64,000 nt of DNA, from assembly GCA_013288325.1 (NCBI GenBank), contig JABDCB010000001.1:1-64000 (forward strand). Reading direction: 5' to 3'. Below are positions 1 through 64,000 of the stretch, piece after piece. The stretch comes from Bacteroidota bacterium. Lineage in GTDB: Bacteria; Bacteroidota; Bacteroidia; Palsa-965. Numbering within the stretch: position 1 is the first letter of the stretch; each line of letters opens with the position of its first letter. Position numbers and translations under genes: made by a program. A model generated the notes under the pieces. That model saw nothing but the letters and a program-made list of their open reading frames with translations, made no database searches and was not told where the DNA came from.

Positions 1-268
1 GGGTGGGTGTAGACAAGTACCTCCAGGATTTAAATTTTCTATTCGTTATTTCTTCCTGGAATCTTCCGTTTTCATAAAATGTCAGAATACGTTCTGCCGG
101 TTTTTCAGCATACATGTTATTAATTGAATATCCAAGGTTAGACATGGTGTCAATCCGCCCCCAGCTTCCCACCAGCATTTTCTTAACGTTGTCCCTGTTT
201 TGTGCGATGCACGAAAGCATAGGCCAAGCCATCATGAAAAGAAGGAAGAAAATGAATTTACGCAACAT
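1..268 (-). CDS. Partial secreted lipoprotein-like protein, C-terminus cut by the window edge
   Basis: Reading the minus strand from the ATG at 268, the frame stays open to base 1 (89 codons). The protein begins with a hydrophobic leader of about 18 residues ending in a possible lipobox (M-L-S-C), followed by QNRDNVKKMLVGSWGR. A short mature start with a 'VGSW' motif followed by 'ILTFYENGRF' is what lipocalin-like (lipocalin_4/5 type) Bacteroidota lipoproteins show, so a small beta-barrel lipoprotein is the best guess. It lies 40 bp downstream of hemA on the same strand and may be cotranscribed with it. Function unknown. Confidence 0.7.
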   Translation of the reverse strand, partial: MLRKFIFFLLFMMAWPMLSCIAQNRDNVKKMLVGSWGRIDTMSNLGYSINNMYAEKPAERILTFYENGRFQEEITNRKFKSWRYLSTPT

Positions 269-308
269 GGAAAAAACGTGAAACGAAGTTTTGACGGAAA
301 GAAAGCCT

Positions 309-1544
309 TCAGACTTTAGGCGGCTCATCGATAAGAATTTCTTTGGCCATTTTCATGGGTACACTGATATATTTTTTCTCCATGTAAGCAATTACTTTTT
401 CAAGAACATCCTTAGAGCCTTGATCAAGGCCAGCAATTTCTTTGGCAAAAACGGAATTAATAGCAGTGTCTCGAATTTCCTTCACCTTTTTAGGTACTTC
501 GCTCATGGCCAGTTCAACTTTTCTTTCCCGGAGGATCGTATTGAACTGATCTATATTACGGGCAACAATTTCAATACAGGCATCCAATTCTTTCTCTCTT
601 TCTTGCAGATTTTCTCTGGCTACTTCCTGCAGATTGTTTACTGCAATAAGGTTTATATCATAGTTGTCCAGTATTTCAGGATCCAAATCATTAGGAACGG
701 CCAGATCGATTACAATTTTGCGATTTTTGTCGCCGTTAACGAGGTTTTCATAAATACCCTTGGTAATAACGGGTTCAGCAGCACCCGTACAGGTCAAAAT
801 AACATCAAACCCTTTGTTATAATTTTCAAGCTCGGCCAAAGGATAGGCAGCGGCATTTAATTCTGAAGCCAGGGCCTGTGCATTAACCAGGGTGCGATTA
901 AATACAGTAAAATTGGTAAAACCGTGTTTTCGCAAATATTTTGCCATGCTATTATTGGTCACACCGGCACCAATGATCAGAATCCGGGCATCCAGTTTTA
1001 CGTTTAAGTCCCTCAAACGACGATAGGCGAGGGAAACGATAGAAACAGGTTTGTCAGCGATCTGGGTTTCTGTATAAACTTCTTTGGCGGTTTCAATAGC
1101 TTTTTTCACAATCAAACGCAAAAGGTCTCCTGTTAGACCGGCTTTTGAACAGCGTTCATAGGCATTACGCACTTGAGTAATGATCTCCCTTTCTCCTACT
1201 ACCAATGAATCAAGGGAGGAAGCCACGTGAAGAATGTGGCGAAGAGCAGCATCTCCTTCAAAAACAGAAGCATAGGAGGTAGCCCAGGCTACTTCAGTAG
1301 TACTCCAATCAGGCCGGAACGCAGTAAAAAATCGTGTAAGCCAAGCTTCATTTATTTCATCTTTACAAGCAAACAAAAACTCCACCCTGTTACAAGTGCT
1401 TAAATACATAAGCTCGTCAACCCCGGGAATGCTACGTAAAGAATGCAGGTGAGATTCTGCAACACTTTCGTCCAAATGAAAACGCCCGATTTCCTTCAGG
1501 TTGATATTCTTATGGGTAAAAGCGATTATTTTGATCCGATTCAC
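309..1544 (-). CDS. hemA: Glutamyl-tRNA reductase
   Basis: The enzyme reduces glutamyl-tRNA(Glu) to glutamate-1-semialdehyde, the first committed step of C5-pathway tetrapyrrole synthesis, in the cytoplasm. The 411-residue protein has the family's catalytic motif STCNRVE with Cys51, the VVGEREIITQVRNAY segment, a Rossmann NADPH motif (IIGAGVTNNSMAKYL, about residue 190) and a C-terminal dimerisation helix region; the length is normal. Translation apparently starts at a GTG directly preceded by an in-frame TAA, so no earlier start is possible. Unlike many bacteria, no other hem gene is adjacent; hemN is at 40.4 kb. A possible FNR-like operator lies upstream (see 1589-1630). Confidence 0.95.
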   Translation of the reverse strand: MNRIKIIAFTHKNINLKEIGRFHLDESVAESHLHSLRSIPGVDELMYLSTCNRVEFLFACKDEINEAWLTRFFTAFRPDWSTTEVAWATSYASVFEGDAALRHILHVASSLDSLVVGEREIITQVRNAYERCSKAGLTGDLLRLIVKKAIETAKEVYTETQIADKPVSIVSLAYRRLRDLNVKLDARILIIGAGVTNNSMAKYLRKHGFTNFTVFNRTLVNAQALASELNAAAYPLAELENYNKGFDVILTCTGAAEPVITKGIYENLVNGDKNRKIVIDLAVPNDLDPEILDNYDINLIAVNNLQEVARENLQEREKELDACIEIVARNIDQFNTILRERKVELAMSEVPKKVKEIRDTAINSVFAKEIAGLDQGSKDVLEKVIAYMEKKYISVPMKMAKEILIDEPPKV

Positions 1545-1588
1545 TTAGCTGGATATTTTCTTGATACAAAAATGCAAATATTGAGACT

Positions 1589-1630
1589 CAAAAGTGTCAC
1601 AGTATTGTCATAACAGCCTGATTTTCGTCA
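1589..1630 (-). promoter_or_regulatory. Candidate FNR-like operator and -7 box for hemA
   Basis: A palindrome TGAT-TTTC-GTCA lies at 1619-1630. On the minus strand a -7-like CACTTTTG lies at 1589-1596, 45 bp before the hemA start. The centre-to-centre distance is 32 bp, one less than in the nine other promoters of this type in the window, and the first base of the box is C rather than T. It is therefore a weaker member of the set. Confidence 0.4.
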
Positions 1631-1748
1631 TAGTTAGATAGGATAGAACCCGGTTAAATGGCAAAAATGGGACTAATCTGCAAAATACCGTCTTTTGTCG
1701 AAACACTTGTATTGTATTGGAAGTGACCATAGGGTGAATTTTGATCAT

Positions 1749-1779
1749 TTTGATTCTTGCCCTGCAAATGTTAATTTTG
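1749..1779 (+). promoter_or_regulatory. Bacteroidota sigma-ABfr-type promoter
   Basis: TTTG at 1749-1752 is followed after exactly 19 bp by TAATTTTG at 1772-1779. This matches the Bacteroidota housekeeping consensus TTTG-N19-TAnnTTTG. The predicted start near 1786 leaves a leader of about 35 nt before the ATG at 1823. Confidence 0.7.
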
Positions 1780-1822
1780 TGTTTCTATCCCAATATATTT
1801 ATTGCGTCGCAAACAGAACAAT

Positions 1823-4807
1823 ATGTCCGAGAATATAGATTCTGCAGAAATATATAGGATTGACCAGCTGAACAAAGAAGCCTGGAATTTAAACCGGAAC
1901 AATCCATCTAAGGCAATCCTTCTTGGTGAAGAAGCACAACGGTGCTCGGAGGCTATCTCGTATAAAAAAGGTCTTGCCTACGCTCTAAAAACATTAGGCG
2001 CAAGTTATGTCTGGGTTTCGAAAAACGAAGAAGCCCTCACTGCTTCTATCGGAGCTCTTAGTTTGTTTAAGGATTTAGATGATAAGCTCAATGAATCCCA
2101 GGTGTATTATAATATGGGCACTAATTTTTCGTACCTGGCCGATTATGATAATGCCCAGAAGTATTACCAATTATGTTATAATGTAAATGAAAGACTGAAT
2201 AATAATATTGGTATTGCTGACGGGTTGAACGGATTGGGAACAGTGTACTATTCTATCGGGGAAAACTATAAGGCTCTGGAGGTGTTGGAAAGGAGCAGGC
2301 GAATTTGCGAGAAGGAAAATGAAAAACAAGTATTGGTTAAAGTGTTGGATGGGTTAGGAGAGACATACTATAATCTGGAACAGTTTCCACAAGCTCTGGA
2401 AAATTATTTTCTGTGTTTGGATTTGATTAGAGAAACCTCATGGTCACCGTTGACGGAGGCCTTTGCATTGGAAGGGATTGGGAATACTTATATCAGGATG
2501 GGCTCAGGTGAAAAGGCTTTGGAATATTATAATCGTAGCCTTAAAATAAGAGAAGGCTTAGGTTTTAAAGGTGGAGTGGCAAGAACGTTAACAAGCATCG
2601 GAAAACTGTTTTGCATAACAGGTGATACGGCGACTGCTTCCGATTATCTGGAAAGATCTCTTCAGATTTCAAAAGAAATCAATTCGTTTGAAGGAATCTA
2701 TAAATCCAGCGAAGTGCTGGCTGGTATGCTTGAAGAACAAGGACGATATCAGGAAGCGAATGAGCAGTTAAAAATATGCTATCAGGCAAAAGACGAAGTA
2801 AAGAACGAAAATGCAATTCGTCGGATACGCAGTATGGAATTACAGCACAAAATGGAGCAGACGGAAGGCGAGCGCGCTTTGCTGGCCTTAAAGAATAAAG
2901 AACTGGAGTCCTATTTCCAGGACATTACCCTCTTAAGTGAAATTGGTCAGAAAATTATTAGCAGCCTTTCCGTTGAAGTTATTCTGGATACCGTGTATGC
3001 AAATGTGAATACATTGATGGATGCAGCCGGATTTGGGATCGGATTATATCAGGAAAAGAAAAACGAAATTCTATTCCCTGTCTATATAGAAGACGGGGTT
3101 AAGTTGCGTGATACGCACTTTGATGCTTCTGATATGAACCGCCTTGGTTCCTGGTCTTTCCAGAATAAAAAAGAGGTTTTCATCAATGATATTTATAAGG
3201 AAATAACCAATTATGTGGAGAAGAGGTATGAACCTGTGGCCGGCAGAGCTGTGGAGTCGCTCATCTATTTGCCGCTGATGGTCAAGGACAGAAGATTAGG
3301 TGTTATCACTGTTCAAAGTTTCAATAAGAATGCCTATACTAAATATCACCTTGATATTCTTCGTAACCTGGCAGCATATGCTGCGATTGCATTGGAAAAT
3401 GCAAAAATTTACGAGGGGATGGAAGAAACTGTTGAAGAGCGGACCAGGGAAGTTGTGAGTCAAAAGGAAGAAATTGAAAGGAGTTATGAAAACACCCGTT
3501 TGTTAAGCGAAATAGGCCAGCAGTTGACTTCCACTCTTAATTTTGAACGCCTTTTCAATAAACTGCACGAGAATGTAAACAGATTGATGGATGCTGCCAT
3601 TTTTGGCGTACGCATTTATCATGTGGATCGGCAAGAGGTAGAGTACAAATTTGAAATTGAAAATGGAAAGCAATTTCCAGCCGAAATAGTTAGTATGGCT
3701 GATCAGGATAATTACTCTGTTTGGTGTATTAATAATAGAAAGGAAATTTTTATTAATGATAACCTACGGGAATACAAGAAATATACGCAGCAAATACGAG
3801 TTGTGTCGGGAGACATGCCTCATTCTCTTATTTTTTATCCCCTCATGATTGGCGAGCGCGTACTTGGAGTGATTACGGTACAAAGTTTTCGTAAGCATGC
3901 CTATACTCCCTATCATCTGGACATTTTAAAAACATTGGCATCCTATACGGCCATTGCACTTGAAAATGCCAGTTTGTATGAAAATCTGGAAGAGAAGATT
4001 CGGGCACGTACTACGGAGGTGCTAAAGCAAAAGGAGATTATCGAGGAAAAAAACAAGAACATTACTGATAGTATTAAATACGCTAAAAAAATTCAGCAGG
4101 CCCTTTTACCAAATGAAGCTGAAATGCTACGTGCTTTACCGGAAAGCTTTATTTATTATAAACCTAAAGATATTGTAAGCGGGGACTTTTATTGGTACAC
4201 GCAGTTCGATGATTTTGCCATCTTTGCCGCCGCAGACTGTACCGGCCATGGCGTGCCAGGGGCATTCATGTCGGCAATCTGCAATGACTTAATGAATCAG
4301 GTGATACGTGACGAGCATGTAAGTGATCCTGCTATGGCATTACAACAATTAGACATTAAGTTGGGAATGCTACTGAAGAAAAGTGCAGATCAGGGTGCAA
4401 ACGATGGGATGGATATTGCGCTTTGCTCGTTAAACATGAAAACGCATGAACTCAAGTATGCTGGTGCACATCGGCCATTACTTATTCAGAGGGGGGAGGA
4501 GATTCTGGAGTTTAAGCCGGATAAAATTTCTATCGGGGGATATAACGTAGACGAGAAAGTATTTCATAATCATCAGATCAGGCTGAAAAATGGTGACATC
4601 CTTTATCTTTTCACGGATGGTTATACGGATCAGTTTGGTGGCCCGAAAGGAAAGAAATTCAAATACAAACAACTGAAGGACTTGTTTCTTCAAATAAAGG
4701 GCAAACCTATGGGTGAGCAAAGAGAGGAAATTGCCGCAACCATTAAAAACTGGAGACAAATGCAGGAGCAGGTTGACGATATACTTGTTATGGGAGTGAG
4801 AATTTGA
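1823..4807 (+). CDS. TPR-GAF-GAF-SpoIIE (PP2C-type) serine phosphatase
   Basis: A 994-residue cytoplasmic signalling protein. The N-terminal third is a run of tetratricopeptide repeats (for example 'ALEYYNRSLKI', 'ASDYLERSLQI'). A coiled coil follows, then two GAF domains that are clear duplicates of each other: both begin 'LLSEIGQ', contain 'E(V/I)FIND' and 'LGVITVQSF', and end 'AIALENA'. A second coiled coil leads to a SpoIIE/PP2C domain with the metal-binding Asp motifs VSGDFYW, DCTGHGVPGAFMS and FTDGYTDQ. The expected role is dephosphorylation of a partner-switch anti-sigma antagonist or other phosphoserine protein in response to GAF ligands. I chose the ATG at 1823 rather than a TTG 21 bp upstream. 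No kinase or antagonist gene is adjacent, so the partner is unknown. Confidence 0.9.
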   Translation: MSENIDSAEIYRIDQLNKEAWNLNRNNPSKAILLGEEAQRCSEAISYKKGLAYALKTLGASYVWVSKNEEALTASIGALSLFKDLDDKLNESQVYYNMGTNFSYLADYDNAQKYYQLCYNVNERLNNNIGIADGLNGLGTVYYSIGENYKALEVLERSRRICEKENEKQVLVKVLDGLGETYYNLEQFPQALENYFLCLDLIRETSWSPLTEAFALEGIGNTYIRMGSGEKALEYYNRSLKIREGLGFKGGVARTLTSIGKLFCITGDTATASDYLERSLQISKEINSFEGIYKSSEVLAGMLEEQGRYQEANEQLKICYQAKDEVKNENAIRRIRSMELQHKMEQTEGERALLALKNKELESYFQDITLLSEIGQKIISSLSVEVILDTVYANVNTLMDAAGFGIGLYQEKKNEILFPVYIEDGVKLRDTHFDASDMNRLGSWSFQNKKEVFINDIYKEITNYVEKRYEPVAGRAVESLIYLPLMVKDRRLGVITVQSFNKNAYTKYHLDILRNLAAYAAIALENAKIYEGMEETVEERTREVVSQKEEIERSYENTRLLSEIGQQLTSTLNFERLFNKLHENVNRLMDAAIFGVRIYHVDRQEVEYKFEIENGKQFPAEIVSMADQDNYSVWCINNRKEIFINDNLREYKKYTQQIRVVSGDMPHSLIFYPLMIGERVLGVITVQSFRKHAYTPYHLDILKTLASYTAIALENASLYENLEEKIRARTTEVLKQKEIIEEKNKNITDSIKYAKKIQQALLPNEAEMLRALPESFIYYKPKDIVSGDFYWYTQFDDFAIFAAADCTGHGVPGAFMSAICNDLMNQVIRDEHVSDPAMALQQLDIKLGMLLKKSADQGANDGMDIALCSLNMKTHELKYAGAHRPLLIQRGEEILEFKPDKISIGGYNVDEKVFHNHQIRLKNGDILYLFTDGYTDQFGGPKGKKFKYKQLKDLFLQIKGKPMGEQREEIAATIKNWRQMQEQVDDILVMGVRI

Positions 4808-4809
4808 AT

Positions 4810-5988
4810 TCAGGATTCTCTTTCCAAAACATGGGTAATAGTAGTGGAAGCGGTACCCCCGATACTTTGTATAAGACCAATACGGGCATCGCGTTTAATT
4901 TGGTTCGCACCGGCCCGGTCAGTTAACTGAAGATAAGCTTCTACTGCCTGATAAACACCGGAAGCGCCAATGGCATGGCCTCGTGCTTTTAAGCCACCGA
5001 ATGTGGAAATAGGAACTCTGCCATCCGCCAGTATTTGTCCTTCGGCAGCAAGTTTCCAACCCTCACCCGGCTTAGCAAATCCCATTCCTTCAAGCGAAAG
5101 AGTTGAAATAATTGAATAGGCATCGTGCAGTTCAAAAAAATCAACGTCTTCCTTTTTTATACCAGCCATTTTGTAGGCTTTATTTCCTGAGCGGCTGATA
5201 CCTTCTGCAAGTAATGGATTACTGCGGTCATTAATGCCGACAAATTCAGTAGATCCAGCAGACCCTGTTATTTTTACATTTGGCAGCTGTCTGGATGTAG
5301 ACTGTCTTGGATATTTTGAAAGAACCAAAGCCGCCGCTCCATCACAAACCGGAGAGGCATCATAAATTCTTACCGGGTCGGCAATGAAACGGGAATTTAA
5401 ATATTCATCCAGGGTAATTTCTTTATGAAAAAGAGCCTTCGGATTATGGTTGGCATTTTTATGGGCATTTACACCAAACATGCCAAAGGAATCAGCGGAA
5501 ATTTTATATTTTTCTATATACATTTTCATTAATCGGGCATTGAGCGTAACAAAGGTTTCCCCCTTGCTGCCTTCCGTCTCCCAATCCGATGCTGTAGCTA
5601 TAGAGCGAGTGATGAAATCCTTGTCGATATGAGACATTTTTTCCAGTCCGCAAACAACCACGGTTTCACAAAATCCGCTCATTATAGCCATCACCCCAGC
5701 CCGAACTGCAGCCCCTCCCGATCCACATGCGGCTTCAAGAGTTACTGATTCCGTTCCTTTTAATCCGGCACTAGCGGCTACCAATGGACCTAATTGTTGT
5801 TGATTCGAAATCACACCGCTTAACATATTGCCAAGGTAAATAGCATCAACATGTTCAATACCTCCATCTTCCATTGCCAGTCGTACCGCTTCAGCGCCCA
5901 TTTCCCGGATACTTAAAGCGGAATTTTTTTCCACTTTCAGTTGGCCGATACCGGTGATGTAAACTCCTGGTTTGTTTTTAGATTTCAT
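4810..5988 (-). CDS. Thiolase family protein (SCPx-like acetyl-CoA acyltransferase)
   Basis: A 392-residue thiolase expected to catalyse CoA-dependent Claisen condensation or thiolysis. The nucleophilic Cys88 sits in LEAACGSGGAA; the HDAYS and GHAIGASG histidine motifs are present. The usual C-terminal catalytic cysteine motif (CxGGG) is replaced by SIGGT, as in the SCPx/archaeal-type branch rather than the classic FadA/PhaA thiolases, so the substrate is uncertain. It converges on the phosphatase gene with a 2-bp gap. A minus-strand -7-like TAGTTTTG lies at 6015-6022, 26 bp before the ATG, without a recognisable -33 element. Confidence 0.85.
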   Translation of the reverse strand: MKSKNKPGVYITGIGQLKVEKNSALSIREMGAEAVRLAMEDGGIEHVDAIYLGNMLSGVISNQQQLGPLVAASAGLKGTESVTLEAACGSGGAAVRAGVMAIMSGFCETVVVCGLEKMSHIDKDFITRSIATASDWETEGSKGETFVTLNARLMKMYIEKYKISADSFGMFGVNAHKNANHNPKALFHKEITLDEYLNSRFIADPVRIYDASPVCDGAAALVLSKYPRQSTSRQLPNVKITGSAGSTEFVGINDRSNPLLAEGISRSGNKAYKMAGIKKEDVDFFELHDAYSIISTLSLEGMGFAKPGEGWKLAAEGQILADGRVPISTFGGLKARGHAIGASGVYQAVEAYLQLTDRAGANQIKRDARIGLIQSIGGTASTTITHVLERES

Positions 5989-6250
5989 GATGCATTCATT
6001 GTTATTCTACTTAGCAAAACTATTTTAATTATACCGGAAGCGTATTAAGGGATAATCACCAAATCATGAAAAACAACAGTTTGTTTAGCAATTCATTATC
6101 ACAGTGAGGTCAAAACTATTCGTGTTAAGGCGTTTTACCTATGTTTTCTTTCAATAAGGAATATGATCTCTATCCTTGTGATGATCGCATACTTTCATTT
6201 TTCAATAGCCCCTGAAATATCAAATAAAATCCCACCTTTGTCAGGCAGGT

Positions 6251-7642
6251 ATGGGTCAATCAGAAAAACACACACTTACGAATGGAAAGCCTCTTATAAG
6301 AGGACTCGGGCTCAAAGAAGCGACCGCGATCAACATAATTGATATGGTTGGTATGGGTCCGTTTATTATCATTCCTTTTGTTATAAACCGGATGCATGGC
6401 CCCCAATGCATATTAGCCTGGTTACTTGGAGCATTTCTGGCATTTATGGATGGGTCGGTTTGGGCAGAGCTGGGGGCTTCCTATCCGGCAGCCGGCGGCT
6501 CCTATGTATTTCTCCAAAAAATTTATGGAGAAAAAAAGTGGGGATCTCTTTTTGCTTTCCTTTTTATATGGCAAACCAGTATACAAGCTCCTCTTGTAAT
6601 AGCTTCCGGCGCAATCGGTTTTGCACATTATTTTAATTATCTGGTCCCCCTGAGTGCAGTCGGCCAAAGAGCTGTGTCAGGAGGGTTAATCCTGCTTCTG
6701 GCTTTTCTGTTATACCGTAAAATAAGTGACATAGGAAAAATTTCATTGATTATGGGACTGCTGGTTGGCCTTACGCTCCTTTGGGTTATCGTTGCAGGGT
6801 TTACACATTTTCATGCTTCCTATATTCTGGATGTTCCTTCTGATTCATTTAAGCTAAGTCCGATTTTTTTTACAGGACTAGGCCTTGCATCCACAAAAAC
6901 TATTTATTCTTTTCTTGGCTATTACAATGTCTGTCACCTCGGTGCTGAAATAAAAGATCCAGAGAAAAATATTCCCCGAAGTATTTTTATTTCGATTAGC
7001 GTCATTACGATTATTTATCTCCTGATGCAGGTAAGTGTACTTGGAGCAATGCCTTGGCAGGAATCCGAGACATCTACCTACTTTATCAGCACGTTGTTTG
7101 AAAGATTATATGGGGTTATAGCTGCCAATATTGTTACCATACTCATCCTGTTCGTGGGAATTGCGAGTCTGTTTTCTGCAACACTTGGCTACTCACGTAT
7201 TCCTTATGCGGCGGCAATTCAGGGTAATTTTTTCAAATTATTCGCCAGAATACACCCTTCCAGGCAATTTCCACATATTTCGTTGCTGTTCCTTTGTGGA
7301 GTAGCTTTTTTGTTCAGCCTCTTTTCTGATTTATCAACGATTATTACCGTTATCGTTATTATGAGGATTCCGGTACAATTTGTAGGTCAGGCAGCAGGGT
7401 TAATAGCATTGCGTTATCGAAACAAAAAGAGCCCCAGGCCATATCGTATGTTATTATTTCCGATACCGGCTGTAATTAGTATCTTCATCTGGCTCTTTGT
7501 GATGTTCAGTATGGAATGGAAAGTATTTGCTATGGCATTTGGTGTGGTTGCCATAGGATTGATGTTATTCCTGGTCAGAGCAAAGAATAACCGGACATTT
7601 CCCTTTGTGGGAAAAGGGCAATCGGTTGTAAATCAATCATAA
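6251..7642 (+). CDS. APC-family amino-acid permease
   Basis: A 463-residue integral membrane protein with about 12 hydrophobic segments. The N-terminal 'GLKEATAINIIDMVGMGPFIIIPF' region corresponds to the broken TM1 of amino acid-polyamine-organocation transporters, which carries the substrate-binding GxG-type glycines, and 'YNVCHLGAEIKDPEKNIPRSI' is the typical loop after TM6. It should import or exchange an amino acid across the inner membrane; the substrate cannot be read from sequence. The gene stands alone. A CACCTTTG near the -7 consensus at 6233-6240 would give a very short leader. Confidence 0.88.
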   Translation: MGQSEKHTLTNGKPLIRGLGLKEATAINIIDMVGMGPFIIIPFVINRMHGPQCILAWLLGAFLAFMDGSVWAELGASYPAAGGSYVFLQKIYGEKKWGSLFAFLFIWQTSIQAPLVIASGAIGFAHYFNYLVPLSAVGQRAVSGGLILLLAFLLYRKISDIGKISLIMGLLVGLTLLWVIVAGFTHFHASYILDVPSDSFKLSPIFFTGLGLASTKTIYSFLGYYNVCHLGAEIKDPEKNIPRSIFISISVITIIYLLMQVSVLGAMPWQESETSTYFISTLFERLYGVIAANIVTILILFVGIASLFSATLGYSRIPYAAAIQGNFFKLFARIHPSRQFPHISLLFLCGVAFLFSLFSDLSTIITVIVIMRIPVQFVGQAAGLIALRYRNKKSPRPYRMLLFPIPAVISIFIWLFVMFSMEWKVFAMAFGVVAIGLMLFLVRAKNNRTFPFVGKGQSVVNQS

Positions 7643-7727
7643 AAAAGTACAGAATAACAAACAATTTGGTTGGTTTTACGTACAAGAGAACCAGCATTCT
7701 GCAAACCTCAACGAAAACATACGTTTT

Positions 7728-10697
7728 ATGAAACATACCTACCGTGTATTATCAATTTTTGCTATTTTTCTTTCAATACATTCTTACTCACAGGAATTCT
7801 GGGGTATGACCTCCAGCGGAGGAGCTTATGGGCTTGGTACCCTATTTAAAGCAGATACAGGATGTACCAATACTCAAGTCAAATATTCCTTTGTATCCAA
7901 TATCCCGGGATCAACACCTGATGGTGACTTAGTACAAGCCAGTAATGGTAAATTTTATGGTATGACCTCCAGTGGAGGTTCCAATTCTACCGGAATATTA
8001 TTTGAATATGACCCAACGAGTGGAGTCTACACGAAAAAATTTGAGTTCAATGGGGCCAATGGAGCAAATCCCAACGGTTCACTAGTTCAAGGAGCGAATG
8101 GGAAATTGTATGGTATGACTCCTTTGGGGGGGGCAAATAACATGGGTGTTCTTTTTTCTTATGACCCTGTAACATCACTCTACAATAGACTGATTAATTT
8201 TTCGGGTTCTGCTAATGGAGCTAATCCAATGGGGTCTTTGATACAAGCATCAACAGGAAAGTTGTATGGGATGACTTCGGCCGGAGGGGCTAATGGATTG
8301 GGAATACTTTTTTCATATGACCCGGCAACAGGAATCTTCATCGATAAAATTGATTTTGCGGGAGTAGCAAATGGGTCGGTACCCAATGGCTCATTAGTAC
8401 AAGCATTTAACGGCAAATTGTATGGATTAACTTCGACGGGTGGAATAAAAAATGACGGAGTACTTTTCTCTTACGATACGACTGCGGGCACATTGACCAA
8501 AATGATAGATTTTGACAGTATACCCAAAGGTTGCAACCCCAATGGAGCATTGGTAGAAATCAGTCATGGTAAACTTTTTGGAACCACGCTGAATGGTGGG
8601 GCACTAGGAAACGGAATTGTTTTCTCGTATGTTATAAGTACTGGAATTTTTACGGATGTAACAGATCTGAATGCTAGTACCCAAGGTGGAAATCCTTCCG
8701 GATCACTTGTACTTGCGCCGAATGGTAAGTTTTATGGTTTAACATCGGCAGGTGGAGCTAATGGATTTGGTACACTTTTCCAACTGGATACTACATCGCT
8801 CACCCTTGTAGACAAAGTGGATCTGGCCGGAATATCCAATGGCCAATATCCCAAGGGATCTCTTATCTATGCTTTGGATGGAAAATTGTACGGAATGGCA
8901 AGCAGTGGAGGGCTCAATAACAGCGGCGTTCTCTTTCAGTTCGATCCCGGTTCAGGAACATATACCGATAAAGTTGATCTGGAAACGGCAACAAATGGAG
9001 CTGTTCCAACAGGGAGTGTTATAATGGCAAGCAATGGGAAGCTGTATGGTATGACAACCAGTGGAGGAACCGGAGGAACGGGAGTTCTGTTTGAGTATGA
9101 TACCGCATTGGCAACCTGTACAGCTAAAGTACAATTCACCGGAATGAATGGAGTTAGCCCTAATGGATCTTTAATCCAGGCCAGTAATGGTAAAATATAT
9201 GGATTGACAACCGCCGGCGGAATTTCCAGTCTTGGTGTTTTATTTGAATACGACCCTTCAACAAATATCTGTGTAAAGAAATTTGATTTTGATGGAGCCG
9301 CCAATGGAGCCGCTCCTTTTGGCTCACTTGTGCAGGCGAATAATGGATTGCTTTATGGAATGTGTTCTGCTGGAGGAGCAAATAGTGCTGGCGTTATTTT
9401 CTCATATGATCCTACATCGGGAACACTGACTAAGACAATTGATTTTGATCCGGCTCTCAACGGATCCACTCCATATGGATCGCTTATCCAGACAAATACA
9501 GGAACCTTATATGGGTTAACATCGGCCGGAGGGCTGAATGGCACGGGAATTCTTTTCAGTTATTCAATAGCTTCGGCTACCTGCAATAAAATGATTGACT
9601 TTACCGGTACAACCAATGGGACTAATCCTTATGGATCACTGATAGAATCTCCTTCCGGAAAGTTGTATGGAGCTACATCCGGCGGAGGCTCGAATGGACA
9701 AGGAGTAATTTTTGAGTACGACACAGTTTCGGCTACACTTACGAATATTTTTTCGATGAATCCAATGCCGGATGGCGATTTTCCACAAGGATCTTTGACG
9801 ATAGCAGGCAACAAATTTTATTTAACGGCAGATTATGGTGGGATTAATAATGTAGGAGCTTTGATGCAATATGACCCAACACCCAACACTGCGATTGATA
9901 AAACGGATTTCTCCCGAACCACTACGGGTGCGGATCCTTATGGAGATTTACTCTATCTCTGTAACCCTGTTACCATTACTAGCCAATCTGTTGATACCGC
10001 CAAATGTCCTGGCTCTTCATGCATTCTTTGGGTAAATACAACCGGTAAATATGTTACATATCAATGGTATAAAAACGGAACACTCATAGTTGGGGCCAAC
10101 AATGCCAATTATGTGATTCCTTCCGCCGGCCCATCTGATTCGGCTACTTATTATTGCGCTGTAAGCAACCCTTGTGGAAATTTGAATACAGTAAACACAA
10201 AAATTTCTCTTTATCCTCAACCAGCTATTCCAACCATCAGTTCAGGAGGATCTACTCTTACTTCCAGTGCTGCAACGGGTAATCAATGGTATCTGAACGG
10301 AACCATTATTGGAGGAGCAACAGCTCAGAGCTATACAACAACACAGAATGGAAATTATACCGTTACAGCAACAAATGCTAATGGTTGTTCGGCAACATCA
10401 GCTCCGTTCAATATGACGAATACGGGGATTATGGAAAAGTCTGGAGGGTTGACTGTGGATATGTATCCCAATCCGGCATCTTCTGTTTTGAATCTCACAT
10501 TTCAAACAGATCGCGAACTGCAGATTGATATGACAATAATTGATCTTTTAGGAAATACCATTTTGAGCGAAAAGGTGTACCTGACAAAATCTGCTAACAA
10601 TACTACGCTGGATGTGAGCTCGCTAAGCGCAGGGGTATATGTTCTAAAATTAAATAGTGTGTCAGGCACAACCCTTATAAAATTCTTTAAGCAATAA
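7728..10697 (+). CDS. Secreted GloVer-repeat (beta-propeller-like) protein with Ig-like and T9SS sorting domains
   Basis: A 989-residue protein with a signal peptide ending near SIHSYSQ. It then has 14 repeats of about 52 residues with the core 'GKLYGMTSxGGANGxGxLFxYD', the Gloeo_Verruco/GloVer repeat of TIGR03803, thought to form beta-propeller-like surfaces. A cysteine-containing Ig-like segment (about residues 745-830) and a shorter module ending 'YTVTATNANGCSA' follow. A type A T9SS C-terminal sorting domain (VDMYPNPASS...GVYVLKLNS) closes the protein, so it should be exported across the outer membrane and anchored or released. Ligand unknown. It converges with a response-regulator gene across a 2-bp gap. 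Confidence 0.9.
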   Translation: MKHTYRVLSIFAIFLSIHSYSQEFWGMTSSGGAYGLGTLFKADTGCTNTQVKYSFVSNIPGSTPDGDLVQASNGKFYGMTSSGGSNSTGILFEYDPTSGVYTKKFEFNGANGANPNGSLVQGANGKLYGMTPLGGANNMGVLFSYDPVTSLYNRLINFSGSANGANPMGSLIQASTGKLYGMTSAGGANGLGILFSYDPATGIFIDKIDFAGVANGSVPNGSLVQAFNGKLYGLTSTGGIKNDGVLFSYDTTAGTLTKMIDFDSIPKGCNPNGALVEISHGKLFGTTLNGGALGNGIVFSYVISTGIFTDVTDLNASTQGGNPSGSLVLAPNGKFYGLTSAGGANGFGTLFQLDTTSLTLVDKVDLAGISNGQYPKGSLIYALDGKLYGMASSGGLNNSGVLFQFDPGSGTYTDKVDLETATNGAVPTGSVIMASNGKLYGMTTSGGTGGTGVLFEYDTALATCTAKVQFTGMNGVSPNGSLIQASNGKIYGLTTAGGISSLGVLFEYDPSTNICVKKFDFDGAANGAAPFGSLVQANNGLLYGMCSAGGANSAGVIFSYDPTSGTLTKTIDFDPALNGSTPYGSLIQTNTGTLYGLTSAGGLNGTGILFSYSIASATCNKMIDFTGTTNGTNPYGSLIESPSGKLYGATSGGGSNGQGVIFEYDTVSATLTNIFSMNPMPDGDFPQGSLTIAGNKFYLTADYGGINNVGALMQYDPTPNTAIDKTDFSRTTTGADPYGDLLYLCNPVTITSQSVDTAKCPGSSCILWVNTTGKYVTYQWYKNGTLIVGANNANYVIPSAGPSDSATYYCAVSNPCGNLNTVNTKISLYPQPAIPTISSGGSTLTSSAATGNQWYLNGTIIGGATAQSYTTTQNGNYTVTATNANGCSATSAPFNMTNTGIMEKSGGLTVDMYPNPASSVLNLTFQTDRELQIDMTIIDLLGNTILSEKVYLTKSANNTTLDVSSLSAGVYVLKLNSVSGTTLIKFFKQ

Positions 10698-10699
10698 CA

Positions 10700-11161
10700 T
10701 CAGGAAAGTAATTTCTGACGAAGCATAAAGTCGAGCTGTTCATTGGCTTGAATAAGTTTAGTAGTAAGCTCTTTGTTTGCTTCCCGCAGCGCATATACTT
10801 CATATGCGTTTTCAATCGACATTTTTAACTCCTGTTCATCCCAGGGTTTTGTAATATATCGATATACCTGTCCTTTGTTAATTGCGCTAATTACCGCTTG
10901 TATATCTGCATAGCCGGTAAGCAGAATCCGAATCGGGTCGGGGTATTCTCCAATAATAGACTCAAGAAATTCAACACCGGTAACACCGGGCATACGCTGG
11001 TCGGTAAGGATCACATGAAAGGTTTGTTCTTTCATTAAAGCTTTTCCTTCTTCTGCAGACACAGCTGTGAAAATATTGAAATCTCTTCTGAAAAGAGCTT
11101 TGAATGCAACCAGATTGTTGGATTCATCGTCGACGTAAAGAACATTGATTTTCTTTTCCAT
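10700..11161 (-). CDS. Single-domain response regulator (REC with C-terminal coiled coil)
   Basis: A 153-residue receiver protein starting at the ATG at 11161 (a TTG nine bases upstream is less likely). It has the acidic pair of VLYVDDE, the phosphoacceptor Asp54 in ILTDQRMPG, the LLTGY Thr and the KPWDEQEL lysine, then about 30 residues of coiled coil and no output domain. It is strongly similar to the receiver of the REC-kinase at 16493-17578 (shared TDQRMPG, FLESI, AINKG, KPWDEQEL). It is the last gene of a five-gene minus-strand operon and probably the phosphorylation partner of the adjacent histidine kinase (inference). Confidence 0.9.
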   Translation of the reverse strand: MEKKINVLYVDDESNNLVAFKALFRRDFNIFTAVSAEEGKALMKEQTFHVILTDQRMPGVTGVEFLESIIGEYPDPIRILLTGYADIQAVISAINKGQVYRYITKPWDEQELKMSIENAYEVYALREANKELTTKLIQANEQLDFMLRQKLLS

Positions 11162-11203
11162 GATTAGCAAATTAAAAAATGTTTATGCCGTGCATTGTAT
11201 TTT

Positions 11204-13354
11204 CTAAAATTTTTCCGTTTGTTGGGTAATCGGAATGGATATAACAAACTCACTGCCTTTGCCAACTTCGGACAACACCTTAATTTTTCCATGATGCTTT
11301 TCTATAATGGAATGGGTAATAGATAAACCTAGCCCCATTCCCTGACCTACAGCCTTTGTGGAGAAAAAAGGTTCGAATATTCGTGGCAATACTTCTTCTT
11401 TTATCCCTATGCCATCATCCTTTATGCTCACATATACATTTGATGCATCCGAGGAGGTACAGATGGTGATATGCCCTTTTTCCGAATCCTTTTTTTCGGC
11501 AATCGCCTGAATGGCATTGTTAAGAATATTCATAAATACCTGGTTGATTTTACCGGGGTAGCATTCAACAGGAGGAAGTTGACTGAATTTTTTCTCAACC
11601 AGCACCTTATCTTTCAAAATGGTATTCAGAAGAATGAGTGTGGCATTTAAGCCTTCATGGAGATCTGTTGTTTTTAATGTGTCTTCATCAAGACGGGAGA
11701 ACACTTTCAGCCCTTTGATAATTTCTGATGTACGTGTAGCTCCGTCATCTATTCCATGCAGGAGATCATCAATTTCCTTGATGGAATAATCCATATCCAG
11801 GTCTTTTTTCAGTTTTTGAGCTGCCGCAATTTTTTCCGCCACTTGATGCCCGTCTTCAATAAGGGCATATTGTTGATAAAGTTGTTTTAGTTCATCCAGT
11901 GTACGTTTTAAGGACTTGATGTTTGACTTAACAAAATTAATCGGATTATTAATTTCATGGGCAATACCTGCTGTAAGCTGACCAAGGGAGGCCATCTTTT
12001 CGGAATCCACGAGTTGACTTTGTGTTTCTTTAAGATTTGTGAAAGTTTCACTCAATTCCTTATTTGCAGCTTCAAGTTCTGTAGTACGTTCTTGAACTTT
12101 TATTTCTAGAATTACATTTTGTTCTTTAACAATACGCTCATTTTCCGTCAGGGCTTCCAGAGCCTTTGTCTGACTTTCTTCTTTTTCCTTTTTAAGAATA
12201 TTAATCCTGTCGGCCAAACCAAAAGAAATTAGTACTACTTCGAATGCAGAACCTGTTTGCATCGTATACCTTGTAATGTTGTTATATGGAAAGATTCCAA
12301 AATCTTTCATAATATAGATAACAACCCCAACGAGGAAAAAGGTCCAGGCAATAAGAAAAAATTTAGCAGGACGGTACCCTTTTCTATAAATAACAATACC
12401 CATTGTTAACATGTAAGTAGAGACCAGCATGGCCGTTATTTCCATGAGAGCATAACTGGCTGTATAAATGTTAAAAATGGCCAGAAGGATGCTGATAGAA
12501 TAAATTATATAGAAGACTACAGCTATCCTGTCCAGCTTGGGAGTGAACTCTGAAGTATGCAGGAATACTCTTAGAAAGGCCAGACCGGCAATCCCTACGA
12601 GAGAAGGAAAGAAAAATCCTCCGTGTATGGCCATCCATGGAGAGTGAGGCCAGAGATATTGAAAAGGGAACCCCTGCAGGCTTGTCTGGGTTAAGAGAAT
12701 AATGACAATATAAACTACGTAATAAATGTAGCTTTTGTCTCGAACAGTAAAATAAATAAAAAGATTATAGAGCAGCATAACGAGCATAATGCCGAAGTAA
12801 ATTCCGGATAGTATATGTTTCTGGCTAAGAAAATTGAGTATGGAATCTTCAGTGCCTAACACAAGCGGAACCTGGATTTGCTCCGTGCTTTTTATTCTCA
12901 TCAGATAGGTAACTTCTTTTCCAGGAAGAATACTTAGCCGAAAAAGATAATCAGGGATTTGATACAGGCGAATTGCAAAATCCTGATATTCCCCCATTTT
13001 TTGAACGGTGTATGTACCGTCTGTTTTGGGAAAATAAAGAGCGACTTCGTCCATATTTGGCTGCTCCAGCATCAAAAGTAGTTGCCCGGAAGAGCTTTCA
13101 TTCCGGATGTGGATTTTTAACCAAAAGGCAGAAGAGGAAAGGCCGAGATTTGGAACTTTTTGGGTACTTGATTTGTACTGATCGGAAGCGAGTGCTTGTT
13201 CAAAGGAAAGCGCTCCTGCTTTATCCTCCAGAATTTCTATGCTGCCTCCGATATCCAGACGGGAAGTATTGTCGGAAAAAAAAACCGTCTCGGTTGCAGA
13301 TGCAACCGAGAGAAACGAAAGAAAGAAAAACATGGAAACTAAATATCGACTCAT
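11204..13354 (-). CDS. 7TMR-DISM sensor histidine kinase
   Basis: A 716-residue inner-membrane kinase. After a signal peptide (MSRYLVSMFFFLSFLSVASA) comes a 7TMR-DISM extracellular domain (about residues 30-170), typical of ligand- or carbohydrate-sensing kinases. Seven membrane segments (about 180-390), a coiled coil, the His box GIAHEINNPINF and an HATPase domain with N box (NILNNAIQAI), DDGIGI, FEPFFST and GLGLS follow. I set the start at the ATG at 13354, which opens the signal peptide and leaves a 16-bp gap from the upstream GNAT gene; a longer reading would overlap that gene. Ligand unknown; a product of the two neighbouring enzymes is one possibility. Confidence 0.9.
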   Translation of the reverse strand: MSRYLVSMFFFLSFLSVASATETVFFSDNTSRLDIGGSIEILEDKAGALSFEQALASDQYKSSTQKVPNLGLSSSAFWLKIHIRNESSSGQLLLMLEQPNMDEVALYFPKTDGTYTVQKMGEYQDFAIRLYQIPDYLFRLSILPGKEVTYLMRIKSTEQIQVPLVLGTEDSILNFLSQKHILSGIYFGIMLVMLLYNLFIYFTVRDKSYIYYVVYIVIILLTQTSLQGFPFQYLWPHSPWMAIHGGFFFPSLVGIAGLAFLRVFLHTSEFTPKLDRIAVVFYIIYSISILLAIFNIYTASYALMEITAMLVSTYMLTMGIVIYRKGYRPAKFFLIAWTFFLVGVVIYIMKDFGIFPYNNITRYTMQTGSAFEVVLISFGLADRINILKKEKEESQTKALEALTENERIVKEQNVILEIKVQERTTELEAANKELSETFTNLKETQSQLVDSEKMASLGQLTAGIAHEINNPINFVKSNIKSLKRTLDELKQLYQQYALIEDGHQVAEKIAAAQKLKKDLDMDYSIKEIDDLLHGIDDGATRTSEIIKGLKVFSRLDEDTLKTTDLHEGLNATLILLNTILKDKVLVEKKFSQLPPVECYPGKINQVFMNILNNAIQAIAEKKDSEKGHITICTSSDASNVYVSIKDDGIGIKEEVLPRIFEPFFSTKAVGQGMGLGLSITHSIIEKHHGKIKVLSEVGKGSEFVISIPITQQTEKF

Positions 13355-13370
13355 AGGGCGTATTATTCTG

Positions 13371-14093
13371 CTAACGTTTGAATACCATTGACTCAACAAG
13401 AACGTGTTTGGCAACAGGAACAACCAAATCATACTCCACTTCCTGGTTGCTTTTTGGCCCTTTTTCGAGTGCTATACAACGGGGAGTCTTTCTAAGCTCC
13501 AGCATGCGTTCTCTGTCGTAATCAGTACTGGTAGCTAAGGTTTCTGCATTCATAATACCCACAACTTTAGCCAGATATTCTTCCGTAGGATAGATGAAAT
13601 CTCCATTGTTGCCAAGACTCCGGTCTATTATAAATCCAACACGTGTGAACATTGGCAGTGAGTATTCAGCACAAATACCAAGTAAAGTGCGAAAATGTAA
13701 TTGATTAATGATGGATATAGCAGCGCGTACAAGTAAAATACTAATGCCCTGTCCGGCTACTTCTTTTGAGTTCCAGAGCCCGCATAATTCCCCTGCGCCT
13801 CCGTCTATCCTATGTTTAACAACCAAATCATAAACCCGATGATCCATTTTGCCTACTGCCGTTTCCACAGGCAGGGGATGAAGTCCGTCGGCTACTTGTA
13901 CGCGTATTCCACCTACTAGTTTTCCATTTAGTTCCGCCACAACACCATAAGTATATGGATTTTCTATCCAATCTTTGTTATAAGAAGTTATATTAAGTAT
14001 ACCGTAGTCTTCCAGCACCTTCCGATGTCCTTCTATGTATTCAAGGCTTACGGAATGTTCCTCCAGAGGGTAAAATGATCTGATCTTTAACAT
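13371..14093 (-). CDS. GNAT-fold acyltransferase, resembling N-acyl amino acid/autoinducer synthases
   Basis: A 240-residue protein with a GNAT-type core: a strand with YGVVAELNGKLVGGIRV, a long middle segment, then KEVAGQGISILLVRAAISI, which corresponds to the acyl-CoA-binding GxG motif A, and 'EYSLPMFTRVGF', the usual 'Y..xGF' end. The extended N-terminus and the 'GELCGLWNS' strand are reminiscent of the FeeM/LuxI-like branch that makes acylated amino acids or lactones, but this is pattern-level similarity only. It lies 3 bp after the ThiF/nitroreductase gene and 16 bp before a membrane histidine kinase, which suggests that it modifies a small molecule for a signalling pathway. Confidence 0.75.
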   Translation of the reverse strand: MLKIRSFYPLEEHSVSLEYIEGHRKVLEDYGILNITSYNKDWIENPYTYGVVAELNGKLVGGIRVQVADGLHPLPVETAVGKMDHRVYDLVVKHRIDGGAGELCGLWNSKEVAGQGISILLVRAAISIINQLHFRTLLGICAEYSLPMFTRVGFIIDRSLGNNGDFIYPTEEYLAKVVGIMNAETLATSTDYDRERMLELRKTPRCIALEKGPKSNQEVEYDLVVPVAKHVLVESMVFKR

Positions 14094-14096
14094 AGT

Positions 14097-16418
14097 TTAC
14101 TCGAGGTAAAGCACGTCGTCCACAGGGCGCCGAAGCGCCCTAACATCTATTTGATCTGCAACATGAATTCGAAACAGGAAAATCTCCCCTAACTCGGGAG
14201 ACAATGAAAATAAACGAATAAAACGCGATCGTAAGTCCTGTAATTCTTCCTTCATAGCAGGTGTAAATCCAGCTCCATTACCCTGGATGAGGCGGTGAAA
14301 GAAAAAAGTGCAGGCAGAAACGGGGTGAACAGAAAGTCCGCTTTTATTTGCCTGAAGCCAAGCTTTTTGTAATGCCCGTCCACCATTATAAAAATTAAAA
14401 GGACTGTAGGCCGGCATTGTAACAAGACCAACAGCAGAGGCGGAAGCGATTGCCTTACGCCCCATTTTTTCAAAAGCCTGTCCGCCTTTCCATTCATTCA
14501 GATGATGTATAACACCCGGAGCTGTTGACATCCGTAAGCCGGCAAGTTCAGAAGGAGTTAACTCAATTGTAGCAAGATCTACACCATCTTTTGTTTTTGC
14601 TGCTTCCTCGGGTGTCCATCGTATCTCACTTACAAAATCACGATGATCTTCTTCACTCATTAAGCGGATGCGATCCACAGCCCCGACAATATCTGCTACC
14701 TCATCAAGCTCCTTAGAGGAGCTAATGATTTTCAATTCGGCTCCGTGAATAGTCTGAGAGGCTCTTTTAATTTCTTCAAGCAAGTGAGGAGCCAGATTTT
14801 GTCGCTGTCCATATTTCCGGTTAGTGCCCCGGCTAAAAATTGTTCCGGAAAGCATGTCACAATCGTGAGATTCTAATATACCGGTGGAAGGAACCTGGTT
14901 TTTTGAATAAAAACGAAAAACAGAAACGAGCTTACTGGAAGAAGGCAGAAGACAATCAGTACTCACTTCCAGATTCAATTCGTGTGCCTTTAGAATAAGA
15001 TTTTCGGTTGCTGCCCCTAGTCCTATATGTGAGGCCGTATTTTGAAAGTCGAGTAACGACACAGAGCGAATACGATCATGAAACAAATAAAGGCTTTTGT
15101 TGGTGTACAACCATTTCCAAGGCTGACAATTGGCACCAGTAGGAGCAGCAATAGCTGCCGAGATAAGGGTAACCAATTGGGTTTTGTTGAGTTCAAGTTG
15201 TTGATCGTCAGGAACAATATTTTGTTTTTGTATAGTGTCGTGCATTTCCTTTTGGGTCAGCACCGTTTCTCCGGTAGTTTCGGGTTGAGCAACTGCAGAA
15301 GATGGTTTATCGCAGATCAGCTCTTCTAAATCCACAAAATAACGTCCGGATTCATGAAACTGATCCAGGCTAATTCTTCTGCATACATCCGCAGCCAGCG
15401 CAGCTCCCAGAACAACGGATGAACCAAGTTGAGGCCATGTGGTAAGGGTTTGGCCTATTTCTATCATAGAAGCCTTTAGCTTAGATGAAATAGTCTCTGC
15501 TCCCAACATGGGAAGGATATAAGGTACTTTTTCTTCATTGTTCAGATTTTTAATACGACTGATATCCAGGTGGTCAATCATTCCATGCAGCAAAGGGCGA
15601 TCGGGTTCCAGATCAAATCGTTCTACGTCAAGTGTACCGCGGTCATTCATATCCATTACAACCGGAATTCGCATGGCTCTTGCTTTTATTCTGCACTGTA
15701 TTTTGATATCCAGTCCGTCACACTCTTCAACAAGTATATCAAGTTTACCACCTTTTTCGAAAAAGTCATCCATGTTTTCCTCTGTGAGACCGTCGGTATA
15801 ACACACCGTTTTCAGATATGGATCCATTTCTGCAATTTCTCTTGCTACTACAATGGCTTTCGAAATGCCAATATTGTGTAAGCCGGTCTGAATCCGGTTC
15901 ATATTGGTAAGTTCCAACAGATCGAAATCGGCCAGCCGGATTTCCCCGAAACTACGTTCCAATGCCATGGCCATGGCAATCGTTTTGCCAACGGAGAGAC
16001 CGACCACCCCGATTTTTAGTTTGCCAAGACGGTCGCGCTCCTGAACTGTAATTTTATATTGATTCCGGTTTGTTCTTACCTCAATAAATTCACTTTCCCC
16101 GAGTACATGTACAAGGCGTGAAGACCAGGGATAGTATACCCAAGCACCGTATTCATCGGGATTAAAACCTTTCAGATGGTGATCTGCCAATTCATTCAAT
16201 TGGTCGGTATTCAGCTTTAGCTTGGGGTTTCTTGATTTGAGCAGTTCACGAAGCTGTGAGTAAATTTCATTGCTTATCTGGAGGTGAGGAACATCTTTTA
16301 TTAATTTGTCCAGCTCCTTCCTGTCGGCATCCTGCTGCAGATAAAAAACGCGGGGATGATAAACAGTGTCAGAAGAAGAAGCTTTTCTTTCTAACGACGC
16401 AAACAGGGTTTCCGACAT
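14097..16418 (-). CDS. Rv1355c-type fusion: ThiF/MoeB-like adenylyltransferase plus nitroreductase domain
   Basis: A 773-residue two-enzyme fusion. After about 120 unassigned residues comes an E1-like/ThiF Rossmann domain (KIGVVGLSVGKT, LADFDLLELTNMNR with the Arg and Asp used for ATP binding, VEECDGLDIK). From about residue 410 to the end is an FMN nitroreductase-like domain (AAIAAPTGANCQPWKW, then SGLSVHPVSACTFFFHRL). This architecture matches mycobacterial Rv1355c, whose reaction is not known to me. Adenylation of a carboxylate followed by a flavin redox step is a reasonable inference. The 3-bp gap to the GNAT gene suggests translational coupling and a shared pathway. Confidence 0.85.
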   Translation of the reverse strand: MSETLFASLERKASSSDTVYHPRVFYLQQDADRKELDKLIKDVPHLQISNEIYSQLRELLKSRNPKLKLNTDQLNELADHHLKGFNPDEYGAWVYYPWSSRLVHVLGESEFIEVRTNRNQYKITVQERDRLGKLKIGVVGLSVGKTIAMAMALERSFGEIRLADFDLLELTNMNRIQTGLHNIGISKAIVVAREIAEMDPYLKTVCYTDGLTEENMDDFFEKGGKLDILVEECDGLDIKIQCRIKARAMRIPVVMDMNDRGTLDVERFDLEPDRPLLHGMIDHLDISRIKNLNNEEKVPYILPMLGAETISSKLKASMIEIGQTLTTWPQLGSSVVLGAALAADVCRRISLDQFHESGRYFVDLEELICDKPSSAVAQPETTGETVLTQKEMHDTIQKQNIVPDDQQLELNKTQLVTLISAAIAAPTGANCQPWKWLYTNKSLYLFHDRIRSVSLLDFQNTASHIGLGAATENLILKAHELNLEVSTDCLLPSSSKLVSVFRFYSKNQVPSTGILESHDCDMLSGTIFSRGTNRKYGQRQNLAPHLLEEIKRASQTIHGAELKIISSSKELDEVADIVGAVDRIRLMSEEDHRDFVSEIRWTPEEAAKTKDGVDLATIELTPSELAGLRMSTAPGVIHHLNEWKGGQAFEKMGRKAIASASAVGLVTMPAYSPFNFYNGGRALQKAWLQANKSGLSVHPVSACTFFFHRLIQGNGAGFTPAMKEELQDLRSRFIRLFSLSPELGEIFLFRIHVADQIDVRALRRPVDDVLYLE

Positions 16419-16492
16419 AAAGAATATGTATTGATTTGAGTATGTGAGTTGGTTCTTGTTTCATTGCCATCAGCAAGGAAACAAGCAAGGAT

Positions 16493-17578
16493 TTAAGCCT
16501 GATTTGGAATAACGATCTTGAATTTCGTTCCTTGTCCAATGACCGAACTGACTTCAATTTCGCCACCTATTTTTTCAACGGCCTCTTTGGCAATATAGAG
16601 TCCTAGTCCCGATCCTGGTTTTTCTTGTGTGGCCCGATAAAACATATCGAAAATTTTATCGAGGTGTTCCGTTTCAATTCCAATGCCGCTATCTTCAATA
16701 GAAAGAGTGGCATGCTCATGCCCTACTTTTAAATCAATAGAAACAAACTGGTCGCTACGGTTTTTATTCTGGTATTTGATAGCATTTAACAGAAGGTTGT
16801 TGAGGATAACCTGGAAGCGGAATTCGTCAGTGCTAAAAATTTCGGCCTGTTCAATATTGTATTTGAGTTCGATTTTGTTTTTATCCTGGAAATAATCAAA
16901 GCTAGCCCATGTTTCACGTATGATCTTGTCAAAATCAAGTATACTAGGGCGTATCTCGTACTTCACATTCTGATAGTAATTGATAATATTACCGACAAAT
17001 ACATCAAGCCGGTCAATGCTTTTTTCAATCATTCCCAGAAAATCTTCAGGATGGTTGTGGGGTTGGGTTTTCGAAAAATTTATGATGCCTTTAATTGACA
17101 TAAGGGGTGCCCTTAAATCGTGTGAAGCACTGTATACAAATTTTTCAAGCTCGTTATTGGTTTTCTGAAGTTGGATGTTTCGTTCCTTCAGCAATCGGCG
17201 AGTACAAGCCATTTCAAATGCATTGCGAATAATAACCCTGAGCTCTTGCTCATCCCAGGGCTTATTTAAATAACAATATATTTTTCCTTTATTGATGGCA
17301 TCAACCACATCCTTCATATCGGAATATCCGGTAATTAATATTTTTATTAAATCAGGATACTCTCCCACAATAGATTCCAGAAAATCCACTCCGTTAATGC
17401 CTGGCATTCTCTGATCGGTGATGATGATGTCGATGGCTTCTTTTTGGAGCACAAGCAGACCTGCTTCGGCAGATTGAGCCACAAAAACCTTAGCATCCCT
17501 TCGAAATGCAGCTTTGAAAGCTGTCAATTGTCCAGGGTCGTCATCCACGTACAGAATTTGAGGGTTCTGATCAAGCAT
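16493..17578 (-). CDS. Response regulator-histidine kinase hybrid (REC-HisKA-HATPase)
   Basis: A 361-residue soluble protein. The receiver (residues 5-125) has Asp55 in IITDQRMPG and Lys in KPWDEQEL. A coiled coil leads to the His box VYSASHDLRAPLMSIKG and an HATPase domain with DSGIGIE, FDMFYRAT and GSGLGLYIAKEAV. With REC before the kinase, it probably receives phosphate or a partner signal and passes it on. It is the first gene of the operon running to 10700, whose last gene encodes a closely related receiver. A minus-strand -7-like TATCTTTG lies at 17692-17699, about 115 bp upstream, without a matching -33. Confidence 0.9.
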   Translation of the reverse strand: MLDQNPQILYVDDDPGQLTAFKAAFRRDAKVFVAQSAEAGLLVLQKEAIDIIITDQRMPGINGVDFLESIVGEYPDLIKILITGYSDMKDVVDAINKGKIYCYLNKPWDEQELRVIIRNAFEMACTRRLLKERNIQLQKTNNELEKFVYSASHDLRAPLMSIKGIINFSKTQPHNHPEDFLGMIEKSIDRLDVFVGNIINYYQNVKYEIRPSILDFDKIIRETWASFDYFQDKNKIELKYNIEQAEIFSTDEFRFQVILNNLLLNAIKYQNKNRSDQFVSIDLKVGHEHATLSIEDSGIGIETEHLDKIFDMFYRATQEKPGSGLGLYIAKEAVEKIGGEIEVSSVIGQGTKFKIVIPNQA

Positions 17579-18171
17579 ATTCTATATTCAACATCATTTC
17601 CATCAGGCTGGTATTCCTTCCATTATATGCAAAAACACATAGAAATTGAACCTGTCGGAACCTGGATTTTAGTATTGTTTATGGATTAAACCAAAGATAT
17701 GTATTTAAACGGATGGAATTTTTATTCGGTCGCTTACAAACATACAAAAACATGAAATTTCTTACATCTGCAAGATTTGCCTAAAAATTGGTAAAAAATA
17801 GAATATCAAAATCGAAAATATCCAGGTTGCCAAATTGCCTTCGTGTCTGAAAAGCAGGTGCATATTTTAGCAAATACCTGAAAATACTATATGGATTGAG
17901 ATTTTGAGCAGTAAAAAATTGCCACATTTCCTGACGAAAATCATGGCTGTGAAAAGAGATATTTTCCAGAAGCAACGACTATTAAATATTCTAACAGGAA
18001 ATTAACATGTAATGTTATCTAGTTAGGATGATATTTATCGATTAAATTCACAAAATCGGGGCTTCTAAGACATGTGCTTAGAGGACGAAAATTACAATAA
18101 GCGAGGATACTCCTCCTACATATTAGAACCTGCAATTAAGCCGGATCAATTACCCATATTTCAAATTACGA
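17579..18171. other. 593-bp AT-rich intergenic region
   Basis: No convincing gene. On the minus strand TATCTTTG at 17692-17699 could be the -7 box of the signalling operon. At 18064-18082 there is an inverted repeat, TCTAAG-N7-CTTAGA, whose centre (ACATGTG) resembles the palindrome before the Nramp-like gene at 24359-24374. A small hairpin GAGGA-TAC-TCCTC lies at 18103-18115, downstream of the CoA-transferase gene, but without a T-run. Confidence 0.6.
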
Positions 18172-19449
18172 TTAGCAATTAATAAGTGTATAAACCTCTT
18201 TGTCTAATTTTTCCCGATGATCGGGGTGAGCGATTTTAATCAACGCCTTTGCTCTGTCTTTTCTGCATTTACCATAAAGATTGGCTATGCCGTATTCTGT
18301 AACAACATAATGCACATGCGCACGGGTGGTGACTACACCGGCTCCCGGGTGAAGCATATTTACTATCCGTGATTCGCCTTTTGACGTGGTAGCGTGGAGG
18401 GCAATAATAGGCTTTCCCCCTTCGGAAAGGGAAGCACCACGGATAAAATCCATTTGTCCTCCTACACCGGAATACATTATCGATCCAATACTGTCGGCAC
18501 ATACTTGTCCGCTTAAGTCAATTTCTATCGCACTATTGATTGCTACTACTTTTGGATTTTGACGTATAATATGCGTATCATTTACGTAGGCTGAGTCTTC
18601 CATTTCAATTAATGGATTATCATCCACAAAATCATACAATCGGCGACTTCCAAGAATGAATCCGGCAACTATTTTACCGGGATGTTTTACCTTATGCTCT
18701 CCAGTAATAACTCCTCTTTCAACCAGATCAATGACCCCATCGGAAATCATTTCACTATGAATTCCCAATTGTTTATGATTTCTCAGTTCGCTTAATACTG
18801 CATTAGGAATATTTCCAATCCCCATTTGCAAGGTGGAGCCATCTTCTATAAGACCGGCTACGAGTTTCGCTATTTTGATGTCACGTTCGCTTGGCTGGCT
18901 GCTAATGACTTCGGGAATAGGCTCATTCACTTCCACCATGTACTTAAAGCGTGACATATGAACCATACCTGCCCCATGTGTACGGGGCATTTGCGGATTT
19001 ACCTGGGCAATGAGACAGCCTGCGTTCTCAATGGCTGAGGGAGAAAGATCTACAGATGTACCCAGACTGCAAAATCCATGTTTATCGGGTGGAGACACGT
19101 GAAGCAAAGCCATATCGAGAGGAATAACCTTTTTTCGGAACAGCGCCGGCACCTCACTTAAAAAAACCGGAATATAATCAGCCATCCCATTAGCAATAGC
19201 TTTCCGCAAATTACTGCCAATAAAGAAACAATTGGTTTTGAAATGACCACGCAATGATTCATCAGCATATGGAGCAGGTCCTTCCGTATGCATGTGGTAC
19301 AGATTAATGTTTTCCAGCATACGACCATTCTCTACCAAAGCCTTAATAAGAGCCTGTGGTGCAGCAGCAGCCGATTGGATAAAGACGTGGGAGCCGGATG
19401 TGAGTCCAGAAAGTGCTTCGGAAGCCGATACATAGGGCTTGTTTGTCAT
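18172..19449 (-). CDS. Acetyl-CoA hydrolase/CoA-transferase family protein (4-hydroxybutyrate CoA-transferase-like)
   Basis: A 425-residue class I CoA-transferase-like enzyme that should move CoA between acetyl-CoA and another carboxylate, or hydrolyse acyl-CoA, in the cytoplasm. It has the family's N-terminal SGSHVFIQSAAAAPQAL region, the glycine motif MGIGNIPNAVL, HSEMISDGVIDL, and the C-terminal HYVVTEYGIANLYGK and HPDHREKL signatures. Length is normal. The ATG at 19449 is preferred over an ATG 30 bp upstream because MTNKPYVSA resembles family N-termini. It stands alone and divergent from the efflux operon. Confidence 0.85.
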   Translation of the reverse strand: MTNKPYVSASEALSGLTSGSHVFIQSAAAAPQALIKALVENGRMLENINLYHMHTEGPAPYADESLRGHFKTNCFFIGSNLRKAIANGMADYIPVFLSEVPALFRKKVIPLDMALLHVSPPDKHGFCSLGTSVDLSPSAIENAGCLIAQVNPQMPRTHGAGMVHMSRFKYMVEVNEPIPEVISSQPSERDIKIAKLVAGLIEDGSTLQMGIGNIPNAVLSELRNHKQLGIHSEMISDGVIDLVERGVITGEHKVKHPGKIVAGFILGSRRLYDFVDDNPLIEMEDSAYVNDTHIIRQNPKVVAINSAIEIDLSGQVCADSIGSIMYSGVGGQMDFIRGASLSEGGKPIIALHATTSKGESRIVNMLHPGAGVVTTRAHVHYVVTEYGIANLYGKCRKDRAKALIKIAHPDHREKLDKEVYTLINC

Positions 19450-19584
19450 AATAATTAGAGTAAAGCCGGTATCAAACAATCACTTTTATTGAAATGTACT
19501 AATGTTATGCAATATTAAAGCGTTTATAGCGCACTGAAAAAGAGATCAATCAGGTTTGATGTTGAGCTAAATCATTTTAACCTG

Positions 19585-19627
19585 TGATGCTGGTCATGAT
19601 ACCTTGCTGTTGGACTCGGTTTCTTTG
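19585..19627 (+). promoter_or_regulatory. FNR-like operator and -7 box of the tolC-macAB operon
   Basis: TGAT-GCTG-GTCA at 19585-19596 and TTTCTTTG (one mismatch to TAnnTTTG) at 19620-19627. The centres are 33.0 bp apart, the same geometry as eight other promoters in this window. The predicted transcription start near 19635 lies 40 bp before the first ATG. Confidence 0.65.
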
Positions 19628-19674
19628 TATGGTAATTCATCAGAGCCATAATTGTTCATCTGTCGAAGACAAAA

Positions 19675-21162
19675 ATGAAAAAAGACACAAACTATCCCGA
19701 AATGAAGAAGAGAAGGACCATACTGATTTGGAACCCTCTTTATCTGATAATGATTGCCGGAGCCATGATCTCTTTTCAGTGTATCCAAGCTCAATCAAAA
19801 GTTTGGAGTTTGAAAGAGTGTATTAGCACCGCCCTGGAAAAAAACATAGGTCTGAATCAAAGTAAACTGGGTAATGAGATTACACATATTACGTGGGATC
19901 AAAGCAAATACAATCTTTACCCAAACCTGAATCTGAGCGACGCACATAATATCAGCTTTGGACGGGCACTGGACCCTGTATCCTATGAATACACTAACCA
20001 GAATGTTTCAAGTAATGTACCGTCTTTGAATAGTACGGTTACCTTATATAGCGGGATGAAAAACCTGGATCTTATAAAAGAGAACAAATTAAACTATGAT
20101 GCCGGAAGCCTGGATATCGAAAAGCAACAGAACGACTTGACATTAAATGTGCTTGCAGCGTATATGCAGGTGCTTTTGGACGAGGAAGCCGTGAATATTA
20201 CAAAGGAGCAAATGGCATTAACCGCCCAACAGGTAGATCGTACCGAGAAATATGTTAAAGTGGGCAAGTATCCTGAACTTAATCTGTTTCAGGTTAATTC
20301 CCAATTGGCAGCAGACAAATCTGCGGAAGTGGATGCTGAAAACACATTGCAGATTGCAAAGGTAACGCTTATGCAGTTGTTGGAATTGCCGCTTATGCCT
20401 GATTTTGAAATAGAAAAGCCTGCAGTGGAAACGCTTCTTAGTGAAGCTCCGGCACTTTCGACAGAAGATATTTATAAAACGTCACTGGATATTTTGCCTC
20501 AGGTTAAAAGTGCGGCGCTTCGCACACAAGCTTCTGACTGGGATCTGAAAGTATCTAAAGCAGCATTAATGCCTACACTGAGTCTTACAGGCAGTTTACG
20601 CACGAATTATTCCAACCTGAGAAGCCAGGAAACCGATCAGTTGGTTTATCAACGTGAAAATATTGGTTATTTGTTAGGCAACCCACTGCAGCCCGTTGTC
20701 GGTATGGTTCCGACGGACCTTGTCAATATCTCATCCTACCCGGGATGGAAACAGCTCAATGATAATTTTGGAGAAGTACTCAGCTTTTCTCTTACCATAC
20801 CCATCTTTAACAATTTCCAGGTAAAAAGTGCTATTGCCAAGTCGAAGATAAATATTGCCAATGCAAAACTTAATGAAGAAGCAGTTAAAGTGACAATCCG
20901 GAAGTCGGTGGAACAAGCCTATACGGATGAGGTGGGGGCTGCAAAAAAACTGGTTTCAGCCGGTGAGCAGGAAAGATCGGAAGAGCGTACATATGGAGAT
21001 ATGGAGAAAAAATTTAATGCAGGTATGGCGACTACCACTGACTATCTGGTTGAAAAAAACAATTACAATAAAGCGCAACTCTCCAACGTGTCGGCAAAGT
21101 TTGATTATATCTATAAAACCAAGGTTGTTGATTTCTACCTGGGAAAACCTGTAACCTTTTAA
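19675..21162 (+). CDS. TolC-family outer membrane efflux protein
   Basis: A 495-residue outer-membrane factor with a signal peptide ending near CIQAQ and the repeated alpha-helical hairpin pattern of TolC/OEP proteins (WSLKECISTALEKNIGLNQSK at the mature start; TLSLTGSLRTNYS strands; GMATTTDYLVEKNNYNKAQ near the end). It should form the exit channel for the tripartite pump encoded downstream. Translation could also start at the ATG at 19702, which gives a shorter signal-peptide n-region. It is the first gene of a four-gene operon; the next gene follows after 5 bp. Confidence 0.9.
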   Translation: MKKDTNYPEMKKRRTILIWNPLYLIMIAGAMISFQCIQAQSKVWSLKECISTALEKNIGLNQSKLGNEITHITWDQSKYNLYPNLNLSDAHNISFGRALDPVSYEYTNQNVSSNVPSLNSTVTLYSGMKNLDLIKENKLNYDAGSLDIEKQQNDLTLNVLAAYMQVLLDEEAVNITKEQMALTAQQVDRTEKYVKVGKYPELNLFQVNSQLAADKSAEVDAENTLQIAKVTLMQLLELPLMPDFEIEKPAVETLLSEAPALSTEDIYKTSLDILPQVKSAALRTQASDWDLKVSKAALMPTLSLTGSLRTNYSNLRSQETDQLVYQRENIGYLLGNPLQPVVGMVPTDLVNISSYPGWKQLNDNFGEVLSFSLTIPIFNNFQVKSAIAKSKINIANAKLNEEAVKVTIRKSVEQAYTDEVGAAKKLVSAGEQERSEERTYGDMEKKFNAGMATTTDYLVEKNNYNKAQLSNVSAKFDYIYKTKVVDFYLGKPVTF

Positions 21163-21167
21163 AGACC

Positions 21168-22376
21168 ATGAAGAAAAACATCATTATTATTTCTGTGATT
21201 GCCATTGTAATGGCTGCAGGATATTATTACTATACCAGGAAGAAGAGTGAAACGCTTCCACTTTGGAAAACAGCTAAGGTTGAAAAAGGCCTTCTTGTTC
21301 AGTATGTAACTGCTACTGGATCGGTGGCTGCCGATACAACGGTACAGGTTGGAACACAAGTCTCGGGTATTATTGCGAAAATACTAGTGGACTTTAATTC
21401 CATCGTTAAATACGGACAGATTGTGGCGGTATTGGATACTACTTTTTTGTATGCCTCTAAGGAAGACGCGGATGCAACATTGCAAAAGGCTATTGTACAG
21501 ACAGAAGAAATGAAACGCGAGCTGGATCGTACAAAAGCGCTTTTCGAACAAAAGGTAGCTGATCAGGCAGATTATGACCTGGCTATATATAATTATCAAA
21601 GCGCTAAAAACGGAGAACGGTCTGCAAAAGCACAATATGACAGAGCCGTCATTAATCTGAGATATGCGACTATTCAGGCGCCGGTAAGTGGAACGGTTAT
21701 TTCAAGAAACGTGGATGTAGGGCAAACGGTTATTTCCAGTTTTAACGCTCCAACCTTATTCAGTATTGCGAATGATCTTACCAAAATGCAGGTGCAGGCC
21801 AATGTGGACGAAGCCGATATTGGCCAGGTAAAGGAAGGACAGGATGTTGAATTTACCGTCGACGCCTATGCGGATGATGTTTTTCATGGAAAAGTGCAGC
21901 AAATACGGATTCAGCCGGTAATGGTTCAGAATGTGGTGAACTATGTAGTCATAATTGATGTCCCCAATAAGGATGGAAGATTATTACCTGGTTTGACGGC
22001 GAATATCAGGATCCGGGTAAATGCCAGGGATAGTATCATGAAAGTTCCGGTTAATGCACTTCATTTTAATCCGCCGGCAGACTACCCGGGTAGCATTAAG
22101 ATTCCGGACTCCATATTGAGTAAATCGGAAAGTTTGATTTCCCCACCGAATGAGGACGTTCATAAAAAAACGTTTGTTGTCTGGGTTAAGTCTGGACCTT
22201 ATATATATCCGATACGGGTCAATGCCGGTATCAGCGACGGCTTGGTAACGGAAGTAAGCGGCAAACTGAAAGCCGGAGATGAAGTGGCAATTGGAGTACT
22301 TGCGCAGGCAGCAGCAGTTGTAACGCAGAAAAGTCCATTTATGCCAACCTTTCAGCAACATCGGAAAACACCCTGA
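21168..22376 (+). CDS. MacA-like periplasmic adaptor (HlyD/RND-MFP family)
   Basis: A 402-residue membrane-fusion protein. It has an N-terminal membrane anchor (about residues 5-22), the biotinyl-lipoyl half VTATGSVAADTTVQVGTQVSG, a coiled-coil hairpin of about 75 residues (YASKEDADATLQKA...), the second lipoyl half ATIQAPVSGTVISRNVDVGQTV and beta-barrel domains (NVDEADIGQVKEGQDVEFTVDAY). It should couple the TolC channel to the MacB-type ABC transporter. It starts 5 bp after tolC and ends 3 bp before the ATPase gene. The gene symbol is withheld because several MacA-like families exist. Confidence 0.9.
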   Translation: MKKNIIIISVIAIVMAAGYYYYTRKKSETLPLWKTAKVEKGLLVQYVTATGSVAADTTVQVGTQVSGIIAKILVDFNSIVKYGQIVAVLDTTFLYASKEDADATLQKAIVQTEEMKRELDRTKALFEQKVADQADYDLAIYNYQSAKNGERSAKAQYDRAVINLRYATIQAPVSGTVISRNVDVGQTVISSFNAPTLFSIANDLTKMQVQANVDEADIGQVKEGQDVEFTVDAYADDVFHGKVQQIRIQPVMVQNVVNYVVIIDVPNKDGRLLPGLTANIRIRVNARDSIMKVPVNALHFNPPADYPGSIKIPDSILSKSESLISPPNEDVHKKTFVVWVKSGPYIYPIRVNAGISDGLVTEVSGKLKAGDEVAIGVLAQAAAVVTQKSPFMPTFQQHRKTP

Positions 22377-22379
22377 ACC

Positions 22380-23141
22380 ATGGAAAAGAAAACAATCATA
22401 CAGGTAAAAAATATCTGGAAAGTGTATAAGACAGGCGACATGGAGATGAATGCCTTGAGCGATGTTTCACTGGAAGTGAAACAAGGAGACTTTGTAGCTA
22501 TTATGGGTGCAAGCGGATCAGGAAAGTCAACGTTTATGAATATTCTGGGATGTCTGGATTATCCTACGAAAGGAGAATATTATATAGACGGGGCCGATGC
22601 ATTAAAAATGGACCGGAACGAATTAGCCGATCTGAGGAATAGAAAAATCGGATTTATATTCCAGTCATTTAATATTCTGGCCCGTACATCAGCTATTGAA
22701 AATGTGGAGTTGCCGCTTCTGTATAACAATCGTTTCAATGCAAAAGAGAGAAGAGAAAAAGCATTGAAAGCGCTTACCGCGGTTGGTCTGGGAGATCGGA
22801 TAAACTCGATGCCCAATCAGCTATCCGGCGGCCAGCAGCAACGTGTTGCGGTTGCAAGGGCATTAATCAACGATCCCGTGGTTATTATGGCCGATGAGCC
22901 TACCGGTAACCTGGATACGCGTACCAGTTATGAGATTATGCAAATTTTTCAGGAGCTGAATGACAGTGGTATCACCTTTATAATGGTAACACACGAACCC
23001 GATATTGCACAATGCGCCCAGAGTAATGTCATGTTCAGAGACGGGCAGATTATCTCCAATCAGCCGGTGAGTAACCGTAAGATAGCTTCTGAAGAATTGA
23101 AGGTGATTCCGGATAATCGTATCAAAAAAGAAGCGGTATGA
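22380..23141 (+). CDS. MacB/LolD-type ABC transporter ATP-binding protein
   Basis: A 253-residue ATPase with Walker [11 protein letters not shown]-loop FIFQSFNIL, signature [15 protein letters not shown], Walker [14 protein letters not shown] and H-loop MVTHEPD. The sequence is of the MacB/LolD/FtsE branch, which drives mechanotransmission rather than import. The permease is a separate protein whose ATG overlaps this stop by 4 bp, so the E. coli MacB single-chain arrangement is split here, as is usual in Bacteroidota. Confidence 0.93.
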
Positions 23142-24361
23142 GAATAATGAACCTTATCAAAGTAGCGGGTCGCAGTTTAAGCAAAAACAAACTGCGTACT
23201 TTTCTCACGATGCTGGGTATCATCATTGGGGTAGGCTCTGTTATTGCCATGCTGGCTATTGGAGAAGGATCCAGGCAAAATATCCAGGCCTCTGTTGCAA
23301 GTCTTGGAACTAATTCGATTATGATCTTCCCTGGCTCTGTCAATCAGGGTGGAGTGAGAATGGGGGCAGGTTCATATTCCACTCTTACGGTGAAGGATGC
23401 CGAGGCAATTATGGTCCGATGCGATTTAGTCAGCCAGATTACCCCGGTTGTGAGTAAGAGTGTACAGGTCATTGCAGGTCCACAAAACTGGAGAACCATG
23501 TTGGTGGGAGCGAATATTGAATATCTCTCTATTCGAAATTTAAATGTGGCGGAGGGCAGCGCTTATACACTTGCTGATGACCGGGCAGCAGCTAAAGTTT
23601 GTATTGTAGGGCAAACGGTCTCCGATAATATTTTTGGAGAAGGAAAGGACCCTGTTGGGCAGTCCATTCGTATTAATAGTATCCCTTTTCGTATTATAGG
23701 ATTGTTGGAGAAAAAAGGGCAAAACACTTTCGGGCAGGATCAGGATGATATTATCATTGCGCCTTTTTCAACTGTTCAGAAAAGGCTAATGACATCTTCC
23801 ATATTCATCAGCAGCATTTTTGCTTCGGGAGAATCCGAGAAGGTGATTGATCAGGCAAAGGATGTCATAGGAACAATACTCCGCGAGCAGCATAAACTTA
23901 CCCCCCATGATGACGATGACTTTACTGTCCGGAGTCAATCGGATATTGCAAATATTTTTGGATCTATTTCAAAAATCATGACCATTCTTTTAGCCAGCAT
24001 AGCCAGCATCTCATTACTTGTGGGTGGCATAGGGATTATGAATATTATGCTTGTATCAGTTACCGAACGAACAAGGGAAATAGGAATCCGTATGGCAATA
24101 GGTGCCAAAGGAAGGGATGTGCTTATTCAGTTTATGATTGAAGCTGTTTTTATCAGCTTTTTAGGGGGTCTTATAGGAGTGGCATTGGGAATGATTACTT
24201 CCGGCTTGGTTGCAACGTTTGGCGGTTGGCCGGTGGTTATTACTTCTACGTCTATCCTTCTTTCATTTGCTTTTTCCGCTGCAGTCGGTATTTTCTTCGG
24301 GTGGTATCCAGCCCGTAAAGCAGCGAGTCTGAATCCTATAGATGCTTTGCGGTACGAATAA
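23138..24361 (+). CDS. MacB-type ABC transporter permease (MacB_PCD-FtsX)
   Basis: A 407-residue permease with TM1 (LGIIIGVGSVIAMLAIGEGS), a large periplasmic MacB_PCD domain (about residues 45-280) and three C-terminal membrane segments with the FtsX motif ERTREIGIRMAIGA and the ending WYPARKAASLNPIDALRYE. With the ATPase, adaptor and TolC proteins it forms a complete tripartite exporter, perhaps for a peptide, lipid or macrolide-like compound. It ends in a TAA that is part of a 16-bp palindrome. Confidence 0.93.
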   Translation: MRIMNLIKVAGRSLSKNKLRTFLTMLGIIIGVGSVIAMLAIGEGSRQNIQASVASLGTNSIMIFPGSVNQGGVRMGAGSYSTLTVKDAEAIMVRCDLVSQITPVVSKSVQVIAGPQNWRTMLVGANIEYLSIRNLNVAEGSAYTLADDRAAAKVCIVGQTVSDNIFGEGKDPVGQSIRINSIPFRIIGLLEKKGQNTFGQDQDDIIIAPFSTVQKRLMTSSIFISSIFASGESEKVIDQAKDVIGTILREQHKLTPHDDDDFTVRSQSDIANIFGSISKIMTILLASIASISLLVGGIGIMNIMLVSVTERTREIGIRMAIGAKGRDVLIQFMIEAVFISFLGGLIGVALGMITSGLVATFGGWPVVITSTSILLSFAFSAAVGIFFGWYPARKAASLNPIDALRYE

Positions 24362-24374
24362 GCACATGTGCTTA
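24359..24374. promoter_or_regulatory. 16-bp perfect palindrome in front of the Nramp-like gene
   Basis: TAAGCACATGTGCTTA reads the same on both strands. It begins with the stop codon of the permease gene. A -7-like TATCTTCG at 24383-24390 follows, so the palindrome occupies the -33 zone, a position suited to a repressor or activator of the metal-carrier gene. It has no following T-run, so a terminator is unlikely. A related inverted repeat occurs at 18064-18082. Confidence 0.45.
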
Positions 24375-24415
24375 AACAAACGTATCTTCGGTTAGAACTA
24401 CAGAGAAATAGGCTA

Positions 24416-25696
24416 ATGGAAAAAAGGAGTCGCGCTTATCGGATTAACGGAAGAGTCAGAAGGTTGTGGAAGGTGCTTGGCCCCGGACTGATAACAGGCA
24501 GCAGTGACGACGATCCATCTGGTATAGCTACCTATTCACAAGCAGGGGCTGGTTTTGGCTTCGCTACTTTATGGAGCGCACTGATCACATTTCCTTTAAT
24601 GGCCTCGATTCAGGAAATGTGTGCAAGAATAGGCCTGGTGACCGGCGAAGGTCTTGCTACCATCATCCGAAAAAATTATAAAAAGGGTACACTTTACCTC
24701 ATGCTCATCCTGAGCCTTCCGGCTATTGTTCTCAATATCGGAGCTGATATAGCCGGAATGGGTGCTGTTGCCAATCTTCTTTGTCCGGGAATTCCGTCTT
24801 TCATTTTCAGCATTTTCATAACCGCATTGTTGATCGTGTGTATTGTATACCTGCCATACAAGCGTATTGCTGCGGTGATGAAATATCTGTGTCTTACGCT
24901 GCTTGCCTATGTATTAGTTCCTTTAATTGTAAAAACAGATTGGTCCGGCGCCCTGAGAGAATCATTTCTTCCCCACATTCATTTTAATAAAGAATATGCT
25001 GCTATCCTGGTAGCTATCCTGGGTACCACAATTTCCCCGTATCTTTTTATCTGGCAAACTTCTATGGAGGTAGAAGACATGAAAAAGAAGCAGGGAGGTG
25101 CGATCATAAACAACCGAATCATACATAATATGCGTCTGGATGTAGGTTATGGCATGTTCTATTCGAACCTGATCATGTATTTTATCATTCTGGCTTGCGG
25201 TACTGTTTTGTTTAGTGCCGGTATCCGGCAAATAGATACGGTAGATCAGGCAGCCCTGGCTCTTAAACCTCTTGCTGGAGATTTTTCATACGCACTCTTC
25301 TCCCTGGGTGTCATTGGTACCGGTTTTCTGGCTATTCCGGTTCTGGCGGTATCGTTGTCTTATGCATTGTCAGAAACATTCGAATGGAAAGAAGGTTTGG
25401 ACAAGAAATACAAAGAGGCAAAACCTTTTTACGGAGTTATAATTGTTTCACTCATCGTAGGCCTCGGCATTAATTTTTTGGGAATAAGTCCCATTAAAGC
25501 ACTCATTTATACAGCTGTTTTGTATGGCTTGACGGCACCTGGTTTAATTGCAATCATTCTTATTATTTGTAACAACAAGAAAATCATGGGAAACCGCACC
25601 AATGGATGGTTTTCGAATATCCTTGGGATTGTTACCTTTCTTCTGATGACCGTTAGCGGTATTGCAATGATCTGGTTCTATTGTTTCCCTTCCTGA
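24416..25696 (+). CDS. Nramp-related divalent cation transporter, non-canonical metal site
   Basis: A 426-residue inner-membrane protein with about 11 membrane segments. The TM1 motif reads DDDPSGIATYSQ where classic Nramp proteins have DPGN. The TM6 position reads GTTISPYLFIWQ in place of the MPHN motif, so the metal-coordinating methionine is missing. That places it in an Nramp-like branch of uncertain substrate (Mg2+ or another hard cation is possible by analogy with NrmT proteins). The ATG at 24416 was chosen over an upstream GTG that would overlap the palindrome. It may be cotranscribed with the efflux genes or use the -7-like box at 24383. Confidence 0.8.
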   Translation: MEKRSRAYRINGRVRRLWKVLGPGLITGSSDDDPSGIATYSQAGAGFGFATLWSALITFPLMASIQEMCARIGLVTGEGLATIIRKNYKKGTLYLMLILSLPAIVLNIGADIAGMGAVANLLCPGIPSFIFSIFITALLIVCIVYLPYKRIAAVMKYLCLTLLAYVLVPLIVKTDWSGALRESFLPHIHFNKEYAAILVAILGTTISPYLFIWQTSMEVEDMKKKQGGAIINNRIIHNMRLDVGYGMFYSNLIMYFIILACGTVLFSAGIRQIDTVDQAALALKPLAGDFSYALFSLGVIGTGFLAIPVLAVSLSYALSETFEWKEGLDKKYKEAKPFYGVIIVSLIVGLGINFLGISPIKALIYTAVLYGLTAPGLIAIILIICNNKKIMGNRTNGWFSNILGIVTFLLMTVSGIAMIWFYCFPS

Positions 25697-25916
25697 TAAT
25701 AATCAGTCTCCTTACAAAGGAATGTCATTTTCTGCGAGCCTCTGTCTTCCTACTTTTATTCTAATAAATAAAATGGAAAACATAGAGGGGGTGTATGATA
25801 CGCTGGGTAAGTAGTGGTATGCAATTGCCGGCCTTTACTTTCGCTCGCCTGGCTGATTCCTTCCAAAGTACATCCTTACCTGTCCCTCCAAGGGTGGCTT
25901 TAAATAAATCAAAGGA

Positions 25917-25981
25917 TGATTTACATCACGTAAACATCTGACCATCCTCATAAACAGGCCAAGTTCACCTGCCTACATTTA
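25917..25981 (+). promoter_or_regulatory. Tandem FNR-like operators and -7 box of the mlaEFD-ccoI unit
   Basis: Sites TGAT-TTAC-ATCA (25917-25928) and TGAC-CATC-CTCA (25939-25950, one mismatch) are exactly 22 bp apart. The -7-like TACATTTA (25974-25981) is centred 33.0 bp after the second. The predicted start near 25989 gives a 19-nt leader before the ATG at 26008. The rest of the 311-bp gap (25697-25916) shows only a weak hairpin near 25710-25725 and no gene. Confidence 0.7.
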
Positions 25982-26007
25982 TCATCATAATATTTAGCAT
26001 TTAAAAT

Positions 26008-26790
26008 ATGGATACCAATAATGCATTTCTGCGTCCTGTAAAAAGCTTCCTGGTAGAAGCAGGGGAGCTCTCTGCATTTGCCTGGAGATTTATCCGAGAA
26101 GGATTTAAACCACCCTATGAATATGGCGAGTTGCTTAGACAGTCCTATGAAATAGGTTATCGTTCTATTCCTTTAGTATCGTTTACAGCATTTATTATGG
26201 GATTGGTTATAACCATCCAGTCTCATCCGGCTCTGGAAGCTTTTGGTGCAGAATCCTGGTTGCCTTCTATTGTTTCAGAATCGCTTGTAAGGGAAATAAC
26301 CCCGGTTATTACAGCACTTATTTGTGCCGGTAAAGTGGGATCAAGTATTGGAGCAGAGATTGGATCTATGAAAGTAACCGAACAAATTGATGCTATGGAG
26401 GTATCAGGAACCAACCCATTTAAATATCTCGTGGCTACCCGGATTATTTCTACTACCCTCATGTTGCCCCTGCTGGTCATATTCGGTGATGTAGTGGCCC
26501 TTTACGGAGGATACCTGGGGGTTAATATCAGAGGAGTCACCAGTATGAATCTGTTCTGGACACAAGTATTTAACAAGCTGGAGTTCGGAGATGTGTTCCC
26601 TTCCATTATAAAATCAATTTTTTTCGGGTTTGTAATCGGAGTGGTTGGGACATACAAAGGATATACCACTAAAAATGGAACAGAGGGAGTAGGAAGATCA
26701 GCAAATGCTGCAGTTGTGATTGCTTCTTTTGTTGTTTTTATTGTCGATTTGCTGGCGGCTCAAATAGCGGACATACTTCAACTGACATAA
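26008..26790 (+). CDS. mlaE: MlaE-family ABC transporter permease
   Basis: A 260-residue inner-membrane permease of the phospholipid/MCE transport system. Typical family segments are visible: FTAFIMGLVITIQS, the conserved cytoplasmic loop GKVGSSIGAEIGSMKVTEQIDAMEVSGTNP (read in parts) and LVATRI. With MlaF and an MCE protein it moves phospholipids between inner and outer membrane and so keeps outer-membrane asymmetry. No mlaB or mlaC is adjacent. The ATPase gene follows after 8 bp. Confidence 0.93.
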   Translation: MDTNNAFLRPVKSFLVEAGELSAFAWRFIREGFKPPYEYGELLRQSYEIGYRSIPLVSFTAFIMGLVITIQSHPALEAFGAESWLPSIVSESLVREITPVITALICAGKVGSSIGAEIGSMKVTEQIDAMEVSGTNPFKYLVATRIISTTLMLPLLVIFGDVVALYGGYLGVNIRGVTSMNLFWTQVFNKLEFGDVFPSIIKSIFFGFVIGVVGTYKGYTTKNGTEGVGRSANAAVVIASFVVFIVDLLAAQIADILQLT

Positions 26791-26798
26791 ATAGTATC

Positions 26799-27539
26799 AT
26801 GGAAACGAATGGTTCCCCAATTGTTGTTATTAAGAATCTGGAAAAATCTTTCGGAAAGAAGGAGGTATTGAAAGGATTTAATCTGACAGTTAATAAAGGG
26901 GAAAATGTGGTGGTACTTGGAAGATCCGGTGAGGGTAAATCGGTACTGATCAAATGTATTGTGCGTTTGGTGGATGCCGATGCCGGTGAAATCAATGTCC
27001 TGGGAATAAATATGCAAAACCTGAAACACGGGGAACTGGATATTATGAGAGCTAAAATAGGATTTCTGTTCCAGAGCAGTGCATTATATGATTCCATGAC
27101 TGTGGGAGAAAATCTGGAGTTTCCTTTACGCCGACACAGGAAAAAAAATGTGAAGTACGATGTGAACCAAATGGTAAAGGAAGCATTGGAGAGTGTAGGA
27201 TTGAATGGAACGCAGGAAATGTCGCCTGCAGAACTTTCGGGTGGCATGAGAAAGCGGATTGGAATTGCACGCACGCTTATCCTAAATCCGGAAGTTATGC
27301 TTTATGACGAACCTACCACCGGACTTGATCCTGTCACAGCCAGAGAAATCAATCACCTCATGCTGGATGTTCAGGAGAAATACAAAACATCTTCGATAAT
27401 TATTTCGCATGATATGAATTGCGTGCGTATGACGGCAAACAGGGTAGTGGTACTCATAGATGGCAAGTGTTATGCAGAAGGTACCTATGAGGATCTTAAG
27501 AAAAGCCAGGATAAATATGTTAAACAATTTTTCGACTAG
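26799..27539 (+). CDS. mlaF: MlaF-family ABC transporter ATP-binding protein
   Basis: A 246-residue ATPase with Walker A GRSGEGKSVLIK, Q-loop FLFQSSALYDSMTV, signature LSGGMRKRIGIARTL, Walker B VMLYDEPTTGLDPVT and H-loop ISHDMN. The 'SGEGKS' Walker A and 'GGMRKR' signature are typical of MlaF-type ATPases. It ends 2 bp before the MCE gene. Confidence 0.93.
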   Translation: METNGSPIVVIKNLEKSFGKKEVLKGFNLTVNKGENVVVLGRSGEGKSVLIKCIVRLVDADAGEINVLGINMQNLKHGELDIMRAKIGFLFQSSALYDSMTVGENLEFPLRRHRKKNVKYDVNQMVKEALESVGLNGTQEMSPAELSGGMRKRIGIARTLILNPEVMLYDEPTTGLDPVTAREINHLMLDVQEKYKTSSIIISHDMNCVRMTANRVVVLIDGKCYAEGTYEDLKKSQDKYVKQFFD

Positions 27540-27541
27540 CC

Positions 27542-28528
27542 ATGAACAGCTCAACCAACAGCCGGTTACGGACCGGTATTTTTGTGATAATAACAACGTT
27601 GTTATTTATCATCGGCCTTTATAAAATTGGCGGAAAGCACCGGATATTTGGCTCAACGATGAATGTCAGCGCCATATTCAGAAACGTAAATGGCCTTATG
27701 CAGGGCAATAACGTACGTTTCGGCGGAATTGACATTGGAACAGTTTCGAAAGTGGAAATTATTTCGGATACGGCAATAAGAGCGACATTTTCAGTGGAGC
27801 ATGAAGCGGCAGTGCATATCACGTCCACCTCGATTGCTTCCATAGGAACTGATGGACTTATGGGAAACAAAATTGTTAACATCGCTCCGGGTGCAGCCGG
27901 AGGAAAACAGATCGGGGAAGGCGGAGTTGTTATCACATTGCCACTTGTGGAGCTGGATAATGCCATGAGGACGCTCAACAAAACAAATGAAAACCTGGAG
28001 CTCATGACAGACGATGCCAAGATTGTGATGAACCGGTTTAGCAAGAAAAATACCTTATGGAGTTTGCTTCTGGATACGGCTGTAGCTGATAATGTAAAAC
28101 AAGCGTTGGTGAATGTCCGTCAATCGGGAAAAAATGCGGTTAGAATTACAGAGGGCCTGGATTTGATGGTTGATAATGTAAACAACGGGAAAGGAAGTTT
28201 GGGATCACTTATTAAAGACACGGCCTTATCGGGTAATCTGCACCGGGCTGCAGCCGATATTGGTATTGTAGGCAAGCAGGCTGCTCATATCAGCAATGAA
28301 TTGAATACGGTGTCGGATAAAATTTTGCATGGACAGGGAAGTGTCGCTGAACTGGTGCAAGATACCAGCCTTGCTCATCGCATTGACCAGGCCATATTTG
28401 ACTTTAAAAGGGGAGCGGCCAATTTTGATTCCAGTATGGTGGCATTGAAACAGAATGCGTTGCTACGCAAAGGCATAAAAAGACAAGAAAAAAAGGCAAA
28501 GCGAGCGAAGGATAATAATATGAAATAG
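27542..28528 (+). CDS. mlaD: MCE/MlaD family lipid-binding protein
   Basis: A 328-residue protein with one N-terminal membrane anchor (GIFVIITTLLFIIGLYKIGG) and an MCE domain (about residues 38-115: VSAIFRNVNGLMQGNNVRFGGIDIG, GTDGLMGNKIVNI, read in parts). A long helical C-terminal region has repeats of the 'GKGSLGSLIKDT/GQGSVAELVQDT' type. It should form the periplasmic hexameric ring or tunnel of the Mla transporter. The C-terminus is basic (KRQEKKAKRAK). It is longer than E. coli MlaD (about 180 residues) but usual for Bacteroidota. Confidence 0.92.
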   Translation: MNSSTNSRLRTGIFVIITTLLFIIGLYKIGGKHRIFGSTMNVSAIFRNVNGLMQGNNVRFGGIDIGTVSKVEIISDTAIRATFSVEHEAAVHITSTSIASIGTDGLMGNKIVNIAPGAAGGKQIGEGGVVITLPLVELDNAMRTLNKTNENLELMTDDAKIVMNRFSKKNTLWSLLLDTAVADNVKQALVNVRQSGKNAVRITEGLDLMVDNVNNGKGSLGSLIKDTALSGNLHRAAADIGIVGKQAAHISNELNTVSDKILHGQGSVAELVQDTSLAHRIDQAIFDFKRGAANFDSSMVALKQNALLRKGIKRQEKKAKRAKDNNMK

Positions 28529-28548
28529 TCAAAAGCGGAGAAGAGGTT

Positions 28549-30966
28549 ATGGAATTAAAAGAACATACTCCTGTAGAAACCAAACATGTTTGTTTTCACT
28601 GTGGAGAGGATTGCCCCGATTCATCCATACGGGAAGAAGAGAACTATTTTTGTTGCGAAGGATGCCACCTGGTTTATAACCTGTTAAATAGAAATGGGCT
28701 CTGTACATATTACAGCCTTAATGAATCGCCGGGCACTAATCAACGACTAAAGGTCAGGCCGGATAAGTTCACATTTCTGGATGATGAGAAAGTGAAGCAA
28801 CGCCTTTTGCTTTTTACCGATGGCAAACAAAGCAAGGTAAGTTTTTACCTGCCGCAGATTCATTGCAGCTCGTGTATCTGGCTGCTGGAATATCTTCATA
28901 AACTCAATCCGGGTATTATTTCAAGTCGGGTTGATTTCCCCCGGAAGACAATCGATGTCTTGTATTCAGAGAACTCTATGAGTCTGAGGAAAGTGGCCGA
29001 ATTGCTAACCAGTATTGGATACGAGCCCCATATCAGCCTGAACGATCTGAATGAAAAAGAAGTACGTAAGGTGGATAGGAAGCGATTGATCAGACTGGGT
29101 GTTGCCGGTTTTTGTTTCGGTAATATAATGATGTTGAGTCTGCCAGAATATTTTTCCGGAGGAGCCATTGCAGATCTGACCATGAAGCATTTATTCTCCT
29201 GGCTCAATCTGGGTCTTTCGTTACCCGTTTTCTTCTATTCTGCAACTGAATTTTATCAATCTGCATGGCAGGGGCTTAAACAACGTTTTCTGAATATAGA
29301 TGCACCTATTGTGCTGGCTATTTTTATTACCTTTTTTCGGAGTGTTTATGAAATAACAAGCGGGACAGGAACCGGATACCTGGATTCGATGGCAGGAATT
29401 GTGTTTCTGATGTTAACAGGACGTGTATTTCAGGACTATACCTATCAGACCTTATCCTTTGAGCGTGATTTTAAATCTTATTTCCCGATCTCTGTTTGCC
29501 AGAAACAGGAAGGGAAGGAGATTTATGTACCGGTTTCGGAAATCAAGCCCGGCGATCGGATTCTGATTCGCAGTAATGAATTAATCCCGGTGGATGGAAT
29601 TCTTTTTCATGGAAAGGCAGCGATTGATTATAGTTTTGTTACTGGAGAATCAGCACCTGTTGATAAAGGCATAGGCGAAATACTGTATGCAGGAGGGAAG
29701 CAGAGGGGTGGTGAAATAGAGCTGGAGGTTATAAAGGATGTGTCGCAAAGCTATCTTACACAGCTTTGGAACAATAGTGTATTTAAGGATCGGAAAAAAG
29801 AGGATCCCAGCTTCATTCATAAGCTTGCCCGTTATTTCACCGTCTTATTGCTGGGCCTTGCAATAGGAGCGGCTATTTATTGGAGCATCCAGGATCCGCA
29901 TAAAATATGGCCTTCGGTTACCGCTATTCTTATTGTGGCTTGTCCCTGTGCTTTGCTGTTGTCTGCCACCTTTACCAACGGACATATTATGAGGATGCTG
30001 GGACGGAATGGTTTTTATCTTAAGAATGCTTCTGCCATTGAAACCCTTGCAGGAGCGGATATGGTTGTTTTTGATAAAACAGGGACCATTTCTCAAAATG
30101 GATCTTCTCAGATCACCTATGAAGGAAAAGAGCTTGGCCTTACGGAAAAGCAATTGATCCGTTCATTAGCCCGGCAGAGTAATCATTTCTTAAGCCGGTT
30201 GTTGGTGTCTTATCTGCCCGATAGCAAAGCGCTGAAAGTAGAGCACTATAAAGAAACGATAGGCCGGGGTGCGGAAGGTTATATCCGGAGCACAAAAATA
30301 AAAATAGGGTCTGCGGCTTTTCTGGACATTGAGAAAGACAGTGATGCGAATTTAAGCAGGGTGTATGTGGCTATTGATAGGCAAATACAGGGTTGCTTTC
30401 TGTTTAAAAACACCTACCGCCCCGGAATGAAAAAGCTTATCAAAGATCTGCTAAAAACACACAAACTCGCCTTGCTTAGCGGTGATAATGATTCGGAGAA
30501 ACCGTATCTGTCGCAAATTTTTGGTAGTGATAGTCAGCTGTATTTTGATCAAAGCCCACAGGAAAAGTTGCAATATATATCCGATCGTCAGAAGGAAGGA
30601 AGAAGGGTAGTCATGGTGGGAGATGGATTGAATGATTCGGGTGCACTAATGCAGAGTAATGCAGGTATAGCCTTGTCGGAGGATACTAATAATTTTTCCC
30701 CGGCTTGTGATTGCATTCTTACCGCCGGGCATCTTAATAAACTACCGATTTTTCTGGCTTATGCTAAATGTGGTAAACGCATCATTATTGCCAGTTTTAT
30801 TATTTCCGTACTCTACAATATCATTGGACTGGGGTTTGCCATACAGGGCAACTTATCGCCCCTCATTGCGGCTCTGCTTATGCCAATAAGCTCCGTATCC
30901 ATCTTACTATTTACTTCCGGATTTAGCAGGCTTTGTGCCCGTTATATGGGTTTGAAGTTGGGCTAA
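28549..30966 (+). CDS. ccoI: Copper-translocating P-type ATPase for cbb3 oxidase assembly
   Basis: An 805-residue P1B-type ATPase with the CcoI/FixI layout. The N-terminal cysteine-rich segment has CFHCGEDC and CCEGCHLVY, then a heavy-metal domain with HCSSCIWLLEYL and eight membrane segments. The metal channel motif CPCALLLS, actuator TGESAPVDKG, phosphorylation motif DKTGTISQNG and hinge GDGLNDSGAL are present. It exports Cu+ to the periplasm for insertion into the oxidase. It lies 20 bp after mlaD with no room for a promoter, so it is probably transcribed with mlaEFD, while the remaining cco genes have their own promoter downstream. Confidence 0.93.
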   Translation: MELKEHTPVETKHVCFHCGEDCPDSSIREEENYFCCEGCHLVYNLLNRNGLCTYYSLNESPGTNQRLKVRPDKFTFLDDEKVKQRLLLFTDGKQSKVSFYLPQIHCSSCIWLLEYLHKLNPGIISSRVDFPRKTIDVLYSENSMSLRKVAELLTSIGYEPHISLNDLNEKEVRKVDRKRLIRLGVAGFCFGNIMMLSLPEYFSGGAIADLTMKHLFSWLNLGLSLPVFFYSATEFYQSAWQGLKQRFLNIDAPIVLAIFITFFRSVYEITSGTGTGYLDSMAGIVFLMLTGRVFQDYTYQTLSFERDFKSYFPISVCQKQEGKEIYVPVSEIKPGDRILIRSNELIPVDGILFHGKAAIDYSFVTGESAPVDKGIGEILYAGGKQRGGEIELEVIKDVSQSYLTQLWNNSVFKDRKKEDPSFIHKLARYFTVLLLGLAIGAAIYWSIQDPHKIWPSVTAILIVACPCALLLSATFTNGHIMRMLGRNGFYLKNASAIETLAGADMVVFDKTGTISQNGSSQITYEGKELGLTEKQLIRSLARQSNHFLSRLLVSYLPDSKALKVEHYKETIGRGAEGYIRSTKIKIGSAAFLDIEKDSDANLSRVYVAIDRQIQGCFLFKNTYRPGMKKLIKDLLKTHKLALLSGDNDSEKPYLSQIFGSDSQLYFDQSPQEKLQYISDRQKEGRRVVMVGDGLNDSGALMQSNAGIALSEDTNNFSPACDCILTAGHLNKLPIFLAYAKCGKRIIIASFIISVLYNIIGLGFAIQGNLSPLIAALLMPISSVSILLFTSGFSRLCARYMGLKLG

Positions 30967-30983
30967 TGCCGGATGGTGAAAAC

Positions 30984-31048
30984 TGACGAAGGTCACCCTG
31001 GGCCTTGACGATGGTCATTAAGATTGTTTGGCAGGCCTCCTACTTTTG
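30984..31048 (+). promoter_or_regulatory. Tandem FNR-like operators and -7 box of the ccoS-ccoNOQP operon
   Basis: Two perfect palindromes, TGAC-GAAG-GTCA (30984-30995) and TGAC-GATG-GTCA (31006-31017), are exactly 22 bp apart, two helical turns. TACTTTTG (31041-31048) matches TAnnTTTG and is centred 33.0 bp from the proximal site. The predicted start near 31056 precedes the ccoS ATG at 31070 by about 14 nt. There is no TTTG -33 element, as expected for an activator-dependent promoter. Confidence 0.78.
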
Positions 31049-31069
31049 AAACAAATAAACCAACTGCTT

Positions 31070-31273
31070 ATGAGTGCCCTGTTCATACTTCTTGGAGCTA
31101 GCTTAAGCATTGCTATCGGATTTCTGGTGGCATTTATCTGGTCGGTAAAAAGTGGTCAGTATGATGATGAATACACTCCTTCCGTTCGAATGTTGTTTGA
31201 TGATACAAAGCCAATTATAAATAATGTACAGTCGAAATTAACAGAGAAGAATACCGGTAAAAAAAGTAACTAA
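31070..31273 (+). CDS. ccoS: cbb3-type cytochrome oxidase assembly protein CcoS
   Basis: A 67-residue protein with one membrane segment (ALFILLGASLSIAIGFLVAFIW) and the family hallmark VKSGQYDDEYTPSVRMLFDD. CcoS is needed for haem and copper insertion into CcoN. I chose the ATG at 31070: a TTG 42 bp upstream would place translation ahead of the -7 box at 31041, and family members begin close to this ATG. It ends 17 bp before ccoNO. Confidence 0.9.
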   Translation: MSALFILLGASLSIAIGFLVAFIWSVKSGQYDDEYTPSVRMLFDDTKPIINNVQSKLTEKNTGKKSN

Positions 31274-31290
31274 AAAAAAGAATCAGAATT

Positions 31291-33417
31291 ATGGAAGTCG
31301 AGAAATTTTCATACGACAACAAGATTGTCAAAATGTTTGCCTACGCAACAATGGTTTGGGGGCTGGTGGGTATGCTGGTGGGACTCTGGATAGCACTCGA
31401 GCTGGTGTTCCCATCCCTCAATCTGGGTATTCCGTTTACAACCTTTGGTCGGATCAGACCATTGCACACCAATGCGGTAATTTTTGCATTTGTAGGAAAT
31501 GGAATTTTTATGGGAGTATACTACTCTCTTCAGCGTTTGTGCAAAGCACGGATGTTCAGTGACAAGCTAAGCCTTATCCATTTTTGGGGCTGGCAGCTCA
31601 TTATTGTTTCGGCTGCCATTTCATTGCCAATGGGTTTTACCACCGGAAAAGAATATGCGGAGCTGGAGTGGCCCATTGATATAGCCATCACACTTATATG
31701 GGTTGTTTTCGGATGGAACATGTTCGGAACCATTATCAAGCGCAGAGAGCGCCATTTATATGTAGCTATCTGGTTCTATATTGCTACACTCATTACAGTT
31801 GCCATGCTGCACATTGTTAACAGCATGGAAGTTCCGGTGTCATTTATGAAAAGCTATAGCTGGTATGCAGGTGTTCAGGATGCTCTGGTACAGTGGTGGT
31901 ATGGACATAATGCGGTGGCATTTTTTCTTACCACCCCTTACCTCGGTCTCATGTATTATTTTATCCCCAAAGCGGCCAATCGTCCGGTGTATTCGTACCG
32001 GCTTTCCATCATTCACTTTTGGGCACTGATCTTTCTTTATATCTGGGCCGGCCCCCATCACCTTCTTTATACCGCCTTACCCGATTGGGCACAATCACTG
32101 GGTGTAGCCTTTTCCGTTATGCTGATAGCTCCTTCATGGGGAGGAATGATCAATGGTCTTCTTACGTTAAGAGGAGCATGGGATAAAGTACGGGAGGATG
32201 TGGTATTGAAGTTTATGGTGGTAGCGGTGACATGTTACGGTATGGCCACTTTCGAAGGACCTATGCTGTCATTGAAAAGTGTAAACATGTGGAGCCATTT
32301 TACCGATTGGACAATCGCACACGTACACGTTGGAGCACTGGGATGGAATGGATTCCTCACATTTGGCATCCTGTATTGGATTATCCCCAAAATGTTCCAG
32401 ATAGAGTTGTATTCAAAGAAACTTGCCAACTGGCACTTCTGGATCGGAACACTGGGTATCGTTTTCTATGTACTCCCTATGTATTGGGCCGGATTTGAAC
32501 AAAGCAGAATGTGGAGCAAGTTCACGGAGGAAGGGCAATTACAGTATCAGTTTTTGAATACGGTGGAACATATCCGTCCGTTGCAAATGTTACGTTCCAT
32601 TGGAGGAGCTCTATATCTTATCGGGGCCATCATGATGACGTATAACCTGATAAAGACAGTAAAGGCAGGATCGTTCCTCGCCAATGAAGAAGCAGAGGCC
32701 GCTCCGCTTGAGAAAATTTACAAAACACATACAGGCGAACACTGGCACAGGTGGATTGAACGTCGCCCTATACAGCTTTTAGTGCTTGCATTAATCGCTG
32801 TTGTAATCGGTGGGTTGATTGAGCTTATTCCGACATTCCTCATCCAGTCCAACGTTCCTACCATATCCAGTGTAAAGCCATACACTCCGCTGGAGTTGCA
32901 AGGTCGCGATATTTATCTCCGGGAAGGTTGTTATAACTGTCACTCCCAAATGGTAAGACCGTTGCGTCATGAGACAGCGCGTTATGGAGAATATTCCAAG
33001 GCAGGCGAATTCGTATATGACCATCCGTTTCAGTGGGGATCCAAACGAACCGGTCCTGATCTGGCACGTATTGGAGGGAAGTATCCAAACTCCTGGCATT
33101 ATAATCATATGTTGGAACCAACCTCCATGTCAGAACATTCCAGTATGCCTAATTATCCATGGCTATTGGAGAACAATCTGGATACCGCATCTACCGCTGC
33201 TAAAATCAGAGCGATGATAACACTGGGAGTTCCTTATCCAAAAGGATATGAAAAGCAAGCAAATACGGATCTCATAAAACAGGAAACGGATATTGCTGCA
33301 AATCTGAAAAATGACAAGATTCAAACTCCGCCGAATAAAGAAATTGTTGCATTGATTGCGTATTTGCAACGACTGGGAATGGACATTAAAGCCAAACATA
33401 ATTTCACCGAAAAATAA
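31291..33417 (+). CDS. ccoNO: Fused cbb3 cytochrome oxidase subunits I and II (CcoN-CcoO)
   Basis: A 708-residue fusion. Residues 1 to about 470 are CcoN, the 12-helix haem b/b3-CuB subunit, with GHNAVAFFLT, GPHHLLYTALPDW, HVHVGALGWNG histidine motifs. After a linker and one membrane segment, residues about 530-700 are CcoO, with the haem c motif CYNCHSQ and the ligand Met in SMPNYPWL. The complex reduces O2 to water with high affinity. The N-O fusion is frequent in Bacteroidota. Confidence 0.95.
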   Translation: MEVEKFSYDNKIVKMFAYATMVWGLVGMLVGLWIALELVFPSLNLGIPFTTFGRIRPLHTNAVIFAFVGNGIFMGVYYSLQRLCKARMFSDKLSLIHFWGWQLIIVSAAISLPMGFTTGKEYAELEWPIDIAITLIWVVFGWNMFGTIIKRRERHLYVAIWFYIATLITVAMLHIVNSMEVPVSFMKSYSWYAGVQDALVQWWYGHNAVAFFLTTPYLGLMYYFIPKAANRPVYSYRLSIIHFWALIFLYIWAGPHHLLYTALPDWAQSLGVAFSVMLIAPSWGGMINGLLTLRGAWDKVREDVVLKFMVVAVTCYGMATFEGPMLSLKSVNMWSHFTDWTIAHVHVGALGWNGFLTFGILYWIIPKMFQIELYSKKLANWHFWIGTLGIVFYVLPMYWAGFEQSRMWSKFTEEGQLQYQFLNTVEHIRPLQMLRSIGGALYLIGAIMMTYNLIKTVKAGSFLANEEAEAAPLEKIYKTHTGEHWHRWIERRPIQLLVLALIAVVIGGLIELIPTFLIQSNVPTISSVKPYTPLELQGRDIYLREGCYNCHSQMVRPLRHETARYGEYSKAGEFVYDHPFQWGSKRTGPDLARIGGKYPNSWHYNHMLEPTSMSEHSSMPNYPWLLENNLDTASTAAKIRAMITLGVPYPKGYEKQANTDLIKQETDIAANLKNDKIQTPPNKEIVALIAYLQRLGMDIKAKHNFTEK

Positions 33418-33421
33418 TATT

Positions 33422-33613
33422 ATGAAATTCATTCACTATCTGGAAGGTATTGCAGGAGTCGGGGTTTTCCCGCTAATCTCTCTGCTGATGTTCTTTGTTT
33501 TCTTTGTTGTGGTAACGGTTTGGGCCATCAGGGCGGACAAAGATCGTATGGAAAAAATGGAGCGGTTGCCATTACAGCCGGATAAATTAAATGACAGGAA
33601 TATAAAAATGTAA
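33422..33613 (+). CDS. ccoQ: CcoQ-like cbb3 oxidase small subunit
   Basis: A 63-residue protein starting at the ATG at 33422, 4 bp after ccoNO. It has one membrane segment (VFPLISLLMFFVFFVVVTVW) followed by a charged cytoplasmic tail (AIRADKDRMEKMERLPL). Size, topology and position between ccoNO and ccoP identify it as the CcoQ/FixQ stabilising subunit; sequence conservation in this family is low. Confidence 0.8.
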   Translation: MKFIHYLEGIAGVGVFPLISLLMFFVFFVVVTVWAIRADKDRMEKMERLPLQPDKLNDRNIKM

Positions 33614-33615
33614 TT

Positions 33616-34773
33616 ATGAAACAGGCTCCAGGGTTTGCAAAAAGCAACACAAGAAATCGGATTTTAACGATAGCGCTGACATTCTTTTCCGTTGCGGCCC
33701 TCTCTGCACAGACACAAGGGCAATCAGGATCGAACGACAGCATATTGTCAAATGGACTGTTTGATGCCATGTTGGCCATGGTCATCTTACTACTGGTTAT
33801 TATCATGGTGCTGGCCGATGTACTGAAGAATGTAGCTGCGGGGATCAAACAAAAGGAATCAACGGGAAATGGAAAAGGTGCAGCTGTGGTGTTGCTGCTT
33901 TTGGCATTAGTGCCTCTTTCGGCACATGCGGAGGAAACAGCGAAAGTTGCAAGCACAGTGTCCGGTTATGGAGGTATGGCCCCTGTGGCGTTCTGGTTTA
34001 TGGTTTCGGCTATTGGCTTTGAATTAGTAATTCTTGCCTTTATTATAGTCATTATCCGTAATCTGCTTGGCGTTGAGGAGCGGAAAGATCTTATGTTTGC
34101 TCAAAAGAAAATTGTCCAGCCATCTTTACTGGAGCGGGTTAATGCCTCTGTATCATTGGAACAGGAAGCGGATATTATGCTGGATCATAACTATGACGGT
34201 ATTCGTGAACTGGATAATAATTTACCTCCCTGGTGGAAGTATGGATTTTATCTGACAATTGTATTTGCCATTGTTTATCTGACGCATTATCACATAACAA
34301 AGACAGGAAGTCTTCAAATTGAAGAATATAACAATGAATTGAAGCAAGCAGAAGTAGCGGCGGCGGAATATAGAAAAACATCTACGAATCTGGTGGATGA
34401 GGCAAATGTAACATTGTTAACAGATGCCGCAAGTCTGGCTGAAGGGAAACAAATATTCGAGACCAACTGTGTTGCCTGCCATGGCCCTGAAGGAGGTGGT
34501 GTTGTAGGCCCTAATCTGACAGATGATTACTGGCTGCATGGAGGATCTATCAAAGATGTATTTAAAACCATTAAATACGGGTACCCCGAAAAAGGAATGA
34601 TTGCATGGAAAGAAAATCTTTCACCTGCTCAGATTGCTCAGGTTGCTTCTTATATCAAATCGTTGAGAGGAACAAAACCTGCTAATCCGAAAGAGATGCA
34701 AGGAACATTGTATGTGGACGAAAGTGCTGCAGGAACAACTCCTTCGAAAGCGGACTCAACCCACGGCAAATAA
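33616..34773 (+). CDS. ccoP: cbb3 oxidase subunit III (CcoP), single haem c form
   Basis: A 385-residue protein. An N-terminal extension of about 110 residues has a leader-like segment and two hydrophobic stretches, ending in a second signal-like LVPLSAHAEE. Then come a membrane segment, the FixP_N region (ELDNNLPPWWKYGFYLTIVFA) and a cytochrome c domain with CVACHGPEGGG and the distal Met in KGMIAW. Only one CxxCH is present, whereas proteobacterial CcoP has two. It begins 2 bp after ccoQ. Confidence 0.9.
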   Translation: MKQAPGFAKSNTRNRILTIALTFFSVAALSAQTQGQSGSNDSILSNGLFDAMLAMVILLLVIIMVLADVLKNVAAGIKQKESTGNGKGAAVVLLLLALVPLSAHAEETAKVASTVSGYGGMAPVAFWFMVSAIGFELVILAFIIVIIRNLLGVEERKDLMFAQKKIVQPSLLERVNASVSLEQEADIMLDHNYDGIRELDNNLPPWWKYGFYLTIVFAIVYLTHYHITKTGSLQIEEYNNELKQAEVAAAEYRKTSTNLVDEANVTLLTDAASLAEGKQIFETNCVACHGPEGGGVVGPNLTDDYWLHGGSIKDVFKTIKYGYPEKGMIAWKENLSPAQIAQVASYIKSLRGTKPANPKEMQGTLYVDESAAGTTPSKADSTHGK

Positions 34774-34827
34774 GAAACGACCGGTTAATGATTGTTAAAA
34801 GAAAGCAAGCAAAGGCTTGCCACAGAA

Positions 34828-36216
34828 ATGGCACAAGAAGAATCCTTTCGGGATCATGTAGGTACCATCGACGAAAATGGGAAAAGGCGCTGGATATATG
34901 CTCAGAAGCCTAAGGGAAAGCTATTCAATTACCGCAAAATAGCCACTGCATTTTTTCTTACTGTTTTCTTCGGTCTGCCATTTATAAAAGTAAATCGGGA
35001 ACCCTTGTTTCTGCTCAACATTCTGGAGGGTAAGTTCATTGTTTTCGGGACCATATTCTGGCCTCAGGATTTTTTCCTGTTTGGATTGGGCATGATTATT
35101 TTTGTTCTTTTCATTGCTCTTTTTACCGTTGTTTTCGGTCGTGTGTTTTGCGGATGGGCCTGCCCACAGACCATATTTATGGAGATGGTGTTCCGTCGCA
35201 TTGAGTATTGGATAGAAGGTGATGCGAATGAGCAAAAGGCTCTGAATAATGGGCCATTGACTGAAAAGAAGATTCTGAAAAAAGCTGCTAAAAACATCCT
35301 TTTCTTCCTTGTTTCTTTTCTTATTGCAAATACACTCCTGTCGTATATTATTGGCGTTGATGAGTTATTTAAAATCATGTCGGAGCCTTTTGGCGCTCAT
35401 CTGGGCGGGTTCATTTCCCTGCTTATTTTTACCGGAGTGTTTTATGGAGTATATATCCGTTTTCGCGAGCAGGTATGTCTGGTTGTGTGTCCTTATGGTC
35501 GATTACAGGGTGTGTTGCTGGATAGAAACTCCATTGTGGTGGCATATGACTATTTAAGAGGAGAGAAAAGGGGCCATATTAAAAAGAATGAAAAAAGAGA
35601 GATCGGGGATTGTATTGATTGCAACCAATGTGTTAAAGTATGTCCTACCGGAATTGATATTCGCAATGGCACGCAGCTGGAATGTGTGAATTGTACCGCT
35701 TGTATTGATGCCTGCGATTTTATGATGGAGAAAGTGAATTTGCCCAAAGGCTTGATCCGCTATGCTTCTGAAAACGGAATTGCAAACAAGCAGAAGTTAA
35801 AAATAACCGGCAGAATGATTGCCTATTCTATTGTGCTCACCCTTCTGATAGGGGTGGAAGTGTTTTTGCTGATGGGCAGGAGCGATCTGGACATTACAAT
35901 TAACAGAGCCAGAGGTACCTTGTATCAGGAACAGCCCGGAAATAAAATAAGCAACTTATATACGATACAGTTACTGAATAAAACCCATGAGGATCTGCCG
36001 GTTGAATTAAGACTGGAATCGGAAACCGGCGAAATAAAAGTAATCGGAAAAAGCCTGATGATTGCCCATGAAAATTTTGAGCAAGGCTCCTTCTTCATCA
36101 CCGTCGATAAATCAACAATTAAAAACAGGAAAACACCCATGACCATTGGAGTTTATTCAGGGTCGAGGAAAATACAATCGGTCTCAGCCAATTTTCTCGG
36201 GCCTATCGTGTATTAG
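34828..36216 (+). CDS. ccoG: cbb3 oxidase accessory ferredoxin-like protein CcoG
   Basis: A 462-residue membrane protein with about five membrane segments. The conserved FGRVFCGWACPQTIFMEMVF and VCPYGRLQGVLLD cysteine motifs are present, and a two-cluster ferredoxin domain (CIDCNQCVKVCPTGIDIRNG, CVNCTACIDAC) near residues 250-300. A C-terminal Ig-like domain follows. CcoG is a cupric reductase that supplies Cu+ for oxidase assembly. The ATG at 34828 was preferred over a TTG 36 bp upstream. It belongs to the cco operon. Confidence 0.92.
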   Translation: MAQEESFRDHVGTIDENGKRRWIYAQKPKGKLFNYRKIATAFFLTVFFGLPFIKVNREPLFLLNILEGKFIVFGTIFWPQDFFLFGLGMIIFVLFIALFTVVFGRVFCGWACPQTIFMEMVFRRIEYWIEGDANEQKALNNGPLTEKKILKKAAKNILFFLVSFLIANTLLSYIIGVDELFKIMSEPFGAHLGGFISLLIFTGVFYGVYIRFREQVCLVVCPYGRLQGVLLDRNSIVVAYDYLRGEKRGHIKKNEKREIGDCIDCNQCVKVCPTGIDIRNGTQLECVNCTACIDACDFMMEKVNLPKGLIRYASENGIANKQKLKITGRMIAYSIVLTLLIGVEVFLLMGRSDLDITINRARGTLYQEQPGNKISNLYTIQLLNKTHEDLPVELRLESETGEIKVIGKSLMIAHENFEQGSFFITVDKSTIKNRKTPMTIGVYSGSRKIQSVSANFLGPIVY

Positions 36217-36243
36217 TAATTAAACAATATTAAAACAACAGCT

Positions 36244-36678
36244 ATGAACTGGGGAACACGTATTGCAATTGTTTACAGCGGTTTTGTAATCATGATCATT
36301 TTGCTGGCATGGAAGACTACGAGTCAGAAATCGGATCTGGTGGCAACCGATTATTATGAAAAAGAAGTAAAGTATCAGGGAACCATTGATGGTATAAAAA
36401 ACACGGCAATGTTGCCGGTTGGTTTCTCCACAGAAACAACGCACAATACCATTGTGTTTCATTACCCGTCGTCGTTTAGCGGCAAAAAAGTTAAAGGAGA
36501 ATTTCTTCTTTATCGTCCATCCGACTCGGAAAAAGATCAGAAATTTATTGCATCTGATACAGGTGGTGTTCAGTCTCTGGTATTAAAAAATCCTCTTAAG
36601 GGCCTCTATAAACTGGAGTGTGATCTGGAGGTGGATGGAGCAAAATACTATTTTGAAGAACCGATTCAAATAAACTGA
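36244..36678 (+). CDS. ccoH: FixH/CcoH-like cbb3 assembly protein
   Basis: A 144-residue protein with one N-terminal membrane helix (IAIVYSGFVIMIILLAW) and a periplasmic beta-rich domain beginning DLVATDYYEKEVKYQ, the FixH family signature. FixH/CcoH stabilises the assembling oxidase near the CcoI pump. It ends one base before the next ATG. Confidence 0.9.
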   Translation: MNWGTRIAIVYSGFVIMIILLAWKTTSQKSDLVATDYYEKEVKYQGTIDGIKNTAMLPVGFSTETTHNTIVFHYPSSFSGKKVKGEFLLYRPSDSEKDQKFIASDTGGVQSLVLKNPLKGLYKLECDLEVDGAKYYFEEPIQIN

Positions 36679-36679
36679 C

Positions 36680-37390
36680 ATGACCATTCTGTTAGGAGCA
36701 TTGGTGCTGGGATTTATTGGCAGTTTTCATTGCGTTGCTATGTGCGGACCAATTGCCCTTGCCCTGCCTCTTAACAGGAGTTCCTTAGGAACACAGGTAG
36801 GCGGAATACTTGCTTATAACGGAGGACGGGTGGTTACCTATTCCTTACTTGGTAGTTTATTCGGGATAATCGGTGCTTCTTTTATTTTGGCGGGTTATCA
36901 GCAAATTTTAAGCATTGCACTGGGTGCGGTTATTTTGATTTCGGTAGTTCTTCCGGAGCATTTGACTTCGCGTTTTCGTATTACCTCGGGTTTGTTCTCT
37001 TTTTTAGGAGCAAAGAAATACCAGGTAGGCAAATTATTCGGGCGAAAGGGCCTGCCGGCTCTTTTTCTGATCGGACTCCTGAATGGTTTATTACCGTGCG
37101 GATTTGTGTATGCAGGCATTGCAGGGGCTGTATTGGTAGGCGGAAGTATGCAGGGTGCGCTGTTCATGACCTTGTTCGGACTTGGAACAATACCTGCTAT
37201 GGCCATTATATCCTTAACGGGAAACAAAATAAGTGTCGGTTTCCGCAATAAACTCCAAAGAGTGCTTCCTTTTCTTGTGATTATTATGGCTTTGTTTTTG
37301 ATTTTAAGGGGTATGAATCTGGGAATACCTTACCTCAGTCCCCGGTTTTCTACTATTCAGGAAAAGCAGCATATGCTCTGTCACCCTTGA
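36680..37390 (+). CDS. UreH_2/SafE-type membrane protein of cbb3 clusters
   Basis: A 236-residue membrane protein with about six membrane segments of the DsbD-transmembrane/UreH_2 family, often labelled sulfite exporter TauE/SafE. Conserved cysteine motifs are HCVAMCGPIALALP near the N-terminus and NGLLPCGFVYAG in the middle. Members accompany ccoGH in many genomes and may pass electrons or metal for oxidase maturation, but the reaction is not established. It is the last gene of the cco operon. Confidence 0.85.
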   Translation: MTILLGALVLGFIGSFHCVAMCGPIALALPLNRSSLGTQVGGILAYNGGRVVTYSLLGSLFGIIGASFILAGYQQILSIALGAVILISVVLPEHLTSRFRITSGLFSFLGAKKYQVGKLFGRKGLPALFLIGLLNGLLPCGFVYAGIAGAVLVGGSMQGALFMTLFGLGTIPAMAIISLTGNKISVGFRNKLQRVLPFLVIIMALFLILRGMNLGIPYLSPRFSTIQEKQHMLCHP

Positions 37391-37414
37391 TTTCCGGTTA
37401 ATTTCCTCCATTAT

Positions 37415-37479
37415 TGATGATTATCAGTATCCTTCCTGCGGTATATCATTTCCCCCGCCCTGTGGCTGCCCTAGCTTTG
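37415..37479 (+). promoter_or_regulatory. Tandem FNR-like operators and -7 box of the usp gene
   Basis: A consensus-like FNR site, TTGAT-GATT-ATCA, has its TGA/TCA core at 37415-37426. A degenerate site TGCG-GTAT-ATCA lies at 37437-37448, exactly 22 bp on. TAGCTTTG (37472-37479), a match to TAnnTTTG, is centred 33.0 bp after the second site. The ATG is at 37518. Confidence 0.68.
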
Positions 37480-37517
37480 TGTTGAATGATAATGTCATTA
37501 ACACAATACATCAAAAC

Positions 37518-38354
37518 ATGAAAAATATCCTTGCTCCCGTCGATTTTTCCAAAGAAGCTGCCCATGCAGCTCTTTATGCCGGCGCTCTGGCACAGCACCT
37601 GAACGCGCAGCTTACGTTGTTGTTCGTATTTCATATGCCCATCCCGATTTCCGAAGCGCCCTATCCCATTGATTTTGATACACTCGAAAAGGAGAACAGG
37701 AAGATGCTTAAGGATCTGGCTGAGGAAATTGAAAGTAAATATCAGGTAAAAGCCAAACAAATGATCATTGCAGGTTTTGCGGATGATGAAATATTGGATG
37801 CTACAGCAGGCAATGAATATGATCTGATTGTAATGGGCTCCAGAGGCAGCGGAAACAGGCTTAGCGAATGGATGGGAAGCACCACCACGGCAGTACTCAC
37901 CAAAAGTGTAGTTCCTGTGTTGGTTATTCCTGAGCATGTCACATTTTCCATACCCCGGGTTATTGCATTGGCCTGCGACTTTCAGAAAACAACAAAAGCA
38001 AGGGTCTTTGCTCCATTGTCAAGTTTAAGCCGGCAGTTTGAATCAACGGTTAAGATATTGAATGTGTCGGAAGAGAAAGAGCAAGAGGCGCTTCAGGATA
38101 AAAACAGTGAATTGGAAAAACAGCTTAACGGAATACCACATACCTATTGTTTCGAGTCGGCTATAGATGTGGAAAAGGGGATAAACAAATTTCTGAATGC
38201 ACATCCTGCTGATTGGATGGCTATTGTTGTTCATAAGCACAGCTTTATCAATCGTTTGTTTTTTGAAACATATGCAAAGCCTCTGGCCATGCATACCAGG
38301 ATTCCCCTGTTGGCTTTAAGCGAGGCTGTTTCAGTTCACGCTGTTAAGGCATAG
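37518..38354 (+). CDS. Tandem-domain universal stress protein
   Basis: A 278-residue cytoplasmic protein with two UspA domains. The first (residues 1-145) has the N-terminal strand MKNILAPVDFSKEA and a full nucleotide-binding motif, VMGSRGSGNRLSEWMGSTT. The second (about 150-278) is more degenerate. Tandem Usp proteins are typical of hypoxia/dormancy regulons, such as DosR targets in mycobacteria. The ATG at 37518 begins the conserved strand; an earlier in-frame start overlaps the -7 box and is unlikely. It has its own promoter after the cco operon. Confidence 0.9.
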   Translation: MKNILAPVDFSKEAAHAALYAGALAQHLNAQLTLLFVFHMPIPISEAPYPIDFDTLEKENRKMLKDLAEEIESKYQVKAKQMIIAGFADDEILDATAGNEYDLIVMGSRGSGNRLSEWMGSTTTAVLTKSVVPVLVIPEHVTFSIPRVIALACDFQKTTKARVFAPLSSLSRQFESTVKILNVSEEKEQEALQDKNSELEKQLNGIPHTYCFESAIDVEKGINKFLNAHPADWMAIVVHKHSFINRLFFETYAKPLAMHTRIPLLALSEAVSVHAVKA

Positions 38355-38423
38355 ATATAAGGAAACATTTAATTCCGGCGATTGAGATAAGTCCGACGGA
38401 TACAAAAAAGTCATTCGTTGCGC

Positions 38424-38466
38424 TGATAAATGTCATGAGACACAGGGCCCTGATTAGCTAGTTTTG
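38424..38466 (+). promoter_or_regulatory. FNR-like operator and -7 box of the MBL-rhodanese/PTPS/hemN operon
   Basis: TGAT-AAAT-GTCA at 38424-38435 and TAGTTTTG (match to TAnnTTTG) at 38459-38466, centres 33.0 bp apart. The predicted start near 38474 leaves a leader of about 94 nt before the ATG at 38568, longer than for the other units. Confidence 0.68.
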
Positions 38467-38567
38467 CCTCTTACCGGCTAATCCCCTGACTCGAAATTAA
38501 GCGGTGTGTATGGTCCGGAGCACTCAATAGGCCGGTCAATTCAAATACCAATTAAATAGATGCTACT

Positions 38568-39944
38568 ATGTACATAAAGCAAATTTACACCTCCTGTCTC
38601 GCGCAGGCTTCTTACTATATCGAATCCAAAGGGTGTGCGGCAGTAATCGATCCCATACGGGATGTGGACGTATATCTGCAGCTTGCAAAGGAAAGGAAGG
38701 CAACCATTCAATATGTTCTGGAAACGCATTTTCATGCGGATTTTATTTCCGGTCACCTCGATCTGGCAAGAAAAACCGGAGCGGTGATCGTATTCGGACC
38801 CCAAGCCAAGCCTACTTACAAAGCAATGGTTGCCAGAGATGGAGACCGGATCTCATTAGGAGACATTAAGATTGAACTCATGCATACTCCCGGGCATACC
38901 ATTGAATCATCCTGTTTTCTGGCAATTGATGAGAACGAAAAACCATACGCTGTTTTTACCGGTGATACTTTGTTTGTGGGAGAAGTGGGGAGACCCGATC
39001 TGGGAAGCGGAAATCTGGATAAGAAAGAACTTGCCGGCCGTTTATATGATTCATTAAATAAGCATATCAAGGTACTGCCCGACGATGTAATTGTTTATCC
39101 CGGACATGGATCCGGATCGGCATGCGGTAAAAACCTCGGAGCGGAAACCTGGTCCACTATATGGGAACAGAAACTTAGTAATTATGCTTTGCAGAAAATG
39201 GACAAAGATGAATTTATAGCAAAAATCACGGAAGGGCTTCCAACGCCTCCGGCTTACTTTGCTCATGACGCCAGCGCAAACAGAAACGGGTATGAAAGCC
39301 TGGATACATTGCTGAAAAGAGGTACAAAAGAGCTGACTCATGAGGAGTTTAAATCAGAAACAAAAAACGGAGCTGTTATTCTGGATGTACGTAACTCCAC
39401 CGATTTCGGAATCGGATTTATCAAAGGTTCTATAAACATTGGTCTGGAAGGTGACTTTGCTGTATGGGCAGGAAACCTGATCCCGGCAGAAAAGGAATTG
39501 ATCCTGGTGGTACGTGATCATCAGGAAGAGGAAGCTGTAACCCGGTTGGCAAGAATTGGGTTTGATCATGTGAAAGGATTTTTGAGAGAGGATATCATTG
39601 GCTGGATCAATATGCAATATCCCGTTGATCATATACAAACAATCGCATCGTCACAGATAGATAAGTATTTAGAACAGGGATATATAATCCTGGATGTGAG
39701 AAAGACCGATGAAGTTTCGTCAGGCCGGATTAAGCATGCTATTAACATACCATTAAACGAGTTGGAAAAGGCACTGACCGGTTTTGCCCGCAAAGAAAAG
39801 TATCTTGTTTACTGTGCAGGTGGCTACCGGTCTATGATTGCGGCTTCCATTCTTAAAGCACATGGGTTCAGTGACGTAAAAAATATCAGAGGAGGTATGA
39901 CACAAATAAGAAAAGATACTCCTTCGCTAATTGAGAAAGAATGA
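38568..39944 (+). CDS. Metallo-beta-lactamase fold protein with two rhodanese domains (persulfide dioxygenase-like)
   Basis: A 458-residue cytoplasmic protein. Residues 1 to about 240 form an ETHE1/glyoxalase II-like domain with ETHFHADFISGH, FTGDTLFVGEVGRPDL and YPGHGSGSACG metal-binding motifs. A first rhodanese domain (about 255-350) lacks the catalytic cysteine (LVVRDHQEEEA at that position). The second (about 365-450) has the active-site loop YCAGGYRSM. Proteins of this design oxidise glutathione persulfide or move sulfane sulfur, so a role in sulfide detoxification is likely. The stop codon overlaps the next ATG by 4 bp. Confidence 0.9.
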   Translation: MYIKQIYTSCLAQASYYIESKGCAAVIDPIRDVDVYLQLAKERKATIQYVLETHFHADFISGHLDLARKTGAVIVFGPQAKPTYKAMVARDGDRISLGDIKIELMHTPGHTIESSCFLAIDENEKPYAVFTGDTLFVGEVGRPDLGSGNLDKKELAGRLYDSLNKHIKVLPDDVIVYPGHGSGSACGKNLGAETWSTIWEQKLSNYALQKMDKDEFIAKITEGLPTPPAYFAHDASANRNGYESLDTLLKRGTKELTHEEFKSETKNGAVILDVRNSTDFGIGFIKGSINIGLEGDFAVWAGNLIPAEKELILVVRDHQEEEAVTRLARIGFDHVKGFLREDIIGWINMQYPVDHIQTIASSQIDKYLEQGYIILDVRKTDEVSSGRIKHAINIPLNELEKALTGFARKEKYLVYCAGGYRSMIAASILKAHGFSDVKNIRGGMTQIRKDTPSLIEKE

Positions 39945-40405
39945 AACGGATACGGATTACAAAAGAGTTTACATTCGAAATGGCACATGCTTTAAGAAAT
40001 CATGATGGCCCTTGTAAGAATATACACGGACATTCCTATTCACTTGCGGTTACGGTTATGGGCACACCTGTTGCGGAAGAAGGAAATCCTAAGCAAGGAA
40101 TGGTGTGGGATTTTTCAGAACTGAAGCACCTGGTAAACCATGAAATTATAAGCAGGCTTGATCATGCCCTTGTTTTGAAAATGGAGGATACGGTAGCCGT
40201 TATAGAACAGGGTTCTTTGCCCGTAGGGAAATTGGTGATGGTGCCCTATCAACCTACATGCGAAAACCTGTTGCTCGATTTCGCAGAACGTTTGCTGCAT
40301 TGTCTGCCTGAAAAAGTGAAGCTCGTCCGTCTGCTCCTTCGCGAAACACCCAGCTCTTATGCCGAATGGCTTGCGGAGGAAAATGAATTCCCCGGAGCAC
40401 TGTAA
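39941..40405 (+). CDS. 6-carboxytetrahydropterin synthase/PTPS family protein
   Basis: A 154-residue protein with the zinc histidines in FEMAHAL and NIHGHSYSL, the catalytic Cys in GPCKN and the downstream DFSELKHLVNHEI/LDHALVL motif of the QueD/PTPS family. QueD converts dihydroneopterin triphosphate to carboxytetrahydropterin in queuosine synthesis. No other que gene is near, and its place between a sulfur-handling protein and hemN in a stress-type operon leaves open another pterin role. Confidence 0.85.
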   Translation: MKRIRITKEFTFEMAHALRNHDGPCKNIHGHSYSLAVTVMGTPVAEEGNPKQGMVWDFSELKHLVNHEIISRLDHALVLKMEDTVAVIEQGSLPVGKLVMVPYQPTCENLLLDFAERLLHCLPEKVKLVRLLLRETPSSYAEWLAEENEFPGAL

Positions 40406-40430
40406 CTGTATAACCTTGAAAAGAACAGAA

Positions 40431-41792
40431 ATGATTCCATCCGCTCTGTATAATAAGTATAATGTCCCGGGTCCCCGCTACACCAGTTATCCTACCGTTC
40501 CTTTTTGGGAAACTACTCCATCTGCCCATGAATGGGAGATGCATGCAAAGGAAACGTTTCAAAAAACAAATTCAAACGAAGGGATAAGCATCTATATCCA
40601 TCTGCCGTTTTGTGAAAGCTTGTGTACCTATTGCGGATGCAATACCAGGATCACTGTAAACCATGCCGTAGAAGAAATTTATATCAACGCATTGCTTAAG
40701 GAGTGGAGATTGTATTTAGATGTATTTGAAACCGCTCCCCGGATCAGAGAGCTTCACCTGGGAGGAGGAACCCCCACCTTTTTCAAAGCAGAAAATCTGC
40801 GCAAACTGATTACTGGTATTACCTCCAATGCTTTGGTATGTGAAGATGCCGCGTTCAGTTTTGAAGCACACCCTAATAATACAACGGTAGAGCATTTAAC
40901 GGTTTTGTATGAGTTAGGATTCAAACGCATCAGTATTGGGGTGCAGGATCTTAATCCGGAAGTGCAGCAAATTGTAAATAGGATTCAGCCTTTTGAAGCG
41001 GTGCAAACCTTAACGGAAGAATCCCGAAAGGCAGGATTTGATTCGGTTAATTTCGACCTGATATATGGACTCCCTCTGCAAACAAAAGAAAGCATCGTAA
41101 ATACGATGGAGAAAGTAATTGAACTGAGACCTGATCGTATTGCCTTTTACAGTTATGCGCATGTGCCCTGGATAAAGCCCGGGCAGCGAAAATTTACAGA
41201 AGCTGATTTACCCAAAGACGAGGAGAAGCTGGAACTCTATAAAACAGGAAGGGCCCTGTTGGAAAAAACAGGGTACAAGGATATAGGGATGGATCATTTT
41301 GCGCTGGAAACAGACGAGCTCTATCTATCTACCATATCCAAACGTCTGCACCGGAATTTTATGGGTTATACCCCTTTCTCCACCAGCTTGCTGATTGGGC
41401 TGGGAGCTTCTTCCATCAGCGATACCTGGACGGCATTTGTTCAGAATGAAAAGAAGGTGGAAGATTATTATAAGAGAATCAAAGAGGGAAGGATTCCGTT
41501 TTTCAGGGGACATCTGCTTACTGGCGAAGACCAAATTCTAAGAAGACATATTCTGAATATCATGTGTTACATGGAAACATCCTGGAAGGAGAAGGAGATG
41601 CAATGTCCTTATATACAACAGGCTGTTGAAGCATTGGCCGATCTGGAAAAGGACGGTCTGGTAATCATTCAGGAAACCGGTCTGCGTGTATCTTCAGCGG
41701 GGCTTCCCTTTATCCGTAATATCTGTATGGCCTTTGATGCCAGACTCAAGGCTAAAGAACAAAGTGCTGTTAAGTTCAGCAAAACGATTTAG
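40431..41792 (+). CDS. hemN: Oxygen-independent coproporphyrinogen III oxidase
   Basis: A 453-residue radical SAM enzyme that oxidatively decarboxylates coproporphyrinogen III without O2. It has the HemN N-terminus YNVPGPRYTSYPTVPFW, the 4Fe-4S motif HLPFCESLCTYCGCN, GGGTPTFF, NFDLIYGLPLQT and the HemN C-terminal domain with LHRNFMGYT. Start is the ATG at 40431; earlier in-frame codons overlap the PTPS gene. It provides haem under low oxygen, fitting its operator and the adjacent cbb3 cluster. It converges with a minus-strand operon across 14 bp. Confidence 0.95.
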   Translation: MIPSALYNKYNVPGPRYTSYPTVPFWETTPSAHEWEMHAKETFQKTNSNEGISIYIHLPFCESLCTYCGCNTRITVNHAVEEIYINALLKEWRLYLDVFETAPRIRELHLGGGTPTFFKAENLRKLITGITSNALVCEDAAFSFEAHPNNTTVEHLTVLYELGFKRISIGVQDLNPEVQQIVNRIQPFEAVQTLTEESRKAGFDSVNFDLIYGLPLQTKESIVNTMEKVIELRPDRIAFYSYAHVPWIKPGQRKFTEADLPKDEEKLELYKTGRALLEKTGYKDIGMDHFALETDELYLSTISKRLHRNFMGYTPFSTSLLIGLGASSISDTWTAFVQNEKKVEDYYKRIKEGRIPFFRGHLLTGEDQILRRHILNIMCYMETSWKEKEMQCPYIQQAVEALADLEKDGLVIIQETGLRVSSAGLPFIRNICMAFDARLKAKEQSAVKFSKTI

Positions 41793-41806
41793 TAAAAGGA
41801 TCCTTG

Positions 41807-42463
41807 TCAGGAAAAGAATTTCTTTCTTAACATATCAATGCCTTTGGAAACTGCTTCGCTGGTAAACTGAGAGGCAAATTGAAGGAGGGGTTCTGTTATA
41901 GACGATTTCTTTTTTTCCTCTTTTTCTTCTTTCTCCTCTTTCCTGTCCATATATCTGTTCAGGATTTTGCTGGCCATTGCCAGGAGAATGTGTTCCGGCT
42001 TTAAGCTATCAGCAAGGTTGCTTACAGATTCTTTCAATGCAGCTTCCTGAGAAACCTTCCTGGCCTGAGATTCGGTAATGATGTGTTGCAAATCGGGCAG
42101 ATTGGCCGGATGCTTATCGTTACTTTTTGTAAACTGAGCAATGAAGGCATTGGCCAGGGAGCTATGAAGCCATTTTTCACGGTTTGCATAAAAAACAAAC
42201 AAGAGGAGCAGATAAAGCCCTGAAACACTTAAATAACCCAGCCAGGCATGGCCTGTTGCAGAAGATATAAATACCGCAAGTGCCAGACTGCCGAATATGA
42301 GACAACAAAAGCCAAAGAGCAGCAGAATCATTTTGCCCATGACAGCAGCAAAGGCATTGGAGCCATATTCCATGGCTTTTAATTCGCCCAGCTCCAGATT
42401 GGTTTTGAGATATTCCGTTGCTTTTTCGGCAACATTTTCAAAAGGTGATTTTTCGGTTTCCAT
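41807..42463 (-). CDS. Phage-holin-family-type membrane protein (Actinobacterial Holin-X-like)
   Basis: A 218-residue protein. A helical N-terminus (FENVAEKATEYLKTNLELGELKAMEYGS) precedes two membrane segments (about 50-100), then a helical tail with a Glu/Lys-rich tract (EEKEEKEEKKK). The layout is that of the putative holin superfamily III/Holin-X proteins found beside YtxH proteins in Bacteroidota. Those are thought to be stress envelope proteins rather than phage holins. It is the last gene of the beta-CASP/YtxH operon and follows the YtxH gene by 5 bp. Confidence 0.75.
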   Translation of the reverse strand: METEKSPFENVAEKATEYLKTNLELGELKAMEYGSNAFAAVMGKMILLLFGFCCLIFGSLALAVFISSATGHAWLGYLSVSGLYLLLLFVFYANREKWLHSSLANAFIAQFTKSNDKHPANLPDLQHIITESQARKVSQEAALKESVSNLADSLKPEHILLAMASKILNRYMDRKEEKEEKEEKKKSSITEPLLQFASQFTSEAVSKGIDMLRKKFFS

Positions 42464-42468
42464 AAGAA

Positions 42469-42666
42469 TTAGCTTTTAGCGTCAGAATCAGCGGCGCCCT
42501 TTACTCCGTTTTTTAGTTTGTCAACAAGGCCTTCGGCCAGATCGGTTATTTTTTCTCTTGTTTCGGATCCTTTGGCAGGGGCAATAAGTATACCTATAGC
42601 CAGGCCGGCCAGTGCTCCGGCAACGAGTGCGAGCAGAATTTTTTCGGTGTTGTGTGTTTCAGACAT
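42469..42666 (-). CDS. YtxH domain-containing small membrane protein
   Basis: A 65-residue protein with one N-terminal membrane segment (ILLALVAGALAGLAIGILIAP) followed by KGSETREKI and an amphipathic helix, the YtxH (general stress protein) signature. Starting at the ATG at 42687 instead would add seven residues and overlap the upstream stop by 4 bp. Function unknown; stress-related envelope role by family context. Confidence 0.82.
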   Translation of the reverse strand: MSETHNTEKILLALVAGALAGLAIGILIAPAKGSETREKITDLAEGLVDKLKNGVKGAADSDAKS

Positions 42667-42683
42667 GGTTTTTAGATCTATGT

Positions 42684-44126
42684 TCATTTAGATTCGGAAG
42701 GAGAAGGTACTAATTTATGTCCAGCTTCAAGAAGCTTTGGAGTCAGATTTATAAGTTCAAATTTTTCATTTATAATAGGAGTAACGGCATTCCATCCCAA
42801 AACATCATGAATTTTCAATTCGAGAGCAGAAGAGGCTTCCGCTTCGCCATGGACTATAAAGATGCGTTCAGGTTTGTTATGAATCGAACTGATCCATGCA
42901 ATCAATTCGGCCTGGTCGGCATGTGCTGACAACGAAAGAATCTCTTTTACTTCAGCTTTTACCTTATGGTAAGCGCCAAATAATTTTATTTCATGAACAC
43001 CTGATTTCAATGCCTTGCCTCTTGTTCCGGCAGCCTGATAGCCCACTAATAAAACAGTGTTCTGATGATGACCCAGATAACTGTGTAAGTAATGCAATAC
43101 ACGGCCCCCGGTAAGCATACCACTTGCGGCGATAACAATCTTAGGGCCGGGTTTGGCAATCACCTTAAATGTATCTTTCAAATGCTTTACATGGATAATA
43201 TCATTGTCTATCTGTTTGCACTGGAGGGAGGTGAGTTTATGCCAGCCCGGGCTGTTTTCATATACCTCCGTAGCTTCAATACCCATGGGGGTATCGAGAT
43301 AAACGGGGATGTCAGGAATCATATTTTTTTTCTTCATTCCGTTAATAAGAAGCATCATATCCTGTGCACGCCCTACTGCAAAACTTGGAATTAGCAGACA
43401 ACCTTTTTTCTGGATCACCTGATGTACAATCTCAGAAAACTCTTTTTCGGCAGAAACCGCAGGATGTAGACGATCTCCATATGTGGACTCAATAATCAAG
43501 ACATCTGCTTTTTCCGGTGTAAGAGGAGGAGCAAGGGAATACGATTTTTGTCTTCCCAGATCGCCCGAAAAAACAATTCTTTTTTCATAACAATCCATTT
43601 CTACAAAGGCCGAACCGAGGATATGCCCGTTTTTTCTGAACCTGAAACGAATGTGTGCCGATAAGTCAATCCACTCCTCATGGGGACAGGATTGCATCAG
43701 GTCGAATGTTTTCTTTACATCATCCTGAGTATATAATGGTAAAGCAGGCTTATGACGGCTATATCCCATTTTGTTGGCATGATCGGCATCCTCTTCCTGC
43801 AGCTTGGCGCTATCTAGTAAGATGATTTTGGTTAATGACAGGGTAGGAGGAGTAAGGTATATTTTGCCCCGGAATCCATTCTTTACCAATACCGGAATAT
43901 ATCCGGTATGATCCAGATGGGCATGCGTGATAATAAGTGAATTAATAGAAGAGGCATCGATACCAAGCGGCTCCCTGTTTAACTGACGAAGATTTTTCAG
44001 TCCCTGAAATAATCCGCAGTCAACAAGAACAGTATGTTCGGGTGTTTGGAGCAGATGTTTTGAACCTGTAACCATGCCGGCAGCTCCCAGAAACTGCAGA
44101 CTTACTTTTTGTGGCATTGTTTCCAT
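42684..44126 (-). CDS. Beta-CASP metallo-beta-lactamase RNase-like protein
   Basis: A 480-residue cytoplasmic nuclease-type protein. The MBL metal motifs are THAHLDHTGYIP, GHILGSAFVEMD and FSGDLGR. A beta-CASP domain has YGDRLHP, PSFAVGRAQ and AASGMLTGGRVLHYL, and the C-terminal LSAHADQAELIAWI histidine motif closes the active site (RMMBL). It resembles the YsH1/CPSF-like archaeal and bacterial exoribonucleases, so RNA processing or decay under stress is likely. First gene of a minus-strand operon with YtxH and holin-like genes. Confidence 0.88.
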   Translation of the reverse strand: METMPQKVSLQFLGAAGMVTGSKHLLQTPEHTVLVDCGLFQGLKNLRQLNREPLGIDASSINSLIITHAHLDHTGYIPVLVKNGFRGKIYLTPPTLSLTKIILLDSAKLQEEDADHANKMGYSRHKPALPLYTQDDVKKTFDLMQSCPHEEWIDLSAHIRFRFRKNGHILGSAFVEMDCYEKRIVFSGDLGRQKSYSLAPPLTPEKADVLIIESTYGDRLHPAVSAEKEFSEIVHQVIQKKGCLLIPSFAVGRAQDMMLLINGMKKKNMIPDIPVYLDTPMGIEATEVYENSPGWHKLTSLQCKQIDNDIIHVKHLKDTFKVIAKPGPKIVIAASGMLTGGRVLHYLHSYLGHHQNTVLLVGYQAAGTRGKALKSGVHEIKLFGAYHKVKAEVKEILSLSAHADQAELIAWISSIHNKPERIFIVHGEAEASSALELKIHDVLGWNAVTPIINEKFELINLTPKLLEAGHKLVPSPSESK

Positions 44127-44143
44127 AACTAAGATTATTTAAA

Positions 44144-44186
44144 CAAATGTCCATGTAAAACGAGTTCGCTTTTATGATTTGCGTCA
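44144..44186 (-). promoter_or_regulatory. FNR-like operator and -7 box of the beta-CASP operon
   Basis: TGAT-TTGC-GTCA at 44175-44186 (TGAC-GCAA-ATCA on the minus strand) and minus-strand GACATTTG at 44144-44151; centres 33.0 bp apart. The ATG at 44126 follows the box by 17 bp. A degenerate extra site TGGC-TTAT-ATCA lies 21 bp further upstream (44196-44207). Confidence 0.65.
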
Positions 44187-44217
44187 GCTTTTCGGTGGCT
44201 TATATCACAGAAAGGAG

Positions 44218-44260
44218 TGATGGAAATCAGATGTTTAAAGCAAAATATCACGGAAATTTG
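44218..44260 (+). promoter_or_regulatory. FNR-like operator and -7 box of the PAS kinase/REC-Crp operon
   Basis: TGAT-GGAA-ATCA at 44218-44229 and GAAATTTG at 44253-44260, centres 33.0 bp apart. This promoter diverges from that of the beta-CASP operon in the same 201-bp gap, and both boxes share the variant (G)AnnTTTG. If the encoded REC-Crp protein binds here, the operon is autoregulated. The leader to the ATG at 44328 is about 60 nt. Confidence 0.65.
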
Positions 44261-44327
44261 ACACAAATCTTAATAACACAAGGAATAACCCTTATCCAAA
44301 GGGTGATCCGGTAAAATCAATTAGCAG

Positions 44328-45542
44328 ATGATAGGAAAACTGGAAGGTGAGGATATATTCAGAATATTATTTGAATCAGCGGGAGAAGGTCTTATTCTGT
44401 CGGATGAAAGGGGCACTTTATTGGTGATGAATCCCCGGATACAGGAGATGTTTGGATATGAGAATGACGAGCTGATAGGTAAGAAAGTAGAAGTACTGAT
44501 TCCGGAATCACGCCGGGATCAACATATAGACCAACGGAATGGGTATGTGGCCCATCCTAAGAAACGTCCGATGGGTAAGGGAATTGATTTGTCGGGGAGA
44601 CGCAAGGATGGAAGTGTTTTCCCGATTGAAATAAGTCTCAACTATTTTTATTCAGGAGGCGAAATGGTAGTGATGGGTCTGATTACCGATGTTACGGAAA
44701 GAAAGAGGATAGAAAAAAAGTTTCAGCAGCTGAATATTGATCTGGAGCAACGCGTGGATGATCGGACACAAATGCTGGCGGGAGCCATCAAAGAGCTTGA
44801 ATATTCAAATCAAAGTCTGGAGAAAGCGGAAGAAGATTTGAGAAGAGCGCTGGAAACCGAGAAGGAACTGAGCGAGTTAAAATCACGCTTTGTATCCACG
44901 GCGTCACATGAATTCAGAACTCCCCTGGCCACTATTCTATCATCGGTTTCATTGATTGCGAAATACAATAAACCGGAAGATGAGGAAAAGAGAGCCAAGC
45001 ACATAGAGCGGATTAAGTCGAGCGTAGATAATCTGCGCGACATTCTGAATGATTTCCTTTCCCTGAGCCGTCTGGAGGAAGGAAAAGTGGGAACCATCCG
45101 GGTACAATTTGATATTATTCCATTTTGCGAAGCAATCAGGGAGGAAATGCAGTTTCATACCAAACCCGGACAGGAAATACGATACGAGCACCGGGGGGTA
45201 ACCGAAATTACACAGGACAATCAGTTGTTAAAAAGCGTATTGGTTAATCTGCTTTCCAATGCGATTAAATTTTCGGAAGAGGGCAAGCCGATCTGTATGA
45301 AATCGGATTGTATAGGTGAAGAACTTAGGATACGAGTAATTGACCACGGGATCGGGATGCCGGTGGAAGATCAGAAACATTTATTTGAACGTTTTTTTCG
45401 CGCGGAAAACGCTGCATCTATTCAAGGTACCGGCTTAGGTTTGAATATAGTATTGAAGTATGTGGAGCTCATGGGAGGGAAAATCTCTTTCCAAAGCGAA
45501 CTGGGTAAGGGATCGGTTTTTCAGATAACGTTTCCATTGTAG
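44328..45542 (+). CDS. PAS-domain sensor histidine kinase (FixL-like arrangement)
   Basis: A 404-residue soluble kinase. A PAS domain (about residues 8-130) has MFGYENDELIG, IPESRRDQHIDQ and GRRKDGSVFPIEISL. A coiled coil, the His box VSTASHEFRTPLATIL (near residue 190) and an HATPase domain (LVNLLSNAIKFS, DHGIGMP, FERFFRAE, GTGLGLNI) follow. In a gap-free alignment by eye with the FixL haem PAS domain, His66 falls at the FixL haem-ligand position, but the FixL distal Arg is not conserved, so haem binding is only possible. It lies 18 bp before the response-regulator gene and is the likely cognate kinase. Confidence 0.9.
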   Translation: MIGKLEGEDIFRILFESAGEGLILSDERGTLLVMNPRIQEMFGYENDELIGKKVEVLIPESRRDQHIDQRNGYVAHPKKRPMGKGIDLSGRRKDGSVFPIEISLNYFYSGGEMVVMGLITDVTERKRIEKKFQQLNIDLEQRVDDRTQMLAGAIKELEYSNQSLEKAEEDLRRALETEKELSELKSRFVSTASHEFRTPLATILSSVSLIAKYNKPEDEEKRAKHIERIKSSVDNLRDILNDFLSLSRLEEGKVGTIRVQFDIIPFCEAIREEMQFHTKPGQEIRYEHRGVTEITQDNQLLKSVLVNLLSNAIKFSEEGKPICMKSDCIGEELRIRVIDHGIGMPVEDQKHLFERFFRAENAASIQGTGLGLNIVLKYVELMGGKISFQSELGKGSVFQITFPL

Positions 45543-45560
45543 TATAAAAAACAAAAAAGC

Positions 45561-46628
45561 ATGAATATGAACAAAACAATCTTGCTGATTGAGGATAATG
45601 CCTCTATGAGGGATAATACCAGAGAACTCCTGGAGCTTTCGGCATACAAAGTATATACTGCAGAAAACGGTAAGATTGGGGTTGAGCTTGCAAAAAAAGT
45701 GCATCCCGATCTGATCTTATGCGATATCAATATGCCCGAACTGGATGGGTATGGGGTACTTCATATTTTAGGAAAAAGTGAAGACACAGCCGGCATCCCT
45801 TTTGTTTTCCTGACTGCAAGAGTGGAAAGAGTTGATTTCAGAAAAGGGATGACCCTGGGTGCTGATGACTACTTAACCAAACCGTTTGATGATGTTGAGT
45901 TGCTGGATGTGGTGGAGATGAGATTAAGAAAAGCGGATTTGTTTAAAAAAGAGATTGAGAAAGCCGATACAGGTTTTGATCGGTTCATCAATGACGCAAA
46001 AGAAACCAATATGCTTAGTTCGTTTTCGAACGAACGGAGTTTAAAGAAACATAAAAAGAAAGAATCCATATTTACCGAAGGCAACTATCCGGTTGGGTTA
46101 TATCTCATCAGCAAAGGAAAGGTAAAGACCTACAAAACCAATGAAGCGGGTAAGGAGCTTATTACCGGAATTTATAAAGAAGGAGATTTTGTAGGGTATG
46201 TTCCATTGCTGGAAGATACAACCTATACAGAATCGGCAGAGGCTTTGGAGGAGGCGGAGATTTACATGATACCCAAACAGGATTTCTTTTCCCTTATTTA
46301 CAATAGCAGGGAAGTGTCGCGCAAGTTTATCCAGCTTCTTTCCAATAACCTTTCCGAAAGGGAAGACAGGCTTATTAAACTGGCTTATAACTCGGTCAGG
46401 AAGCGTGTTGCCGAATCCCTCGTTATGTTACAGCATCAATACCAACAGGATAAATCAGGCAAAACGTCCATTCCTATTTCCAGAGAAGATTTAGCAGGAA
46501 TTGTTGGAACAGCAACAGAATCGGTTATCAGAACATTGGGCGATTTTAAAGAAGAAGGGTTAATAGAAATAAAGAAGGGAGATATTTTCGTACTTAGCCT
46601 GGAAAAACTGAAGGAGCTTAAAAACTAA
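45561..46628 (+). CDS. Response regulator with Crp/Fnr-type output (REC-cNBD-HTH)
   Basis: A 355-residue transcription factor. The receiver (residues 4-125) has Asp55 in LILCDINMPELDG and the LTKPFD lysine. A cyclic-nucleotide-binding-like fold (about 150-270) starts with KKHKKKESIFTEGNYPVGLYLI, and a Crp-type winged helix is at about 275-355. The recognition helix TATESVIRTLGDF keeps the Glu320 and Arg324 that correspond to the base-contacting Glu and Arg of Crp/Fnr. No N-terminal Fnr cysteine cluster is present. It is the natural candidate to bind the TGA(C/T)-N4-(G/A)TCA sites found across this window. A terminator follows. Confidence 0.92.
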   Translation: MNMNKTILLIEDNASMRDNTRELLELSAYKVYTAENGKIGVELAKKVHPDLILCDINMPELDGYGVLHILGKSEDTAGIPFVFLTARVERVDFRKGMTLGADDYLTKPFDDVELLDVVEMRLRKADLFKKEIEKADTGFDRFINDAKETNMLSSFSNERSLKKHKKKESIFTEGNYPVGLYLISKGKVKTYKTNEAGKELITGIYKEGDFVGYVPLLEDTTYTESAEALEEAEIYMIPKQDFFSLIYNSREVSRKFIQLLSNNLSEREDRLIKLAYNSVRKRVAESLVMLQHQYQQDKSGKTSIPISREDLAGIVGTATESVIRTLGDFKEEGLIEIKKGDIFVLSLEKLKELKN

Positions 46629-46661
46629 GCATCTGTGTAATAAGGTCGATCAGGAATAAAC

Positions 46662-46684
46662 AAAAGGCCCGGTCAGGGCCTTTT
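46662..46684. terminator. Bidirectional rho-independent terminator
   Basis: AAAAGGCCC-GGTCA-GGGCCTTTT forms a perfect 9-bp stem with a 5-nt loop, with the A/T ends giving a T-run on each strand. It ends the PAS kinase/REC-Crp operon on the plus strand and the small membrane-protein gene on the minus strand; the latter's TGA lies in the loop and stem (46673-46675). Confidence 0.85.
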
Positions 46685-46789
46685 GAATTGTTCGTAACAG
46701 GTAAACAGAATTGCAGCCAGGGCCATCAACCATAATGCATTATTGAAAAGCCATGCGGGGAGAGATTTCGTGCGTGTCTTGTGTTTCAT
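46673..46789 (-). CDS. 38-residue single-pass membrane protein
   Basis: From the ATG at 46789: a basic start (MKHKTRTKSLPAW), one membrane segment (NNALWLMALAAILFTCY) and a short tail EQFKRP. No family recognised. Three things support it as a real gene despite its size: an FNR-like operator and -7 box at the same 33-bp spacing as eight other promoters lie just upstream (46812-46854); the charge pattern fits a small inner-membrane protein; and its stop falls inside a terminator. A second -7-like TACATTTG lies at 46792-46799. Small membrane proteins of this sort accompany respiratory oxidases (for example CydX), but that role is speculation. Confidence 0.55.
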   Translation of the reverse strand: MKHKTRTKSLPAWLFNNALWLMALAAILFTCYEQFKRP

Positions 46790-46811
46790 GCCAAATGTAT
46801 TATAGGTAATG

Positions 46812-46854
46812 CAAAGGAAAGGACGATACGTGCTATAAACAATGACTTTCATCA
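46812..46854 (-). promoter_or_regulatory. FNR-like operator and -7 box of the 38-residue protein gene
   Basis: TGAC-TTTC-ATCA at 46843-46854 (TGAT-GAAA-GTCA on the minus strand) and minus-strand TTCCTTTG at 46812-46819, centres 33.0 bp apart. The box has T at its second position, as in the tolC promoter. The ATG at 46789 follows by 22 bp. Confidence 0.6.
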
Positions 46855-46936
46855 CCCATGGACTCTTACACGCAATCCATTTGCACATATTTTATCTGTA
46901 TGCGTAAAAGGAGCGTTTCATTATGTGCTTGCCCCT

Positions 46937-47272
46937 ATTTTATGTGCTCATAAAAGGTATGCATTCGTGCTTGAATCTATTTTATGTGCTCATAAAACGT
47001 ATTTATTCATTCTTATATCTATTTTATGTGCTCATAAAATGTATTTATTTACGCTTGAATCTATTTTATGTACTCATAAAAAGTATTTATTCATGCTTAT
47101 ACCTGTTTTATGTGCTCATAAAATGTATTTATTCATGCTTGTACTCATTTTATGTGCTCATAAAACGTATTTATTCATCCTTGCACCTATTTTATGTGCT
47201 CATAAAATATATTTATTCATGCTTGTACTCATTTTATGTGCTCATAAAGTGTTCCCGTTCACGCATGCAGTG
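46937..47272. repeat. 42-bp tandem repeat array with an 18-bp palindrome in each unit
   Basis: Eight units start at 46937, 46979, 47021, 47063, 47105, 47147, 47189 and 47231, all exactly 42 bp long. Each opens with TTTTATG-TGCT-CATAAAA, a 7-bp inverted repeat around 4 bp, then a more variable GTATTTATTCATGCTT-like half. One unit has a TGTACT centre and the last has CATAAAG. Degenerate units continue on both sides (about 46890-46936 and 47273-47315, the latter still in 42-bp register). Two forward frames are open through it only because 42 is a multiple of 3. The gap from 46855 to 47529 holds no other recognised gene. Confidence 0.9.
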
Positions 47273-47529
47273 TCTCCCTTCACTCATAAAGTGTTTCCGT
47301 CTATTCATGCAAGGACCCCAAGCATCTTGGCCGAATATCCTATTGTTGATGCAGGATATAAGCTTACGTTTTAAGCAGGTCCATATGTGTTTGGAGTACG
47401 TCCGTTCAACTTTAGACCACCTCCGAGTCTTTAATATTAAGTTAACATTGGGTTTTCACCTTTTCCTGTTATAAAAATTGTCGTATCTTGATAACTTGAT
47501 TTTCTTTATTCAACAGCATCAATCCTTTT

Positions 47530-47997
47530 ATGGCTCACGTTTTTGTCCGATTTTTTATCGTAATGACCCTATTAGCGGGTGTTTCCTGTCTTTCAGAGAA
47601 ACCACACCAGACACAAGCGGTGAAGGCTCAGCCTTTTAACTTTGTCCTTAACAGGATGGACACTACTTGTTTTACGGTAGCAGAAGCAGAAAAGCTAAGA
47701 GGAGGAAAGAGCTATGTAACCATAGCTTTTGATGAAATGATTCTGGATACTGTTTCACATTGTCTGGGTTTGTATCGGTATGGCTTGAGTGAAAAACCGG
47801 CCTGGCCGGCAGCACATGGTATCAAGTGTTATGCACTTAAGTTCAGAGACAAGATTGAAATAGCAGAACAACAACCAAACCGGGTTGTCATCCTCGACGA
47901 TTTTTTTGCTCAATACGGGAAGATGTTTACCGAACAACAGCAAAAAGATATCCGTGCAAAATTCATGTCAGATTGCACGTTAGTACAGGGAGAGTAA
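47530..47997 (+). CDS. Hypothetical secreted protein (possible lipoprotein)
   Basis: A 155-residue protein with an N-terminal hydrophobic leader ending AGVSC, a weak lipobox, so either a lipoprotein or a cleaved secreted protein. The mature part has 'DTTCFTVAEAEKLRGGKSYVTIAFDEMILDT' (read in parts) and two further cysteines. No family recognised. It is monocistronic and converges with the next gene across 8 bp. It lies directly after the 42-bp repeat array, which may be in its upstream control region. Confidence 0.7.
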   Translation: MAHVFVRFFIVMTLLAGVSCLSEKPHQTQAVKAQPFNFVLNRMDTTCFTVAEAEKLRGGKSYVTIAFDEMILDTVSHCLGLYRYGLSEKPAWPAAHGIKCYALKFRDKIEIAEQQPNRVVILDDFFAQYGKMFTEQQQKDIRAKFMSDCTLVQGE

Positions 47998-48005
47998 AAA
48001 TCCTG

Positions 48006-50000
48006 CTATTTAGGTTCCACACCCAATTTGCTAATTACCAGCCTGTCCAGTTCAATGGCTCCCTTTGCATTACAAAGTTTAACACCTTCGGGATAAAAGG
48101 AGGATTCCAGTTTGTACCACGACCATTGTGTAGTATCAGGCAGCGCAACACGTTTAGTTTCTCCCTTAGCCTTCATGGATTGCACCGTAAGTGTTCCTTT
48201 TCCTTTATACCTGATCCAGAGAAAACGTTTTTCAGGAACAGAGTCACGGATAACACAGCGATATTCATATTCCTTATTTTCCAGCATGTTTAAGGAAGTG
48301 GTATAGTTTTTATAATCGCCTTCGGCACCTGTATGAACGGTAGTTAACTCAGCGTTTGAAATATCAGAGTCACCCACTTCGGCTTCGAAATTGAAATCGT
48401 CGGACCAATAATCGGGATGAGCATTTTCATGCCATTTGTCGAGCTGATAAAATAGGGTTTTCCCATCCGTTGTTTTCTCATACACATAAACACTTCCCTG
48501 TCTGCGTATTTCAAAGGATAGTTCCTTTCCGTCCAGCTGAATGGTTACATTCCTCTTTTCAGGAATTTCGGCTGCATCATTGGAGAAGGGTTGATAGGTG
48601 CCGCAGATAATGTATTTATCTTTTTTATTGTGTTTTCGTACGGCGATTAATACATGAGGATCTTCCGTACTCCAGGTAATACGGGGTGTTCCGTCTTTTT
48701 CAAACAACACATTCCCATTTCGCAATACATCTTCAAACCGGCTGGTGATTGCTTGTGCATACGCTGGCATAGCAGCCTGCCATACATATTGAGAGGGGTT
48801 GGTAAACGGAGCCCCCAGATTGAAATAGCCTACATAATAGTATTCTGCTCCTATAACGGAAAGACATTTGAGTAAGCCAAGCCATTGACCGGGACGTATA
48901 TCATCTTCCGGATTGCTCGACCAGCCTGCAGCTACAAAGGGACTGAACAGATAGTCCCCGTCTTTAATTTCCACCTTTCTTCCTATATCAATCCATCTCC
49001 ATCCATGCCAGGGGCCGCTCCAGTCTTTCCAGTTTTTAGGCCAGCGAGGATAAAAATCGGGAGTGGAATAGTAGATACCATTCACCGGCGTCTGGCATTT
49101 TTTCATGATAGACCATTTGAAGCAATTTATAGGCCCTCCTTCCGTACCGTATAAACTATAGCGTGTATTTTTCAGCTCCGGCAATGTTTTCATAAATGCC
49201 GCAGCATACACATTACGCATGTGTAATTTGCGGATTGCCATAAAATCTTCCCAGGAATCTATTTTCATAGAATCTTTCATACGGATCATAATAGGATCTT
49301 TTTTAAGATATGGAAGCTGATAGGGTCCCGGAGGTTCTTCCCCATCTTCATTGATAACATCAACGGGGCGGGTGAGCCATTTAAGTAAGCGGGAAATATG
49401 ATATTTGGTTACAGCACCGTCAATCCGGATCAGGGAATCGGGGAAGTTGAATTTAATTTGCTTCAGATCATTGCCGTAAAAATTAAAGGTAGCCGACCAG
49501 GCGGGGTTGAGATCTGTATTCTGAACCATAGCCTTGGTATATGGATAACCAATGAGATTAGGTTCTGAGAACAGCCAGGAAGTAATGAAATGAAGCGGTA
49601 TTTCGGGATGTTCATTAGCCAGTTGAACATATGGAGGGCAATGCCCTTCTCCTGTAATATTAAATGCAAAATCGATATTCGGAATAACAATACCATAATG
49701 CCAGTGGAGGCAAAGTTCCTGCTGAACAAACTCTGACCGTTTTACAGCATCATCCCTTTCTACTCCAGGTTGCCCACCTTCTCCCATATAAAAAGGATCC
49801 ATCCAATTGAACAGATAACTGAGTGTATGTCCGGGACGGTAACGGGGCAGGGGATATTTTTTCAGCTGATCTAGCCCCCGTAAAGTGGGATTTTCCATCC
49901 CTTTTGGATACTGTTTGGGATCTTTTTGCGGTGGAGAGCTTTGAAAATAGAAAAGGGAAATAAAACAGAAAAGAAAGGCTTTAGAGAAAAGTAATTTCAT
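48006..50000 (-). CDS. Secreted protein of unknown family, possibly glycoside hydrolase-like
   Basis: A 664-residue protein with a signal peptide (LLFSKAFLFCFISLFYFQSS). The central part (about 60-470) is rich in aromatic residues and has motifs such as LCLHWHYGIVIPNIDFAFNI, LHFITSWLFSEPNL and GPWHGWRWIDIGRK that look like a carbohydrate-active barrel. The last 180 residues are beta-rich and could be a jelly-roll module. I do not recognise the family and no catalytic pair can be assigned. A role in polysaccharide handling is only a suggestion. The neighbouring SDR gene is divergent. Confidence 0.72.
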   Translation of the reverse strand: MKLLFSKAFLFCFISLFYFQSSPPQKDPKQYPKGMENPTLRGLDQLKKYPLPRYRPGHTLSYLFNWMDPFYMGEGGQPGVERDDAVKRSEFVQQELCLHWHYGIVIPNIDFAFNITGEGHCPPYVQLANEHPEIPLHFITSWLFSEPNLIGYPYTKAMVQNTDLNPAWSATFNFYGNDLKQIKFNFPDSLIRIDGAVTKYHISRLLKWLTRPVDVINEDGEEPPGPYQLPYLKKDPIMIRMKDSMKIDSWEDFMAIRKLHMRNVYAAAFMKTLPELKNTRYSLYGTEGGPINCFKWSIMKKCQTPVNGIYYSTPDFYPRWPKNWKDWSGPWHGWRWIDIGRKVEIKDGDYLFSPFVAAGWSSNPEDDIRPGQWLGLLKCLSVIGAEYYYVGYFNLGAPFTNPSQYVWQAAMPAYAQAITSRFEDVLRNGNVLFEKDGTPRITWSTEDPHVLIAVRKHNKKDKYIICGTYQPFSNDAAEIPEKRNVTIQLDGKELSFEIRRQGSVYVYEKTTDGKTLFYQLDKWHENAHPDYWSDDFNFEAEVGDSDISNAELTTVHTGAEGDYKNYTTSLNMLENKEYEYRCVIRDSVPEKRFLWIRYKGKGTLTVQSMKAKGETKRVALPDTTQWSWYKLESSFYPEGVKLCNAKGAIELDRLVISKLGVEPK

Positions 50001-50048
50001 GTACTAAAGTTACTAAAAATGGAGACCTGCTCAATATCAGGAAGAAGA

Positions 50049-50091
50049 TGATGTAAATCATTGATGAAGGGTGAGAGGCAATCTACTTTTA
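50049..50091 (+). promoter_or_regulatory. FNR-like operator and -7 box of the SDR gene
   Basis: TGAT-GTAA-ATCA at 50049-50060 and TACTTTTA (one mismatch to TAnnTTTG) at 50084-50091, centres 33.0 bp apart. A degenerate site TGCT-CAAT-ATCA lies 21 bp upstream (50028-50039). The ATG is at 50146. Confidence 0.65.
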
Positions 50092-50145
50092 GCTCATCAT
50101 GCGTTAGGGAAAGAAACAATCAATCAATCAACAAAACCATAAACC

Positions 50146-50898
50146 ATGAACAGATTAAAAGACAAAGTAGTTATTATTACCGGCGGAGCCGGTGGTATGG
50201 GAAAAGCAGAAGCTATATTATTTGCGCAGGAAGGCGCGCATGTGCTGGTAACCGACAACCAGTTTCAAAAAATGGATGAATGGGTACAGAAAGCATCGGA
50301 TGAAAATTTAAAAATTGCATGTATTGCACATGATGTAACTTCGGAAGATGACTGGAAAAAGGTGGCCGAGAAAGCGATAGAGCTGTACGGAAAAATAAGC
50401 ATTCTGGTAAACAATGCTGGGGTGTATCCGGCCGGAAAAACGACCGATAATACGGAGAAGAAAGAATGGGAAAAAGTAATCGCCATTAATCTGACCGGAC
50501 CTTTTCTGGGTGCCAGGGCTGTGATTCCATACATGAAGAAAAACAAACAGGGTGTAATTGTTAATGTTTCTTCCATTGCCGGAATGGTAGGCGGGAATGG
50601 CCCTGCATACAGCGCTTCCAAAGGCGGGCTGAGATTGCTTACCAAAGATCTGGCTCTGGAATATGCCAAAGACAATATCCGTGTCAACTCCCTTCATCCC
50701 GGAGGTGTACTTACACCTATGACGGAAGGAATGTTAAACATGCCCGAAGCAAAGGAAATGATAAAAGGTATGTGTCCTCAGGGGCGTATGGCCGAGCCCA
50801 TGGAACTGGCTTATGCTGCTTTGTACCTGGCTTCGCCCGAGTCATCATTCATGACCGGATCGGAACTGGTAGTGGATGGAGGAATGATTGCACGCTGA
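50146..50898 (+). CDS. Short-chain dehydrogenase/reductase
   Basis: A 250-residue classical SDR. It has the NAD(P) motif TGGAGGMGKAE (a TGxxxGxG type), the structural motif VNNAG, catalytic Ser in VNVSSIAGMVG, the YSASKGG Tyr-Lys pair and the HPGGVLTPM segment. It should be a soluble oxidoreductase acting on an alcohol, ketone or 3-oxoacyl substrate; the acidic VTDNQ after the second strand suggests NAD(H). It converges with the TonB receptor gene across 2 bp. Confidence 0.9.
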   Translation: MNRLKDKVVIITGGAGGMGKAEAILFAQEGAHVLVTDNQFQKMDEWVQKASDENLKIACIAHDVTSEDDWKKVAEKAIELYGKISILVNNAGVYPAGKTTDNTEKKEWEKVIAINLTGPFLGARAVIPYMKKNKQGVIVNVSSIAGMVGGNGPAYSASKGGLRLLTKDLALEYAKDNIRVNSLHPGGVLTPMTEGMLNMPEAKEMIKGMCPQGRMAEPMELAYAALYLASPESSFMTGSELVVDGGMIAR

Positions 50899-50900
50899 TA

Positions 50901-53381
50901 TCAAAAGAATCCTCCGTCATCACCCTGCTGCTGTTGCTGAGGTTTGCGTTTGAAGATGGAAGCATCGGCTTTTCCGAAACGCATGGTGACGGTAAATTTC
51001 ACGTAGCGAATTTCCCTGCGTGTTACCAGTTCCTGGGTATACTGATCGGTTATCAGATTAGTACCTCTGCTCTTGGTATTGAATATATCGCTCACACTCA
51101 GCGTGAAAATGAGGAACTTCTTGATGTCCTTGCTCAAACCGCAATCAGCAAAATACAAGGCGGTGGTAGTTCCCTGTGGAATAACTTTCGGACTCTCGTA
51201 ACTGCCCGACAACTGGAAGTTAAAGCTCTTGGGGAAATGGTAAACGAAGTTCAGTTTGGTGGTATAATTAGAACCCTGATTACTTACACTGGTGCCTTCA
51301 TACGAAGCGTCGATAACCGTATAAAACAGATTCACGTTCCAGGTAGCTTCCAGATTCTTAACCAGCTCATACTTCAGGGTAAAATCGACTCCTGCCGTAT
51401 TGCTTTGTTTGCCATTGATAGTGGTGGTGATTAATACCGTCGGATCAGTTAGCGAAGGATAGCTGTAAGGTGTAAGCGGATTCATGGTATTGCGGTAGAA
51501 CAGAGTAAAGAGAAAATTACCTTTGTTAAGCTGCTGGCTGAAGTTAGCTTCGGCCAGGGTAATAAACTCCGGAGTCAGATTCGGATTTCCTATGGTATAG
51601 TTTGATTTGTCGCTGAACATAATAAAAGGCATCATTTGCCTGTAGTTGGGGCGGTTCAGTTTGCGTGATACATTGAACTGCCATTGCTGTTTGCTGTTCA
51701 GCGTTTTGCTGATAAACAAACTGGGGAAGAGGGAATTCATGATATTATCTGTAGAGCTCGGGTATTCATACGTGAACGTCGCATTTTTATCCGTCAGTAT
51801 TCCCTGATAATAAGAATCTTCAAAGCGCATACCCAGCATAAAATCGAGTCGTTTCCAGCGTGTGCTGTAGTTGATATAGGCGGCATTTACCAGATCTTTT
51901 ATTTTGTAGTGCGAAGTAAGAAAAGTATCGAGCGCATATACTCCGGTGTTATAATTAAGTTCGCTCACATCCAGATAAGACAAGGAAGGACGGTAGTTGG
52001 AACGCACACCCAGCTCCAGTTTTGTACTGTCATTGATAGGATTTACATAATCGGCCTGAAAGGTATACATCTGACTGATATTACTTCCGTTGTTTACCTG
52101 CAAGGCCGGATTAGGCTGGCCGGGAAGGGCATTGCCCCACTGATCTAAGGAGGTGGTACTGTAATTGCTCGGGCTGAGTGCAGTAAGCGTGTTGTAATCA
52201 ATATCGGCCGTCAGTTCCTGTCCTTTTTTAGGGAATGTTTTTTTGTAGAGAAGTTTAGTAGTGTAGTTTTGAAATTGAGTATGTGTATAAGCGGTACGAT
52301 ATCCACTACCTAATGAAGCACCATTCTGATCCAGATAATTAAAGGTTTGATTGTCGTGTGTGAGAAAATCGCCGGCTACGATATTCTGAGAAAGAGTGAG
52401 TGTATTACGATTGTTGAGTGCATAGTCAACCGCAATACTTCCCATCTGAAAAGTATGTTTGAAATTGGTATTGTCACTTGAATTCAGATAGCCGGTAGTT
52501 TCTCCGTTTAGCAGAGAAGTCCTGTTGGTATAGCCGTGAACCGGATTATCGGAAGAGTTGTAATTATAAACAATGGCAAGACCCCAGGGTTTCTGACGGA
52601 TGTTAAGCGCAAATGTTCCGTTGTAGCGATCGTTGGTACCTACTCCTGCTGTAAGTATTCCATTGTAACCCGGTTTGGAATTGGTTTTCATTACAATATT
52701 GATGATACCACCGGTGGCGCTGGCTTCAAATTTAGCAGAGGGGTTGGTAATCACTTCAACGCGGTCTATCTGATCGGAAGGAATCTGATCCAGGGTCAGC
52801 GTGGTGGGGCGTCCGTCAATATAAATGGTTGCCGGATTTTGACGAAGCTGTGCATTCCCGTTATCATCCAATGTAACGGAAGGAATGTTTTTCATGACAT
52901 CCATGGCCGTACCGCCTTTGGATGTGATGTCTTTATCCACGTTAAACACTTTACGGTCTATGCTCATTTCGGATGCACTTTTCTCCGCATCTATCTCCAC
53001 AGTTTTCAGCAGTTTATCATCGGCACCTAAGGTAAGATTACCGAGATCCTGTTCCAGGTTCTGCATATTGATCACCACCGGTTTCTGAATTGTTTTATAA
53101 CCCAGGAAGGTAACTTTCACGGTGAATTTTCCTACGGGCAGGTTATCGAGACTGAAATCACCGTTATCTTTTGTAAAGTTTCCGGCAATAACACTGTCGC
53201 CTTTCAGCAGAATAACAGAAGCATAGGATACAGGAGCTTTGGAACCATCTACAATTTTGCCATAGAGTCGCCCAATGTTTGGCATTTTGAATTTGGAACC
53301 TGCTGCCGGAGCACCATTGTTTTGAGCCGACATGCCGATGCTTAATGCCAGCATCAGGAAAGCCACGATATTGATCTTCAT
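50901..53381 (-). CDS. TonB-dependent receptor-like outer membrane beta-barrel protein
   Basis: An 826-residue outer-membrane protein with a signal peptide (IVAFLMLALSIGMSAQ). A CarboxypepD_reg-like domain (about 40-115: GKIVDGSKAPVSYASVILLKGD, read in part), a plug (about 130-235: AMDVMKNIPSVTLDDNGNAQLRQ, IYIDGRPT, IDRVEVITNPSAKFEAS) and a barrel of the outer-membrane beta-barrel family PF14905 follow. The tail is Gln/Gly-rich (PQQQQQGDDGG). No SusD partner is adjacent, so uptake of a polysaccharide is not implied; the ligand is unknown. A -7-like TACCTTCG lies at 53402-53409. Confidence 0.9.
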   Translation of the reverse strand: MKINIVAFLMLALSIGMSAQNNGAPAAGSKFKMPNIGRLYGKIVDGSKAPVSYASVILLKGDSVIAGNFTKDNGDFSLDNLPVGKFTVKVTFLGYKTIQKPVVINMQNLEQDLGNLTLGADDKLLKTVEIDAEKSASEMSIDRKVFNVDKDITSKGGTAMDVMKNIPSVTLDDNGNAQLRQNPATIYIDGRPTTLTLDQIPSDQIDRVEVITNPSAKFEASATGGIINIVMKTNSKPGYNGILTAGVGTNDRYNGTFALNIRQKPWGLAIVYNYNSSDNPVHGYTNRTSLLNGETTGYLNSSDNTNFKHTFQMGSIAVDYALNNRNTLTLSQNIVAGDFLTHDNQTFNYLDQNGASLGSGYRTAYTHTQFQNYTTKLLYKKTFPKKGQELTADIDYNTLTALSPSNYSTTSLDQWGNALPGQPNPALQVNNGSNISQMYTFQADYVNPINDSTKLELGVRSNYRPSLSYLDVSELNYNTGVYALDTFLTSHYKIKDLVNAAYINYSTRWKRLDFMLGMRFEDSYYQGILTDKNATFTYEYPSSTDNIMNSLFPSLFISKTLNSKQQWQFNVSRKLNRPNYRQMMPFIMFSDKSNYTIGNPNLTPEFITLAEANFSQQLNKGNFLFTLFYRNTMNPLTPYSYPSLTDPTVLITTTINGKQSNTAGVDFTLKYELVKNLEATWNVNLFYTVIDASYEGTSVSNQGSNYTTKLNFVYHFPKSFNFQLSGSYESPKVIPQGTTTALYFADCGLSKDIKKFLIFTLSVSDIFNTKSRGTNLITDQYTQELVTRREIRYVKFTVTMRFGKADASIFKRKPQQQQQGDDGGFF

Positions 53382-53572
53382 ATACTTTGCTTTTGGAAAC
53401 GCGAAGGTATCTACTATTCATGAATCGTACTTTAACGAATGAAGAGATTAACCTAAAAAATGTTAAAGAAGGGCCTGAAGAGGAGGGTAAGTGCTTGACA
53501 GTGATGAGCCTACCGGGCTAAAAATGAAACAACAATCTTGTATAAAAAGGTCTTTACGGGTTTTGAATATAT

Positions 53573-53598
53573 GTAAGTTTGCAGGTATGAACAGGCCG
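53573..53598 (+). repeat. Duplicated copy of the idi promoter and start region (copy 1)
   Basis: These 26 bases match 54505-54530 with three mismatches, including 17 identical bases, TTTGCAGGTATGAACAG. The copy includes a -7-like TAAGTTTG and an ATG followed by an N-R-P reading, as at the start of idi, but the frame that follows is only the antisense of a small gene. It borders a two-gene insert. Confidence 0.7.
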
Positions 53599-53613
53599 AC
53601 CGGGTGTAATTAC

Positions 53614-53766
53614 TTAAGCAGCCGCTTTGCGGTGTTTCGCTTTTTTGGCTTTATCCCTGCGCCTTACCTCTTCCATAAATTTGCCGAACTCCTTTTTCTC
53701 TTTGTCAGTTAATTTGACTTGTTTTACATACAGGTCAATTTCCCGTGGTTCTGGTTTCAATTTCAT
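53614..53766 (-). CDS. 50-residue highly charged protein
   Basis: Starts at the ATG at 53766 and reads MKLKPEPREIDLYVKQVKLT, then DKEKKEFGKFMEEVRRRDKA and a Lys/Ala-rich end (KKAKHRKAAA). It is strongly basic and probably helical. It lies 11 bp downstream of the acetyltransferase-like gene on the same strand and is surely cotranscribed with it. The pair looks like a small module, possibly toxin-antitoxin-like, but no family is recognised. Confidence 0.7.
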   Translation of the reverse strand: MKLKPEPREIDLYVKQVKLTDKEKKEFGKFMEEVRRRDKAKKAKHRKAAA

Positions 53767-53777
53767 TTTTTATAGCT

Positions 53778-54287
53778 TTAAAAATATTGGTTAACTAATT
53801 TATTAGCGGCTTCACTATTTATTGCCATTCGTTGCCCAATGCCTGATTCCGCTCCAAGTGTTTCTATATAATGTGACACTAGCGTTGATTTTGCTACGAA
53901 ACCAACATATCCTTCAAATCCAAATTCCATGGATTTTTTACAGGCAAAAGCAAACATATTACCACCAACACCCAGATATATTTTTGTCTTTCCTCGATTG
54001 AACTTTGCATTTTCGACAAGATTAACAAACACATATTTTTCGTCTGGGATAGGGCTTATTGAAATTAATCCTTGAATAACATTTACGTTGTCCTTTATTA
54101 TCAACTTATATACTTCCCTGTCCTTACTCATTATTTCTCGTCCCCAATCAAATAGCCAATCCTTTTTCTTTATCTCCTTTTTTGAGACCTTATGAAATTC
54201 AGTATCGAAAACATCTCCTGAAAGTGCATTTACAATTGAATTTGTCAATCTGTCAATTTCAATATCTACTGCTTGCTTTCGAACCAT
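53778..54287 (-). CDS. GNAT-like protein of unknown function
   Basis: A 169-residue protein from the ATG at 54287 (the frame could extend 49 residues upstream to 54434, but that stretch looks non-coding). A minus-strand -7 box TAAATTTG at 54320-54327 lies 32 bp before this ATG, supporting the shorter form. The C-terminal half, KIYLGVGGNMFAFACKKSM, GFEGYVGFVAKS and HYIETLGAE, follows the GNAT pattern (acyl-CoA loop, then a 'Y..xGA' end). Base composition is more AT-rich than neighbours. It is paired with a 50-residue basic protein and sits between two copies of the idi start region, so it may be a mobile module. Confidence 0.72.
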   Translation of the reverse strand: MVRKQAVDIEIDRLTNSIVNALSGDVFDTEFHKVSKKEIKKKDWLFDWGREIMSKDREVYKLIIKDNVNVIQGLISISPIPDEKYVFVNLVENAKFNRGKTKIYLGVGGNMFAFACKKSMEFGFEGYVGFVAKSTLVSHYIETLGAESGIGQRMAINSEAANKLVNQYF

Positions 54288-54504
54288 ACACGCTGATTCT
54301 ATCGAATGTTCGGTAAAAACAAATTTAGCGATTTTACCGCATATATAATTTTTGTATATACAATTTCTACCAGTTTCACCATTTAATGGAAGCCTCCTGT
54401 TCATAAGCTCTCTTTCCTGATTTATCCGCCCCAACCGCTATTGTACATCGTTATCTCATCGTACCAATTTGATTCTGCCAGAAAACAAGCAGGGCGGTAA
54501 TAAT

Positions 54505-54530
54505 GTACCTTTGCAGGTATGAACAGACCG
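54505..54530 (+). promoter_or_regulatory. idi -7 promoter box and start region, near-leaderless (copy 2 of the duplication)
   Basis: TACCTTTG at 54506-54513 fits TAnnTTTG and ends only 5 bp before the idi ATG at 54519, so transcription would begin at or next to the start codon. No TTTG is seen at the -33 distance. The 26-bp block is duplicated at 53573-53598. Confidence 0.6.
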
Positions 54531-55016
54531 GTTATCCTTGTCAATGAAAAAGACGAGCCATTGGGAGAGATGGATAAGCTGGAAGTGCATCTAAAAGGAT
54601 TGCTTCACCGGGCGTTTTCCATTTTCATTTTCAATGATTCGGGTTTGTTGCTTTTGCAATGCCGGGCCAATGAAAAATATCATTCTGGAGGTTTGTGGAC
54701 CAACACCTGTTGCGGACATCCCGGACCGGGAGAGTTGACAGAAGAAGCGGCCCATCGCCGGTTAAAAGAAGAAACGGGGATTGAGACGGAGCTGGTCAAA
54801 AAATTCAGTTTTATATACGAGGCCCATTTGGATCACAAGCTGGTAGAACATGAATACGATCATGTATTTACAGGAATATATAATGAAGAACCTGTCCTGA
54901 ACCTGGAAGAAGCATCTGCTTACCGCTGGATAAGTATTGCGGAAGTAAAAAAAGAAATTGAATCTCATCCGGCCCGCTTTACCGAGTGGCTTAAAATAGC
55001 CATACAGTCGTTCTGA
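54519..55016 (+). CDS. idi: Isopentenyl-diphosphate delta-isomerase, type 1
   Basis: A 165-residue Nudix-fold enzyme that interconverts isopentenyl and dimethylallyl diphosphate. It has the catalytic Cys in WTNTCCGHPGPGE, the Nudix-like EAAHRRLKEETGI segment and the catalytic Glu in VEHEYDHVFTG. The length is normal for the bacterial type. It appears to be transcribed from a promoter that overlaps its start region, leaving almost no leader. Confidence 0.95.
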   Translation: MNRPVILVNEKDEPLGEMDKLEVHLKGLLHRAFSIFIFNDSGLLLLQCRANEKYHSGGLWTNTCCGHPGPGELTEEAAHRRLKEETGIETELVKKFSFIYEAHLDHKLVEHEYDHVFTGIYNEEPVLNLEEASAYRWISIAEVKKEIESHPARFTEWLKIAIQSF

Positions 55017-55028
55017 TAACGTATGGGG

Positions 55029-55058
55029 AAAAAAAAAGGAGGGCAAAATGCACCCTCC
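55029..55058 (-). terminator. Rho-independent terminator of the SprB-repeat gene
   Basis: On the minus strand GGAGGG-N9-CCCTCC is followed by nine T residues. It lies 30 bp after the stop of the gene at 55088-58975 and 12 bp after the end of the convergent idi gene. Confidence 0.9.
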
Positions 55059-55087
55059 CTCAGAGATAACAAAAAGAAAAGAGTTTA

Positions 55088-58000
55088 TTAGCGAATGAGA
55101 TTACAGTGTCCGGAATAGATATGCCGGTTTCCAAAAACATCTTTTAGACTTACCTTCCACACATACGTATCAATCTGTGCAATATTAGCTCCTCCGTTTG
55201 CACGTCCATCCCATCCTTGTCCCCAGGTATGTGTTTCAAACATCAGATTGCCCCATCTGTCAAACATCAGGAGGTCATAATTATTCGGATCAATACCCAC
55301 ACCGAAGGGCATCCATTCATCATTTTTTCCATCTCCGTTTGGTGTGAATGTGTTGGGAGCATAGAAGGTGAAGATGGGTTGGATACAGATAGGGCCCGTA
55401 GTAGAATCCTTACAACCATCGGGCGCTGTTATAACCAGCTTCACCGTGAAACATCCTGTATCGGTATAGGAATGAATCGGATTTTGTAAGGAAGAGGTAG
55501 AATCGCTCGGATCACCGAATAACCACAACCAGCCTACTGCATTGGTGCTTTGATCGGTAAATGTAATGGTAGGATCTGTAATATTGGTCGGCTGGGGATT
55601 GTCGGTAAAGGCTGCATGAGGCACCGGTAGTGCATTGATAAAATTCGGGATCATATCGCTGCCTTTGCAGCCGTGTATGTCCGTTACATTATACGTTACA
55701 TTATACGTACCGGCCACGTAATAGCAATGTTTGGCCGAGTCGCAACCGGTAGCTGTGGTTCCATCACCGAATGACCAGGAGCCGGAAGCACAGGCAGGGT
55801 TTGAACTTCCAAAGAAGGTGGCGCATACGGGGGCACATACAACGGTATCTTTTGAAACAAATGTTACCACCGGTAAAGGGTATACGGTTACTGTTGCATA
55901 GTCCGAGTCGGTAGGCGTGCCGCAGTTATCGGCCACAATGACGGTGTAGGTGGTGGTTACTGTTGGAGATGCAACAGGGTTTTGGCTGTTTGCATTTGAA
56001 AGCCCGGTAGCCGGTATCCAGGTGTAGGTATAGGGGCCGCCATTGCCTCCGCTGCCAATAGCATGCAGGGTATCATTGGCTCCGGGGCAAATGGATTTGC
56101 CTCCGCTGGCAAGTACTTCCAGCGCGGGGTTTACAACCACTGTTTCCAAAGCCGGCTGAGCTATGCACCCATGAGAGTCTGTAACCGTTACAGTGTATGT
56201 GGTAGTTACCAGTGGGCATACAGTAGCAGAAGGTAAGGGAGTACCATTCAATGTCCATGAATAAGAATAAGCCGGGCTGCCTCCCGTGGCCGTAGAGGTT
56301 AATGTGGTGCATTGACCGATACAGATTTTGAGCGGAGGACCGGCACTCAACAGGAGTAACGGTGGCTGCACAATGGTAACAGAAACCTGATTGGTACAAT
56401 GGACAGAGTCGGTAACCGTACACACATAGGTGCCGGCAGATAAACCGGTGACACTGAGTGTTCCTTGTCCTGTTCCCGGTGCAGGTGTCCAGTTAAAGGT
56501 ATAAGGTTTAAATCCTCCGCTGGCTGAGTCTCTTGCTGTTCCGTCATTGCCACCGAAACAGCTAACGGGCGTGGAAGCCACAGTAACCATATTTACACCG
56601 GGAAGATTGGGAACCACATTTTTCATGGTGTCGGGGCAGCCATTCTGATCTTTGATAATGACGGTGTAATTTCCGGCCAGGATAGCATGAATCCCTTCCG
56701 TGGTATAAGCACCGGGAGTCCAGGTATATGTATAACCGGGAGTTCCTCCGCTTACGGTAACCGAATCTTTTCCATCTGCTTTGTTGCAATGTGCAGCCGT
56801 TGGAAACATATTCATCACCAAAGGAGTTGGCTGTGTAATGAGTGCGGTGTCGGTAGCGGTACATCCATGTGCGTCGGTTACGGTAGCGGTATACGTGCCG
56901 GCACATACATTACTGGCGCTTGCCGAAGTGCTTCCGTTGCTCCACAAATAAGTATAAGAAGCCGTTCCTCCGTTAGGTAAACCAATCAGCTGTCCGTTAC
57001 ATTTACCATTACAGGTAGCCGGAACACCGCTCGCTGTTATTGTAAGTATGGTAGGTTGAGTAATGGTTACCGGTGTGGTTACCGAACAACCTTTTGAATC
57101 GGTGGTGGTGCAATTGTAATTTCCGGCAGCAAGTCCTGTGGCGGTATTGCTGGTGCTGGCCGATCCTGTCCATACATACGTATAAGGCGCGGTGCCTCCG
57201 TTAGGAGTTATGGTAGCAGTTCCATCTGATAATCCGAAACAGCTCACATTCGTAGTGGAGGCATTTGCAGTAGGTGCGTTTGGTTGTCCAACAACGACGG
57301 TAGCCGAATCGGGACATGTTCCGGTAGCTCCGTTTACAACCAGGGTGTATGTGCCTCCATTCAGTCCGCTAGCATTCGTAGTTCCTTGTCCACCTGTTGG
57401 TGCCGGCGACCAGGTATAGGTAAAAGGTCCGGAGCCTCCGGTAACGGTAGCAGTAGCTGTTCCATCACCACCCGGTGAACAGGAAGCGGGAGTAGAGGTG
57501 ATGGTAACGGTAGGTGCTCCTGCAGGGGCGCTGAGTGTAACAGATCCGGAAGCGGTGCAACCGTTAGCAGTAGTTATATTGAGCGCATAGGTTCCTGCAT
57601 CTAATCCTGTTGCATTGGCAGTACCTTGTCCACCGCCCGGGGCGGGGCTCCATACGTAGGTAATGGGAAGGTTGCCTCCGGTAACCGTAGCTGTTGCTGT
57701 TCCATCATGACCTGGCTTACAGGTGGGATTGGTAGAGGTAAATGTGACGGTAGGGACAGGATAAAATGCGATGGTCGTATCAATTACATACGTACATCCG
57801 GGACCTTGTGTAACAGTAACCTGATAGGTGCCATCGGCGTTGACGGTAACACTTTGCCCGGTGGTGGAACCAACAATTCCTGCCGTGCCGGTAGGCATGG
57901 TGTTCCAGGCATAGGTGCCGCTTGTTCCTGCATCAGGAGCTGTAAGCGTAAGAGATCCTCCCAGACAAACTTCCGGAGTGGAAGCGATTACCTGGATGGG

Positions 58001-58975
58001 AGAACAGGATGCATCCACATAGGCATAACCCCAGTGACCGCCCGGTGTACAACCCGCAGCGCTAAAACGTACGGTAACATTATGCCCGATATAATTTTTG
58101 AGATTAAGACTATTGGATGTCCAGGGCAGATAATAAACAGAATTGCCTCGGGATTGAGAGGAAGAAACAGACATTCCTATAGGAATACCGGTACCAACCG
58201 ATTCAATATAATATTGTAAACAGGGAATGGGCTTGCCATTGCTATCCAGTACTTCGGCTCTGAAATATGGACATTGTGTGGTGGTGTGCCCGTTGCTGGT
58301 TTGTTCCAAAACAACGGCATAGTTATAGATAAGCATTGCATTGGCGGTGGTAACGGCAAAGGTTTGCTGAATACTTTCACCGGGTGCTCCTGAAGGCGAT
58401 GTAGTGCTGCAGCTGGATCCACTTTTCAGATTTGCATTTTCACCTCCCAGACGCAATGAATAGGTACCTCCGATAGCCAGCGGATCGAGCATAGGAAATG
58501 CACCATAAGGATCGTTGCCGGCGGCACTGTTTACGAGTGTAAACATAGAGCACGATGTTTCTGCGGAATTTACTCCAAGCGTATTGGGAAGGATGCCGGC
58601 GCTAAGTTGTGTTACGGCCGAATCGGAATTTGCATTATAACCGATATATCCGGTCCAGTTTGTATAGTCGCCTGTTTCAAATCCTAAATTGTTGCAGGAG
58701 AGACCCAGAACCGTATTGCTGTTTCCCGGATTAAAAGCATGATTTTTGGAGGGAATATGATAGCGTCTTTGTACGTATTGTAATTCCTGATCTTTAAGAT
58801 AAGCGCCTATCTCAGAGGCACTTAAACCTTCCTCTGCCGCCTCTTTATAATACGATGCAAGGTTAAATCCATTCAGTGTATCTCCTTTATAATAAACATA
58901 TTGACCCGGTACCTGAGCAAACCCGGTAATCACGGACCCAAAGAGAATAAAGAAGAGTTGTAAGTATTTTCTCAT
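55088..58975 (-). CDS. Large secreted protein with SprB repeats, PKD domains and gliding-type C-terminus
   Basis: A 1295-residue surface protein with a signal peptide (LQLFFILFGSVITGFAQ). An N-terminal region of about 330 residues is followed by an array of about ten beta modules. Several are clear SprB repeats, with the pattern 'SCFGxxDGTATxxxxGGTxPYTYxW ... GLxAGxYxCTVTDxxGC', spaced 70-80 residues. Then come PKD domains (ASGSWSFGDGTTATGCDS, VGWLWLFGDPSDSTSS) and a gliding-motility-associated type B C-terminal domain (FTPNGDGKNDEWMPFG, FDRWGNLMFET, YVWKVSLKD). It should pass through the type IX secretion system and act as an adhesin-like or matrix protein. An ATG two codons earlier (58981) is possible. 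Confidence 0.9.
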   Translation of the reverse strand: MRKYLQLFFILFGSVITGFAQVPGQYVYYKGDTLNGFNLASYYKEAAEEGLSASEIGAYLKDQELQYVQRRYHIPSKNHAFNPGNSNTVLGLSCNNLGFETGDYTNWTGYIGYNANSDSAVTQLSAGILPNTLGVNSAETSCSMFTLVNSAAGNDPYGAFPMLDPLAIGGTYSLRLGGENANLKSGSSCSTTSPSGAPGESIQQTFAVTTANAMLIYNYAVVLEQTSNGHTTTQCPYFRAEVLDSNGKPIPCLQYYIESVGTGIPIGMSVSSSQSRGNSVYYLPWTSNSLNLKNYIGHNVTVRFSAAGCTPGGHWGYAYVDASCSPIQVIASTPEVCLGGSLTLTAPDAGTSGTYAWNTMPTGTAGIVGSTTGQSVTVNADGTYQVTVTQGPGCTYVIDTTIAFYPVPTVTFTSTNPTCKPGHDGTATATVTGGNLPITYVWSPAPGGGQGTANATGLDAGTYALNITTANGCTASGSVTLSAPAGAPTVTITSTPASCSPGGDGTATATVTGGSGPFTYTWSPAPTGGQGTTNASGLNGGTYTLVVNGATGTCPDSATVVVGQPNAPTANASTTNVSCFGLSDGTATITPNGGTAPYTYVWTGSASTSNTATGLAAGNYNCTTTDSKGCSVTTPVTITQPTILTITASGVPATCNGKCNGQLIGLPNGGTASYTYLWSNGSTSASASNVCAGTYTATVTDAHGCTATDTALITQPTPLVMNMFPTAAHCNKADGKDSVTVSGGTPGYTYTWTPGAYTTEGIHAILAGNYTVIIKDQNGCPDTMKNVVPNLPGVNMVTVASTPVSCFGGNDGTARDSASGGFKPYTFNWTPAPGTGQGTLSVTGLSAGTYVCTVTDSVHCTNQVSVTIVQPPLLLLSAGPPLKICIGQCTTLTSTATGGSPAYSYSWTLNGTPLPSATVCPLVTTTYTVTVTDSHGCIAQPALETVVVNPALEVLASGGKSICPGANDTLHAIGSGGNGGPYTYTWIPATGLSNANSQNPVASPTVTTTYTVIVADNCGTPTDSDYATVTVYPLPVVTFVSKDTVVCAPVCATFFGSSNPACASGSWSFGDGTTATGCDSAKHCYYVAGTYNVTYNVTDIHGCKGSDMIPNFINALPVPHAAFTDNPQPTNITDPTITFTDQSTNAVGWLWLFGDPSDSTSSLQNPIHSYTDTGCFTVKLVITAPDGCKDSTTGPICIQPIFTFYAPNTFTPNGDGKNDEWMPFGVGIDPNNYDLLMFDRWGNLMFETHTWGQGWDGRANGGANIAQIDTYVWKVSLKDVFGNRHIYSGHCNLIR

Positions 58976-59795
58976 GCACATAACCCCTGGTCTTAAACAA
59001 TGGCATTTGTTTTTATCTGAAGGGAGAAAAACACCCCCTTTTTGACCTTATTTAGAACGACACTATTCAATTGATTTGTTTAACCTTTTCGCGAAATAAA
59101 AACCACACTGCACTCTTGAGACTTTGTCCTTTTGTTGGATAACAAATATGAACAATTTATGCAAGAAATGCAATAGAATAAATTCAATTTATTATTACCA
59201 TTTTAAGTATTCGGTTACATCATATGGGAATTAAACCGACTTATATCGCGATAAGGACCAACCCTAAAAACATCGTTAACAGTGGCCTGTAACAAATTTT
59301 AGCTCTGATGAAAGAGAAAAGAAACATTTTCCTATGATACAAGTCATCTTGTTTATTTTATGAAATTCTATAAAAGGGCAAGGTTTCGGATGAAACCTGG
59401 ATGTAAGAATTTGAGAGCAATATTTTCTGCCGGCTAATCAGCTTTTTTCGCACATTTTCATCCCTGGTTTCATGTCGTAAAAATGACTGATTGGCGTTAT
59501 ACATTCCTTCGTCTGTATAAAAGAAAGATACGTCTACGGAAGTTCGTTACAGTGGGTATCCTGAACAAACCAAATTACTGGCATAGTTTTGGAGTCAAAG
59601 GGAGGGGTGTAGCATACCCTTGTTTTTGAGGAAAAAGCCACGTTTATGCTCCCATTTCCCTGTTTTTGCCGGATTTTATATTAGCATTTAATTAGAATTG
59701 GAATTAAATGTAATTTATTTGCAATCAACCCGTTAAACCTTAGTATTTTTAGAATGTCTATGCTTTTACCAGGCTTTAAGCCAGAGGGGAAAAAA
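58976..59795. other. 820-bp AT-rich intergenic region between divergent genes
   Basis: No convincing gene on either strand. It contains an isolated FNR-like palindrome TGAT-ACAA-GTCA at 59335-59346 with no -7 box at the expected distance in either direction. TTTG at 59718-59721, followed after 19 bp by TAGTATTT (59741-59748), is a weak promoter candidate for the outer-membrane protein gene. A small RNA cannot be excluded. Confidence 0.5.
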
Positions 59796-60575
59796 ATGAA
59801 AAAAGGAAAGATGAAACGGATTCGGTACGTCATTTTTATCAGCAGTATAGGATCCATGCTTTTTGCATCGGCTAAGGCTAATCCTGTTTTTCAAAAAGCG
59901 GGCGCCACAACCGATACCCTTCTTATCGGTGATACCCTTCATCGGCAACCTGCAGATACCGGTTATGTAAGAGAACACCATCATACAACCATAAAGCCTA
60001 CGACCGATTTTGACCAGCGTTTTTCCTTTATCCGTAATTATTCAGTGAATATATGGGGGCAAAGGGGAGGTATTCTGTTAAATGATGAGTGGAAGTTCGG
60101 TGTTGGAGCCTATTATATGGATGATACCCGGATGAATGCCAGGACCTCTTCAGGAGGAGTGAACCCTAACCATTATCTGAAACAAAACCTGGTTTTTGGA
60201 ACCGGATACGTAGAACCCTTTCTGATTCGGAGAACGTATTGGGAGCTGAGTGTTCCATTTGAGCTTGGATATGGAAAAGCAGGATCCAAAGTATACGAGA
60301 GTTCAACCGATGCACAAATTTCAACCCGTTCCAAAGATTTTCTTCCAACCGGGGCAGGTCTTTCTCTTTCACTCAAATTTCCACCCATAGGAAGATTCAA
60401 ACCTACCAGCTGGGTTGGACTTAATTTTCTGGCAGGATACCGCTATTGTTTACTGGAAAACGTTTTTAAGACAGATTATGACGGAGCTTTCTGGTCCATC
60501 AGCGGTGCTATTTTCTTAGACAGGATATTTGATGATACCCGGGCCTGGAAAAGAAAGCGGAAAATGGAACAATAA
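59796..60575 (+). CDS. Hypothetical outer-membrane or periplasmic protein
   Basis: A 259-residue protein from the ATG at 59796, which begins a good signal peptide (KRIRYVIFISSIGSMLFASAKA) and is preceded by a purine-rich GAGGGG. An in-frame ATG at 59754 is the alternative. After a linker with a TDTLLIGDTLH segment, the rest alternates short aromatic strands (WKFGVGAYYMDDT, YWELSVPFELGYG, SLSLKFPPIGRF, WVGLNFLAGYRY) typical of an eight-stranded outer-membrane barrel. No family recognised. The stop overlaps the next ATG by one base. Confidence 0.72.
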   Translation: MKKGKMKRIRYVIFISSIGSMLFASAKANPVFQKAGATTDTLLIGDTLHRQPADTGYVREHHHTTIKPTTDFDQRFSFIRNYSVNIWGQRGGILLNDEWKFGVGAYYMDDTRMNARTSSGGVNPNHYLKQNLVFGTGYVEPFLIRRTYWELSVPFELGYGKAGSKVYESSTDAQISTRSKDFLPTGAGLSLSLKFPPIGRFKPTSWVGLNFLAGYRYCLLENVFKTDYDGAFWSISGAIFLDRIFDDTRAWKRKRKMEQ

Positions 60576-61522
60576 TGAAGATACAACGATTACCTGTCCT
60601 CCTTTTTATTTTTTTTGTCATCACTTCTTGCAAATCCACTCTCTACCAAACCAAATGGCAGGATAAAACCGTAACGGCCGATGGAAATCCTAAGGAATGG
60701 GAAATCCCGCTTCGGTTTTATGATTCCAAGAGTAAGCTTTCCTATACAATAACGAATGATCTGGAGAATCTGTATATCTGTATGCGGATAACGGAAGATG
60801 CCAGTCAGGTAAAAGTGATGAAAGCCGGTATGCAGGTATGGATTGATACAACAGGATCCAATAAACAACTGACCGGTATTTTATTTCCACAGCGTCCTCC
60901 TGAAACAACGGATAATGCTACTCACTCAAGTTCCGAAACCGGTAGTAACGGTGGTGGCAAACATAACGGAGGAGGTAGTGGTGGCTATGGTGGCGGAAGT
61001 GGAGGTGGCAGCCGGTCGCCCAATATGGCCAATATGAGAGGCCGTTTTCAAAAGGATTATAAAGAAATGATGCTGACCGGTTTTCATGCCCCTATTCGCG
61101 GATCTGTTCCGCTTACCAATGATTTTGGTGTGCAGGTGGGTGTTAATTGGGATGCGAGTAAATATGACAGCTCCTATATCATGATTTACGAAGCTGTAAT
61201 TCCATTCCGCACGTTTTATAAAAACAAACTGACAAGTGCTGACAGTCTCCGTAAATTCGGAATTACCATTACCGTAAATGCACTTCCGCATGCAGCATCT
61301 CAGGGTGGTTCCAAAGGAGGAGGACACGGAGGAGGTGGAGGAGGCGGAATGGGTGGCGGTGGTATGGGTGGTGGTGGTATGCGCGGAGGCGGAGGTGGAG
61401 GAAGAGGTGGAAGAGGCGGAGGTGGTAAAGCTCCGGAGCCTGCCAATCCATTGTATGAAAGCAATACCTTAAAAATGCGCTTCCAGATGACATTGCATCC
61501 TCATCCGGAAGTGAAACTGTAA
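60575..61522 (+). CDS. Glycine-rich lipoprotein with a CBM9/DOMON-like fold
   Basis: A 315-residue lipoprotein with lipobox VITSC at about residue 19. The following region, TVTADGNPKEWEIPLRFYD then YTITNDLENLYICMRITE and GMQVWIDTTG, is the pattern of family 9 carbohydrate-binding-like domains. The domain is interrupted by two glycine-rich tracts, about residues 123-150 and about 249-300 (GGGGGGMGGGGMGGGGM type). It is translationally coupled to the barrel protein upstream and may bind it. A terminator follows. Confidence 0.75.
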   Translation: MKIQRLPVLLFIFFVITSCKSTLYQTKWQDKTVTADGNPKEWEIPLRFYDSKSKLSYTITNDLENLYICMRITEDASQVKVMKAGMQVWIDTTGSNKQLTGILFPQRPPETTDNATHSSSETGSNGGGKHNGGGSGGYGGGSGGGSRSPNMANMRGRFQKDYKEMMLTGFHAPIRGSVPLTNDFGVQVGVNWDASKYDSSYIMIYEAVIPFRTFYKNKLTSADSLRKFGITITVNALPHAASQGGSKGGGHGGGGGGGMGGGGMGGGGMRGGGGGGRGGRGGGGKAPEPANPLYESNTLKMRFQMTLHPHPEVKL

Positions 61523-61557
61523 ATACGTTCACAGAAAAATAGTTTGCTATAATCACG

Positions 61558-61579
61558 AATCCGCTTCAGGCGGATTTTT
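61558..61579 (+). terminator. Rho-independent terminator
   Basis: AATCCGC-TTCAG-GCGGATT is a 7-bp stem with a 5-nt loop followed by a short T-run (TTT beyond the stem). It lies 35 bp after the glycine-rich lipoprotein gene and separates it from the promoter of the TPR gene. Confidence 0.85.
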
Positions 61580-61604
61580 GATTTTATAGCCCTTCCCTTT
61601 TCCA

Positions 61605-61637
61605 TTTACAGGATAATGGAAATTGATGGTACATTTG
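61605..61637 (+). promoter_or_regulatory. Bacteroidota-type promoter of the TPR protein gene
   Basis: TTTA at 61605-61608, a 21-bp spacer, and a perfect TACATTTG at 61630-61637. The predicted start near 61644 gives a 25-nt leader before the ATG at 61669. Confidence 0.6.
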
Positions 61638-61668
61638 AAGAGATCAATCCTGTTAATTTCCCAACCGT

Positions 61669-62538
61669 ATGAAAACAATTTTGTTCCTGTGTCTGCTTTG
61701 TATTGCTCCTTTTTCTTCCCTGTTGTCTCAGGAACGGAATTTTCAACATGAATACGATTCTCTTTTTTATACGGGCACACCGCAACAACTTAGCTCTATT
61801 CTGAGCAGCTGGGAAAAGAAAACACCACAGGATCCGGAACTGCTTATTGCCTGGTACAACTTTTATGTGAAAAGCAGTGCGCATGAAGTACCGCTACCCA
61901 AAGGTGCTCAAGTTAAAGATGGCTCCGACACAGCAACGGTTACCGTACAGTATGATGGAGAGAAAATGAAAAAAGCATATACGTATCTGGATAAAGGGAT
62001 TTCGCTTTATCCGGACAGGCTGGATATGCGTTTCGGTAAAATATACATGCTGGGGCAAACAGAAAACTATGATGCTTTTACAAAACAGATTGTTGAAATG
62101 ATAGAATATGGCTATTCGATTAAAAACATGTGGAAGCTTCCCAATAAGCCTACTGCCAAAAATGAGGAAACACTCCTGCTAGGCACCATACAACTATATG
62201 TGGGTACATTGTTGGATATTGGCGATGCGCAGGGTCCTCATATCCGGACTATTTGTGAAGAGGTTATCAAACACAATCCCGAAAGGATGGATTTTCTTTT
62301 TGACCTGAGTGTAACCTATATGTTTAAGGAAGAGTGGGACAAAGCATTACCTGAACTTCTGAAAGCCGAAAAATTATCTCCCTCCGATATCAGTGTTTTA
62401 AACAACATCGCTTTTTGTTATCAGCAAAAAAATGACAAGACCAATGCAATTGCTTATTTCGAAAAAATAACCAAAGTGGGTACTGAGGAAGATAAAAGCA
62501 AGGCCGAAGAAGAGATCAAAAAATTGAAACAGAAGTAA
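61669..62538 (+). CDS. Periplasmic TPR-containing protein
   Basis: A 289-residue protein with a signal peptide (TILFLCLLCIAPFSSLLSQ). The C-terminal half has TPR pairs, such as DLSVTYMFKEEWDKALPELL and DISVLNNIAFCYQQKNDKTN followed by AIAYFEKIT, and an N-terminal helical part counting 'LDKGISLYPDRLDMRFGK'. It should be a protein-protein interaction scaffold in the periplasm; no partner is evident. It has its own promoter. Confidence 0.8.
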   Translation: MKTILFLCLLCIAPFSSLLSQERNFQHEYDSLFYTGTPQQLSSILSSWEKKTPQDPELLIAWYNFYVKSSAHEVPLPKGAQVKDGSDTATVTVQYDGEKMKKAYTYLDKGISLYPDRLDMRFGKIYMLGQTENYDAFTKQIVEMIEYGYSIKNMWKLPNKPTAKNEETLLLGTIQLYVGTLLDIGDAQGPHIRTICEEVIKHNPERMDFLFDLSVTYMFKEEWDKALPELLKAEKLSPSDISVLNNIAFCYQQKNDKTNAIAYFEKITKVGTEEDKSKAEEEIKKLKQK

Positions 62539-62567
62539 AGGAATTTGCCGGATACTCGCTTATAACG

Positions 62568-62600
62568 ACCGTTTACTCATAAAACCCTACCGTTTACTCA
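62568..62600 (+). promoter_or_regulatory. Direct repeat resembling a LytTR response-regulator operator
   Basis: ACCGTTTACTCA occurs twice, at 62568-62579 and 62589-62600, with a 21-bp period. Both copies match eight of nine positions of the LytTR-domain consensus (W-M-M-GTT-N-R-K), and a 21-bp period equals the usual 9-bp repeat plus 12-bp spacer. It lies 7 bp upstream of the -33 element of the following promoter, suited to activation. Confidence 0.55.
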
Positions 62601-62607
62601 ATGTGCC

Positions 62608-62637
62608 TTTGGATAGAGCAGATTTAATATACCTTGT
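62608..62637 (+). promoter_or_regulatory. Probable promoter of the T9SS-cargo gene
   Basis: TTTG at 62608-62611, an 18-bp spacer and TACCTTGT at 62630-62637, which departs from TAnnTTTG at the last two bases. The weak -7 agrees with a need for the activator site just upstream. The ATG is at 62655. Confidence 0.4.
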
Positions 62638-62654
62638 AATCCTAAAATCAGCAC

Positions 62655-63704
62655 ATGAAAAAAACACTACTTATCATAGCTCTTTTATATTCTTTCATTT
62701 CGCTCCGGGCTCAGCATTACTATCCTATGTTGGATAGCGCCAATATATGGATTTATACAGGTAATATAATACCTGCAACAACACCTCCCGGCCACCAAGT
62801 AGCAGCAACCGGAGTATGTTATTACTTTTCCGGAACACCTATAGGATCGACGATTCAGGTGTACACAACCCGTGATACTTCTGATGGAGGGCATACATAT
62901 AAAATCGTGTTGCAGAATCCGGCTAGCCCCTGTTATATGGGATTGATCCGGGAAGATACTGCTGCCCATCAGGTGTTTTTTAAAGATAATCTGGGAGATC
63001 CGGAAGGCATCCTTTATGACTTTTCAAAGACTATCGGAGATTCCTTATTGATCCATGCCAGACCGGGAAATTATTTTCAAACCGGAACATACCGGGTAGA
63101 TTCTATAGGGTACATTCATATAAAGGCGGGGAAAAGAAGAATATTTTATCTTAATTGCCATGCCTGTGGAGCTGGATATAATCCTCTGGAATGGGTAGAG
63201 GGATCGGGCAACAGAGCGGATGCCATTTATAGTTACAGTCCGATATCCAGTGGTGGAGGGGGACTTTATTTTTGCCCGGGTTATCCGCATACCATGTCAT
63301 CCTTTATGGCTTGTTTTGAGCACAAATACATTGAGTATTACGATACCTGTTCGTTCTATAATGCTCAGCATAATTCATGTATTCATTATCAGGATACATG
63401 CGATTATTATGATATTTGCGGTGGAATAAAAGAGTATAATTCATTCAGTAAATGGGTTGTATTTCCGAACCCGGCTGGTAATCGTATAACGATGCAACTG
63501 GATGTAAACGTAGCTTCCCTTTTTGAAATCCGGGTATTGGATGTAAATGGCCGGGAGGTGATGAAGCCGCAATCGCTGGGAGAGCTCGGTACAGGATTAA
63601 ACGAAAGAGAGCTGGATCTTACTGCTCTTTGTAACGGCTTTTATTTTATCGAATGCCGGTCCGGGCAGGATATCCGGTATCAGAAGTTGTCGGTACAGAA
63701 GTAA
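62655..63704 (+). CDS. Secreted protein with type A T9SS sorting domain
   Basis: A 349-residue protein with a signal peptide ending SLRAQ. An unassigned N-terminal domain of about 200 residues (YYPMLDSANIWIYTGN at the start) and a cysteine-rich segment (about 225-265, with YYDTCSFYNA, SCIHYQDTCDYYDICGG) follow. A type A C-terminal sorting domain (VVFPNPAGNRITMQL, IRVLDVNGREVM, GFYFIECRSG) ends it, so it is exported through the type IX system. A LytTR-like site upstream suggests quorum- or surface-type regulation. Confidence 0.82.
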   Translation: MKKTLLIIALLYSFISLRAQHYYPMLDSANIWIYTGNIIPATTPPGHQVAATGVCYYFSGTPIGSTIQVYTTRDTSDGGHTYKIVLQNPASPCYMGLIREDTAAHQVFFKDNLGDPEGILYDFSKTIGDSLLIHARPGNYFQTGTYRVDSIGYIHIKAGKRRIFYLNCHACGAGYNPLEWVEGSGNRADAIYSYSPISSGGGGLYFCPGYPHTMSSFMACFEHKYIEYYDTCSFYNAQHNSCIHYQDTCDYYDICGGIKEYNSFSKWVVFPNPAGNRITMQLDVNVASLFEIRVLDVNGREVMKPQSLGELGTGLNERELDLTALCNGFYFIECRSGQDIRYQKLSVQK

Positions 63705-63710
63705 TACTTC

Positions 63711-64000
63711 TTATTTTCCCAGCAGGTTAATATCCTTCATTTCAATTATCTTTTTAGCATAGCCATTTCTGGCTGCGGAAATCATTGCTTTTCCAAGGGT
63801 GGTGGTATCCGTTACCGCCCCTTTGAATGGTTTGAGGAGATAATACAGCGGTGTGAAAATCTTATAAATGATGCGATAGCTTTTTGTTCTGGATACAATC
63901 CCTTTCATGGGTTGAATATATCCCGGGCGAAACATAAAAGCATTTTTAAAAGGCAGGGCCAGCAAGGCATTTTCCAGTTTACCTTTTACCCGGGCCCACA
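63711..64000 (-). CDS. Partial NAD-dependent epimerase/SDR-like protein, N-terminus beyond the window
   Basis: The minus-strand frame is open from base 64000 to the stop at 63711, giving the last 96 residues. WARVKGKLENALLALPFKN followed by FMFRPGYIQPMKGI is the C-terminal part of an atypical SDR/NAD(P)-binding epimerase-like family (an 'RVKGKTE.. L' helix with 'RPG'). The nucleotide-binding half lies outside the window. It converges with the T9SS-cargo gene across 6 bp. Confidence 0.75.
   Translation of the reverse strand, partial: WARVKGKLENALLALPFKNAFMFRPGYIQPMKGIVSRTKSYRIIYKIFTPLYYLLKPFKGAVTDTTTLGKAMISAARNGYAKKIIEMKDINLLGK

Follow-up and report, generated by a model that had tools for sequence, protein, structure and literature searches.

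The window, the whole stretch of 64,000 nucleotides that was analysed, comes from a 60%-complete Bacteroidia genome and contains a two-gene pair for a predicted two-component system. The second gene encodes a response regulator in which a receiver domain is fused to a Crp-type module (REC-Crp).

44328..45542, + strand: soluble PAS histidine kinase, 404 aa (ORF and domain matches)
45561..46628, + strand: REC-Crp response regulator, 355 aa (ORF and domain matches)

The kinase is composed of a PAS domain (residues 14-121, containing His66), a HisKA domain (185-252, with His194) and a HATPase domain (297-404), and no hydrophobic or membrane segment was found in it. REC-Crp contains a REC domain (7-118, with Asp55; PF00072, 3e-26) followed by a Crp half (PF00027, 8e-21; PF13545, 2.5e-17) made up of cNMP_binding (162-246) and HTH_Crp_2 (281-353). 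The intergenic gap is 18 bp, and the soluble PAS kinase 5' of a REC-Crp gene that had been predicted is present, with matching domains in both ORFs. The kinase adjoining REC-Crp is a recurrent feature: it was recognised at 27 of 30 REC-Crp loci, the remaining three being cut off or lacking a recognised H-box. A scan of species genomes gave 13 full-length REC-Crp matches among those listed, all from Bacteroidota, and 12 of these 13 loci have an adjoining kinase.

An alignment of 25 orthologues was used to assess critical residues. Asp12, Asp55 and Lys107 of the receiver are invariant, providing the acidic pair, phospho-acceptor Asp and Lys of a response regulator. Glu320 and Arg324, proposed originally as Crp/Fnr-type readers of the operator, both fall in the recognition helix and are also invariant. 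An FNR-type Cys cluster is absent from REC-Crp, whose sole Cys (Cys54) lies within REC, and no Arg is found in the stretch corresponding to the cAMP-binding Arg82 of CRP, either in the window protein or in the other aligned REC-Crp sequences. The helix-turn-helix is of the Crp type and not the LuxR/GerE type that defines FixJ. Because of this different HTH, the lack of cysteines and the non-conserved cAMP Arg, REC-Crp is not a FixJ, FNR or CRP. The REC-Crp domain order is already known from response-regulator censuses; no such census was found in the open-access literature. A full-length fused REC-Crp was not among the solved structures listed, and the predicted structure of the fusion has a low pTM (0.53).

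Tandem operators and promoters in the window

The operator consists of tandem TGAN6TCA boxes with centres 22 bp apart, and a sigma-A −7 box of the Bacteroidota type (TAnnTTTG) begins exactly 29.5 bp past the centre of the proximal box. Six such promoters are found on the + strand of the window, including those of ccoS-ccoNO, the Usp gene and the kinase/REC-Crp pair, and a TAnnTTTG-like element occupies the same offset in all six window arrays. The features are as follows.

19541..19596, unstranded: three-box array between divergent genes (boxes 19541, 19563, 19585), with −7 elements TTTCTTTG at 19620 (+) and TAATATTG on the − strand
25917..25950, + strand: tandem operator, −7 element TACATTTA at 25974, ahead of mlaE (26008)
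30984..31017, + strand: tandem operator of ccoS-ccoNO (boxes 30984, 31006)
31041..31048, + strand: −7 element TACTTTTG of the ccoS-ccoNO promoter
37415..37448, + strand: tandem operator, −7 element TAGCTTTG at 37472, upstream of the Usp gene (37515-38354)
38424..38435, + strand: single good box (distal partner 4/6), −7 element TAGTTTTG at 38459, upstream of 38568-41792 (MBL/rhodanese, PTPS, hemN)
42684..44126, − strand: divergent beta-CASP/MBL RNase-like gene, sharing the three-box operator with the kinase pair
44175..44229, unstranded: three-box operator array between divergent genes (boxes 44175-44186, 44196-44207 (5/6) and 44218-44229; spacings 21 and 22)
44253..44260, + strand: −7 element GAAATTTG of the kinase/REC-Crp promoter, 29.5 bp from the proximal box centre
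50028..50060, + strand: tandem operator with spacing 21, −7 element TACTTTTA at 50084, upstream of an SDR gene (50146-50898)

In a scan of the window, exact TGAN6TCA pairs were nearly confined to a spacing of 22 (19563/19585, 25917/25939 and 30984/31006), the only spacing with three perfect 6/6 pairs, with near-exact companions at 19541, 37415/37437, 44196/44218 (plus 44175) and 50028/50049. The reversed-sequence control gave 0 matches in the window. The original prediction had named individual operators at 31006 and 44218. Both exist, but each is only part of a larger structure: 31006 is the proximal half of the 22-bp tandem 30984/31006, and 44218 is the last of three boxes, each with a TAnnTTTG-like element at the same offset. 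The tandem supersedes a single TTGAYN4RTCAA site as the operator.

Two arrays contain three boxes with −7-like elements on either side, as if the middle box served two divergent promoters. At the kinase pair, the − strand has the −7-like sequence GACATTTG correctly spaced from box 44175 and directed toward gene 42684-44126, which scores below the cut-offs of the aCPSF1 and type VII Cas14 models. A further candidate promoter on the − strand (4810-6153; boxes 5/6 and 5/6, with TAGTTTTG) lies ahead of gene 4810-5988. Downstream of REC-Crp, positions 46926-47290 hold a tandem array with a period of 42 and about 8 copies, each containing the palindromic core TTTTATGTGCTCATAAAA; this array overlaps only spurious repetitive ORFs.

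Spacing and promoter register across genomes

The exact tandem occurs 8 times in the whole window genome versus 0 times for the reversed pattern, and 25 versus 2 times when one mismatch is allowed. Among 127 pairs listed from 30 REC-Crp genomes, 27 have a spacing of 22, with other spacings represented about 3 times each; the REC-Crp-negative genomes in the spacing test were chosen for many tandems and hence are a weak control. The boxes show a preference for A or C before TGA and for T or G after TCA.

The −7 element was also located relative to the boxes. Among 204 strand-instances of tandem sites drawn from the window genome and its relatives, 86 match it at 5/6 or better at an offset of 23 past the proximal box, against 0-6 at any other offset. 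The larger loci behind some of these statistics were picked for holding tandem sites; the −7 offset was no selection criterion. A composite pattern of tandem plus −7 box, with at most one mismatch, gave 1052 matches versus 2 in the reversed control across 396 related genomes that are at least 90% complete (the window's own excepted); these composite counts and the per-genome counts of the tandem pattern are unselected. The next ATG follows the −7 box at a median distance of 33 bp. The tandem sites checked in three genomes lacking REC-Crp (G182, G178 and, for the most part, G275) were rejected as composite promoters, having no good −7 box at the right offset. The tandem counts of G280 were discarded as a repeat artefact (135 versus 68 in the reversed control), as this genome carries a repeat family that mimics the tandem pattern.

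Start-site mapping in Flavobacterium psychrophilum places the −7 box at −12 to −5 (PMC9723704). With that placement, the tandem boxes would centre at about −41.5 and −63.5. Crp-family activators contact RNA polymerase from this −41.5/−63.5 register. At the level of sequence register, with start sites borrowed from flavobacteria, the centres thus coincide with those of class II and class I activation (near −41.5 and −61.5 to −63.5). Crp-family proteins can also repress, and the tandem boxes might serve for repression or be repeats that lie near promoters by chance. We regard this explanation as very improbable: the register fixed in 86 strand-instances is that of an activator and, together with the 1052 composite matches versus 2 in the control, excludes chance.

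Predicted target genes

A cbb3 oxidase cluster with genes for a CcoI-like ATPase, ccoS, ccoNO, ccoP and ccoG lies 5' of the regulatory pair, as does hemN.

31070..31273, + strand: ccoS (TIGR00847)
31291..33417, + strand: ccoNO (a fusion of cbb3 oxidase subunits I and II); ccoP (33616-34773) and ccoG (34792-36216) come next

The first gene behind the composite promoters is ccoS at 13 sampled loci, and cbb3 is the commonest target seen. Other first genes encode the kinase of the pair, Usp, a hemerythrin-type Ric/YtfE repair protein, cytochromes c, aa3 oxidase subunit II (coxB), a P-type ATPase, Fe-S subunits, a phasin, YceI and DoxX. The targets at two loci (L077 and L113) were rejected as nosZ, being Fe-S subunits close to DsrO/NrfC. 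In Arcticibacter, Mucilaginibacter and Sphingobacterium, REC-Crp is followed by a gene that on visual inspection resembles D-lactate dehydrogenase. The predicted targets belong to respiration at low oxygen, fermentation and the response to NO/Fe-S stress. In F. psychrophilum, cbb3 and haem genes are induced when oxygen is limiting, and no regulator of this response was found named in the available portion of that report (PMC9723704).

Also located behind a composite promoter is a small conserved protein of about 125 aa with the pattern MKI.I.D.RKI..IQEEFN..FPFLKIEF. It is encoded at four loci (L010:2641-3030, L019:2635-3024, L024:2682-3047 and L116:9019-9396), directly 3' of REC-Crp in the first three, and the L010 copy has no Pfam match.

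The PAS domain of the kinase

By both sequence and fold, the closest PDB matches of the PAS domain are FixL and then the haem PAS domains of FG214 and DosP, ahead of flavin LOV domains; the PAS model is nearest to the FixL haem domains. His66 resides on the F-alpha helix (helix 60-75) and aligns without gaps with the haem-ligand His of FixL, bearing out the by-eye match of the original prediction. This residue is retained in 16 of 16 aligned kinases and in all FixL-like PAS domains of further partner kinases. The distal Arg of FixL (Arg220 in BjFixL) was also correctly reported as missing, its position being occupied by Ile86. Seven further Bacteroidota partner kinases have Arg at this position, and because these relatives keep it, only some lineages are without it. 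An N-terminal REC takes the place of PAS in four partner kinases of relatives, and two others, known from partial sequences, have a different PAS domain.

A survey of PAS domains attributes haem binding in the FixL/DosP cluster primarily to the F-alpha His; about 40% of FixL-cluster PAS domains lack this residue, and sequence does not give the identity of the ligand (PMC10468136). Distal ligation can differ, as in the haem PAS FG214 (PMC13060918). From its fold and His66, the window PAS domain probably binds haem. That oxygen, rather than NO or redox, is the signal we consider somewhat less assured, if still the better supported choice. REC-Crp may be the right regulator even if its signal is not oxygen sensed through haem, with the PAS domain binding another ligand or the kinase reporting redox or NO. 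The missing distal Arg, the flavins bound by related PAS clusters, the Ric/YtfE targets (which suggest NO or Fe-S damage) and the partner kinases with REC where PAS would be all lean that way. Since the nearest solved PAS domains are haem proteins, the F-alpha His is conserved and the commonest target seen is cbb3, we find this alternative doubtful, and haem-based oxygen sensing is preferred.

Which protein reads the operators

Using a threshold of E<=1e-60, REC-Crp was found in 199 of the 396 genomes. These contain 864 composite matches (mean 4.3) versus 188 (mean 0.95) in the 197 genomes without REC-Crp, in agreement with the predicted co-occurrence of pair and operators. The difference is significant (Mann-Whitney, 4e-24), with a P value that overstates independence because the genomes are related. 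The contrast within genera is more telling. In genus g23, genomes with REC-Crp have 3-50 composite matches and those without have 0, 0, 0, 2 and 1; in genus g18, the numbers are 4-18 with REC-Crp and 1 without. The largest predicted regulon by far belongs to a g23 genome with two REC-Crp copies (G203; about 40 exact tandem sites and 50 composite matches). The cleanest operator assignment is provided by the 100% complete genome G318, in which REC-Crp is the only HTH_Crp_2 protein found. Each of its four tandem sites is accompanied by the −7 box; one of them precedes the PAS kinase gene of the pair, which at the sequence level is autoregulation.

The association is not exclusive. The composite operator is absent from 34 of the 199 REC-Crp-positive genomes, and 75 of the 197 negative genomes carry at least one, indicating that other Crp proteins read it too. 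The assignment of the operators to this pair consequently holds in part, and in most of the sampled exceptions a stand-alone Crp whose recognition helix is almost identical can account for the operators. We sampled ten REC-Crp-negative genomes rich in tandems. In eight, the best HTH_Crp_2 protein has cysteines like those of FNR (CxxC, a third Cys about 8-24 residues further along, and one near position 110), and in seven of those eight the recognition helix is nearly that of REC-Crp (GTATETVIR versus GTATESVIR). The best HTH_Crp_2 protein of G275 has an FNR-like helix (GTSRETVTR), and the sites checked there mostly lack the −7 box. G008 has a cysteine-poor stand-alone Crp, and no Crp match was found in G329. 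It thus seems from these helices that the same promoter code is read by Crp proteins with different inputs.

The tandem operators could then belong mainly to stand-alone Crp/Fnr proteins, either FNR-type Fe-S or cysteine-poor, with REC-Crp as one of several readers or acting upstream of the reader as FixJ does of FixK. Besides the near-identical helices (mostly accompanied by CxxC...C plus C~110) in some operator-bearing genomes without REC-Crp, this proposal draws on composite promoters ahead of an FNR-type paralogue in the window genome (contig C74) and of stand-alone Crp genes elsewhere. We consider it unlikely: G318 has four operators with −7 boxes yet no other HTH_Crp_2 protein, within genera the operators largely vanish with REC-Crp though stand-alone Crp remains (for example in G178 and G182), and the FNR-type ETVSR helix of the C74 paralogue does not fit boxes without the outer T. 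REC-Crp itself has Ile323 at the position of FNR Ser212, and its boxes lack the outer T of FNR; this substitution fits box flanks that are unlike those of FNR (TTGAT...) and CRP (TGTGA...). REC-Crp therefore remains our preferred reader.

The window genome encodes two further Crp proteins. An FNR-type paralogue (C9, C12, C18 and C111; helix ETVSR) is present on contig C74 of the window genome (G000) and at loci L042 and L122, and at all three it has a promoter of its own with both the −7 box and the tandem operator. A cascade from REC-Crp to the FNR-type paralogue is possible.

A proposed low-oxygen system and its implications

We propose, with a probability of roughly 0.7 on the genomic evidence presented here, that the pair is a two-component low-oxygen system in which REC-Crp activates target promoters through tandem boxes. 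The soluble kinase would sense low oxygen through its FixL-type PAS domain, probably by means of haem on His66, and would phosphorylate Asp55 of REC-Crp. The phosphorylated Crp half would then bind the tandem (A/C)TGA(C/T)N4(A/G)TCA(T/G) boxes as two cooperating dimers on the same face of the DNA. From about −63.5 and −41.5, these dimers would activate, not repress, the sigma-A promoters (TAnnTTTG) of ccoS-ccoNO, Usp, the pair's own operon and other low-oxygen genes.

A broader proposal, for which we judge the odds to be even, is a Bacteroidota-wide low-oxygen promoter code (−63.5/−41.5, TAnnTTTG) with interchangeable readers that have nearly the same helix. Operator, geometry and targets would be kept while the input is swapped, from REC-Crp with a FixL-type haem PAS kinase to an FNR-type Fe-S Crp. 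We found no description of this REC-Crp or of the 22-bp tandem in the open-access literature, subscription journals being outside the scope of the search. As far as shown, the 22-bp tandem with its strict −41.5/−63.5 register, the regulon and the FixL-type PAS pairing across Bacteroidota are new relative to that literature; the swap with FNR-type readers is possibly so as well.

The induction of cbb3 at low oxygen is poorly known in Bacteroidota, and the pair provides a named candidate regulator. The promoter pattern can be searched with almost no background, and from it a regulon can be predicted across hundreds of genomes. The system also provides a natural experiment in the exchange of sensor input for a single regulon, as well as a well-defined example of a promoter with two Crp-type sites spaced 22 bp apart.

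Comparison with known systems

HcpR2 of Bacteroides is likewise a Crp/Fnr family protein from Bacteroidota, but it recognises a different box (GTAACn4GTTAC), targets hcp and has no REC domain (PMC1274295). E. coli CRP shares the sensor and HTH folds and the class I and II positions with REC-Crp; it differs in its cAMP-binding Arg, which REC-Crp does not conserve, in its box flanks and in the absence of a fused REC. Boxes with a TGA core, a class II site at −41.5 and low-oxygen targets are common to FNR/FnrN and the system described here. In contrast to FNR/FnrN, REC-Crp has a receiver and no Fe-S cysteines, its box is without the outer T of TTGATN4ATCAA, and its operator is a regular 22-bp tandem. 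The PAS domain has the fold of the haem PAS domains of FixL, DosP and FG214 (1d06, 1v9y and 10jx; PMC13060918, PMC10468136), to which it is related by the gapless alignment to FixL and the F-alpha His66. Unlike in FixL, the haem is putative and the distal Arg is Ile in the window protein, although several relatives keep the Arg.

A close parallel is the FixL-FixJ-FixK system of alphaproteobacteria (PMC4999443), in which a FixL-like PAS kinase also adjoins its regulator, the targets include the cbb3 operon and other low-oxygen genes, the operator is of the Crp type and autoregulation occurs. FixJ has a LuxR-type HTH and activates fixK, whereas in REC-Crp the receiver and the Crp module are joined directly in one protein, and the operator is a tandem at a sigma-A promoter in another phylum. 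The suggestion that FixL-FixJ-FixK is compressed into two proteins is supported, as FixLJ-FixK-like logic, by the low-oxygen targets and by the autoregulation predicted from the pair's own promoter.
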